Assembly: GCA_003154155.1 (NCBI GenBank)
Contig: PMCM01000147.1
Span: 1 to 32,937 of the forward strand
Origin: Ignavibacteriota bacterium
GTDB lineage: Bacteria > Bacteroidota > Ignavibacteria > UBA10030 > UBA6906
Direction: 5' to 3'
Length of the DNA stretch: 32,937 nucleotides
The position numbers and the translations under genes were made by a program. Below the pieces are notes generated by a model. It did not search any database, had not been told where the DNA came from, and saw nothing but the letters and a program-made list of their open reading frames with translations. Below are positions 1-32,937 of the stretch, in pieces (within the stretch, counting starts at the first letter, position 1; each line of letters opens with the position of its first letter).

Positions 1-3000
1 GCAACGATGGGCACATGCCGTCCGTTCTGCTCCCCTTTCCGTATCGCGTTGGTCGCCGTAAACCCATCCATTTCGGGCATTTGACAATCCATGAACACGA
101 TCTGATACGGGATCGACTCCACGGCTTTGACTGCTTCCAGACCATTCGCGACGAGATCGACCCTGCACCCGATTTTCTCCAGCATCTTCCGTGCTACTTG
201 CTGATTCACCGGATTGTCCTCCGCCACAAGCACACGCGTCATGTGGTCGTGGGGAGTCCCGGGCCGTTCGGCCGGCGTTGCACGCTGGCGCTGGGCGATC
301 GCACCGACCTGGAGTCCGAGTGCATGCGACAAGACGCTGAGCAGCGCTCCCTGCTTCACGGGTTTTCCCAGATGTTCGACATACCCTGCATCCTGGAGAT
401 CCTCTTTCCGCATGAACCCGATGGAAGAGAGGAGGACGAGCCGGGGCATCGTGATCGATGGGTTTGCCTTGATCAGGCGTCCAAGAGACAGCCCGTCCAT
501 GTCCGGCATCTGCATGTCTGCGAGGACGAGCGCATACGGATCACCTGCGGCCGTTGCCTCTTCCAGCATCTTGAGCGCCCCTGCCGGAGACTCCACGACG
601 TCGTGGCGGAATCCCCAGGCGGCGAGCTGATGGTGCAGAATTACCCGCGCCGTCTCATTGTCGTCGACACCGAGTATTCGCATGCCCGCCGGAGGAGGGC
701 CGGGAATGGCGTCTGCAACCTGAACATTTTGCTTTGCGAAGACGGCGTGGAAGGTGAATGTACTCCCTTTGCCCTCCTCGCTCGAAACGGAGATTGTTCC
801 CCCCATCATTTCCGTCAGCCGCTTCGCAATCGTCAATCCGAGGCCTGTCCCGCCGAACTTTCGCGTCGTCGAGCCATCCGCCTGCATGAATGCCCGGAAC
901 AACTTGCCACGCGCCTCCGGCGCAATCCCGATCCCTGTATCCTTCACAGCAACGCGGACCACGGCCGAGGTGTCGGTTTCCGACTCCAGTTCCGCCGCCA
1001 CGACAATCTCTCCCTTCTCGGTGAACTTCACCGCGTTGGAGAGGAGGTTCGTGATGATCTGCCGGACCCGGCCCGGATCACCGCGCAGCAAAACCGGCAG
1101 ATCGCTGGGGATGGAACAGATCAGCTCAACGCCCTTGGTCCGCGCGGCGAACGAATGTAAATCCGTGGCTTCTTCGATCGTCGCGCGGAGATCGAAGTCG
1201 ATGATTTCCAGTCCGAGTCTCCCCGCTTCGATCTTCGAAAAGTCGAGAATGTCGTTGATGATCGTGAGGAGGGCATCGCCGGATTTCCGGATCATTTCGG
1301 CAAACTCCCGCTGCTCGTCAGTCAGGTTCGTGTCGAGAAGGAGTCCGGTCATGCCGATCACACCGTTCATCGGCGTCCGGATTTCGTGGCTCATGTTGGC
1401 CAGGAATTCGGATTTGTGACGCGATGCCTCCAGCGCTTCCTCACGCGCCTCGGTCAGCCGCACCGCTTGCTCCGCCAACACTCTGGCCTGGGTTTCCGCA
1501 TCCGCTTTGGCCTTTGCAAGCGTGGCATTGTTTGCCGCCAGCTCGTCCTGGGTCTTTCGGCGCTCGGAGATGTCGCGCAGCGATCCTTCCGTGCCGATGA
1601 TGGCGCCCCTTTCCCCGGTCAGGGCGTGCGCATTGACCGAAGTAAACACCACCCGGCCGTCCTTCGCATGCAACTGGACCTCCATGTCGACAACTTCCCC
1701 CCGTGACCCGATTTCCCGCATCAACGCTCGCCGTTCTTCCGGATGGAGATACAGGTCCTTCACCTGCCGTCCGATCAGCTCCTCGCGCGTGAAGCCCGAG
1801 TACCGGAAAATGGACGGGCTGATTTCGATAATGGTCCCGTTCACATCCGCCTGGAAGAAGACGTCCTGCACATTTTCAAAGATGGCCCGGAATTTCCGTT
1901 CGCTCTCGCGAATCATCTTTTCCGCCCGGCGCCGCTGCGCGCGTACACGCATCACGTAGCCTGCAACAACGAGCAGCCCGATCCCGGCAACACTTTGCAG
2001 GAGGCGGGCCCACCAGGATCGGTACCAGGGAGGGCTCACGCTGAACCGGTACAGTGCGGGCTCGCTCCATTCCATCCCGCTCTGCTGCGAGCGCACCTGA
2101 AGGGTGTACTCCCCCTGCGGAATGCGGGTGATCAACACGGCCGCCGAGGACGACGGTCCGCTCCATTCATCCTGCAGCCCCTGCAGCCGGGTCTGATACA
2201 GGACCTTGTCGCCGGGAAACGAAAGGCAGGAATAGCTCGCATCGAGGAACGTGGCGTACGGGAATGCATGGTCATGAGTTCCATGGACACGAAGCGTATC
2301 GCCGTTGACGGCAAGCATTGTAAAGAGGGGTGACGGGGTCTTGAGGGCATGCGCAATCGGCGCCTGCCAGTATGCAACTCCGTGAGCTGTCCCGACCCAC
2401 ACATGGTGATGATTGTCCACGGCAATCGATCGGTAGGCAATGGTCATGCTCGGCAGACCGTCGCGGCCGTCAAATCGCGTAACCTCGTCGCCGGAGAGTC
2501 TGACCAATCCGTGGGATGATCCCGCCCAGACTGTGCCGGCGCTGTCCACGGCGACTGCTGATGCGCCTGCACCGCCAAGCGCCCGCACACGCGTGTACCC
2601 ACCCGCGGGGGTCATGCCATAGCTCAGGAGACCTTTGCTCGTCGCCAACCATATCTGGCCGTCTCCGCCGACAGCGATATCATGCACCTCGAACCGGCCC
2701 TTGATTGCAGGATCGAGATGCCGCCCGAGATTCTCAAAGCGGTCGCTTGCGGAATCGTACCTGAAGAGAAATGTGGTATCACCCACCCCTCCCGCATAGA
2801 CGCCGGAGCGGCTGTCGCAGCGGACCACATTCACATGCCGTGGAAGTCCTGCCGACCGATCGTAGCGGTGAATGACCCCGTTCTCCGAGATCCTCAGCAC
2901 ACCTTCCAGGCCGTCCATACAAAGCCAGACATCGTTTCTCCCGTCCCGCTCCATGTGCGTGACAAGCCTGTTGCCGACGTCGGGGAGCGTGAACTTGGTA

Positions 3001-4223
3001 ACCACCCCATTGCGGCTGTGGGCGACATAGCCGTCCTTGAACCCGCACCAGAAATCCCCCGCTTCACCCGTCAGGCTCAGGATCAGGCTTTGTGTCTTGC
3101 CCCATATCTCCCGCTGCCGTCTGTGTACGCCATCAAACGCAAGAGCATAGACGGCATCGCCGTCTGTTGCCAGAACCGATTGTCCATCCCCCCGCGTGAC
3201 CGATTCAATGTAGAAATGGGTGTAGGTCAGCGGAAATTCCGAGAGGTAGGTAAGATTCAACAATGCGATCCCTTCATCCGAGCTGACCCAGATGGAACCG
3301 TCATTGCCGAGAGATATCTTGTTGATGACCTGGAATCCGACCTTCTCAAATCGTTCGGCCCTCCCGGTTCCCTGCGACGGAGCGATACGGTACACGCCCG
3401 TTTTCCATGTCCCGACGTACATCTCTCCCGCGGGACCCACCACAATCGAAGAGACATCAGCTATCCGTGCGCGGAGGACGAATGCGGCGCTCCGCAGCAC
3501 CAGGTCGGGCTTGAGTTCATACACGCCGTCGCTGCGGCCAACAAGAATTCGGCCGCCGGACGCCTGTGCCACGGCATTGATGGGACACCTGCCGGTCGGC
3601 CCGGCGATGGATATTTCGATCAGCGCATCACATTCACGGCTGTACCGGAAGAGATACCCCCGCTCGGAAAGGACAAGCATATCGCCGCCCGCCGTTTCGA
3701 CAAATTGAAACGACCTGACATAACTATTCGCCCAGGTCTTCCGTTCCAACGGATAGCGCTTCATGCGGTGGCCGTCGAACCGGACAACAGCGCCCGGCTC
3801 GCTCACCCAGAGACAACCCGAACTCTCCTGAAAGACCGTCTTAGGATAGAATACCGTCGAGTCGGTCGGTACGGCGGCGCCAGGAAGAACCGGAATGAAC
3901 ACCGTGGAGTCGGACCGCGAATCCACGCGATAAATCCCGCGATCGTTGACTGCAATCAGATCGCCGTTGTTCAGCACCACGACATCCTTGACATACTTGC
4001 TTGGCAGGAACTTCTCGAACGAGACAAAATTCCTCCCGTCAAATCGCACAAGGCCGGCATCGGTCGCCGTCCAGATGTACCCGTCGCGATCCTGTGCAAC
4101 AGCTTTCGTCAGATTGGTCGGCAGCCCTTGTTCGAAGTCAAAAGTCGTGACACGAAAATCCTGCGCCGCCGCTGCGTGCACCAGCACGCCCGCCAGCAAG
4201 ACGGTCAGACATCGTCGACACAT
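1..4223 (-). CDS. Hybrid two-component sensor histidine kinase with Reg_prop propeller (3' end beyond window)
   Basis: One uninterrupted minus-strand frame of at least 1407 codons begins at ATG 4223 and is still open at base 1. It encodes a periplasmic ligand sensor joined to a cytoplasmic phosphorelay kinase. Residues 1-21 are a signal peptide (hydrophobic run, then AAAAQ). Repeated propeller blades follow (for example [19 protein letters not shown], typical of Reg_prop), then a Y_Y_Y domain ending near residue 735. One membrane helix lies at about 742-759, a PAS domain at about 775-890, and a coiled linker before HisKA. The H-box [13 protein letters not shown] places the phospho-accepting His at 946. 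The HATPase N-box is near 1058 and DTGIGI near 1093. REC1 starts near 1180 (acceptor D1236) and REC2 near 1328 (acceptor D1379). It is divergent from the operon at 4767. Any Hpt or DNA-binding output would lie outside the window. Confidence 0.95.
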
Positions 4224-4766
4224 GCGATTATGTTGAGAAAGCCGCTCGATCCAATGCAATAGTATCTCTCTGAAAAACGCGTTCCCCCCCGATTCAGGAC
4301 GGAAACCAGCTTTATCCGCCATGTATGGCTGCAATTTCGTGAGTATTTCCATTATCCATCAAAACACCATATATCATGCCAATCAAAAACCGCACGGAAT
4401 GCACGAATGTCTCTCTGCCATACCGCAATTCGCTGATTTTTTGTCCAGCTGTCCATATTTGTTCACCGGCAACCGGGGCATATTGCACAGCAAACCCGGT
4501 TGGGGAAAAAGCACCGCGTTTATGCAAATCTGTCCGGCCTTCCCCGGTTCAACTTGTTTTTCCTTTTCTCATCGCGTACATTATGCTTACGTTTCCACAG
4601 CATCAATGCAGTCTCCATAACCCGCGTAGAACCAAAGCCTTGTCCCGATTGTCGACCACCGCAATCACCACAGACATTGCGTATGGGGCGTAACTATCGC
4701 CGGGACCACGCGTAGAGACCTTCTGAACGGACGGCCCAGCAGCATATATCTGAGAGGATCCAGCAT
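4224..4766. other. Divergent intergenic region, relatively AT-rich
   Basis: This 543-base gap separates the start of the minus-strand sensor kinase from the plus-strand envelope operon. It is visibly richer in A and T than the flanking genes and must hold both divergent promoters. I see no convincing gene: the short open frames here have no family resemblance and no good ribosome binding site. It contains an 8-bp perfect inverted repeat, CAACCGGG at 4470-4477 and CCCGGTTG at 4495-4502, with a 17-base spacer, and a weak promoter candidate at 4554-4582. Confidence 0.6.
4554..4582 (+). promoter_or_regulatory. Weak sigma70-like promoter candidate for the 4767 operon
   Basis: TTGTTT at 4554-4559 and TACATT at 4577-4582 are separated by 17 bases, matching the -35 and -10 consensus at 3/6 and 4/6 positions. 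The following transcript would have a leader of about 175 bases. If the organism uses the Bacteroidota-type promoter (TTTG/TAnnTTTG), this call is likely wrong. Confidence 0.25.
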
Positions 4767-5471
4767 ATGGGACAGAAAGATCTTTTCCTCAAACCTGCTC
4801 CCGACGGCAAACAAGACGCTCCGGCACCCAGCCCGGCACAAAACCTGGAATCGCCGATGCCGGCCCAACGGGATATTCCTCTCCCGGGATCGACTAAAGC
4901 CCTTGACCTGGATCCGGGTCCATTCCTCGAACAGTTGAAAGAGGCAATGGAGAAATCCGATCTTCCGGGACAGCAGACCTATCTCGCCTTTTCGAAGGCT
5001 CTGAGCAATATGGACAAATTGCCGATGGACGAGGCAACGAAGTTCCAGGCCGCATTCGCCACCTTGCAGGCCACCGGAAGCGACGTCAACCAGCTGCTCG
5101 AATCGTTTCACTATTTTGACGGCATCCTCGATGCCGAAAAGGACAAGTTTGAGGAAGCGCTCCACGCAACCATCGGTGATTCCGTCATCAAGAAGGAAAA
5201 CGAGATCAAGCAGCTCACCGATGAGAATGCCGGACACTCGGCGCAGATCCAGCAGTTGACCGAGACGATCTCGGCAAATCAGCGCAACATCGCTGCGCTG
5301 CAGTCCGAACTTGCGGATGTAAATGGCAAGTTGAAGCAAAAAGAGAATAGTTTTATGTCGGCGTACCGCTCGATGAAGGATCAACTTCAGACAGACGCGC
5401 GGAAAATCAACACGTATCTCAGCTCCGCTATCGCAGCGCAGCCGCTTTCAGCCACGAAACACAAAAAGTGA
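4767..5471 (+). CDS. Soluble coiled-coil protein, first gene of the envelope ABC operon
   Basis: A 234-residue hydrophilic protein of unknown function. It has no signal peptide and no membrane helix, so it is probably cytoplasmic. Residues 1-45 are rich in proline and alanine and look disordered. About 48-130 is predicted helical and globular. About 150-220 has heptad-like spacing of hydrophobic residues with many Glu, Lys and Gln, consistent with a coiled coil. The start ATG is preceded by GAGAGGA at good spacing. The next gene begins 10 bases after the stop, so the two are almost certainly co-transcribed and perhaps translationally coupled. The context suggests it partners the coiled coil of the next protein. 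I do not recognise the family. Confidence 0.85.
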   Translation: MGQKDLFLKPAPDGKQDAPAPSPAQNLESPMPAQRDIPLPGSTKALDLDPGPFLEQLKEAMEKSDLPGQQTYLAFSKALSNMDKLPMDEATKFQAAFATLQATGSDVNQLLESFHYFDGILDAEKDKFEEALHATIGDSVIKKENEIKQLTDENAGHSAQIQQLTETISANQRNIAALQSELADVNGKLKQKENSFMSAYRSMKDQLQTDARKINTYLSSAIAAQPLSATKHKK

Positions 5472-5481
5472 GGAGATGAAG

Positions 5482-6531
5482 ATGGCCGACTCGTCGTTGC
5501 TTCCCTCAACGGTCTCGACCGCAGGCATGAAATCGTTCTGGAGCCGTAAAGAAGGAAAGACCGGAATGCTTTTCGCAGCGGCTATTCTTGCCGCTGTGGG
5601 ATACGGGCTGTTCCAGATCCTTCCCTATCTGATCACCATGACGAAGAATCTCTTGACGCTCGGCATTCTGGGCATCTGTCTTTTTGTTCTGGTCTATCTC
5701 GTGATGGATCATCAGGTGCGCACGCTGGTGTGGTATTTGTACAAATCACTGATGCGCGGCATCACCGGGGTTTTCATCCAGATCGATCCCGTGGGCATCA
5801 TCGAGACCTACGTCGCCCACCTCCGGAAGCAGCTGGAGAATCTCGAAAGCCAGATCCAGGAACTTTCCGGGGCGAAGCGCAAACTCTCCGACGCCATTGA
5901 TCGGGCCAAGGAAGAACTCGATGAGCAGTTGAACCTCGCCAAGACCGGCCAGAAGCAGGGTCTCGGGGCAGCCGAGATCACCGTATACACGAACCAGGCC
6001 GGCCGTCTCAAAACCCGGATCGAGAAATATCAGAGCCTCCTCACGAAACTGGATACGCTGTACCGCATTCTGGAGAAGATGGACAAGGCGGCCAAAGTGG
6101 TGATCCTCGACAAGACCAACCAGGTCGAAGACATCAAGATTCAACGGCAGGAAATGCGTACCGGCTTCAATGCGTTCAAGTCGGCAATGAGCATCCTCTC
6201 CGGCGATCCCGACAAGAAGGTCCTCTTCGACCAGGCGATGGAATCCATCCAGAACGACATCAGCATGAAGGCAGGAGCGATGGAGCAGTTCATTGAGGAG
6301 TCGAACGAAGTCATGAGCGCCATCGACCTCCAGAATGGTGCGTTCGAGGAGAAAGGAATGAAGCTGCTGGAAAAATGGGAGAATGAGGGGTTGCCGCTCC
6401 TCCTCACGGACGGTTCTGATCAGAACCGGCCTCCGGACCAGCAGCGCCCGGTGGACGCAAAATTCGTGGAAGTCGCCAAGGATGCCTCGAAGACCGGCGA
6501 CAACTCATACACAGACCTGTTGAACAAATAG
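5482..6531 (+). CDS. Two-helix membrane protein with long PspA-like coiled coil
   Basis: A 349-residue protein. Two membrane helices lie near the N terminus (about 29-51 and 55-75) with a very short connecting turn, so both ends should face the cytoplasm. A long, strongly charged alpha-helical coiled-coil region follows from about 102 to 290, then a polar tail. The opening of this region (DPVGIIETYVAHLRKQLENL) and its hairpin-like helix pattern resemble the PspA/IM30 fold, but this is a resemblance by eye. I chose ATG 5482 over ATG 5476 because AGGAG at 5471-5475 abuts 5476 but sits six bases from 5482. The gene is followed after 26 bases by the SBP-OmpA gene. It could scaffold the ABC complex or remodel membrane. 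Function unknown. Confidence 0.88.
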   Translation: MADSSLLPSTVSTAGMKSFWSRKEGKTGMLFAAAILAAVGYGLFQILPYLITMTKNLLTLGILGICLFVLVYLVMDHQVRTLVWYLYKSLMRGITGVFIQIDPVGIIETYVAHLRKQLENLESQIQELSGAKRKLSDAIDRAKEELDEQLNLAKTGQKQGLGAAEITVYTNQAGRLKTRIEKYQSLLTKLDTLYRILEKMDKAAKVVILDKTNQVEDIKIQRQEMRTGFNAFKSAMSILSGDPDKKVLFDQAMESIQNDISMKAGAMEQFIEESNEVMSAIDLQNGAFEEKGMKLLEKWENEGLPLLLTDGSDQNRPPDQQRPVDAKFVEVAKDASKTGDNSYTDLLNK

Positions 6532-6557
6532 ATCCCCCACCCTGAAAGGCTGCACTC

Positions 6558-8117
6558 ATGAATCGCCTCACTGTCTTTTCGAAAATTCTCGGAGGGCTGG
6601 CGATCGTTGGAATCCTGATTGGCGCCCTGTACTATCTGGGAAAGAACCCCGATGTTGCGGAGAAAATTGCCCCCACGGCGAAACCGGTGTCGGGTCCGGA
6701 GCACAAGGAAGCACGGGCGGACCGGGGTGAGAAGCTCATCGTCGGCATCAACACCTGGGGAGGTTTCGGCGGCGCGGTGTACTTCAACGGCGGATTCAAG
6801 GCTTCCAAAGAGAGCAAATTCTACACGCAATACGGCCAGCTCGTTGAGTTCAAGCTGATCGACGACTTCAACGCCAGCCGGGAAGCATGGAAGAGCGGGG
6901 ATATCGACGTCCTCGGTTTCTGCACCATCGATGCGTTCACCACGGAGATCAACGGCCTGCGACAATTTGAGCCTCAGGTCATCGGCCAGATCGACTGGTC
7001 ACGCGGGGGCGACGCGATCGTCGTGCGCCGCGGCATCAATCAGGTCTCCGATTTGAAGAACAAGAAGATCGCGGTCGCGCCAATGACCCCCTCGCACACC
7101 CTGCTGCTGTGGCTGATGGACGCGGGTGAAGTCAGCTGGGGAGACGTCCAGATTATTCCGGTCGCCAACGGCATCGATGCCGCCGACCTCTTCAAGAAGC
7201 AACAGGTCGATGCGGCAGTGGTCTGGTCGCCTGACGACCAGGATTGCGTTGCCAAGATCGAAGGTTCAAAAGTGCTCGTCAGCACCAAGACGGCTTCGCA
7301 TATCATCGCGGATGTCTGGCTGGCCAAGAAGTCCACCGTGGAATCGAAGCACGACGCACTCAAGGCCTTTGTGGAAGGCTCGCTGAAGGGGAATGGCGCA
7401 GTCAACACCGATGCAGCCGCCCGCAAGGAAGCCGCCGCGCTCCTGGCCGACGGATTCAACCAGCCGGTCGACTTCTGCGTCACGGCAATCGCCAATGCGC
7501 GTCTGGCCACCCTGGGCGACAACCAGGATTTCTTCGACGTCAACGGCAACTTTGCCGGTGTGACCGGCGAGAAGCTGTACACAAAGATGGCCCAGGCATT
7601 TGCGCAAACGAAGGACAACCAGGGACAGTACTATATTAACGGCGCCGTCCCCCCGTGGCGCACCATCGCCTACCCGGCCTTCATCCGCGCAAGCACACTC
7701 TCCGGCCCCGAACAGCTGGCCGAAGGGGGCGCAAAGTTCGCCGCGCCGACACCCGCTATGGCGACCACACCCGCCATCAGCACCAAGAAGGTCACGATCG
7801 AGTTTCCCTCCGGCTCATATACCTTGACTGACGACGCCAAGACCAAAATCGACATGGAGTTTCTTGACCTGGCCAAGGGATTCCGCGAGGCACGCATACG
7901 CATCGAAGGAAACACCGACAACGTCGGCAGCGCCGAGATGAACAAGGAGCTTTCGCGCAAGAGGGCCGTCGCCGTGGCAGCCTATCTCTCCAAATGGTTC
8001 GACCGGAACAGGTTTGTCGTGGTGGGCAACGGCCCGGACAAACCGGTGGCGGATAACGGTTCCGCCGAAGGGCGCCAACGTAACCGCCGCACGGATTTTG
8101 AGATTCTCGGCGAGTAA
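6558..8117 (+). CDS. Membrane-anchored ABC substrate-binding protein fused to OmpA domain
   Basis: A 519-residue chimera. Residues 9-27 form an uncleaved-looking N-terminal helix (ILGGLAIVGILIGALYYLG) that would anchor it in the inner membrane facing the periplasm. About 58-380 is a periplasmic binding domain of the nitrate/sulfonate/taurine (NMT1/SsuA) type (VGINTWGG start, SDLKNKKIAVAP, AVVWSPDD). A Pro/Ala/Thr-rich linker spans about 381-409. Residues 411-517 are an OmpA C-terminal domain with GNTDNVGSAEMN, ELSRKRA and QRNRRTDFEI. D454 and R510/R511 are the expected diaminopimelate contacts. The permease and ATPase follow directly, so this is their binding subunit. Simple importers have a free or lipid-anchored SBP, so a peptidoglycan-binding tether is unusual. 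AAAGG precedes the ATG. The substrate cannot be deduced. Confidence 0.92.
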   Translation: MNRLTVFSKILGGLAIVGILIGALYYLGKNPDVAEKIAPTAKPVSGPEHKEARADRGEKLIVGINTWGGFGGAVYFNGGFKASKESKFYTQYGQLVEFKLIDDFNASREAWKSGDIDVLGFCTIDAFTTEINGLRQFEPQVIGQIDWSRGGDAIVVRRGINQVSDLKNKKIAVAPMTPSHTLLLWLMDAGEVSWGDVQIIPVANGIDAADLFKKQQVDAAVVWSPDDQDCVAKIEGSKVLVSTKTASHIIADVWLAKKSTVESKHDALKAFVEGSLKGNGAVNTDAAARKEAAALLADGFNQPVDFCVTAIANARLATLGDNQDFFDVNGNFAGVTGEKLYTKMAQAFAQTKDNQGQYYINGAVPPWRTIAYPAFIRASTLSGPEQLAEGGAKFAAPTPAMATTPAISTKKVTIEFPSGSYTLTDDAKTKIDMEFLDLAKGFREARIRIEGNTDNVGSAEMNKELSRKRAVAVAAYLSKWFDRNRFVVVGNGPDKPVADNGSAEGRQRNRRTDFEILGE

Positions 8118-8173
8118 CTGCAGACGCACACAGCCAGGCATTCCCCTATTCCGGAACAGAAAGAGCATGATCT

Positions 8174-8956
8174 ATGAGCGACCTGCGCGAACCTCTGCCG
8201 AAACGCACCCACCTGCTGTACGAACTGGGCGGATTGGTGTTCATTCTGGTAGCGTGGCAACTGGTGGCGATGAAAGTCAATTCCATCGCCATCCTCCCCA
8301 CGCCGCTTGAGGTAATCGGATCATTTCCTGAACTGCATTTCCAGGACCTGATCGTCATCAACACCCTGTACTCCATCAAAATCAATCTGCTCGGCTATCT
8401 CTGGGCGATTGTCCTCGCGCTTCCGCTGGGATTCGCCCTCGGTTTGTCTACCCCCCTCGGCGCAATCTTCAACAGGTTTCTCGAAGCGATTCGTTACATC
8501 CCCCTGACCGCGGTGACCGGCCTGTTCATCGCCTGGTTCGGCATCTATATGAATATGAAGGTGCAGTTCCTCGCGTTCGGCATCTTTGTGTACCTCCTCC
8601 CTGTGGTCGTGGAACGCGTCAGAGAGCTCGACGAGGTGTACGTGCAGACCGCGCAGACCCTCGGCGCCAGCAAATGGCAGATCATTGTGAAAGTCTTCAT
8701 TCCGGGCGTCCTCTCACGCGTATCAGACGACATCCGTGTGCTGACCGCCATATCCTGGACCTACATCATCGTCGCGGAGCTGGTCAACAACGAAGGAGGC
8801 ATCGGCGCCCTGATGTTCAGGGCGTCGCGCCAGAGCAGGCTAGACAAGGTGTTCGCGGGACTGTTCGTCATCATCCTCATCGGCATCGTCCAGGACAAGC
8901 TGTTTATCTGGCTCGATCGCCATGTCTTCAAATACAAATATGCGACCGGCACATGA
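8174..8956 (+). CDS. ABC transporter permease, SsuC/TauC/NrtB type
   Basis: A 260-residue inner-membrane protein with about six hydrophobic helices and the binding-protein-dependent permease fold. The cytoplasmic coupling loop is visible as VYVQTAQTLGASKWQIIVKV (EAA motif), followed by SWTYIIVAELVNNEGGIGAL, which is typical of sulfonate/nitrate/taurine permeases. It lies 56 bases after the SBP-OmpA gene, and its stop overlaps the start of the ATPase gene by ATGA. It should form a homodimeric channel with the ATPase encoded next. Sequence does not tell which solute is moved. Confidence 0.93.
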   Translation: MSDLREPLPKRTHLLYELGGLVFILVAWQLVAMKVNSIAILPTPLEVIGSFPELHFQDLIVINTLYSIKINLLGYLWAIVLALPLGFALGLSTPLGAIFNRFLEAIRYIPLTAVTGLFIAWFGIYMNMKVQFLAFGIFVYLLPVVVERVRELDEVYVQTAQTLGASKWQIIVKVFIPGVLSRVSDDIRVLTAISWTYIIVAELVNNEGGIGALMFRASRQSRLDKVFAGLFVIILIGIVQDKLFIWLDRHVFKYKYATGT

Positions 8957-9786
8957 CCGCGACAAACAACGTCATCGAACTGAAAAATGTGTCCCAGTGG
9001 TACACACGGGACAACGGCCAGAGGACCGTCGTCATTGAAGGCCTCGATCTGACCATCGAAGACGTCCCCAAAAAGGGACAGTTCATCTGCCTCCTCGGCC
9101 CTTCCGGATGCGGCAAATCGACGGTCCTCCGGTATGTCGCCGGGCTGCAGAAACCTTCCGAGGGACAGGTCCTGCTGTACGGCAAACCCCGGAAGCCTGA
9201 GGACCATGTCGGCATGGTCTTCCAGCAGTACAGTTCCTTTCCGTGGCTGACCGTGCTCGACAACGTGACGCTCGCGCTGGCGATCAAGGGCGTCCCGAAG
9301 AATGAGCGAAAAGAAAAGGCCATGTCGTACATCCAGGCCTGCGAACTCGAGGAACATGCCGACAAATATGCGCAGTATCCGATTCTGTCGGGCGGTCAGC
9401 TGCAGCGTGTTGCCATCGCCAGAAGCCTCGTGTCGAATCCCAACCTCCTTCTGATGGACGAACCGTTCGGCGCCCTCGATGTCAATACCCGTCTGAAAAT
9501 GCAGGACATGCTGCTCGCCATATGGGAGAGGCTGTGGCACATCAACGATGCCACCACTGTCGTGTTCGTGACGCACGACATCCCGGAAGCGGTCTATCTC
9601 GGGACGGATATCTATATCATGCAGTCGGATCCGGGCAGAATTGCGCACCACCTTGTCATCGATCTGCCGTTCGACAAGACCCGGCAGGTGAAGAGGGATC
9701 CACGCTTCGTGCAATACGTGTACAATATTGAAGATATGATGATGAATGTACCGCAGAAGCGCGGGGCCGAATCCGCGAAGAAGTAA
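8953..9786 (+). CDS. ABC transporter ATP-binding protein, SsuB/TauB/NrtD type
   Basis: A 277-residue nucleotide-binding subunit. Walker A is GPSGCGKST at residues 49-57, the Q-loop lies in MVFQQYSSFPWLTV, the signature is LSGGQLQRVAIARS, Walker B is LLLMDEPFGALD, and the switch His is in VFVTHDIPEAV. The SFPWLTV stretch is characteristic of the taurine/nitrate/sulfonate subfamily. The start ATG overlaps the permease stop (ATGA), so translation is coupled. It is the last gene of the operon and is followed within 20 bases by a strong hairpin terminator. Confidence 0.95.
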   Translation: MTATNNVIELKNVSQWYTRDNGQRTVVIEGLDLTIEDVPKKGQFICLLGPSGCGKSTVLRYVAGLQKPSEGQVLLYGKPRKPEDHVGMVFQQYSSFPWLTVLDNVTLALAIKGVPKNERKEKAMSYIQACELEEHADKYAQYPILSGGQLQRVAIARSLVSNPNLLLMDEPFGALDVNTRLKMQDMLLAIWERLWHINDATTVVFVTHDIPEAVYLGTDIYIMQSDPGRIAHHLVIDLPFDKTRQVKRDPRFVQYVYNIEDMMMNVPQKRGAESAKK

Positions 9787-9804
9787 CGCTTTTCCCAGCG
9801 TCCG

Positions 9805-9838
9805 CAAGCCCGGGACCCGACCCGGGCTTGTCCTTTCT
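9805..9838 (+). terminator. Rho-independent terminator closing the envelope ABC operon
   Basis: A perfect 10-bp GC-rich stem, CAAGCCCGGG at 9805-9814 and CCCGGGCTTG at 9821-9830, has a six-base loop. A T-rich stretch (TCCTTTCTT) follows. It lies 18 bases after the ATPase stop codon. Confidence 0.85.
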
Positions 9839-9895
9839 TCCGTTTTTCGTGTGACACGCTACGTCCATTCCACCGGCCGGACGGGTCTCGTTGGC

Positions 9896-9954
9896 TCACC
9901 CGAGTTTCTGTTCGAAGGGTGATTCGTTGCCTCAGTTAAGTTTCTATTCAAAAT
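9896..9954 (+). promoter_or_regulatory. Repeats upstream of the GRE operon, possible operator
   Basis: Two 14-base direct copies of AGTTTCT(G/A)TTC(G/A)AA lie at 9903-9916 and 9939-9952, matching at 12 of 14 positions and offset by 36 bases. The first copy sits almost exactly in the loop of a 6-bp inverted repeat, TCACCC 9896-9901 and GGGTGA 9917-9922. The region lies between the terminator and the first gene of the GRE operon, where a regulator site would be expected. No regulator gene is adjacent. The rest of the 9839-10073 gap shows no gene. Confidence 0.3.
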
Positions 9955-10073
9955 GTAGATGGTTTTGACCCCGTTGGTTTGATTTTTCCCCCGGTATCCC
10001 GTAGCTTGAAGTTACAGTCCTCTTTCACTCCTTCGATGATCGGGAGAAACGCGATGTTGTCAGGACCACAGGT

Positions 10074-11045
10074 GTGCCGGACGAGAAACCCGTTCCGTCC
10101 ATGAGCTCTGCCGGCACAGTATTCCATATCCAGCGCTTCTCGATTCACGACGGACCAGGCATTCGCACCACGGTGTTTCTCCAGGGTTGTGCGCTAAGTT
10201 GTTTCTGGTGTCACAATCCCGAGGGGAGCACAACACATCCCGTGTTGCAGTTCTACGCAGACCGGTGCACTGCCTGCGGCGCATGCGTGCAGGCATGTCC
10301 GCATCATGCGCACGAATTTCGCGATGACGTGCATCTGTTTCACCGCGAACGCTGCGTCACTGAGGGCGCATGCGTGGAAAGCTGCTTCTCCCAGGCACTG
10401 CTTCTGACCGGCCGTTCCATGACCGTCGCGGAGGTGATGGCCGAAGTGCTGCAGGATACCGCATTTTACGAACGGTCCGGCGGCGGGGTCACCCTCTCGG
10501 GAGGGGAACCGTCGCTGAGCAGCGCATTCAGCGGAGAACTCCTTGCACAGTGCAAGGCCCGCGGGATACATACGGCCGTTGAAACATGCGGCGAGGCGCC
10601 CTGGGCTTCGCTCGCCGACCTTCTTCCGGTCACCGACCTGGTTATGATGGACATCAAGCATATGGTCCCCGACCGGCACCGGGCTGCCACGGGAAAAGCG
10701 AACGACCGGATCCTCGACAATGCCCGGCGGCTTGCAGGCACCGGCAAACCCATCGTGTTCCGCACGCCGGTGGTGCCTACCGTGAATGACACCGAGGAGC
10801 AAATTGCAGACATCGCCGCATTCATCCGGACGTTGATCGATCAGCGTAATGGTTCTGCCGCGCCGCCCGCTGATCGCGCGCACATCCGGTATGAATTACT
10901 GACGTTTCACCGGCTGGCGTCGGACAAATACCGGAGTCTGGGGAGGGAATACCGGGCCGCCACATTGGAACCCCTCCCGAAAAGCCGCATGCAGGAACTG
11001 GCGGACGTCGCAGCGCATCTTGGCGTGGACACCGCGATACGGTGA
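10074..11045 (+). CDS. Glycyl radical enzyme activating protein (radical SAM)
   Basis: A 323-residue activase that would use S-adenosylmethionine and a [4Fe-4S] cluster to generate the glycyl radical on the enzyme encoded next. The radical SAM motif is C39-x3-C43-x2-C46 (GCALSCFWCHNPE), preceded by FSIHDGPGIRTTVFLQG. A ferredoxin-like insert follows. Its first cluster has C65, C68, C71 and C75. The second keeps C94, C100 and C104 but has Glu at 97 where a Cys is expected. The TLSGGEP motif and MMDIKHM are typical of PflA-like activases. Start GTG 10074 has AGGA eight bases upstream. ATG 10101 (residue 10) is an alternative with a poorer site. The stop overlaps an alternative GTG start of the GRE gene, so the two are coupled. 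Confidence 0.93.
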   Translation: MPDEKPVPSMSSAGTVFHIQRFSIHDGPGIRTTVFLQGCALSCFWCHNPEGSTTHPVLQFYADRCTACGACVQACPHHAHEFRDDVHLFHRERCVTEGACVESCFSQALLLTGRSMTVAEVMAEVLQDTAFYERSGGGVTLSGGEPSLSSAFSGELLAQCKARGIHTAVETCGEAPWASLADLLPVTDLVMMDIKHMVPDRHRAATGKANDRILDNARRLAGTGKPIVFRTPVVPTVNDTEEQIADIAAFIRTLIDQRNGSAAPPADRAHIRYELLTFHRLASDKYRSLGREYRAATLEPLPKSRMQELADVAAHLGVDTAIR

Positions 11046-11089
11046 ACGCGCCCTCAGATCCGCCAACTCTTATATCAGGAACATCATTC

Positions 11090-13324
11090 ATGTCGACGGC
11101 ACTTGTGCAGGAGCTCTCTTTCCGCGAACGCATCGCCATGCTGCGCGCCACCAAAATGCGCCATACAGAAGAGAAATGGCGTGAAATCGGCTCGCTCGAC
11201 ATGGACGACCTTCCGATCATGCTTCCGCCGCCGGAGATGCGGAAAATCGTACGGATCGTCAGCGGTTCAGGCATTGTGATCTCCGATGCACTGTTCAGCA
11301 ACTTCATACCCACGAGCAACCACCCGAGTGGCGGATTCTTCGGCGCACGCGCCTGCGGGGAAAACTTTCGCGCTCTCCTGGATATCCACCCGCCGTACGT
11401 CGATCCGGTCAGTTCCCTGGCAGGCGGATATATGGCAAGCTTCCTCGCCTACCGCGATCCCGCCTGGAATCCCGATTGCGACTACGCGCACCTGCACGCC
11501 GAGCAGAATCTCTACAAGCTCCACCACGGCATCGGCGCGGTACAGCACTTCTGCCAGGACATGACCATCGGGTTCCGCCTCGGATGGAACGGGCTTCTGG
11601 ATCAGATTCACCGTTATCGCGGTGTGCAACGCGACGATGAGGCGCAGGAGCTCTACGACGGCCTCGAACAGTGTGTGCTGGGCATCCAGAACTGGATTGA
11701 GCGCCATGCCGCCGCCGCCCGTACCATGGCCCGCGAAGAGATGCGCCCGGAACTGCGGAAGAACCTGTTCGAACTTGCCGAGATGAATGCCGCGCTCGTC
11801 ACACGGCCTCCCGTAACATTCCGGGAGGCTTGCCAGTGGATGTTGTGGTACCAGCTCGCCGCCAAGATGTACAACATGAGCGGATCACTCGGCCGCATTG
11901 ACCAGTTTCTCTATCCGTACTTCGTTGCGGACAAGGAACGCGGAATCCTGACCGACGAAGAAGCGCTTTTCCACCTGGCGTGCTATTTTATCATGGATAC
12001 CAGCTACACGCAGCTCGGCGGACCCGACGCAGAAGGCAACGACACCACGAATCCCCTGTCGTTCCTGGTGCTCGAGGCTGCCCACCTGCTGAAGATCCCG
12101 GTGAACGTGGGAGTCAGCGTCGGCGCACATACCGATCGCCGCCTCCTCCGTCGCGGGGTAGAGATCCTCTTCGAGGACAAGACGGGGATCCCAAAATTCC
12201 TGGGCGTGGACCGCACCAGCGAAGGATTTGCCCGCAACGGCTACCCCATCGCCCTGGGACGCGAGCGCACCTATTCCGGATGCCATTGGTGCGCCATCCC
12301 CGGCAGGGAGTACACCGTCAACGATTGCGTGAAAATCAACCTCCCCGTGCTGTTTGATACTGCACTCCGCGATATGATGAGCGACCCCGCCCTGGAGAAG
12401 AACACAACGGTGCTCTGGGCCAGGTTCACCCACCACCTGCGCCGCGCCGTCGATGTCATCGCCCAAAGTCTTGATTTTCACATGGACCACATGTTCCAGG
12501 TGTATCCGGAGCTGATGCTCGACCTCCTGTGCCATGGACCTATCGAGCGGGGCCGCGACGCATCACATGGCGGCGTGGAATTTTATAATCTGTGCGTGGA
12601 TGCCGCAGGGCTCGCCACGACGGCGGACTCCTTCGCCGCTGTGGAACAACGCGTTGACCGTGAACGGAAGATCACCTGGGTGCAGTTGCGGCAGGAGCTC
12701 GACGCCGACTGGGCGGGCCCGGCCGGAGAACGCACACGCTTGATGATGAAACAAATCCCGCGGTACGGCAGCGGCAGCTCCCGGGCCGACGACTACGGCA
12801 AGATGATCGCCGGATTGTTCACGACCTCCGTCAAGGCAAAGCCCACCCCCCACGGATTTAACATGATCCCCGGCATCTTCTCCTGGGCGGCCAATATCGT
12901 GATGGGAAAGGACGTCGGCGCGACGCCCAACGGACGCCACGCGCAGTCACCGATTTCCCACGGTCCGAACCCGGATCCCGGTTTCCGCAAAGACGCCGCG
13001 CCAACCGCCCTTGCAATCACCGTCGCGGGGATTCAGCCCGGCTACGGCAATACGGCCCCGATGCAAATCGAGCTCGATCCGGGCCTGTCGAAGAACAACG
13101 AAGACATCGACAAGATCGTCGACCTCATCATCACCCATTTTGATCTCGGCGGCACACAAATCAATATGAACATCCTGGATAAGAAAGCCATCCTGGAGGC
13201 ACATAAGGATCCGTCCAAATATCCGGACCTCGTTGTCCGCGTTACCGGGTTCAGCGCTTTCTTTGCCAGCCTGTCTCCCGAAATGCGGCAAATTGTCGTC
13301 GATCGTATTATCGCGGAAGGATGA
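11090..13324 (+). CDS. Glycyl radical enzyme with atypical CHWC active-site loop
   Basis: A 744-residue pyruvate formate-lyase superfamily enzyme. The C-terminal glycyl radical site is RVTGFSAFFASLSPEMRQ with G720. The active-site loop is YSGCHWCAIPGREY with C398 and C401. Characterised GRE dehydratases and many lyases have Gly-Cys-x-Glu here (GCVEP), and pyruvate formate-lyase has two adjacent Cys. This protein has neither, so its reaction cannot be assigned by family rules. I prefer ATG 11090, preceded by AGGA at nine bases, over GTG 11042, which overlaps the activase stop and would add 16 residues. Neighbours are its activase, a UroD-like protein, a sugar-type importer and a kinase-phosphatase fusion. 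No microcompartment shell gene is present. It is oxygen-sensitive by family, which implies anaerobic or microaerobic use. Confidence 0.93.
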   Translation: MSTALVQELSFRERIAMLRATKMRHTEEKWREIGSLDMDDLPIMLPPPEMRKIVRIVSGSGIVISDALFSNFIPTSNHPSGGFFGARACGENFRALLDIHPPYVDPVSSLAGGYMASFLAYRDPAWNPDCDYAHLHAEQNLYKLHHGIGAVQHFCQDMTIGFRLGWNGLLDQIHRYRGVQRDDEAQELYDGLEQCVLGIQNWIERHAAAARTMAREEMRPELRKNLFELAEMNAALVTRPPVTFREACQWMLWYQLAAKMYNMSGSLGRIDQFLYPYFVADKERGILTDEEALFHLACYFIMDTSYTQLGGPDAEGNDTTNPLSFLVLEAAHLLKIPVNVGVSVGAHTDRRLLRRGVEILFEDKTGIPKFLGVDRTSEGFARNGYPIALGRERTYSGCHWCAIPGREYTVNDCVKINLPVLFDTALRDMMSDPALEKNTTVLWARFTHHLRRAVDVIAQSLDFHMDHMFQVYPELMLDLLCHGPIERGRDASHGGVEFYNLCVDAAGLATTADSFAAVEQRVDRERKITWVQLRQELDADWAGPAGERTRLMMKQIPRYGSGSSRADDYGKMIAGLFTTSVKAKPTPHGFNMIPGIFSWAANIVMGKDVGATPNGRHAQSPISHGPNPDPGFRKDAAPTALAITVAGIQPGYGNTAPMQIELDPGLSKNNEDIDKIVDLIITHFDLGGTQINMNILDKKAILEAHKDPSKYPDLVVRVTGFSAFFASLSPEMRQIVVDRIIAEG

Positions 13325-13406
13325 CGCCGGGCATGCGCGCGGCGCAAAGCCGAAAACCCGTTCCCCCGGCCACTATACCCGAGAACTACAGAGCCGATCC
13401 GCCTCT

Positions 13407-14504
13407 ATGATGCCTACTCCCCGCCAACGCTTCCTTGCCTATGTCAGGAATCCCGAACTGTCGCCACGGGTGGTTTCGCCGTTTCTCCCCGACGCGGGTG
13501 TAGTCTCCGCCACGCTGGCTTCTCTTGGCCTCCCCGGGAGCGGCGACCCCGTGGCAAATGAAATCGCACTTTCCCGGCATCTCGGGTACGAGCCCATGTT
13601 CATGACCGAATGCTCCGGGCTCATTTTCGACTGGACAACCATCGAATCGCGGTCTTCTGAACGCCAGGTCGTGCAGGTGATCCCGACGGCGGAAGGCGAG
13701 TGGGTCCGGCATTCACCCCGCGTGGAAGTTCCCTGGAGCGACGAATCAGGCTGCCCGGTACAAACGCTGCACGATCACGACATGCTTGTTGCCGTGTGCC
13801 GGGAGGTGGAAAGCCGCGCAACCCGCATCCGTGCGTATTTCCGGGAATGGCGGGAGCGGGTCGGGGAAAACGGCGTCATCGTGCTGGGCCATCCGCATCC
13901 GGCCTGGCTTGGCTACCAGATCAACCCCTCCAGCATTTTCTATCACTGGCAGGACTATCGTGAGGCATACATCCGGAGCATGGATGCGGTCTTTCATGCG
14001 TCTGTTTTTGTCATGTCCATCGCCGTGGATGAGGGCATCGACTTCATGAGCGACTCCAGCTACGGCCTCGAAATGACATCTCCTTCGCTCTTTGCGGACA
14101 TGGACCTGCCCTACATCAGGGCGTTTGCCCAATGGACGAAACAGCATGGCGGTCTCTTCTGGTATCACAATTGCGGTCACACACGTTCACTGATCTCCTC
14201 CGGCATGTTCAATACACTTGGCGCAGATGTCATTGAAACCCTCGCCCCTCCGCCGGAAGGCGACAACGAACTCGCCGAATCACGGGCGGCGATCGACAGA
14301 ACGATCTGTACGAAGGGCAATCTCAATCTGCAGCTCCTGCGCGACGGCACACCCGCAGAGATCGCGCGCGAGGTTCGCAGGATTGCGGGGGCGGTGCGCG
14401 GCTACCCGCATATCATCTCCACCGCAGATGCCGTGTTGCCCGGCACGCCCCCTGAAAACTTTATCGCCTTCGTGAACTCCGCACGGGAAACAACGGTCTC
14501 CTAG
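13407..14504 (+). CDS. UroD/MtaA superfamily protein in GRE operon
   Basis: A 365-residue cytosolic protein of the uroporphyrinogen decarboxylase superfamily, which includes corrinoid-dependent methyltransferases. Visible marks are DEGIDFMSDSSYGLEMTSPS followed by LPYIRAF, as in MtaA-type proteins, and the metal-ligand-like stretch YHNCGHT (H254, C256, H258). It is unlikely to be the heme-pathway HemE, because the opening PRQRFLAYVRNPE and the metal site fit the methyltransferase-like branch, and no heme genes are nearby. The start is one of two tandem ATGs (13407 or 13410), with only a weak ribosome site. It lies 82 bases after the GRE and 89 before the importer. It may act on the GRE substrate or product, for example by methyl transfer or decarboxylation. 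This is inference only. Confidence 0.82.
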   Translation: MMPTPRQRFLAYVRNPELSPRVVSPFLPDAGVVSATLASLGLPGSGDPVANEIALSRHLGYEPMFMTECSGLIFDWTTIESRSSERQVVQVIPTAEGEWVRHSPRVEVPWSDESGCPVQTLHDHDMLVAVCREVESRATRIRAYFREWRERVGENGVIVLGHPHPAWLGYQINPSSIFYHWQDYREAYIRSMDAVFHASVFVMSIAVDEGIDFMSDSSYGLEMTSPSLFADMDLPYIRAFAQWTKQHGGLFWYHNCGHTRSLISSGMFNTLGADVIETLAPPPEGDNELAESRAAIDRTICTKGNLNLQLLRDGTPAEIAREVRRIAGAVRGYPHIISTADAVLPGTPPENFIAFVNSARETTVS

Positions 14505-14593
14505 CATTCCCGGCTTCCCGGCCTTGACATACGTTGCACCGCAGCACGCTGGTGATTTCTCCAGATGATCGATCATTCAATCACGGGTGAGTC

Positions 14594-15877
14594 ATGAACT
14601 ATCTCCGCTGGATCATACTGTTGTTCCCGCTCATCATGCTTTCATGCGGCAAGAAAGCCGATGTCATCGAAATTCAGGATTGGAATTTCGGGGGCAGGCC
14701 CCATTTGATGGTATGGCTGCGCCAACGGGTGGCGTCGTTCGAAGCAACTCACCCGGGGATCAAAATTGTGCAGAGCGACAAGAGCTGGAACATGATCAGG
14801 GAAATTCTCTACGCGAGTTTCAGCACGGGCACCGGTCCCGATGTGGTGAATACGCACGCCAACTATGCGGCGGAATTCGGCGAAGCCGGCTATTACTACC
14901 CCGTCAACGCCTTCCCGGATTTCGCCGAAGTGAAGAAATGGTATGTCCCGGAACTCCTCGAATCCACCCGGTATAAAGACAACTATTACGGATTGCCGTC
15001 GAGTGCTATCGCATTCGCACTCGTGTGCAATAAGACCCTGTTTGACGCCGCGGGTATCGCTCCGCCCAAAACCTGGTCGCAATTCCGCGAAGCGGCAAGA
15101 CGTCTCACGAAGGACACCGACGGCGACGGCACGATCGACCAGTACGGCCTTGTGCTGATGGGGGGCGACAAAGGCGGCTTTGCCTATCGCCTTGTCCCCT
15201 TCTTCTACAAAGCCGGCGTGAAGTTCATGTCGGATGACCTCGCAACGATCGAATTCAACGCACCGCGGGGAGTCGCAACCCTACAACTCTTCGCCGATAT
15301 GTACCAGATCGACCACTCCATTACCCCGGGCTTCCTGGCCTACACGCACACGGAGACGAACGACATGTTTTGCGGCAACAAGGTCGCCATGTGCATTGAA
15401 GGCCCGTGGGTCAGGGGGATGGTCCACGAAAAGAGCCCCGACAAGGACATGTACGTGGTCGCTCTGCCGGTCCCCGACGACATGCTCGATCAGTATACCA
15501 CCGCTCCGACACTGCAGGACATGGTGATGTATTCGATCAATGCCCATTCCACACATCTCGCCGCAGCATGGGAGTTTGTGAAATACCTCCGGAACGAAGA
15601 AGCCGACATGGCATGGATTCGCGACGATCTGGGTGCGACGGCGACGACGAATTTCGCCCTGACCAGCCCGGAGGCGAAGAACGTGCCCGATCTGCAATTG
15701 TTCATCAATGAACTCAAGCACGCCAAGCCGTTCCCTCCCCATCCGCAGATCGTTGCCGTTGCCAGCAACACCTTCACCCCATTCTGCGAGAAAGCCATTA
15801 TCGGCGAGATGTCACCCAAGGCGGCGCTCGACCAGGCAGCACGGGAGGCACAGGATGTGATTGAGGGAAAACAATGA
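14594..15877 (+). CDS. Sugar-type ABC transporter substrate-binding lipoprotein
   Basis: A 427-residue family 1 extracellular solute-binding protein. A lipoprotein signal ends at PLIMLSC, giving lipidated Cys18. The mature domain has typical marks of carbohydrate-binding proteins: GTGPDVV, YYGLPSSAIAFALVCNKTLFDAAG, PKTWSQFREAA, and a calcium-loop-like DTDGDGTIDQYG. GGTGA precedes the ATG. Its stop overlaps the start of the first permease (ATGA). Paired with the kinase downstream, it most likely binds a sugar, polyol or related neutral compound. The ligand is unknown. Confidence 0.93.
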   Translation: MNYLRWIILLFPLIMLSCGKKADVIEIQDWNFGGRPHLMVWLRQRVASFEATHPGIKIVQSDKSWNMIREILYASFSTGTGPDVVNTHANYAAEFGEAGYYYPVNAFPDFAEVKKWYVPELLESTRYKDNYYGLPSSAIAFALVCNKTLFDAAGIAPPKTWSQFREAARRLTKDTDGDGTIDQYGLVLMGGDKGGFAYRLVPFFYKAGVKFMSDDLATIEFNAPRGVATLQLFADMYQIDHSITPGFLAYTHTETNDMFCGNKVAMCIEGPWVRGMVHEKSPDKDMYVVALPVPDDMLDQYTTAPTLQDMVMYSINAHSTHLAAAWEFVKYLRNEEADMAWIRDDLGATATTNFALTSPEAKNVPDLQLFINELKHAKPFPPHPQIVAVASNTFTPFCEKAIIGEMSPKAALDQAAREAQDVIEGKQ

Positions 15878-16743
15878 AGAAATCCACCCCGTATCTGCTC
15901 CTGACGCCCGCTCTCGTGTTTACGGCGTTCATTCTTGTCTACCCTCTCGGGCAGAACTTCATCAACAGTCTCCGGGAGGTGAGCATGGTGAAGGGAACGG
16001 GAGGCTGGGTCGGGGCAGCAAATTACATCCGCGTCTTCCGTGACCCGCTCTTTCTTCTCTCCTTCCGCAACACGCTGGTCTACGCCCTGGCGGGAACACT
16101 GCTCGCTCTCTGTTTCGGTCTCGGGCTGGCGCTTCTGCTCAACATGAAGCTGGGCCGCATCACGACCTTTGCTTCCTTCGTCTTCGCCATCCCCTGGGTG
16201 CTCTCCCCGGTCGTTGCCGGCTTCGCATGGAAATGGGTGCTCAACGATAACTTCGGCATCCACAACTACTGGCTTTCGCTCGCCGGCATCGTCAAGGCGG
16301 GTACCTCGTGGTTGGGCGATCCGCATACGGCGCTTTTCTGCGTCATCCTCGCCCGGGTCTGGCAGTTCTATCCGTTCGCCATGGTGATGTTCCTGGCAGG
16401 GCTGCAGGCAATTCCCCTTGAACAGTACGAAGCGGCGGCCGTCGACGGCGCATCCATGATCCGGAAGTTCTTCCATATCACGCTCCCCAACCTGCGTTCC
16501 GTCGCTTCTGTCCTTTTGGTCCTCGGCGTGATCTGGAGCTTTAACGACTTCAACATGGTGTTCGTCATGACGCGCGGAGGGCCCATGAACTCCTCCATGG
16601 TGCTCCCCGTGCTCGTCCGCGAGTACTCATTCGTCTACTTTGACATGGGGAAAGGCTCTGCCCTTTCCATGATCACCTTTCTGCTCCTGGTGGCCCTTTC
16701 GTCACTCTACATCCGGATCCTGGCGGAAAGAGACGCCTCATGA
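15874..16743 (+). CDS. ABC sugar transporter permease, MalF/UgpA type
   Basis: A 289-residue inner-membrane protein with six predicted helices. The EAA coupling loop is at about 186-206 (YEAAAVDGASMIRKFFHITL), characteristic of carbohydrate uptake family 1 permeases. It lacks the large periplasmic insertion of E. coli MalF and matches the shorter UgpA/LacF size. It overlaps the lipoprotein gene and the next permease gene by ATGA each, so the three are translationally coupled. It should pair with the following protein as a heterodimer. Confidence 0.94.
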   Translation: MKKSTPYLLLTPALVFTAFILVYPLGQNFINSLREVSMVKGTGGWVGAANYIRVFRDPLFLLSFRNTLVYALAGTLLALCFGLGLALLLNMKLGRITTFASFVFAIPWVLSPVVAGFAWKWVLNDNFGIHNYWLSLAGIVKAGTSWLGDPHTALFCVILARVWQFYPFAMVMFLAGLQAIPLEQYEAAAVDGASMIRKFFHITLPNLRSVASVLLVLGVIWSFNDFNMVFVMTRGGPMNSSMVLPVLVREYSFVYFDMGKGSALSMITFLLLVALSSLYIRILAERDAS

Positions 16744-17552
16744 AACGCTTTGCCCTGACTGCCCTCATTCTCGTTCTGGCGTTCGCGGTGCTGGTGCCGT
16801 TTCTCTGGACACTCTCGACGTCGTTCAAGCCCCTGACCGAAGTCGACAAATCCCCGCCCGAGTGGTTCAGCCCGCATATGAGCCTGAAGCCGTACAGCGA
16901 CATGTTCTTCTACCTGCCGTTTTCCACGTATACGCTGAACAGTCTGATCGTCGCCTCGTCGTCCACGCTGGTGACGCTGTGCGCAGGAAGCCTGGCCGCG
17001 TTCGCCTTTTCCCGGTTTACGTTCGCCGGCAAACGGGCATTCCTGGTGATCTTCCTCCTGTCCCAGATGTTGCCCGGCGCTTCGGTGATCATTCCGTTGT
17101 TTCAGCTCCTGAAGTCGGTGGGCCTCTACGACACGCATGCAGGGCTGATTCTTGTACATTCGGCGGTCCTCCTTCCGTTCGTTATCTGGCTGCTCTACGG
17201 CTTTTTCCAGGGGATCCCCCGGGAGGTGGAGGATGCCGCGCTGATCGACGGATGTTCGCGCATGATGGCGCTGCGCAGGGTCATCCTGCCGCTCGCTCTC
17301 CCCGGCATCGGCGCGACGGCCCTCTTTGCCTTTCTCGGATCCTGGAACGAATTCTTTTTTGCGTTGATTCTCACTTCCTCCGATGCCACCAAAACCATTC
17401 CCGTCGGGATCGGCCTGTTCATCGGAGAATACAACGATATCTGGAACCAAATGGCCGCATCGGCTGTCCTGTTCAGCATCCCGCCGCTGCTCCTGTTTGC
17501 ACTGATGCGGAAAACATTCGTCAAAGGCCTGGCCGCGGGAGCGGTGAAGTAG
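16740..17552 (+). CDS. ABC sugar transporter permease, MalG/UgpE type
   Basis: A 270-residue inner-membrane protein with six predicted helices and the EAA loop EVEDAALIDGCSRMMALRRV at about 162-181. It is the second half of the heterodimeric channel and is fused by ATGA overlap to the preceding permease. No ATPase gene occurs anywhere in this operon, so the channel must use an ATPase encoded elsewhere, as happens with MsmK/UgpC-type shared subunits. Confidence 0.94.
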   Translation: MKRFALTALILVLAFAVLVPFLWTLSTSFKPLTEVDKSPPEWFSPHMSLKPYSDMFFYLPFSTYTLNSLIVASSSTLVTLCAGSLAAFAFSRFTFAGKRAFLVIFLLSQMLPGASVIIPLFQLLKSVGLYDTHAGLILVHSAVLLPFVIWLLYGFFQGIPREVEDAALIDGCSRMMALRRVILPLALPGIGATALFAFLGSWNEFFFALILTSSDATKTIPVGIGLFIGEYNDIWNQMAASAVLFSIPPLLLFALMRKTFVKGLAAGAVK

Positions 17553-17581
17553 TCCGCCATCGGACCTTTGCGGGAGACCTC

Positions 17582-19483
17582 ATGGACCGCGCAACTTTAA
17601 AGTATCTTCTGGACCGCATCCGCCAGGCACGTATCGGCATCATCGGCGACTTCTGTCTGGACGTCTACCTTCTCCTCGACTCCGCCGCGTCGGAAACCTC
17701 CCTGGAAACGGGCCTCTCCACACTTCCGGTCCGCTCCCACAGGTACGCCCTCGGAGGAGCGGGCAATGTCGCCAACAATCTGTGTGCCATGGGGGTGAGC
17801 ACCATCACGGCATTTGGCGTGACGGGTGAAGACCCGTTCGGCACGCACATGCGTGAGATGCTCCTGGCACGCGGGATCAATTGCGCGGGGATCATGGTAC
17901 AGCGGGAGAATTGGGACACGCACGTGTACATGAAGCCGCATGAACGCGAACACGAACAACACCGGCTCGATTTCGGCGGGTTCAATCAGCTCCATCCCGC
18001 CACACGCACGCAACTCCTCGACATCCTTGAGCAATGCATCCCGGACCTCGACATCGTCATCGTCAACCAGCAAGTGGTACGTGGCATCCATACCGAAGAG
18101 TTCCGGACAGACCTGGGAGCGTGCATCCGATCCCATCCCGGAACGATGTTCATCGTCGACTCCCGGCATTTCGCCGACGACTACGCCAACGCCATGCGCA
18201 AGCTGAACCTGACCGAGGCTGCACGGTTGTGCAACAGGGAATCGATCCCACCGGATCAGCTTGACTCACGGACAATCACGGACCTGGCGAGCGAACTCTA
18301 TGGTCGCTGGGAGAACTGCATCTTCCTGACCGGAGGAGAACGCGGCTGCGCAGTCTTCGACAACGGCCGCCTCCAGGAAATCCCGGGGCTGCTGATTCTC
18401 GCGCCCGTGGATCCCGTCGGCGCGGGCGACAGCATGCTCGCCGGCATCGCCGCCGCCCTGGCGATCGGGGCGGCGCCCGGGACAGCCGCGGAGCTGGGCA
18501 ATCTCGTTGCGGGCGTCACCGTGCAGAAGCTGATGCAAACCGGCACCGCATCTCCGGAAGAAATCCTGAACATCGGCAGCGATCCGGATTGCCGCTACCG
18601 TCCGGACCTGGCCCGACAGGCCCACAAGGCGGTCTACTACAAGGACACGGATATCGAGGTCGTCAGCGCGCCGCCGCGGGCGGGAAACATCACCCACGCC
18701 ATCTTCGATCACGATGGCACAGTGTCAACGCTTCGCCAGGGGTGGGAGGAAATCATGGAGCCGATGATGATCGCCGCCATCATAGGCACACCCGATCGCG
18801 CCCTGGATCCTGCGCTGTACGATCATGTCCGTGCGGCCGTACGGGCCTATATCGACAAGACCACAGGGATTCAGACTCTCGTGCAGATGCGGGGACTCGT
18901 GACCCTTGTCCGCCAATTCCGGTGCATCGACGAGAAGGATATTCTGGATGAGCACGGCTACAAAAAGCTGTACAACCAGAATCTGATGAACATGGTCGAA
19001 GGCAGGATGGAACGGCTCAGACGGGGGCAGCGGACCGTGGAAGATTTCACCATCAAGGGCGCAGTGCCGTTCCTCCACGCATTGCATGAGCGCGGGGTCG
19101 TGCTCTATCTCGCAAGCGGCACAGATCAGGCGGATGTCGAACGGGAAGCAGAAGCCCTCGGATACCGTGCGCTCTTTGCCGACAGGATTTACGGGGCGGT
19201 CGGCGATATCACCAAAGAAGCCAAACGCATTGTGTTGGAGCGGATCCTGGGGAGCATACGCGACGAGTCGCCGGAGAGGATTGTGGCGTTCGGCGACGGA
19301 CCGGTGGAGATCCGTGAAACCCACAAACGAGGCGGCTACACGGTGGGCGTCGCGAGCGACGAAATCCGGCGCTACGGACTCACGCCCCGGAAACGCCGGC
19401 GGCTCATCGAGGCCGGCGCCGACCTCGTCATCCCGGATTTCTCCACATCGGCGCCGCTCGTGAACCTGCTGTTCGGCGCATAG
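17582..19483 (+). CDS. PfkB-family sugar kinase fused to HAD phosphatase
   Basis: A 633-residue bifunctional-looking cytosolic protein. Residues 1-350 are a ribokinase/PfkB fold closest in form to the kinase half of HldE/RfaE: IGIIGDFCLDVY, LGGAGNVANNLCAMG near 57-71, and DPVGAGDSMLAG with catalytic base D283. Residues 370-633 are a HAD hydrolase: motif I FDHDGT with D376 and D378, motif II in YLASGTDQ with S512, a likely Lys near 546, and motif IV FGDGPVEI with D572 and E576 where a second Asp is usual. A helical cap lies between motifs I and II. GGGAGA precedes ATG 17582, and the gene follows the permease by 29 bases. By analogy with HldE plus GmhB, it may make a bisphosphate and then remove one phosphate. 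The substrate is unknown. Confidence 0.9.
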   Translation: MDRATLKYLLDRIRQARIGIIGDFCLDVYLLLDSAASETSLETGLSTLPVRSHRYALGGAGNVANNLCAMGVSTITAFGVTGEDPFGTHMREMLLARGINCAGIMVQRENWDTHVYMKPHEREHEQHRLDFGGFNQLHPATRTQLLDILEQCIPDLDIVIVNQQVVRGIHTEEFRTDLGACIRSHPGTMFIVDSRHFADDYANAMRKLNLTEAARLCNRESIPPDQLDSRTITDLASELYGRWENCIFLTGGERGCAVFDNGRLQEIPGLLILAPVDPVGAGDSMLAGIAAALAIGAAPGTAAELGNLVAGVTVQKLMQTGTASPEEILNIGSDPDCRYRPDLARQAHKAVYYKDTDIEVVSAPPRAGNITHAIFDHDGTVSTLRQGWEEIMEPMMIAAIIGTPDRALDPALYDHVRAAVRAYIDKTTGIQTLVQMRGLVTLVRQFRCIDEKDILDEHGYKKLYNQNLMNMVEGRMERLRRGQRTVEDFTIKGAVPFLHALHERGVVLYLASGTDQADVEREAEALGYRALFADRIYGAVGDITKEAKRIVLERILGSIRDESPERIVAFGDGPVEIRETHKRGGYTVGVASDEIRRYGLTPRKRRRLIEAGADLVIPDFSTSAPLVNLLFGA

Positions 19484-19550
19484 CCCCGAAAGCCCTGCAC
19501 GTCAAGCGCGCGCCGCAGTTGCTGCAAGGCATACCGCGGCGCTCCGTTGT

Positions 19551-20708
19551 TCACTCCCACGCAGCCAATTTCAAGAGTTTCTCCCCCGCCGCGATCAACG
19601 TCTCATCTTTTTTCGCGAAATGGAATCGGATATACCGGTTGACATCTTCACGGAAGAAACTCGACCCCGGGACTGCAGCTACACCGATCTCCTTGGTCAA
19701 CCATTCGCAAAACGCCATGTCGCTCTCCGGCCGGAATTTCTGGATATCCACCAGCACGTAGTAGGCACCTTCCGGTGACGTATAGGCAAGTCCGGCACGA
19801 TCCAGGTATCCCAGAAAGAGCTCCTTCTTTCGTGTGTACGACTGCAGAAGATCCTCATAGTATGCGTCCGGCATGTGCAACCCGACGATCGCGGCTTCCT
19901 GCAGCGGCGCCGCCGCGCCTACCGTGAGAAAATCATGCACCTTGCGTACCCCCTCGATCACCTCCCGGGGCGCAATCACGTAGCCGAGCCGCCACCCGGT
20001 GATGGAGTACGTCTTGGAGAGGGAGCTGCATGAGATTGTCCGGGAAAACATACCGGGGAGTGAAGCCATGTACGTGTGGCGAAACGGCGCATAGACGATG
20101 TGTTCGTAGACTTCATCGGTAATGACAAACGTATCATACGCTTCCGCCAATTCTCCGATGATACGCAACTCCTCGGGGCTGAACACCTTGCCCGAGGGGT
20201 TTGCCGGATTGCAGAGGATGAGGGCTTTGGGACGCTGACGGAAGGCCTCGGTCAATTCATCCACGGAGAAACGAAAATCGGGAGGGTGCAATGCCACGTA
20301 AATTGGCTCGGACCCCGACAGGATGGTATCGGCAACATAATTTTCATAGAACGGAGAAAACACGATCACTTTGTCGCCGGGATTGCATGCCGTCAGCATT
20401 GCCGCCATCATCGCTTCGGTGCTGCCGCATGTGACCACGATGTTCTCGTCGGGATCCAGATCGATGCCCATGAACCGACACTGTTTTTCCGCCAGCGCCC
20501 GCCGGAAATTCGGAGCTCCCCAGGTGATAGCATACTGATGAGGACCGGCATGCGCGATCCGCCGCAGTTCATTCGTCAACTGCTCCGGGGGGTTGAAATC
20601 GGGGAAGCCCTGGGACAGATTGATCGCTCCATGCTGAAGCGAGATCCGCGTCATCTTCCGGATGACGGATTCGGAGAAGAGCTTAGTCCTTTTGCTGATG
20701 TCCGGCAT
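19551..20708 (-). CDS. PLP-dependent class I/II aminotransferase
   Basis: A 385-residue cytosolic enzyme of fold-type I that transfers amino groups between an amino acid and a 2-oxo acid. The PLP lysine is K232 in SSLSKTYSITGWRLGY. NPANPSG gives N170, TDEVYEHIVY gives D198 and Y201, and the C-terminal RFHF carries the substrate carboxylate arginine. The start region LSQGFPDFNPP and overall length resemble the kynurenine/glutamine transaminase K and aspartate aminotransferase-like group. The exact substrate is not clear. It is convergent with the GRE operon, with 67 bases between stops. The ATG is preceded by ACAGG. Confidence 0.93.
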   Translation of the reverse strand: MPDISKRTKLFSESVIRKMTRISLQHGAINLSQGFPDFNPPEQLTNELRRIAHAGPHQYAITWGAPNFRRALAEKQCRFMGIDLDPDENIVVTCGSTEAMMAAMLTACNPGDKVIVFSPFYENYVADTILSGSEPIYVALHPPDFRFSVDELTEAFRQRPKALILCNPANPSGKVFSPEELRIIGELAEAYDTFVITDEVYEHIVYAPFRHTYMASLPGMFSRTISCSSLSKTYSITGWRLGYVIAPREVIEGVRKVHDFLTVGAAAPLQEAAIVGLHMPDAYYEDLLQSYTRKKELFLGYLDRAGLAYTSPEGAYYVLVDIQKFRPESDMAFCEWLTKEIGVAAVPGSSFFREDVNRYIRFHFAKKDETLIAAGEKLLKLAAWE

Positions 20709-20874
20709 AATGACCTGTCATTGTGATGAACACGTCATGCCTTCCAGAGAGGGGTGCACCCTCCACTTCGTCGATCGAAGGGTCATGGTAAGGCTTCGAC
20801 GATCAGATAACAGCATATGGGGGGTACCATGCGGCGGCTTCGGGGTCAGGACGGGAGCCGCATGACCGGACCGG

Positions 20875-21042
20875 TCACGTGATTCCGCGTTTCTTCTTCT
20901 CGATCAACACCTGTGCATCGACCGGTTCCGCGCAGAGTGAACACACGTAGCGCCTGGTGGTTTCCTGATAGTCGGGCTCGCGGATCTGTTTGCAGTTCGG
21001 ACAGCGAACCACAAGGGGCTTCTCTTCTTCGTGTTTTGGCAT
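20875..21042 (-). CDS. Small zinc-ribbon protein, 55 residues, downstream of prfC
   Basis: A short hydrophilic protein with two CxxC knuckles, CPNC at residues 14-17 and CSLC at 34-37, spaced 16 residues apart, which would bind one zinc ion. The start ATG 21042 lies five bases after the prfC stop, and GGAG at the very end of prfC can serve as its ribosome site, so the two are very probably co-transcribed and coupled. The C-terminal tail is basic (EKKKRGIT), compatible with RNA or ribosome contact. I do not recognise a named family. The frame and Cys pattern make it a real gene despite its size. Confidence 0.72.
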   Translation of the reverse strand: MPKHEEEKPLVVRCPNCKQIREPDYQETTRRYVCSLCAEPVDAQVLIEKKKRGIT

Positions 21043-21047
21043 GGGCG

Positions 21048-22652
21048 TTATTTCTCCGATCCGTTCTCAAACGGGAGTATGCCGAGCACCGCGGACGGGT
21101 TTTTCTGAGCGAAATAGTTCAGGGCCCAGTCACCCGGAAACAGGATCACCGGCTGTTTTCGCATATCGTCGGCCAGCACCGATCCGGTCGGCAAAATATC
21201 GGACGTGAGCGTGCGCGGATCGACTGAGGGATGAAGCCAGCGAACAAATTTCCAGTCGCCTGTCTCGAGGCGCACTTCGGCGCCATATTCCGTCTCCAGC
21301 CTGTATTGAAACACCTCGAATTGGAGCGGTCCGACCGCCGCGAGAATCGGAATCTGGGTCGAAGAATTCCGCGGCAGAAACCCCTGCACGACACCCTCCC
21401 GCAACAACTGATCCACTCCTTCCCGGAACCTCTTGAATTTTGACGGATTGGGATTGGAAAGTATGGCAAAGACTTCCGGCGGGAATCGGGGTATTTCTTC
21501 GTACACAATCGAGGGATCTTCCGTCAGTGTATCCCCGATGCCGAGCAGCGATTGTCCGACAAACCCGACGATATCACCCGCATACGCTTCATCCACCGTT
21601 TCTCTCTCGCGCCCAAACAATTTCGCCGCATTGGAAAGCCGGATCGTTTTTCCGCTGCGCGCATGGATAGCGGTCATGTCCCGTGTAAATTTGCCCGAAC
21701 ACACCCGGAGAAATGCGATCCGGTCCCTGTGCCGCGGATCCATATTGGCCTGAATCTTGAAAATGAACCCGGAAAATGCATTGCTCTCGACAGGTATCAC
21801 CGTGCCGTTGCTCGAACGCGGACGTGGGGGCTCGGCATATTTCAGAAACCCGTCCAGAAGAAGCTGCACGCCGAAATTGTTCCGGGCGCTCCCGAAGAAC
21901 ACGGGTGTGATTTGCCCCTCGAGCACAGCCGCCGGATCGAACTGCGCACCGGCATGATCCAGCATTGCCATCTCTTCAACCAGTTTTGCGTGCTCTTCGT
22001 CGTCCAGCCGATCAGCAATCACGGGATCCGAGAGCGAGCCGATTTCGACGGGCACGCGGTATGACCCGCTGTTGCCGAACTCAAACAGGTGCACCTGCTT
22101 CCCGAGGCGGTCGAACACGCCACGGAACTGAAAACCGGTGCCGAGGGGCCAGTTCATGGGAAAGGCACCGATCCCCAGCACGTTTTCCAGCTCGTCCAGC
22201 AATTCGAGGGGATCCTTTGTCGGCCGGTCGAGCTTGTTCATGAACGTGAATATCGGGATGTGACGGCGGCGGCACACCTCGAACAGCTTCCGGGTCTGAG
22301 TTTCGATCCCCTTTGCGGAATCGATCACCATGACGACGGCATCGACGGCGGTGAGCACTCGGTACGTGTCTTCGGAAAAATCCTGGTGGCCGGGAGTGTC
22401 GAGCAGATTAATGCGGTATCCATCGTACTCGAACTGAAGCACCGTGGAGCTGATGGAAATCCCCCGTTTGCGCTCCAGTTCCATCCAGTCCGATGCCGTT
22501 TCGCGCTGCTTCTTTCGCGCAGTGACGGATCCGGCCAGCTGCACCGCATTCCCGTAGAGCAGAAATTTTTCCGTCAACGTCGTTTTGCCCGCGTCGGGGT
22601 GGGAGATAATGGCGAATGTCCGCCGGCGAAGGATTTCTTCTTTGTTGACCAT
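21048..22652 (-). CDS. prfC: Peptide chain release factor 3
   Basis: A 534-residue translational GTPase that removes RF1/RF2 from the ribosome after peptide release, close in length to E. coli RF3 (529). G1 is SHPDAGKTT at 17-25, followed by the RF3 signature stretch LLYGNAVQLAGSV and KQRETASDWMELERKRGIS. G3 is DTPGHQDF and G4 is MNKLDRPTKDP. The C-terminal RF3-specific domain begins around PRFPPEVFAILSNPNPSKF. The ATG is preceded by a weak GGAA. The gene heads a short operon with the zinc-ribbon gene. Nothing in the sequence is unusual for the family. Confidence 0.97.
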   Translation of the reverse strand: MVNKEEILRRRTFAIISHPDAGKTTLTEKFLLYGNAVQLAGSVTARKKQRETASDWMELERKRGISISSTVLQFEYDGYRINLLDTPGHQDFSEDTYRVLTAVDAVVMVIDSAKGIETQTRKLFEVCRRRHIPIFTFMNKLDRPTKDPLELLDELENVLGIGAFPMNWPLGTGFQFRGVFDRLGKQVHLFEFGNSGSYRVPVEIGSLSDPVIADRLDDEEHAKLVEEMAMLDHAGAQFDPAAVLEGQITPVFFGSARNNFGVQLLLDGFLKYAEPPRPRSSNGTVIPVESNAFSGFIFKIQANMDPRHRDRIAFLRVCSGKFTRDMTAIHARSGKTIRLSNAAKLFGRERETVDEAYAGDIVGFVGQSLLGIGDTLTEDPSIVYEEIPRFPPEVFAILSNPNPSKFKRFREGVDQLLREGVVQGFLPRNSSTQIPILAAVGPLQFEVFQYRLETEYGAEVRLETGDWKFVRWLHPSVDPRTLTSDILPTGSVLADDMRKQPVILFPGDWALNYFAQKNPSAVLGILPFENGSEK

Positions 22653-22952
22653 AGGTTCCGTCTGATGCCCTGAGTTAAGTAATATACGAACATCAGAGGA
22701 AGCCTGCTACCCCGGGGGGGGAATCATCACAAGATTCCGGGAGATCCATCCGGTCTCACGTGGAATGTCGTTTCTGAAGCCGCCGGCAGGCGAGGGGCTC
22801 CGTCAGAGCGCCGATCGGCGCCGGCCGGGCAATGGTCGTTGGTTCAGGCGGGGAGCCGGACAGCATCTTCAGACCGGCGGGCGGCTACATTCAGTTGATC
22901 CACGATCTTCCCGGCCGGGGTCAAACCGGGATTCCAGGCGACGACTTTTTCT
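22653..22952. other. Intergenic region between prfC and icmF
   Basis: A 300-base gap that must contain the prfC promoter (minus strand) and the end of the icmF transcript. A run of eight G preceded by four C lies at 22710-22721. A 6-bp inverted repeat, TCCCGG 22909-22914 and CCGGGA 22926-22931, could form a hairpin after icmF, but no T run follows it. No credible gene is seen. Confidence 0.5.
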
Positions 22953-25900
22953 TCAGAACCCCCTTCTGTATTTCCCCCCCACTTCATACAGGACGTGCGT
23001 GATCTGTCCCAGCGACGCGCATTCCACGGTATGAAGGAGTTCTTCGAAGATATTCCTTTCGGACAGCGCCGCCTGTTTCAATCGTTGGAGAGCGGCTTGC
23101 GCGTGCGGGGCGTTGCGGGCCTGAAATTCTTCCAGCTGCTTGATCCGTTCCTTCTTTTCGCTCTCCGGCGTTCGCGTGATCTTCATGGACATGTATGGGT
23201 TGTCCGGCTGCTCCTTGACAAAGGTGTTTACGCCCACGATCGGGTAGGCGCCGCTCTGCTTCTGTTCTTCATACAAGAGTGATTCTTCCTGGATTTTCGC
23301 GCGCTGGTACTGGGTTTCCATCGCCCCCATCACGCCGCCCCGCCGTGAGATTCTGTGGAACTCCTCAAGGACCGCTGCCTCCACGAGATCGGTCAGCTCA
23401 TCAACGATGAAGGCCCCCTGCTGCGGGTTCTCATTCTTGACCATGCCAAACTCGCTGGCGAGAATCATCTGTATGGCCATCGAACGGCGCACCGATTCTT
23501 CCGTTGGCGTCGTGACCGCCTCGTCGTATGAATTCGTATGCAGGGAGTTGCAGTTGTCATAATACGCGAGCAACGCCTGCAGCGTCGTCCGGATATCATT
23601 GAAGTCCATCTCCTGCGCATGCAGCGACCGGCCCGACGTCTGAATATGGTACTTGAGTTTCTGACTCTTCTCACTGGCGCCGTATGTATACTTCATGGCG
23701 ACAGCCCAGATCCTGCGCGCGACGCGCCCGATGACCGCATACTCCGGTTCCATGCCGTTGCTGAAGAAGAAGGAGAGATTGGGAGCGAAATCCTCGAGAT
23801 TGATTCCCCTCTGCAGGAAGTACTCTACATAGGTGAACCCGTTCGCGAGGGTGAACGCAAGCTGCGTGATCGGATTGGCGCCCGCCTCCGCGATATGATA
23901 ACCGCTGATGCTCAGAGAGTAATATTTCTTGATGGCGTTCCTGGCAAAATACTCCTGCACATCACCCAGGAGTTTCATGGCAAAGTCAATGGAGAAGATA
24001 CAGGTGTTCTGCCCCTGGTCTTCTTTCAGAATGTCCGCCTGGACCGTTCCCCGTACATTCCGGAACGTCCAGAGCCTCAATTCCTGCAGATCCTGCTCCG
24101 ACAACACCTGTCCGGCCCCTTCCCGCTTCCTCACTTCGCGGTGGTAGGCAACGATGAAATACATCGCCAGGATGACCGGCGCAGGAGCATTGATCGTCAT
24201 CGAGATCGATGTGGAGGGATCGGTCAGATCAAAACCTTCGAACAGGCGGTCCACGTCGTCAATGGTGCAAACGCTGACCCCGCTTTCACCGATTTTTCCA
24301 TACACGTCAGGCTGCGGTCCCGGATCCTCGCCGTATAAGGTGATGCCGTCAAACGCGGTCGAGAGACGTTTCGCCCTGTCGTTTCTGCTGATGTAATGGA
24401 ACCGGGCATTCGTCCTCTCCGGGCTTCCTTCTCCTGCAAACTGTCTGCGGGGATCTTCGGTGACGCGCTTGAACGGGAACACACCGGCAGTGAACGGAAA
24501 GTATCCCGGCAGGTTTTCCGTGTAGTAGTACCGCACGAGATCCTCCCATGACCGGTAGTGCGGCGTGGCGACTTTGGGCACCCTCAGCGAGGAGAGGGTG
24601 TGTGCAAAGAGGTCAATGGTGTGCTCTTCGTCCTGAATCGTGTATGTGATCCGATCCTGGGTGTAGCCCTTTTTCAGATCCTCCCATCCTGCAAGAAACG
24701 TCTGCGTTTCAGCTGTCAGTGTCTTCCAGAAACCGGCAAATTTCTCTTCAAGGGCGGCACGGGCGGGTTCATCCTGCCCGCACAGCGCAATGCTCTCCTG
24801 CAGCGCAAAACAGTGACCCGCGATCTTCGCCTGTTCTTCGGATGCGGCTCGATAGTGATGCACTGTATCAGCAATTTCGGTGAGGTAGTGGATCCTCCGG
24901 CCTCCAATGACACCGAAGTCACGCGCGGGCTCGACCGGCAGGGCTGCCAGGAGACTCTCGTCCACGGCATAATCCCTCAGGTGCCGGCCGCGCAGATGCT
25001 GCAACAGGTCCTTGAAGAGACGGTTCACACCGTGGTTGTTGAACTCGTTGCTGCTCGTTGCGTAGACCGGAAGTTCCCGGGGATCCCCCTTCCCGGTGCG
25101 CGGAGAGACGATGTTCCGGTTTCTGCGGTACTGGCCTGTGACATGCCGGAGTGCATCCTCGGATCCCGTTTTCTCGAACTTGTTGATGACGATATACTCC
25201 GCCATGTCGAGCATATCGATCTTCTCCAGCTGCGACGGCGCGCCGAATTCCGCCGTCATGACGAAGATCGACTGATCGCACACATCGGTGATCTTGCTGT
25301 CGCCCTGGCCGGTGCCGCTGGTTTCCACGATCACCACGTCAAACCCGTGCGCCTTCAGGAGGCCGACGCCGTCGACAATGGCCAGGCTGAGCTCATGGGC
25401 GCTCTCCCGCGTGGCACAACTCCTGAAAAAGACCCTGTCGTCGTAAATATTGTTGTAGCGGATGCGATCCCCAAGGAACGCTCCGCCCGTACGCTTCCTG
25501 GAAGGGTCGACGGCAAGCACGCCGACGGAGATGTCCCGGGAGACCTTGAGGAACCGGTTGATGAGCTCATCGATCAACGAGCTTTTACCGCACCCTCCTG
25601 TGCCGGTCACACCCAGCACGAAGGTTCTGTGCTTATCGGCCTTCTTGCAGAGCTCGCTCAGTTCCGCCAGCGCATGCGGGATGTCGACGAGGCGTTCGAT
25701 GTGCGTAAGCTGCAGGGCGATGTTCCGGTGATCATCCCTGTCGCCCCGGCAGAGCTCATCAGCCGGGTCAAACGGCAAATCGGTCGACGCAGTCTCGCGT
25801 TTCCGGGCATTGACGCGCGCAACAATGTCGTCTGCAATGCCATGGATGCCCATGTGTTGCCCGTCCACGGCGTGGTAGATTCTCTCGACACCGTATGCCT

Positions 25901-26213
25901 GCAGGTCCTGAATTTCCTGGGGGAGGATCACCCCGCCGCCGCCCCCGAATACCAGGACGTGACCGGCATGGTGTTCCCGCAAGCTGTCGACGAGGTAGCG
26001 GAAAAAATCGTTATGGCCTCCCTGGTAGGAGCTCACCAGAACGGCGTCAACGTCCTCCTGCACGGCAGCTGTGACAATCTCCGTCACGGAACGGTTGTGG
26101 CCGAGATGCACGACCTCCGCTCCCCGTTTGTGCATCAACTTCGCGAAAATGCTGATCGATACGTCATGGCCGTCGAACAGCGCTGCCGCCGTAACAATCC
26201 GAATCCGTTGCAT
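22953..26213 (-). CDS. icmF: Fused isobutyryl-CoA mutase-type enzyme (B12 domain, G-protein chaperone, mutase)
   Basis: A 1086-residue fusion, the usual length and order for IcmF. Residues 1-135 bind adenosylcobalamin, with the lower axial His16 in FDGHDVS and the FGGGGGVI loop at about 89-96. About 190-430 is a MeaB-like GTPase chaperone with P-loop GTGGCGKS at 204-211. About 560-1086 is the mutase barrel (YGKIGESGVS, RGTVQADILKEDQGQNTCIF, SISGYHIAEAGA, IQTSGRSLHAQE, SLHTNSYDEA). Members interconvert isobutyryl-CoA and n-butyryl-CoA, and some prefer other branched acyl-CoAs. It begins nine bases after the acyl-CoA dehydrogenase stop, with GGGAG before the ATG, so the two form an operon. QGQNTCIF rather than the MCM sequence argues against methylmalonyl-CoA mutase. 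Confidence 0.95.
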   Translation of the reverse strand: MQRIRIVTAAALFDGHDVSISIFAKLMHKRGAEVVHLGHNRSVTEIVTAAVQEDVDAVLVSSYQGGHNDFFRYLVDSLREHHAGHVLVFGGGGGVILPQEIQDLQAYGVERIYHAVDGQHMGIHGIADDIVARVNARKRETASTDLPFDPADELCRGDRDDHRNIALQLTHIERLVDIPHALAELSELCKKADKHRTFVLGVTGTGGCGKSSLIDELINRFLKVSRDISVGVLAVDPSRKRTGGAFLGDRIRYNNIYDDRVFFRSCATRESAHELSLAIVDGVGLLKAHGFDVVIVETSGTGQGDSKITDVCDQSIFVMTAEFGAPSQLEKIDMLDMAEYIVINKFEKTGSEDALRHVTGQYRRNRNIVSPRTGKGDPRELPVYATSSNEFNNHGVNRLFKDLLQHLRGRHLRDYAVDESLLAALPVEPARDFGVIGGRRIHYLTEIADTVHHYRAASEEQAKIAGHCFALQESIALCGQDEPARAALEEKFAGFWKTLTAETQTFLAGWEDLKKGYTQDRITYTIQDEEHTIDLFAHTLSSLRVPKVATPHYRSWEDLVRYYYTENLPGYFPFTAGVFPFKRVTEDPRRQFAGEGSPERTNARFHYISRNDRAKRLSTAFDGITLYGEDPGPQPDVYGKIGESGVSVCTIDDVDRLFEGFDLTDPSTSISMTINAPAPVILAMYFIVAYHREVRKREGAGQVLSEQDLQELRLWTFRNVRGTVQADILKEDQGQNTCIFSIDFAMKLLGDVQEYFARNAIKKYYSLSISGYHIAEAGANPITQLAFTLANGFTYVEYFLQRGINLEDFAPNLSFFFSNGMEPEYAVIGRVARRIWAVAMKYTYGASEKSQKLKYHIQTSGRSLHAQEMDFNDIRTTLQALLAYYDNCNSLHTNSYDEAVTTPTEESVRRSMAIQMILASEFGMVKNENPQQGAFIVDELTDLVEAAVLEEFHRISRRGGVMGAMETQYQRAKIQEESLLYEEQKQSGAYPIVGVNTFVKEQPDNPYMSMKITRTPESEKKERIKQLEEFQARNAPHAQAALQRLKQAALSERNIFEELLHTVECASLGQITHVLYEVGGKYRRGF

Positions 26214-26222
26214 GCGTTCTCC

Positions 26223-27362
26223 CTATTTCAACAGATTCCCTGCGATGACGAGCCGCATGATTTCGCTGGTCCCCTCGTAGATTTCCGTTATCTTCGCGTC
26301 CCGGTAGTACCGCTCCACCGGAAAATCCTCGATGTAACCGTAGCCGCCATGGATCTGGATCGCCTTGGACGCGCAGAACATGGCCGCTTCCGATGCTTTG
26401 AGCTTGGCCGTTGCGGCTTCCGCGGAATAGGGCAGTCCCCGGTCTTTCATCACCGAGGCCCTGTATGTCAGAAGCCATCCAGACTCATACTCCATCAACA
26501 TGTCGGCAAGCATCCATTGGATCGCCTGAAACTCGCCGATGGGATGATTGAACTGCTTGCGTTCCCGCGCATACGCTACGGCGTCTTCGAGGGATGCCCT
26601 GGCAATTCCAAGCGCCTGCGACGCGATGCCGAGACGGCCGCCGTCAAGCGTAGTCATGGCAACTTTGAATCCTTTATTCACTTCCCCCAGAACATTGTCA
26701 CGGGGAATGAGGCACTCATCAAAGAGGATTTCTGTTGTCGATGAGGCCCGTATCCCGAGTTTGTGCTCGATTTTGCCCACCTTGTACCCGGGTGTTCCTG
26801 ATTCCACAATAAAAGCCGTGATGCCCCTCGTCTTCGCGGGGGGATCTGTTGATGCAAACACGATGGCAATGTCCGCCTCTTTGCCGTTCGTGATGAACTG
26901 CTTTGACCCGTTCAGGAGCCACTTGTCTCCCACCAGCCGGGCGGTCGTCTTTGTTGCCCCGGCATCGGACCCGGCACCCGATTCCGTCAAGCAGAAACAC
27001 CCGATCTTCCTGCCCGAGCAGAGATCGGGCAGGTACGCGGCTTTCTGGGCGTCCGACCCGAAACGGTATATCGGGTCTGTTGCCAGTGAGGAGTGCGCGG
27101 AAATAATCACGCCTGTGGAGGCACAATACCTCGAGATTTCTTCAATGGCGATCATGTAGGAGACATAATCCATGCCTCCCCCCCCAAACTCGGCAGGATA
27201 TGCGATGCCCATCAATCCGAGATCTGCCGCCTGCCGGATGACTTCTGCGGGAAAACGGGAGGTTTTTTGAGCTTCATGGGCAACCGGCGAGATCTGGTCT
27301 TTCGCGAACTTCGCGACCAGCTCCTTCAACATCCGTTGCTCTTCAGTCAGGAGGTAGTCCAA
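26223..27362 (-). CDS. Short/branched-chain acyl-CoA dehydrogenase
   Basis: A 379-residue FAD flavoenzyme introducing a 2,3-double bond in acyl-CoA and passing electrons to electron-transfer flavoprotein. Marks are CFCLTESGAGSDAG, KQFITNG, KLGIRASSTTEILF, ARERKQFNHPIGEFQAIQ, QIHGGYGYIEDFPVERYYRD, and catalytic Glu363 in IYEGTSEI. I chose TTG 27362 as start: AAGGAG lies eight bases upstream, and the resulting N terminus (MDYLLTEEQ) matches the usual family start. GTG 27389 would add nine residues and has its purine run only one base away. It sits directly before icmF. Together they would handle butyryl/isobutyryl-CoA from valine or fatty acid catabolism. Confidence 0.93.
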   Translation of the reverse strand: MDYLLTEEQRMLKELVAKFAKDQISPVAHEAQKTSRFPAEVIRQAADLGLMGIAYPAEFGGGGMDYVSYMIAIEEISRYCASTGVIISAHSSLATDPIYRFGSDAQKAAYLPDLCSGRKIGCFCLTESGAGSDAGATKTTARLVGDKWLLNGSKQFITNGKEADIAIVFASTDPPAKTRGITAFIVESGTPGYKVGKIEHKLGIRASSTTEILFDECLIPRDNVLGEVNKGFKVAMTTLDGGRLGIASQALGIARASLEDAVAYARERKQFNHPIGEFQAIQWMLADMLMEYESGWLLTYRASVMKDRGLPYSAEAATAKLKASEAAMFCASKAIQIHGGYGYIEDFPVERYYRDAKITEIYEGTSEIMRLVIAGNLLK

Positions 27363-27950
27363 CGCAGGAACTCCTTTCTTTTCGGACACTCCCCTGCAGC
27401 TTCAGTGCCGGCAGGCCACAGGGGCATGTCTTTGGTGTGAAAACCTTTGAATGATGTAAACCGTTCCCGGCCTGGGCGCGCCGCTCCTCGTCGACAAGAG
27501 GATACTCGGCGATGTGCCCCGCGGTCGGATATTGTGACGGATGGGGGCTGAGGGGCGCGCAGATGCGTTTTCCACATTGCGTACGTCCGCACCGGGAACC
27601 CCGGAGAGTAGATCACTGTTTAACCACATATGGAATACAGCCGGGAACATCGGCCTTCCCAAAGGGCAAACGGGTTCCATCATCAACCCGCATGCTACGC
27701 CCTTGCTCAGGCTACCCCGTCGCGGCACACTTTGCACTTCCATTGTCCTGCATCGTTTTCTGTTCTTTCCCACCACCGGCGACGCCGGCATTTCGGGAGC
27801 AACTTCCGGCTCCATTGATACCGCTTTATCAATCTACCATTATCGTGTGGTGCCGGTCCGACAGGCAGTCCACTCGGTCACTACGCAACACTCTCACGGG
27901 CGACTCGCTCCATGTATACTCGCGATTCACCACCAGAACGGAGAAGAGAC
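27363..27950. other. Divergent intergenic region between acyl-CoA dehydrogenase and b561-like gene
   Basis: A gap of 588 bases between divergent genes. Open frames here on both strands have no recognisable family, skewed compositions and no good ribosome sites, so I do not call a gene. I looked for a cobalamin riboswitch that might control icmF and found no convincing B12 box. A promoter candidate for the rightward operon lies at 27815-27843. Confidence 0.5.
27815..27843 (+). promoter_or_regulatory. Sigma70-like promoter candidate for the b561-like/YceI operon
   Basis: TTGATA at 27815-27820 (5/6 match to -35) and CATTAT at 27838-27843 (4/6 match to -10) are separated by 17 bases. Transcription would start about 100 bases before the b561-like gene. 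Confidence 0.35.
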
Positions 27951-28787
27951 ATGACTATCCATCGCATCGTGTTGTCGCTGGGTTTGGGTTTTGCCGGAGT
28001 CCTGTGCGCGTTCTCCGGGGAAGAGAATGTCACACGTGCAGCGACGCCGGCCCTCAGTGTCGGAAGTTCCGGAGACGCTGCCGCGCCCGACATCTGCGTC
28101 CGATTCGGGTCGTTGCTTGGGACTTCTCTCGTGCCGGGCTTTGCATGGCCCGGGGAATTGGACACCTCCGGCAGAGATTCGGTGCTCGCCGCCAATGGAG
28201 TGGATGAGCTTCCGACGCTAAGCCTCGCCCAGGACAGCATACCTTCTGCTCCGCCCCGCCCCAGGCTCCTCCCCGTGAATATAAGTTTTTTCGAGCGGGC
28301 AATGTGGGGTGAATCCGGCTTTTTCCGGAGCACGGGGATCGCGTCACCGCTGACACCCGAAGTCCGCAAAAGTGAGCTCTCTGTTCGCCGCACAATGCTC
28401 ACCATGCATCAGATCGGCGGTTTTGTCACCCTCGCCCTGATGGGCACCACGGTGTATTACGGACAGCGCTACCTTGACCGGGCAGACCGTACCGACCGCA
28501 ACATGCATCAGACCTTCGTCGCGGCAACGATTGCGAGTTATGCGGCGACCGGATTGCTGGCCATCTTGTCTCCCCCACCGGTCATCCGCAGAGACGAGAT
28601 AAGCACGACCACCATTCACAAGACACTCGCATGGCTGCACGTCGCAGGAATGATCATCACGCCGATACTCGGCGCGAGCATCAACAGGCGGGGAGGCTCA
28701 TTTAACTCGCAGGCGCATTTCCATCAGGTGTCAGCGTACATCACGACGGCGGTGTTCGCGGCGTCGATGATCATCATCACTTTCTGA
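27951..28787 (+). CDS. Four-helix histidine-rich membrane protein, cytochrome b561-like
   Basis: A 278-residue protein. Residues 1-20 look like a signal or anchor sequence. About 25-140 is a low-complexity periplasmic-looking stretch with no recognised domain. Four membrane helices follow at about 150-170, 186-208, 222-242 and 258-278. Histidines sit at or near the start of each helix (H153, H186, H223, H230, H256, H258), the pattern expected for transmembrane heme ligation in b561-type cytochromes. ATG 27951 is preceded by a GAGAAGAG-type site. An upstream in-frame ATG at 27912 would add 13 charged residues before the signal. The YceI-like gene starts 13 bases after the stop. Heme binding is inferred, not shown. 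Confidence 0.8.
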   Translation: MTIHRIVLSLGLGFAGVLCAFSGEENVTRAATPALSVGSSGDAAAPDICVRFGSLLGTSLVPGFAWPGELDTSGRDSVLAANGVDELPTLSLAQDSIPSAPPRPRLLPVNISFFERAMWGESGFFRSTGIASPLTPEVRKSELSVRRTMLTMHQIGGFVTLALMGTTVYYGQRYLDRADRTDRNMHQTFVAATIASYAATGLLAILSPPPVIRRDEISTTTIHKTLAWLHVAGMIITPILGASINRRGGSFNSQAHFHQVSAYITTAVFAASMIIITF

Positions 28788-28800
28788 GGAGGAGTCCGCG

Positions 28801-29352
28801 ATGACAACGAAGTATGTGACAATGATGTTCGTGCTCATCTTTCTGCGCAATGCGGGTGAAGCACAGGTCCGGGATTTTGTCTGCAACCGGGATGAATCCT
28901 CGATGGAGTACCATCTTGTGCACCCCCTTCACAAAGTCGAAGCCACGAGCCATGCGGTGGAGTATGCGCTCCAGGCCGATCCCGCCACACACCAAATTGC
29001 GCGAGTGAACGGGCACGTTGATGTGACGACGTTCGACAGCGGCAACTCCAATCGCGATTCCCATGCCATGGAGGTCATTGATGCCATCAGCTTTCCCGAG
29101 GCAAAGTTCACCAGCACATCCATTGCCTCCCGCGGTGACAGCATCGTTGTAAACGGAACATTGACGTTTCATGGCATCACTAAAGATATTGTCGCCCTTG
29201 CCAAACCGCAATGGGGTGAGCATCGTCTCTCCGTGCAGGGTGCTTTCGCGGTCTCGCTGACCGAATTCGGTATCGACCGGCCGAGCCTGCTCATGATCCC
29301 TGTTGAGGACCGGTTGAGCTTCATGTTTACCGCGGTTTTTGCCTGGAATTGA
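28801..29352 (+). CDS. Secreted YceI-like lipocalin-fold protein
   Basis: A 183-residue periplasmic protein. A signal peptide ends around residue 21 (NAGEAQ). The mature part resembles the YceI family, a beta-barrel that binds isoprenoid or quinone-like lipids: SSMEYHLVHPLHKVEATS, DVTTFDSGNSNRDSHAMEV, FPEAKFTSTSI and VNGTLTFHGITKDI. The size fits the family. GGAGGAG precedes the ATG at proper spacing, and the gene follows the b561-like gene by 13 bases, so they form an operon. E. coli yceI is likewise paired with a cytochrome b561 gene (yceJ), which supports both calls. Confidence 0.88.
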   Translation: MTTKYVTMMFVLIFLRNAGEAQVRDFVCNRDESSMEYHLVHPLHKVEATSHAVEYALQADPATHQIARVNGHVDVTTFDSGNSNRDSHAMEVIDAISFPEAKFTSTSIASRGDSIVVNGTLTFHGITKDIVALAKPQWGEHRLSVQGAFAVSLTEFGIDRPSLLMIPVEDRLSFMFTAVFAWN

Positions 29353-29726
29353 ACGGATCCGCAGAAAATGCACCCGATTGTGGTGCCGATCGTTAAACGA
29401 TTCCCCCTCTCCAGCGTCTAACTAGTGCCCCGTAACCGAGATGTTCACACAGATTGCGGGGCATCTCGCCTGCGGCGGGACTCATGCCCGCTATAGAAGA
29501 CAGCCGTTAATGGACAATTCTGGCATTGTCCCGCGGTGCTCCATCTGTGGAACGGCACGGGTGGGTGTAAAAAGAGGGAGAAGAATTGAACGACGCGGAG
29601 AAAATTCGTTAATTACAGGGTTCTTGAATACCTTTCGGATTTCAGCAGTCGGTCTCCCCGGAATTTTCCCGCAGACGGTGCCACGGGCTGGAATACCACC
29701 ATGATTTCTATTTTCAGGATTCGCTC
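29353..29726. other. Intergenic region with overlapping inverted repeats
   Basis: A gap of 374 bases between the YceI-like gene and the efflux operon. It contains two overlapping inverted repeats. TGCCCCG 29426-29432 pairs with CGGGGCA 29457-29463, and CGAGATG 29437-29443 pairs with CATCTCG 29462-29468. A further GCGGG/CCCGC pair follows up to about 29490. The first two share bases and cannot form at once. An 87-codon open frame from 29441 lies across this structure and has no recognisable family, so I do not call it. The efflux promoter must lie in the more AT-rich right half. Confidence 0.5.
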
Positions 29727-31244
29727 ATGAAGAAGAAAGTCGTCATCTCGTCAGTTATCGTCCTGGTCCTTGCACTGAGCGGCTACTTTGTACTCGCCGG
29801 CAGCAGGTCCAAGAAATACGAATTCCGGTTCGATAAGGCCGCTATGGGAGATCTGACCGTTTACGTCACGGCCACGGGAACCATTAACCCGGTGACGTCG
29901 GTCGACGTCGGCACACAGGTTTCCGGCATCGTCGCCAAACTCTATGCCGATTTCAACTCTGTCGTCAAACAGGGACAGATCATTGCGCAAATCGATTCGA
30001 CCTTCCTGGTCCAGGCGGTGAAGGATGCCGAAGCCAATTACGATCGTGCCAAGGCGCAGTACGAGGACAGCCAACGCAACTTTGCACGAACCAAGACGTT
30101 GCTCGATCGCGGGCTCGAGTCACAGGTGAACTACGACGCGTCGCTGACCACGTACCAAAGCAATGCCGCATCCCTGAAGTCGGCCCAGGCCTCGATCGAT
30201 CGGGCCAAGATCAATCTTGCGTATGCCACCATTTATGCCCCTATCAGCGGGGTCGTCGTCAATCGCGCGGTCAGCATCGGACAGACGGTCGCCGCGAGCT
30301 TCTCCTCGCCGACGCTGTACACGATCGCCAACAACCTCAGCCAGATGCAGGTACTGACGACCGTGGATGAATCGGACATCGGCCGTATCAGCATCGGGCA
30401 GGAGGCGTCGTTCACCGTTGATGCGTACCAGGAGGAGACGTTCAAGGGAACTGTGGCGCAGATCCGGCTCGCACCGGTGACCATTCAGAACGTTGTGAAC
30501 TACACCGTGGTCATCGCCGTCAACAACGACCAGCTGAAATTGATGCCGGGGATGACCGCGAATGTCAAGATTCTTGTCGCGAGCGCGCAGAATGTGCTGA
30601 AGATCTCCAACATGGCGCTGCGATTCCAGCCGCCGGCAGACATCGTCGACACGGCGAAGGCGAACGCCATGCGCGGTACCATGGGCGGCCGAAGCGGCGA
30701 TGGCGGCATGCTCGCAGCAAACGGCTCCGACACCACACATGGTTCCGGCGACGGCGCCCCGGCAACGGACGCGCGCAGGGACCGGTTCCGTGCTCTCCGC
30801 GATTCCATTCAGGCCGCTCACGGCGGCAACCTGAGCGATGAGGACATGCGGACCGAAATGCGCAAGGTGCTGGGGGATCTCTTCCGGGGCGGACGCCCGC
30901 AGGAGCCTCAGAAGCCATCCGCTGTCACTGTAAAACCAACACACACTCAATTCGGGATCGACCTTCGCTTCCCCGAATACCAGAAGAGCGCCTATGTCCC
31001 CGCACATCTGACCGGCCGTGGTCGCGTCTGGATCCTCAATGCAAACGGAAAGCTGGAACCCGTGTTTGTGAGAACCGGCATTACGGACGGCAAAACTACG
31101 GAAGTTGTGAGCCCCACACTGAAGGCGGGCGACCAGCTCGTTCTTGGAGCGACGAATAACGGTGAAGCACAGGCTGACCAGGCCCGAAGCCCGTTCACCC
31201 CGCAGGGCGGCCAGCAGCGTCCGGGAGGAGGTGGGTTCAGATGA
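29727..31244 (+). CDS. MacA-like periplasmic adaptor (membrane fusion protein)
   Basis: A 505-residue adaptor that links an inner-membrane ABC pump to an outer-membrane channel. An N-terminal anchor helix lies at about 5-24. The barrel-sandwich half-motif VGTQVSGIVAKLYADFNSVVKQGQIIAQID is at about 61-90, the alpha-hairpin at about 93-165, the second half-motif (YAPISGVVVNRAVSIGQTV) at about 170-188, and the beta-barrel up to about 300. Unlike standard MacA, a hydrophilic Gly/Asp/Arg-rich insert spans about 303-425 before the membrane-proximal domain (VWILNANGKLEPVFVRTG). The tail is Gly/Gln/Pro-rich. AGGA precedes the ATG. The ATPase gene overlaps its stop by ATGA. Confidence 0.92.
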   Translation: MKKKVVISSVIVLVLALSGYFVLAGSRSKKYEFRFDKAAMGDLTVYVTATGTINPVTSVDVGTQVSGIVAKLYADFNSVVKQGQIIAQIDSTFLVQAVKDAEANYDRAKAQYEDSQRNFARTKTLLDRGLESQVNYDASLTTYQSNAASLKSAQASIDRAKINLAYATIYAPISGVVVNRAVSIGQTVAASFSSPTLYTIANNLSQMQVLTTVDESDIGRISIGQEASFTVDAYQEETFKGTVAQIRLAPVTIQNVVNYTVVIAVNNDQLKLMPGMTANVKILVASAQNVLKISNMALRFQPPADIVDTAKANAMRGTMGGRSGDGGMLAANGSDTTHGSGDGAPATDARRDRFRALRDSIQAAHGGNLSDEDMRTEMRKVLGDLFRGGRPQEPQKPSAVTVKPTHTQFGIDLRFPEYQKSAYVPAHLTGRGRVWILNANGKLEPVFVRTGITDGKTTEVVSPTLKAGDQLVLGATNNGEAQADQARSPFTPQGGQQRPGGGGFR

Positions 31245-32035
31245 CAGGCGGTAACGGGAACGGCGTCACGCCACCATCGTCGGACGACGGTCATTTGATC
31301 CGGATCGAGCACCTGACCAAGAATTACCAGCTCGGTGACATGCAGGTGCACGCTCTTCGGGGCGTATCGCTGACCATTGACAAAGGCGAATTTGTCGCCA
31401 TCATGGGCGCCTCCGGCTCAGGCAAGTCGACGTTCATGAACATCCTGGGATGCCTCGACAAACCCACAAAGGGAACGTACACTCTGCAGGATATCGATGT
31501 CGGCCGGTTGTCCAGAGATGAACTCGCCCAGATCCGCAACCAGAAGATCGGGTTCGTGTTTCAGGGCTTCAACCTTCTCTCGCGCACGTCGGCTATTGAA
31601 AACGTCGAGCTGCCGCTGCTCTACGGCTCCACGACGCAGAAGGACCGCCACCAGAGGGCGATCCGTGCGCTGGAAATCGTCGGCCTCGCTGACCGGGTGC
31701 ATCACTATCCCAACCAGCTCTCCGGCGGTCAGCAGCAGCGCGTTGCTATCGCCCGGGCCCTCGTGAACGACCCCAGTATCCTGCTGGCGGATGAGCCGAC
31801 AGGAAACCTCGACAGCAGAACCAGTGTCGAGGTGATGGAAGTATTCCAGCATCTGAATCAACAGGGTATTACGATACTGATTGTCACCCACGAGCCCGAT
31901 ATCGCAAATTTCGCCAAACGACAGATCGTCTTCCGGGACGGCAAAATCCGAACCGATCGGATCATTGCCGCGCCGCAGGACGCCTCGAAGGTGCTTCAGG
32001 AGATGCCTGTGATCGATGACGAGGTGGAAGCATGA
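31241..32035 (+). CDS. ABC transporter ATPase, MacB/LolD type
   Basis: A 264-residue nucleotide-binding protein. Walker A is GASGSGKST at 56-64, the Q-loop is in FVFQGFNLLSR, the signature is LSGGQQQRVAIARAL, Walker B is ILLADEPTGNLD, and the switch His is in LIVTHEPDIA. The GCLDKPTKG and DEPTGNLD segments are characteristic of the MacB/LolD/FtsE group. Both ends overlap neighbours by ATGA, and a strong GGAGGAGG-type site lies inside the end of the adaptor gene. In E. coli the ATPase and permease of MacB are one protein. Here they are separate, as in many related systems. Confidence 0.95.
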   Translation: MTGGNGNGVTPPSSDDGHLIRIEHLTKNYQLGDMQVHALRGVSLTIDKGEFVAIMGASGSGKSTFMNILGCLDKPTKGTYTLQDIDVGRLSRDELAQIRNQKIGFVFQGFNLLSRTSAIENVELPLLYGSTTQKDRHQRAIRALEIVGLADRVHHYPNQLSGGQQQRVAIARALVNDPSILLADEPTGNLDSRTSVEVMEVFQHLNQQGITILIVTHEPDIANFAKRQIVFRDGKIRTDRIIAAPQDASKVLQEMPVIDDEVEA

Positions 32036-32937
32036 AACTGATGAATATTCTGCTCTCCGCGTTCCGTGCCCTGCAGCGCAACAAGATGCGATCGTTCCTC
32101 ACCATGCTGGGCATCATTATCGGTGTCGCCGCCGTTATTGCCATGCTCGCCATCGGCCAGGGAGCACAGTTCTCCGTCGAACAACAGATCAACGCCCTCG
32201 GCACCAACGTCCTGATCATCCTGCCCGGCGCTCAACAGAGCGGCGGCGTCCATTTCGGCGCAGGATCGGTCACAACGTTGACGGACGACGACGCTCAGGC
32301 AATGCTGCACGAATGCCCTTCCGTCGCCCTTGTGTCGCCCGGCACCCGGGCAGGCGGACAGGTGATCGCCGGTAACCTGAATTGGGCCACCGGCATCGAA
32401 GGAACCGGCGCAGATTATCTCGAGATCAGGAAATGGACTGTTGAATACGGTGATTTCTATACAGACCAGGACATCAAAGCGGCAACCAAAGTGTGCGTCC
32501 TTGGCAGGACCGTTTCCGATAATCTGTTCCCCGACCAGAGCGCAGTGGGGCAAAGCGTCCGTATTCGCAACGTCCCGTTCAAAGTCACGGGTGTTCTCTC
32601 CAAAAAGGGGCAGAACGCGATGGGACAAGACCAGGACGACGTGATCCTCGCCCCGTACACCACCGTCGCCCGCCGGCTCACATGGTTTCCCTATCTCCGG
32701 CAGGTGCTTGTGTCCGCGACCACTCCCGCGAGCATCCCGACGGCGCAGAAACAGATCACCGATCTGCTGCGTATGCGTCACAAACTCGTGACCAACGACG
32801 CCGATGATTTCACCATCAGAAATCAGGCTGATCTGGCAACAGCGGCCACGGCAACGACAGACATTCTGACCATCCTCCTTGCCAGCATCGCATCCGTCTC
32901 TTTGTTGGTCGGCGGGATCGGCATTATGAACATCATG
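32032..32937 (+). CDS. ABC permease, MacB/FtsX family (3' end beyond window)
   Basis: The first 302 codons of an inner-membrane permease. A cytoplasmic N terminus with FRALQRNKMRSFLTMLGIIIG leads into the first helix at about 20-42. The periplasmic MacB_PCD domain follows (about 50-280), and the second helix begins at about 284 (LLASIASVSLLVGGIGIMNIM), where the window ends. The sequence is typical of MacB C-terminal halves. It overlaps the ATPase stop by ATGA. Together with the adaptor it should form a tripartite efflux pump or lipoprotein/peptide exporter. No outer-membrane TolC-like gene is in view. Confidence 0.93.
   Translation, partial: MKLMNILLSAFRALQRNKMRSFLTMLGIIIGVAAVIAMLAIGQGAQFSVEQQINALGTNVLIILPGAQQSGGVHFGAGSVTTLTDDDAQAMLHECPSVALVSPGTRAGGQVIAGNLNWATGIEGTGADYLEIRKWTVEYGDFYTDQDIKAATKVCVLGRTVSDNLFPDQSAVGQSVRIRNVPFKVTGVLSKKGQNAMGQDQDDVILAPYTTVARRLTWFPYLRQVLVSATTPASIPTAQKQITDLLRMRHKLVTNDADDFTIRNQADLATAATATTDILTILLASIASVSLLVGGIGIMNIM

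Follow-up and report, generated by a model that had tools for sequence, protein, structure and literature searches.

Five adjacent genes, at 4767-9786 in the DNA analysed here, appear from sequence comparison to form a module carried mainly by huge-phage and other viral contigs. In this operon a domain of the PspA/ESCRT-III type is combined with an importer and with an anchor to the wall. With middling confidence we read it as encoding an ABC importer that is tethered to peptidoglycan and brings its own PspA-type scaffold, and as a module of huge phages that some Bacteroidota-group bacteria share. The kinds of component are known; the assembled, phage-carried module is what provisionally appears new.

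Organisation of the operon

The window, that is the whole stretch of 32,937 nt analysed, belongs to an Ignavibacteria-type genome of 4.24 Mb. Positions 4767-9786 hold five closely packed plus-strand open reading frames with a terminator behind them (Table 1), and the permease and ATPase genes overlap at an ATGA junction. The tight five-gene operon closed by a terminator that the first-pass annotation had described is thus borne out by reading frames, domains and hairpin. For cc2, translation is better taken to begin with the ATG at 5482, which is preceded by AGGAG at a distance of 7 nt and whose methionine is invariant in homologues. A search of the window for RNA elements found none. A large divergent hybrid sensor kinase gene lies upstream of the operon and genes of glycyl-radical enzymes lie downstream. 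The terminase profile had no match anywhere in the window's genome, and on this and the metabolic neighbours a prophage location was rejected; the window's copy is located in the Ignavibacteria chromosome.

Table 1. Features of the five-gene operon and of its products (window coordinates)
Feature	Position	Strand	Remarks
cc1	4767..5471	+	234 aa, soluble coiled-coil protein
cc2	5476..6531	+	351 aa; probable start 5482; TM hairpin + PspA/Vipp1 (ESCRT-III)-like domain
cc2, two predicted TM segments	5566..5706	+	residues 29-47 and 57-75 counted from ATG 5482; hydropathy, helices in model
cc2, PspA-like domain	5764..6405	+	hhalign against PspA/IM30
SBP-OmpA chimera, TM-anchored	6558..8117	+	519 aa
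Chimera, predicted N-terminal membrane anchor	6573..6629	+	residues 6-24, without lipobox Cys
Chimera, SsuA/TauA/NMT1-type substrate-binding domain	6807..7448	+	SsuA_fam 2.3e-19; taurine-binding 6ssy 5.4e-7
Chimera, OmpA-like peptidoglycan-binding domain	7803..8087	+	PF00691 62 bits, cut-off 27.2; D454, R469
Permease (BPD_transp_1), ABC importer	8174..8956	+	260 aa
ABC ATPase	8953..9786	+	277 aa; Walker A, signature and Walker B intact
Intrinsic terminator-like hairpin	9804..9831	+	11-pair stem, 8 G-C

A substrate-binding protein with a membrane anchor and a predicted wall anchor

The OmpA (6.9e-17) and NMT1 (6e-8) domains share one chain of 519 residues behind an N-terminal TM anchor, as expected of the anchored chimera of substrate-binding protein (SBP) and OmpA reported earlier. 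D454 and R469, the residues that bind diaminopimelate in OmpA proteins, are invariant throughout the chimera class of ~500 residues, phages included. Of 43 chimeras from the two classes, 40 match the strict OmpA motif, and the remaining three still have the Asp and Arg. Because an N-terminal TM helix is combined with an OmpA domain of conserved peptidoglycan-binding residues, the chimera should reach from the inner membrane to the wall; the peptidoglycan tether proposed before thereby gains support as a prediction. MotB/ZorB and Pal-type anchors are likewise inner-membrane or lipid-anchored and bound to peptidoglycan by OmpA, but the OmpA domain of the chimera bears in addition a solute-binding domain. 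Chimeras fall into two deep classes, of ~500 and ~600 aa, and since their binding domains differ, a single ligand common to all of them is unlikely. PHROGs already holds an entry for the protein (phrog_25518, function unknown).

A receptor anchored at both ends, with a hybrid sensor kinase gene directly upstream in the window, could also serve as a sensor: the chimera would read solute or wall status and pass the signal on to the PspA-like protein by way of the ABC core, signalling outweighing transport. We consider this very improbable, as no regulator was seen conserved with the module in phage neighbourhoods and the ATPase motifs are fully conserved.

The two helical proteins

Comparison of the soluble part of cc2, represented by 53 homologues, with PspA/IM30 by hhalign gave a probability of 94.7% and an E-value of 5.8e-8 over 220 collinear columns. 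Controls stayed far lower: 0.7% and 3.0% for reversed profiles, at most 8.8% for 20 heptad-block shuffles and 0.2% for TelA. Pfam PspA_IM30 independently matches one cc2 homologue (E 9e-4, 19.6 bits, model 22-195), a match that came from a search meant to gather PspA sequences and that does not reach the gathering cut-off of 33.9 bits; the window's cc2 is unlisted in that family, and no PspA_IM30 match was found in the window's own genome. In the AlphaFold model, of middling confidence (pLDDT 66.7), the TM hairpin is followed by helices at 103-158, 163-236, 244-280 and 290-308. Foldseek with this model returned VIPP1 (7o3x) at probability 1.00, CdvB2 near the top and a phage PspA/IM30, again at 1.00; the E-values are weak for the PDB (0.04-0.05) and modest for the phage protein, and the list also holds unrelated BAR and axonemal coiled coils.

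PspA/Vipp1 (IM30) belongs to the bacterial ESCRT-III superfamily (PMC8281802). On the profile evidence we take the soluble domain of cc2 to be a remote homologue of this bacterial ESCRT-III, with a TM hairpin joined to it, and by homology we name cc2 a putative membrane-anchored PspA-type protein; the remark 'PspA-like' in the first-pass annotation thus points to real remote homology. The likeness lies in the collinear profile match and perhaps in the helix layout of the model. In contrast to PspA/Vipp1, cc2 has the preceding hairpin, stands in an ABC operon and scores below the Pfam cut-off. Plasmid-borne cc2 was searched for and none was found.

The cc1 protein is the conserved partner of cc2 in both phages and cells. 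Its disordered N-terminus is followed by a small three-helix part and a helix of ~117 residues; hydropathy indicates no TM segment, and no fold match was found. TelA relationship was rejected for cc1 and cc2 for want of profile similarity, and homology to TelA (PF05816), as membership in the TelA/XpaC toxic-anion system would imply, was not found.

The ABC core and the known importers

The matches of the permease to BPD_transp_1 (2.8e-18) and of the ATPase to ABC_tran (1.1e-28), with intact motifs, show the two proteins to be a type-I ABC importer core, as judged from sequence. Walker A and the signature motif were identified in every one of the 50 ATPases examined, a set that includes near-duplicates; Walker B, taken as a strict pattern, is found in 46 of them. 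Together with the NMT1/SsuA-type SBP, these are the features of type-I importers of the Ssu/Tau/Nrt cluster, and the nearest systems for SBP, permease and ATPase are those for Ssu, Tau and nitrate. No named importer's curated cut-off was reached, with 69.7 of 163.5 bits for SsuA_fam, 87.8 of 342 for TauC, 197.6 of 357 for the Tau ATPase and 130 of 295 for the SaoP permease.

These similarities, and ATPase motifs that are intact throughout, would suit an ordinary sulfonate-, nitrate- or taurine-like anion importer, serving phages as an auxiliary metabolic module, in which OmpA parks the SBP and the coiled coils organise or stabilise the transporter. Such a reading is unlikely in our view: all three proteins lie far under the curated cut-offs of the Ssu/Tau/nitrate systems, among the ten neighbour genes checked no metabolism linked to sulfonate or nitrate uptake is apparent, and cc1-cc2 is also found without a close permease (see below). 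SsuABC, TauABC and NrtABC share with the module a homologous permease and ATPase and the SBP fold, but the module differs from them by an SBP that is TM-anchored and OmpA-fused, by two added conserved helical proteins and by its presence in huge phages.

Conservation of gene order and occurrence in huge phages

The order cc1-cc2-chimera-permease-ATPase on one strand is repeated in over 35 loci, phage and cellular, which places it beyond chance. It was observed in 29 distinct IMG/VR contigs (in L082 with a broken chimera), in the Lak-B7 and Lak-C1 megaphages (540 and 551 kb), in a 735-kb phage and in the 462-kb phage LR756500. Among cells, two genomes of a Hymenobacter-like family (f32; L048/L049) carry all five genes in order, as do close relatives of the window (L005/L069 and L070); a Saprospiraceae MAG (L006) has cc1-cc2-chimera on one contig and permease and ATPase together on another (3+2). 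Conservation of the coiled-coil genes beside the transporter in other genomes had been set beforehand as the test able to refute the module; they are conserved there and the module stands.

The distribution of cc2 is patchy in the wider phylum (9 of 198 genomes), and within the window's order the gene set is rare, cc2 occurring in 4 of 98 genomes, all from the window's family. Genomes of a further family (f28) hold cc1-cc2 pairs or cc2 alone, and in the two of them checked there is no close permease for these genes. The cc1-cc2 pair is therefore a unit of its own and the transporter its frequent partner. That the two proteins accompany the transporter, as had been proposed, holds for the conserved five-gene order, while the pairs without a transporter were unforeseen.

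Search of annotated phages with cc2 returned 17 records: two belong to the 735-kb phage, and the other 15 cover every Lak Prevotella megaphage, at 540-552 kb. The chimera search returned the same 17 records, the 15 of 15 Lak records thus carrying both genes, plus Bacillus phage G, and a second chimera query also found the 462-kb LR756500. Of two IMG/VR scans, one yielded 19 loci and the other 27. Among ~37 distinct IMG/VR contigs, 11 exceed 200 kb, the largest being 452 kb; the shorter ones are fragments, and their viral label is that of IMG/VR. The records of L073, L074, L078, L079, L080, L081, L090 and L091 each contain a terminase match that scores above the cut-off of the profile. One locus filed as viral, L083, was counted as cellular; it is probably chromosomal, because it shares its flank with L048. 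The earlier reading thus stands as to one conserved module, inner-membrane anchoring and a PspA-like cc2; its mainly viral occurrence had not been foreseen.

Occurrence in huge phages and the PspA homology of cc2 also suggest a phage guard of the envelope, which would hold membrane and wall together against superinfection or premature lysis, the domesticated bacterial copy acting against phages or membrane damage. The literature on huge phages notes membrane or surface proteins possibly affecting infection by other phages (PMC7162821), in line with such a role. We consider it distinctly unlikely: a solute importer core is superfluous for guarding, and PADLOC returned only similarities to MotB-type OmpA, a generic ATPase and coiled coils. 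No PADLOC family matched over most of any of the proteins, and a known anti-phage defence system was rejected.

Neither the main texts of huge-phage papers nor the other literature searched contains a description of the module, which provisionally counts as undescribed; the first-pass annotation likewise knew of no described function for the gene set.

Evolutionary history

In the chimera tree, cellular copies stand in three places among phage copies. The Ignavibacteria chimeras group with the viral contig L077 (SH-aLRT 98), whose flanks encode homing and HNH endonucleases. A single clade of all cellular chimeras was rejected (p 5.8e-7), chiefly owing to the presence of cellular copies in each of the two deep classes; for the Ignavibacteria and Saprospiraceae chimeras together a single clade was not rejected (p 0.185), nor was a single cellular clade for cc2 alone (p 0.12). 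The natural reading would be gene exchange between phages and bacteria, in either direction.

A model of the module

In the preferred reading, a tethered importer with its own PspA-type scaffold, the five products would assemble into one inner-membrane complex. The cc2 domain, placed on the cytoplasmic face by the predicted topology, would polymerise or scaffold around the transporter, with cc1 as its partner. The transporter would be fixed at the junction of membrane and wall and may take up a small anionic or zwitterionic solute. During a long infection a huge phage would gain an inner membrane that is both supplied and mechanically intact, and bacteria retaining a copy could benefit in the same way.

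Alternatively, the wall-anchored, ATP-driven ABC core might control a membrane-embedded ESCRT-III-like polymer more than import a solute, so that the inner membrane of the long-infected cell stays intact, with capture by bacteria more than once; we regard this version as unlikely.

Most genes of the largest phages are without an assigned role. An idle five-gene complex is unlikely, since one gene order is kept across very divergent huge phages. The importer-and-scaffold reading predicts that huge phages remodel the host envelope besides the cytoplasm. A variant is accessible in cultivable form in Bacillus phage G, and the operon itself in the bacterial copies.

Variants with a related layout

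Similar clusters were observed beyond the five-gene order. They share a recurring plan, and common ancestry of their helical parts is unproven: for none of the helical proteins of phage G, the 595-kb phage LR756511, contigs L117 and L120 or the Vibrio plasmids was homology to cc1 or cc2 detectable. In Bacillus phage G, the block gp243-gp250 clusters a permease (gp243), an ATPase (gp245), two helical proteins (gp246 and gp247) and two SBP-OmpA chimeras (gp249 and gp250). It resembles the module in these components and differs in their order; gp246 and gp247 were rejected as cc1/cc2 homologues and are positional analogues only. Contigs L117 and L120 have a helical protein 5′ of the chimera and a membrane protein 3′ of the ATPase.

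Clusters on Vibrio plasmids (L058, L059), annotated as 'phosphate ABC transporter substrate-binding/OmpA', share with the module an SBP-OmpA protein, permease, ATPase, a two-TM coil protein and a soluble coiled-coil protein. Unlike the module, they carry a vWA protein and several SBPs, and TelA replaces cc1/cc2 without profile similarity. No description of the function of these clusters was found in the searched papers. The phage LR756511 has the order chimera-vWA-chimera-two-TM coil-coil protein-SBP-permease-ATPase, its helical proteins again being rejected as cc1/cc2 homologues and kept as positional analogues only. This layout resembles that of the Vibrio plasmids, on which TelA fills the slot of the coil protein.

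Variant clusters on phages and plasmids

The TelA-vWA-SBP/OmpA-ABC cluster is borne by Vibrio plasmids of 240-320 kb (L058, L059), and no description of its function was found in the literature searched. The cluster of the 595-kb phage (L138), ordered chimera-vWA-chimera-two-TM coil-coil-SBP-permease-ATPase, mirrors this layout, but an unrelated coiled-coil protein takes the slot of TelA. Two SBP-OmpA proteins lie within the transporter block of Bacillus phage G, a giant phage that is cultivable and long known. In a third arrangement (contigs L117 and L120), a helical protein with an N-terminal FVD motif precedes chimera, permease, ATPase and then a two-TM-like protein.

IMG/VR entry L083 (IMGVR_UViG_2627853892_000001) is filed as viral, yet its flank matches that of the bacterial genome L048. 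It is probably a chromosomal locus, and its viral label is perhaps owed to the five-gene module itself. Genomes of the f28 family carry cc1-cc2 pairs without transporter genes (L039, L044-L047, L051), at most two per genome; the absence of a nearby permease was established in two of them.

Genes around the operon

The sensor kinase is oriented divergently from the operon. Both the glycyl-radical enzyme and its activase score under the cut-offs of every named equivalog, and an acyl-CoA dehydrogenase adjoins the fused IcmF.

Coordinates of the compared clusters and of genes around the operon
Feature	Location	Strand	Remarks
Transporter block gp243-gp250, Bacillus phage G	L094 3534-10619		
Third cluster arrangement	L117 6923-12513; L120 6969-12299		
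Variant transporter cluster, 595-kb phage	L138 (LR756511.1 308000-330000), 2610-11172	minus	gene layout in text
TelA-vWA-SBP/OmpA-ABC cluster, Vibrio plasmid	L058 4775-14146; also L059		
Very large hybrid sensor kinase	window 3-4358	minus	regulator-propeller, PAS, kinase, receivers
Glycyl-radical enzyme and activase	window 10074-13324		
Fused isobutyryl-CoA mutase IcmF	window 22953-26213	minus	1582 bits

Follow-up and report, generated by a model that had tools for sequence, protein, structure and literature searches.

The window, by which we mean the whole 32,937-nucleotide stretch analysed, lies on a contig of a 4.2 Mb draft genome and carries, between positions 10074 and 19483, seven plus-strand genes whose identities as given in the initial annotation were all confirmed by domain and profile matches. 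The first (10074-11045) encodes a radical SAM activating enzyme for a glycyl radical enzyme (GRE), with an ATG at 10101 as a possible true start. The GRE gene follows (11090-13324), with ATG 11090 as the likeliest start and a GTG at 11042 as an alternative, and after it a gene of the UroD superfamily (13407-14504), whose start was placed by homology at an ATG in a frame open from 13233. The series is completed by a gene for a lipoprotein substrate-binding protein (SBP) of the CUT1 sugar type (14594-15877), two ABC permease genes of the UgpA/MalF type (15874-16743) and the MalG/GlcU type (16740-17552), and a gene encoding a fusion of a PfkB kinase with a HAD hydrolase (17582-19483; start ATG 17582, based on homology). 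The four-base overlaps reported earlier stand for the SBP and first permease genes and for the two permease genes, where they are kept in relatives. The one between activase and GRE is questionable, as it requires the doubtful GTG start at 11042, upstream of the conserved region; in most relatives this junction is a short gap of 3-42 bases.

An ABC module stops just upstream of the GRE operon. It contains a plus-strand gene (6558-8117) whose product joins an NMT1/THI5-type substrate-binding domain to an OmpA domain at the C-terminus; this gene is accompanied by 4767-6531 and 8174-9786 and followed by an ABC ATPase gene. Elsewhere in the window, a minus-strand gene (22953-26213) encodes a 1086-aa IcmF-like protein in which B12-binding, MeaB GTPase and methylmalonyl-CoA mutase domains are fused, and adjoins an acyl-CoA dehydrogenase gene.

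The window GRE has the PFL-like domain, radical loop and catalytic Cys loop of its superfamily, and scores above the cut-offs of both PF02901 (279.5 bits) and PF01228 (49.1 bits). Its activase carries a radical SAM motif (CALSCFWC, CX3CX2C) and two ferredoxin-type Cys motifs (4Fe-4S), and passes TIGR02494 with 338.9 bits against a cut-off of 174.35. A cognate activase adjoins the GRE in most related loci with enough flanking sequence, and across phyla it is the only partner that these GREs have in common. Assignment to a family fails at every point we tried. The protein passes no NCBIfam equivalog cut-off (HypD, CutC, HpsG, HpfG, IAD, HPAD, PFL), its best score being 205 bits against cut-offs of 994 to 1150, and it is about 20-28% identical to GREs with solved structures. 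Pyruvate formate-lyase was rejected, since the motif GCHWCAIPG lacks the two adjacent catalytic cysteines and TIGR01255 gives 94.9 bits against 994.2. A microcompartment-type dehydratase locus was rejected on motif and neighbourhood, a scan of 18 window proteins having turned up no shell-protein domain.

In a tree with PflD, YbiW, CutC, HypD and other GREs, 84 sequences that share a Cys-x-Trp (CxW) motif form a single long-stemmed clade (support 1.0), separate from PflD and YbiW (support 1.0) and nested with neither; the comparison set was small and was built without PFL, BssA and aryl decarboxylases, a truncated, out-of-frame PflB sequence having been left out. The window GRE falls in subclade A of this clade (support 0.951 in the same tree). 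Members from Flammeovirga, subclade B and subclade C are likewise below all of the NCBIfam GRE equivalog cut-offs. The clade is not described in the open-access papers covered, whether on GREs combined with UroD, on sequence networks of GREs or on the anhydro-sugar pathway. The first refuting outcome named in the initial annotation, a GRE that clusters with a characterised family, did not come about: it belongs to no known GRE family by any test run, within the libraries and open-access papers searched. The same genome encodes a second GRE (G000 contig C217; L001, L030), which is of the ordinary CxE type with the motif GCVETGAFGKE.

A GRE 71-76% identical to that of the window is carried by 12 of 150 related genomes (its own included), all other GREs in these genomes being less than 30% identical to it. 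The named relatives of the genome are Ignavibacteria/Bacteroidota MAGs; genes in the neighbourhoods compared were called with a codon-usage caller. The proposal that the genes form one unit was upheld: the order activase-GRE-UroD-SBP-permease-permease recurs, at about 60-80% protein identity and with different flanks, in about nine other Ignavibacteria-type genomes, some of the loci lying at contig ends or having a fragmentary gene, and also in two genomes outside that group. An orthologue of the UroD-like protein occurs in 12 of the 150 genomes, namely in 11 of the 12 that are GRE-positive and in 1 of the 138 others (Fisher p = 1e-14). The two exceptions are a GRE-positive genome in which it is missing (G019) and a genome without the GRE in which the UroD gene lies at a contig end (G092). 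Among 298 Anaerolineae-class genomes sampled independently, all six that carry the orthologue are GRE-positive (p = 2.5e-7), and GRE and UroD co-occur in Chloroflexi even on separate contigs. Because these p values count related genomes as independent they are overstated, and the recurrence of the pattern in two phyla is the stronger point. The expected co-conservation of UroD and transporter genes with the GRE was thus found. A close UroD orthologue is missing from most GRE-positive genomes of other phyla, which implies that this partner is not obligatory.

The UroD-like protein has a PF01208 domain with His254-x-Cys256 (H254-N-C256), Glu277 and Asp341. The H-x-C motif, as in MtaA, and the glutamate about 21 residues further on are conserved, and Asp341 is near-invariant at what, from the ligand positions of MtaA, would be the site of the third Cys ligand. 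It is probably a zinc protein. A haem role was rejected: there is no HemE equivalog match, and fold ranking and context are both contrary. The best Foldseek match of the model is MtaA (4ay8, E 2.7e-13, 17% identity), ranking above HemE, which raises the alternative that the protein is a zinc methyltransferase and that the operon serves the use of an O-methylated sugar, or of some other methylated compound, whose demethylated form would then be the substrate of the GRE. Fold and the H-x-C and glutamate pair are in keeping with this. However, the third Cys expected from MtaA is replaced by Asp, so that the fold is that of an MtaA-type zinc methyltransferase and the full set of His-x-Cys plus third Cys is not present; the only NCBIfam matches, to MtaA/CmuA-type models, are all far under cut-off; no corrinoid protein gene is found in the operon; and the context is sugar catabolism rather than haem or methanogenesis. 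Methyl transfer by this protein is possible, and the methylated-compound reading as a whole seems to us rather improbable.

The importer has the composition of CUT1 systems of the MalEFG and UgpABE type, with an SBP_bac_1 binding protein nearest to sugar-binding proteins, two BPD_transp_1 permeases, and a MalK-type ATPase encoded elsewhere in the genome; it differs from them in that its proteins reach no equivalog cut-off. The last gene of the unit, which joins a PfkB carbohydrate-kinase domain and a HAD domain in one protein, comes next in seven of the relatives with the conserved order and co-occurs with the GRE in related genomes (p = 3e-13, overstated in that genomes are treated as independent). 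Its inclusion in the unit by the initial annotation therefore holds within Ignavibacteria and not beyond: relatives 47-61% identical to it are present in genomes without the GRE (e.g. G001, G012, G046 and G095), it is absent from most GRE loci, and we rejected it as an integral part outside this group. Standalone fusions of this kind lie beside N-acylglucosamine 2-epimerase-type, Gfo/Idh and xylose-isomerase-like genes (L153, 5700-13761; L156, 6491-9914), and represent an unstudied kinase-phosphatase pair of their own.

We considered whether the seven genes are merely neighbours, belonging to at least two independent modules that moved jointly. The standalone kinase-HAD genes are compatible with this, and so is a very patchy distribution: among 396 evenly sampled Bacteroidota genomes the CxW GRE was found only in that of the window, a result that bounds frequency and not presence, as the sample missed the known Ignavibacteria members and the Flammeovirga copy, and among 296 genomes of the phylum of a spirochaete MAG it was found only in the starting one. 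Against it stand the order conserved between different flanks and the co-occurrence of GRE and UroD on separate Chloroflexi contigs, and we regard chance adjacency as very unlikely.

The feature that sets the clade apart, which the initial annotation, supported only in part, overlooked, lies in the active site. Tryptophan occupies the position two residues past the catalytic cysteine in 84 of 84 clade members, compared with glutamate in 10 of 10 comparison GREs, and the clade motif reads GC-x-W, then PG-x-E-Y/F. In the window GRE, numbered from ATG 11090, the residues are Cys398, Trp400, Glu407, Asp412 and Gly720 in an RVTGF loop. The catalytic cysteine and radical glycine are kept throughout; Glu407 (Cys+9, in PG-x-E-Y/F) and Asp412 (Cys+14) are invariant in the family alignments; and the radical loop is RVTG in nearly all members, versus RVAG or RVGG elsewhere. 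The glutamate of the CxE motif assists elimination in GRE dehydratases and CutC. The clade shares with the CxE eliminases (glycerol and propanediol dehydratases, CutC, HypD, isethionate and sulfopropanediol lyases) the catalytic cysteine, the radical glycine and a dedicated radical SAM activase, but not the glutamate at Cys+2 found in the sequences compared, nor their neighbours, which are shell proteins and dehydrogenases. GREs catalyse hard anaerobic reactions, and loss of the usual glutamate at the second key active-site position throughout a clade predicts either different chemistry or a replacement base. From the alignments, we expect the chemistry to bypass the standard glutamate-assisted elimination, and the conserved Glu407 is a candidate replacement base.

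The same substitution raises the possibility that, instead of an elimination, the GRE carries out a C-C lyase, decarboxylase or isomerase reaction on a sugar acid or keto sugar supplied by neighbouring oxidoreductases. Gfo/Idh oxidoreductases lie near the GRE in many relatives, and enolase-superfamily or DHDPS-family genes in some, which together with the absence of the elimination-assisting glutamate in all 84 members would suit such a reaction. The window operon itself, however, has none of these partners, and the clade keeps the aspartate at Cys+14, which it has in common with glycerol dehydratase. We view a non-eliminase as a minority possibility, though the most plausible of the alternatives weighed here.

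The AF2 model of the window GRE (mean pLDDT 90.5) has the GRE fold, and PflD is its best PDB match both by sequence and by fold. PflD and YbiW cleave a C-O bond of 1,5-anhydromannitol-6-phosphate and 1,5-anhydroglucitol-6-phosphate. The window operon could then be a version of this pathway with an ABC importer and a PfkB kinase, in which an imported anhydro sugar or polyol would be phosphorylated by PfkB, C-O cleavage by the GRE would give a deoxy-ketose phosphate, and the HAD domain would be a sugar phosphatase comparable to ybiV beside ybiW. E. coli likewise has genes for a sugar phosphatase and for transport near those of the two enzymes, with ybiV, ybiW, ybiY and fsaA together and pflD among PTS genes, and anhydro-sugar phosphates are bound in the PflD and YbiW structures (titles of 8id0 and 8id7). 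What distinguishes the window system is an identity of only 20-27%, CxW in place of CxE, its separate position in the tree, another type of transporter and the presence of the UroD-like protein, as well as the absence of the kinase-HAD gene from most GRE loci. The window GRE is not a member of either group, as it lacks the CxE motif and clusters with neither. We think it improbable that the operon encodes this pathway; by analogy, it may work like a carbohydrate-directed GRE locus with a predicted sugar-type substrate, for which PflD and YbiW would be the closest parallel in logic.

Searching 84,980 species genomes for patterns taken from the family alignment gave 73 loci, essentially all in metagenome-derived genomes and, where full-length, 51-76% identical. 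Hosts of the clade include uncultured Chloroflexi, Bathyarchaeota, KSB1, Armatimonadota, Poribacteria and others, with Spirochaetaceae, Verrucomicrobia, Planctomycetota, Lentisphaeria and Terriglobia also among the 73 loci, and one isolate, Flammeovirga kamogawensis. About 9% of sampled Anaerolineae-class genomes have a member. Profile scores in these genomes are about 1150-1390 bits for subclade A, 840-1040 for subclade B (GCNW) and 380 for subclade C (GCQW), compared with less than 325 for ordinary GREs. The operon is patchily distributed and has probably spread horizontally. The Anaerolineae and Bathyarchaeota are abundant in anoxic sediment, and their carbon diet is poorly known.

In eight Bathyarchaeota MAGs (L070, L071, L073, L077, L089, L095, L096 and L101) the CxW GRE and its activase are adjacent or close, from which it follows that transfer between bacterial and archaeal lineages has taken place. 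A Chloroflexi locus (L221, 92-5591, on a contig shared with L088) has subclade A and subclade B GREs flanking one activase, and also encodes two sugar permeases and a protein of 742 aa without a match in Pfam. Two further Chloroflexi loci (L218, 6968-9232; L219, 7185-9518) represent a third, more distant CxW group, with the motif GCQWFCIPGKE, 28-29% identity to the window GRE and an activase adjoining each. A GRE gene split into two frames (L106) and a UroD gene split over two overlapping reading frames (L039, 4562-5636) reflect either sequencing errors or real lesions.

Carbohydrate genes surround the GRE in several phyla. GH29-family genes lie near it in six genomes from Ignavibacteria (next to permease 2), Chloroflexi, Bathyarchaeota and Verrucomicrobia; a GH29 gene directly adjoins UroD in one locus (L238), and GH4 is near UroD in two. 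In one relative (G069) the operon includes, after permease 2 and ahead of the kinase gene, a gene for a DUF2961 protein with a signal-peptide-like start, and a GH172/DUF2961 gene adjoins the GRE in another (L091). DUF2961 members are now placed in GH172 (PMC8605356, PMC10115798). The substrates of this family are alpha-D-fructofuranosides and D-arabinofuranosides. Other neighbours include sulfatases and ThuA, xylose-isomerase-like, DHDPS-family and BNR-type genes. Plasmid p1 of F. kamogawensis encodes an activase and a GRE (KM029_RS26175, GCNW) 44% identical to the window's, flanked on one side by GH92, SusC/D, sulfatase and GH130 genes and on the other by GH47; as this copy is in a cultured isolate, substrate and function are directly testable. 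As a prediction, the carbohydrate-like substrate proposed earlier is thus supported by gene contexts in several phyla; since carbohydrate genes are common in these genomes, the contexts are suggestive only. As none of the pathway partners accompanies the GRE in every phylum, different glycans may feed into one shared intermediate on which it acts.

We favor, with somewhat better than even confidence, the view that the unit is a patchily distributed operon through which an unusual sugar, or a derivative of one, is broken down anaerobically, and in which the GRE would be a radical lyase. The SBP and permeases, with the MalK-type ATPase encoded elsewhere, would bring a compound of mono- or oligosaccharide type into the cell. 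Once activated by the radical SAM enzyme, the GRE would take a hydrogen off the sugar skeleton through Cys398 and then break a C-O or C-C bond, and the UroD-like metalloprotein may carry out a linked step on the imported compound or its product. In Ignavibacteria only, the PfkB domain would phosphorylate, and the HAD domain dephosphorylate, intermediates. More broadly, and here our confidence falls a little short of even, the CxW clade could be a functional GRE class of bacteria and archaea of anoxic sediments that performs a radical carbohydrate reaction without the CxE glutamate, with a UroD-superfamily metalloprotein as a dedicated partner in some lineages; this would constitute an undescribed anaerobic sugar route.

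A different GRE, with a GCGEY motif and an activase, is encoded on plasmid pPP4 of Persicobacter psychrovividus (L232, 6579-10473), where its neighbours are a phytanoyl-CoA dioxygenase-family gene and, downstream, GH20 and malectin-domain genes; it is another GRE in a glycan locus.
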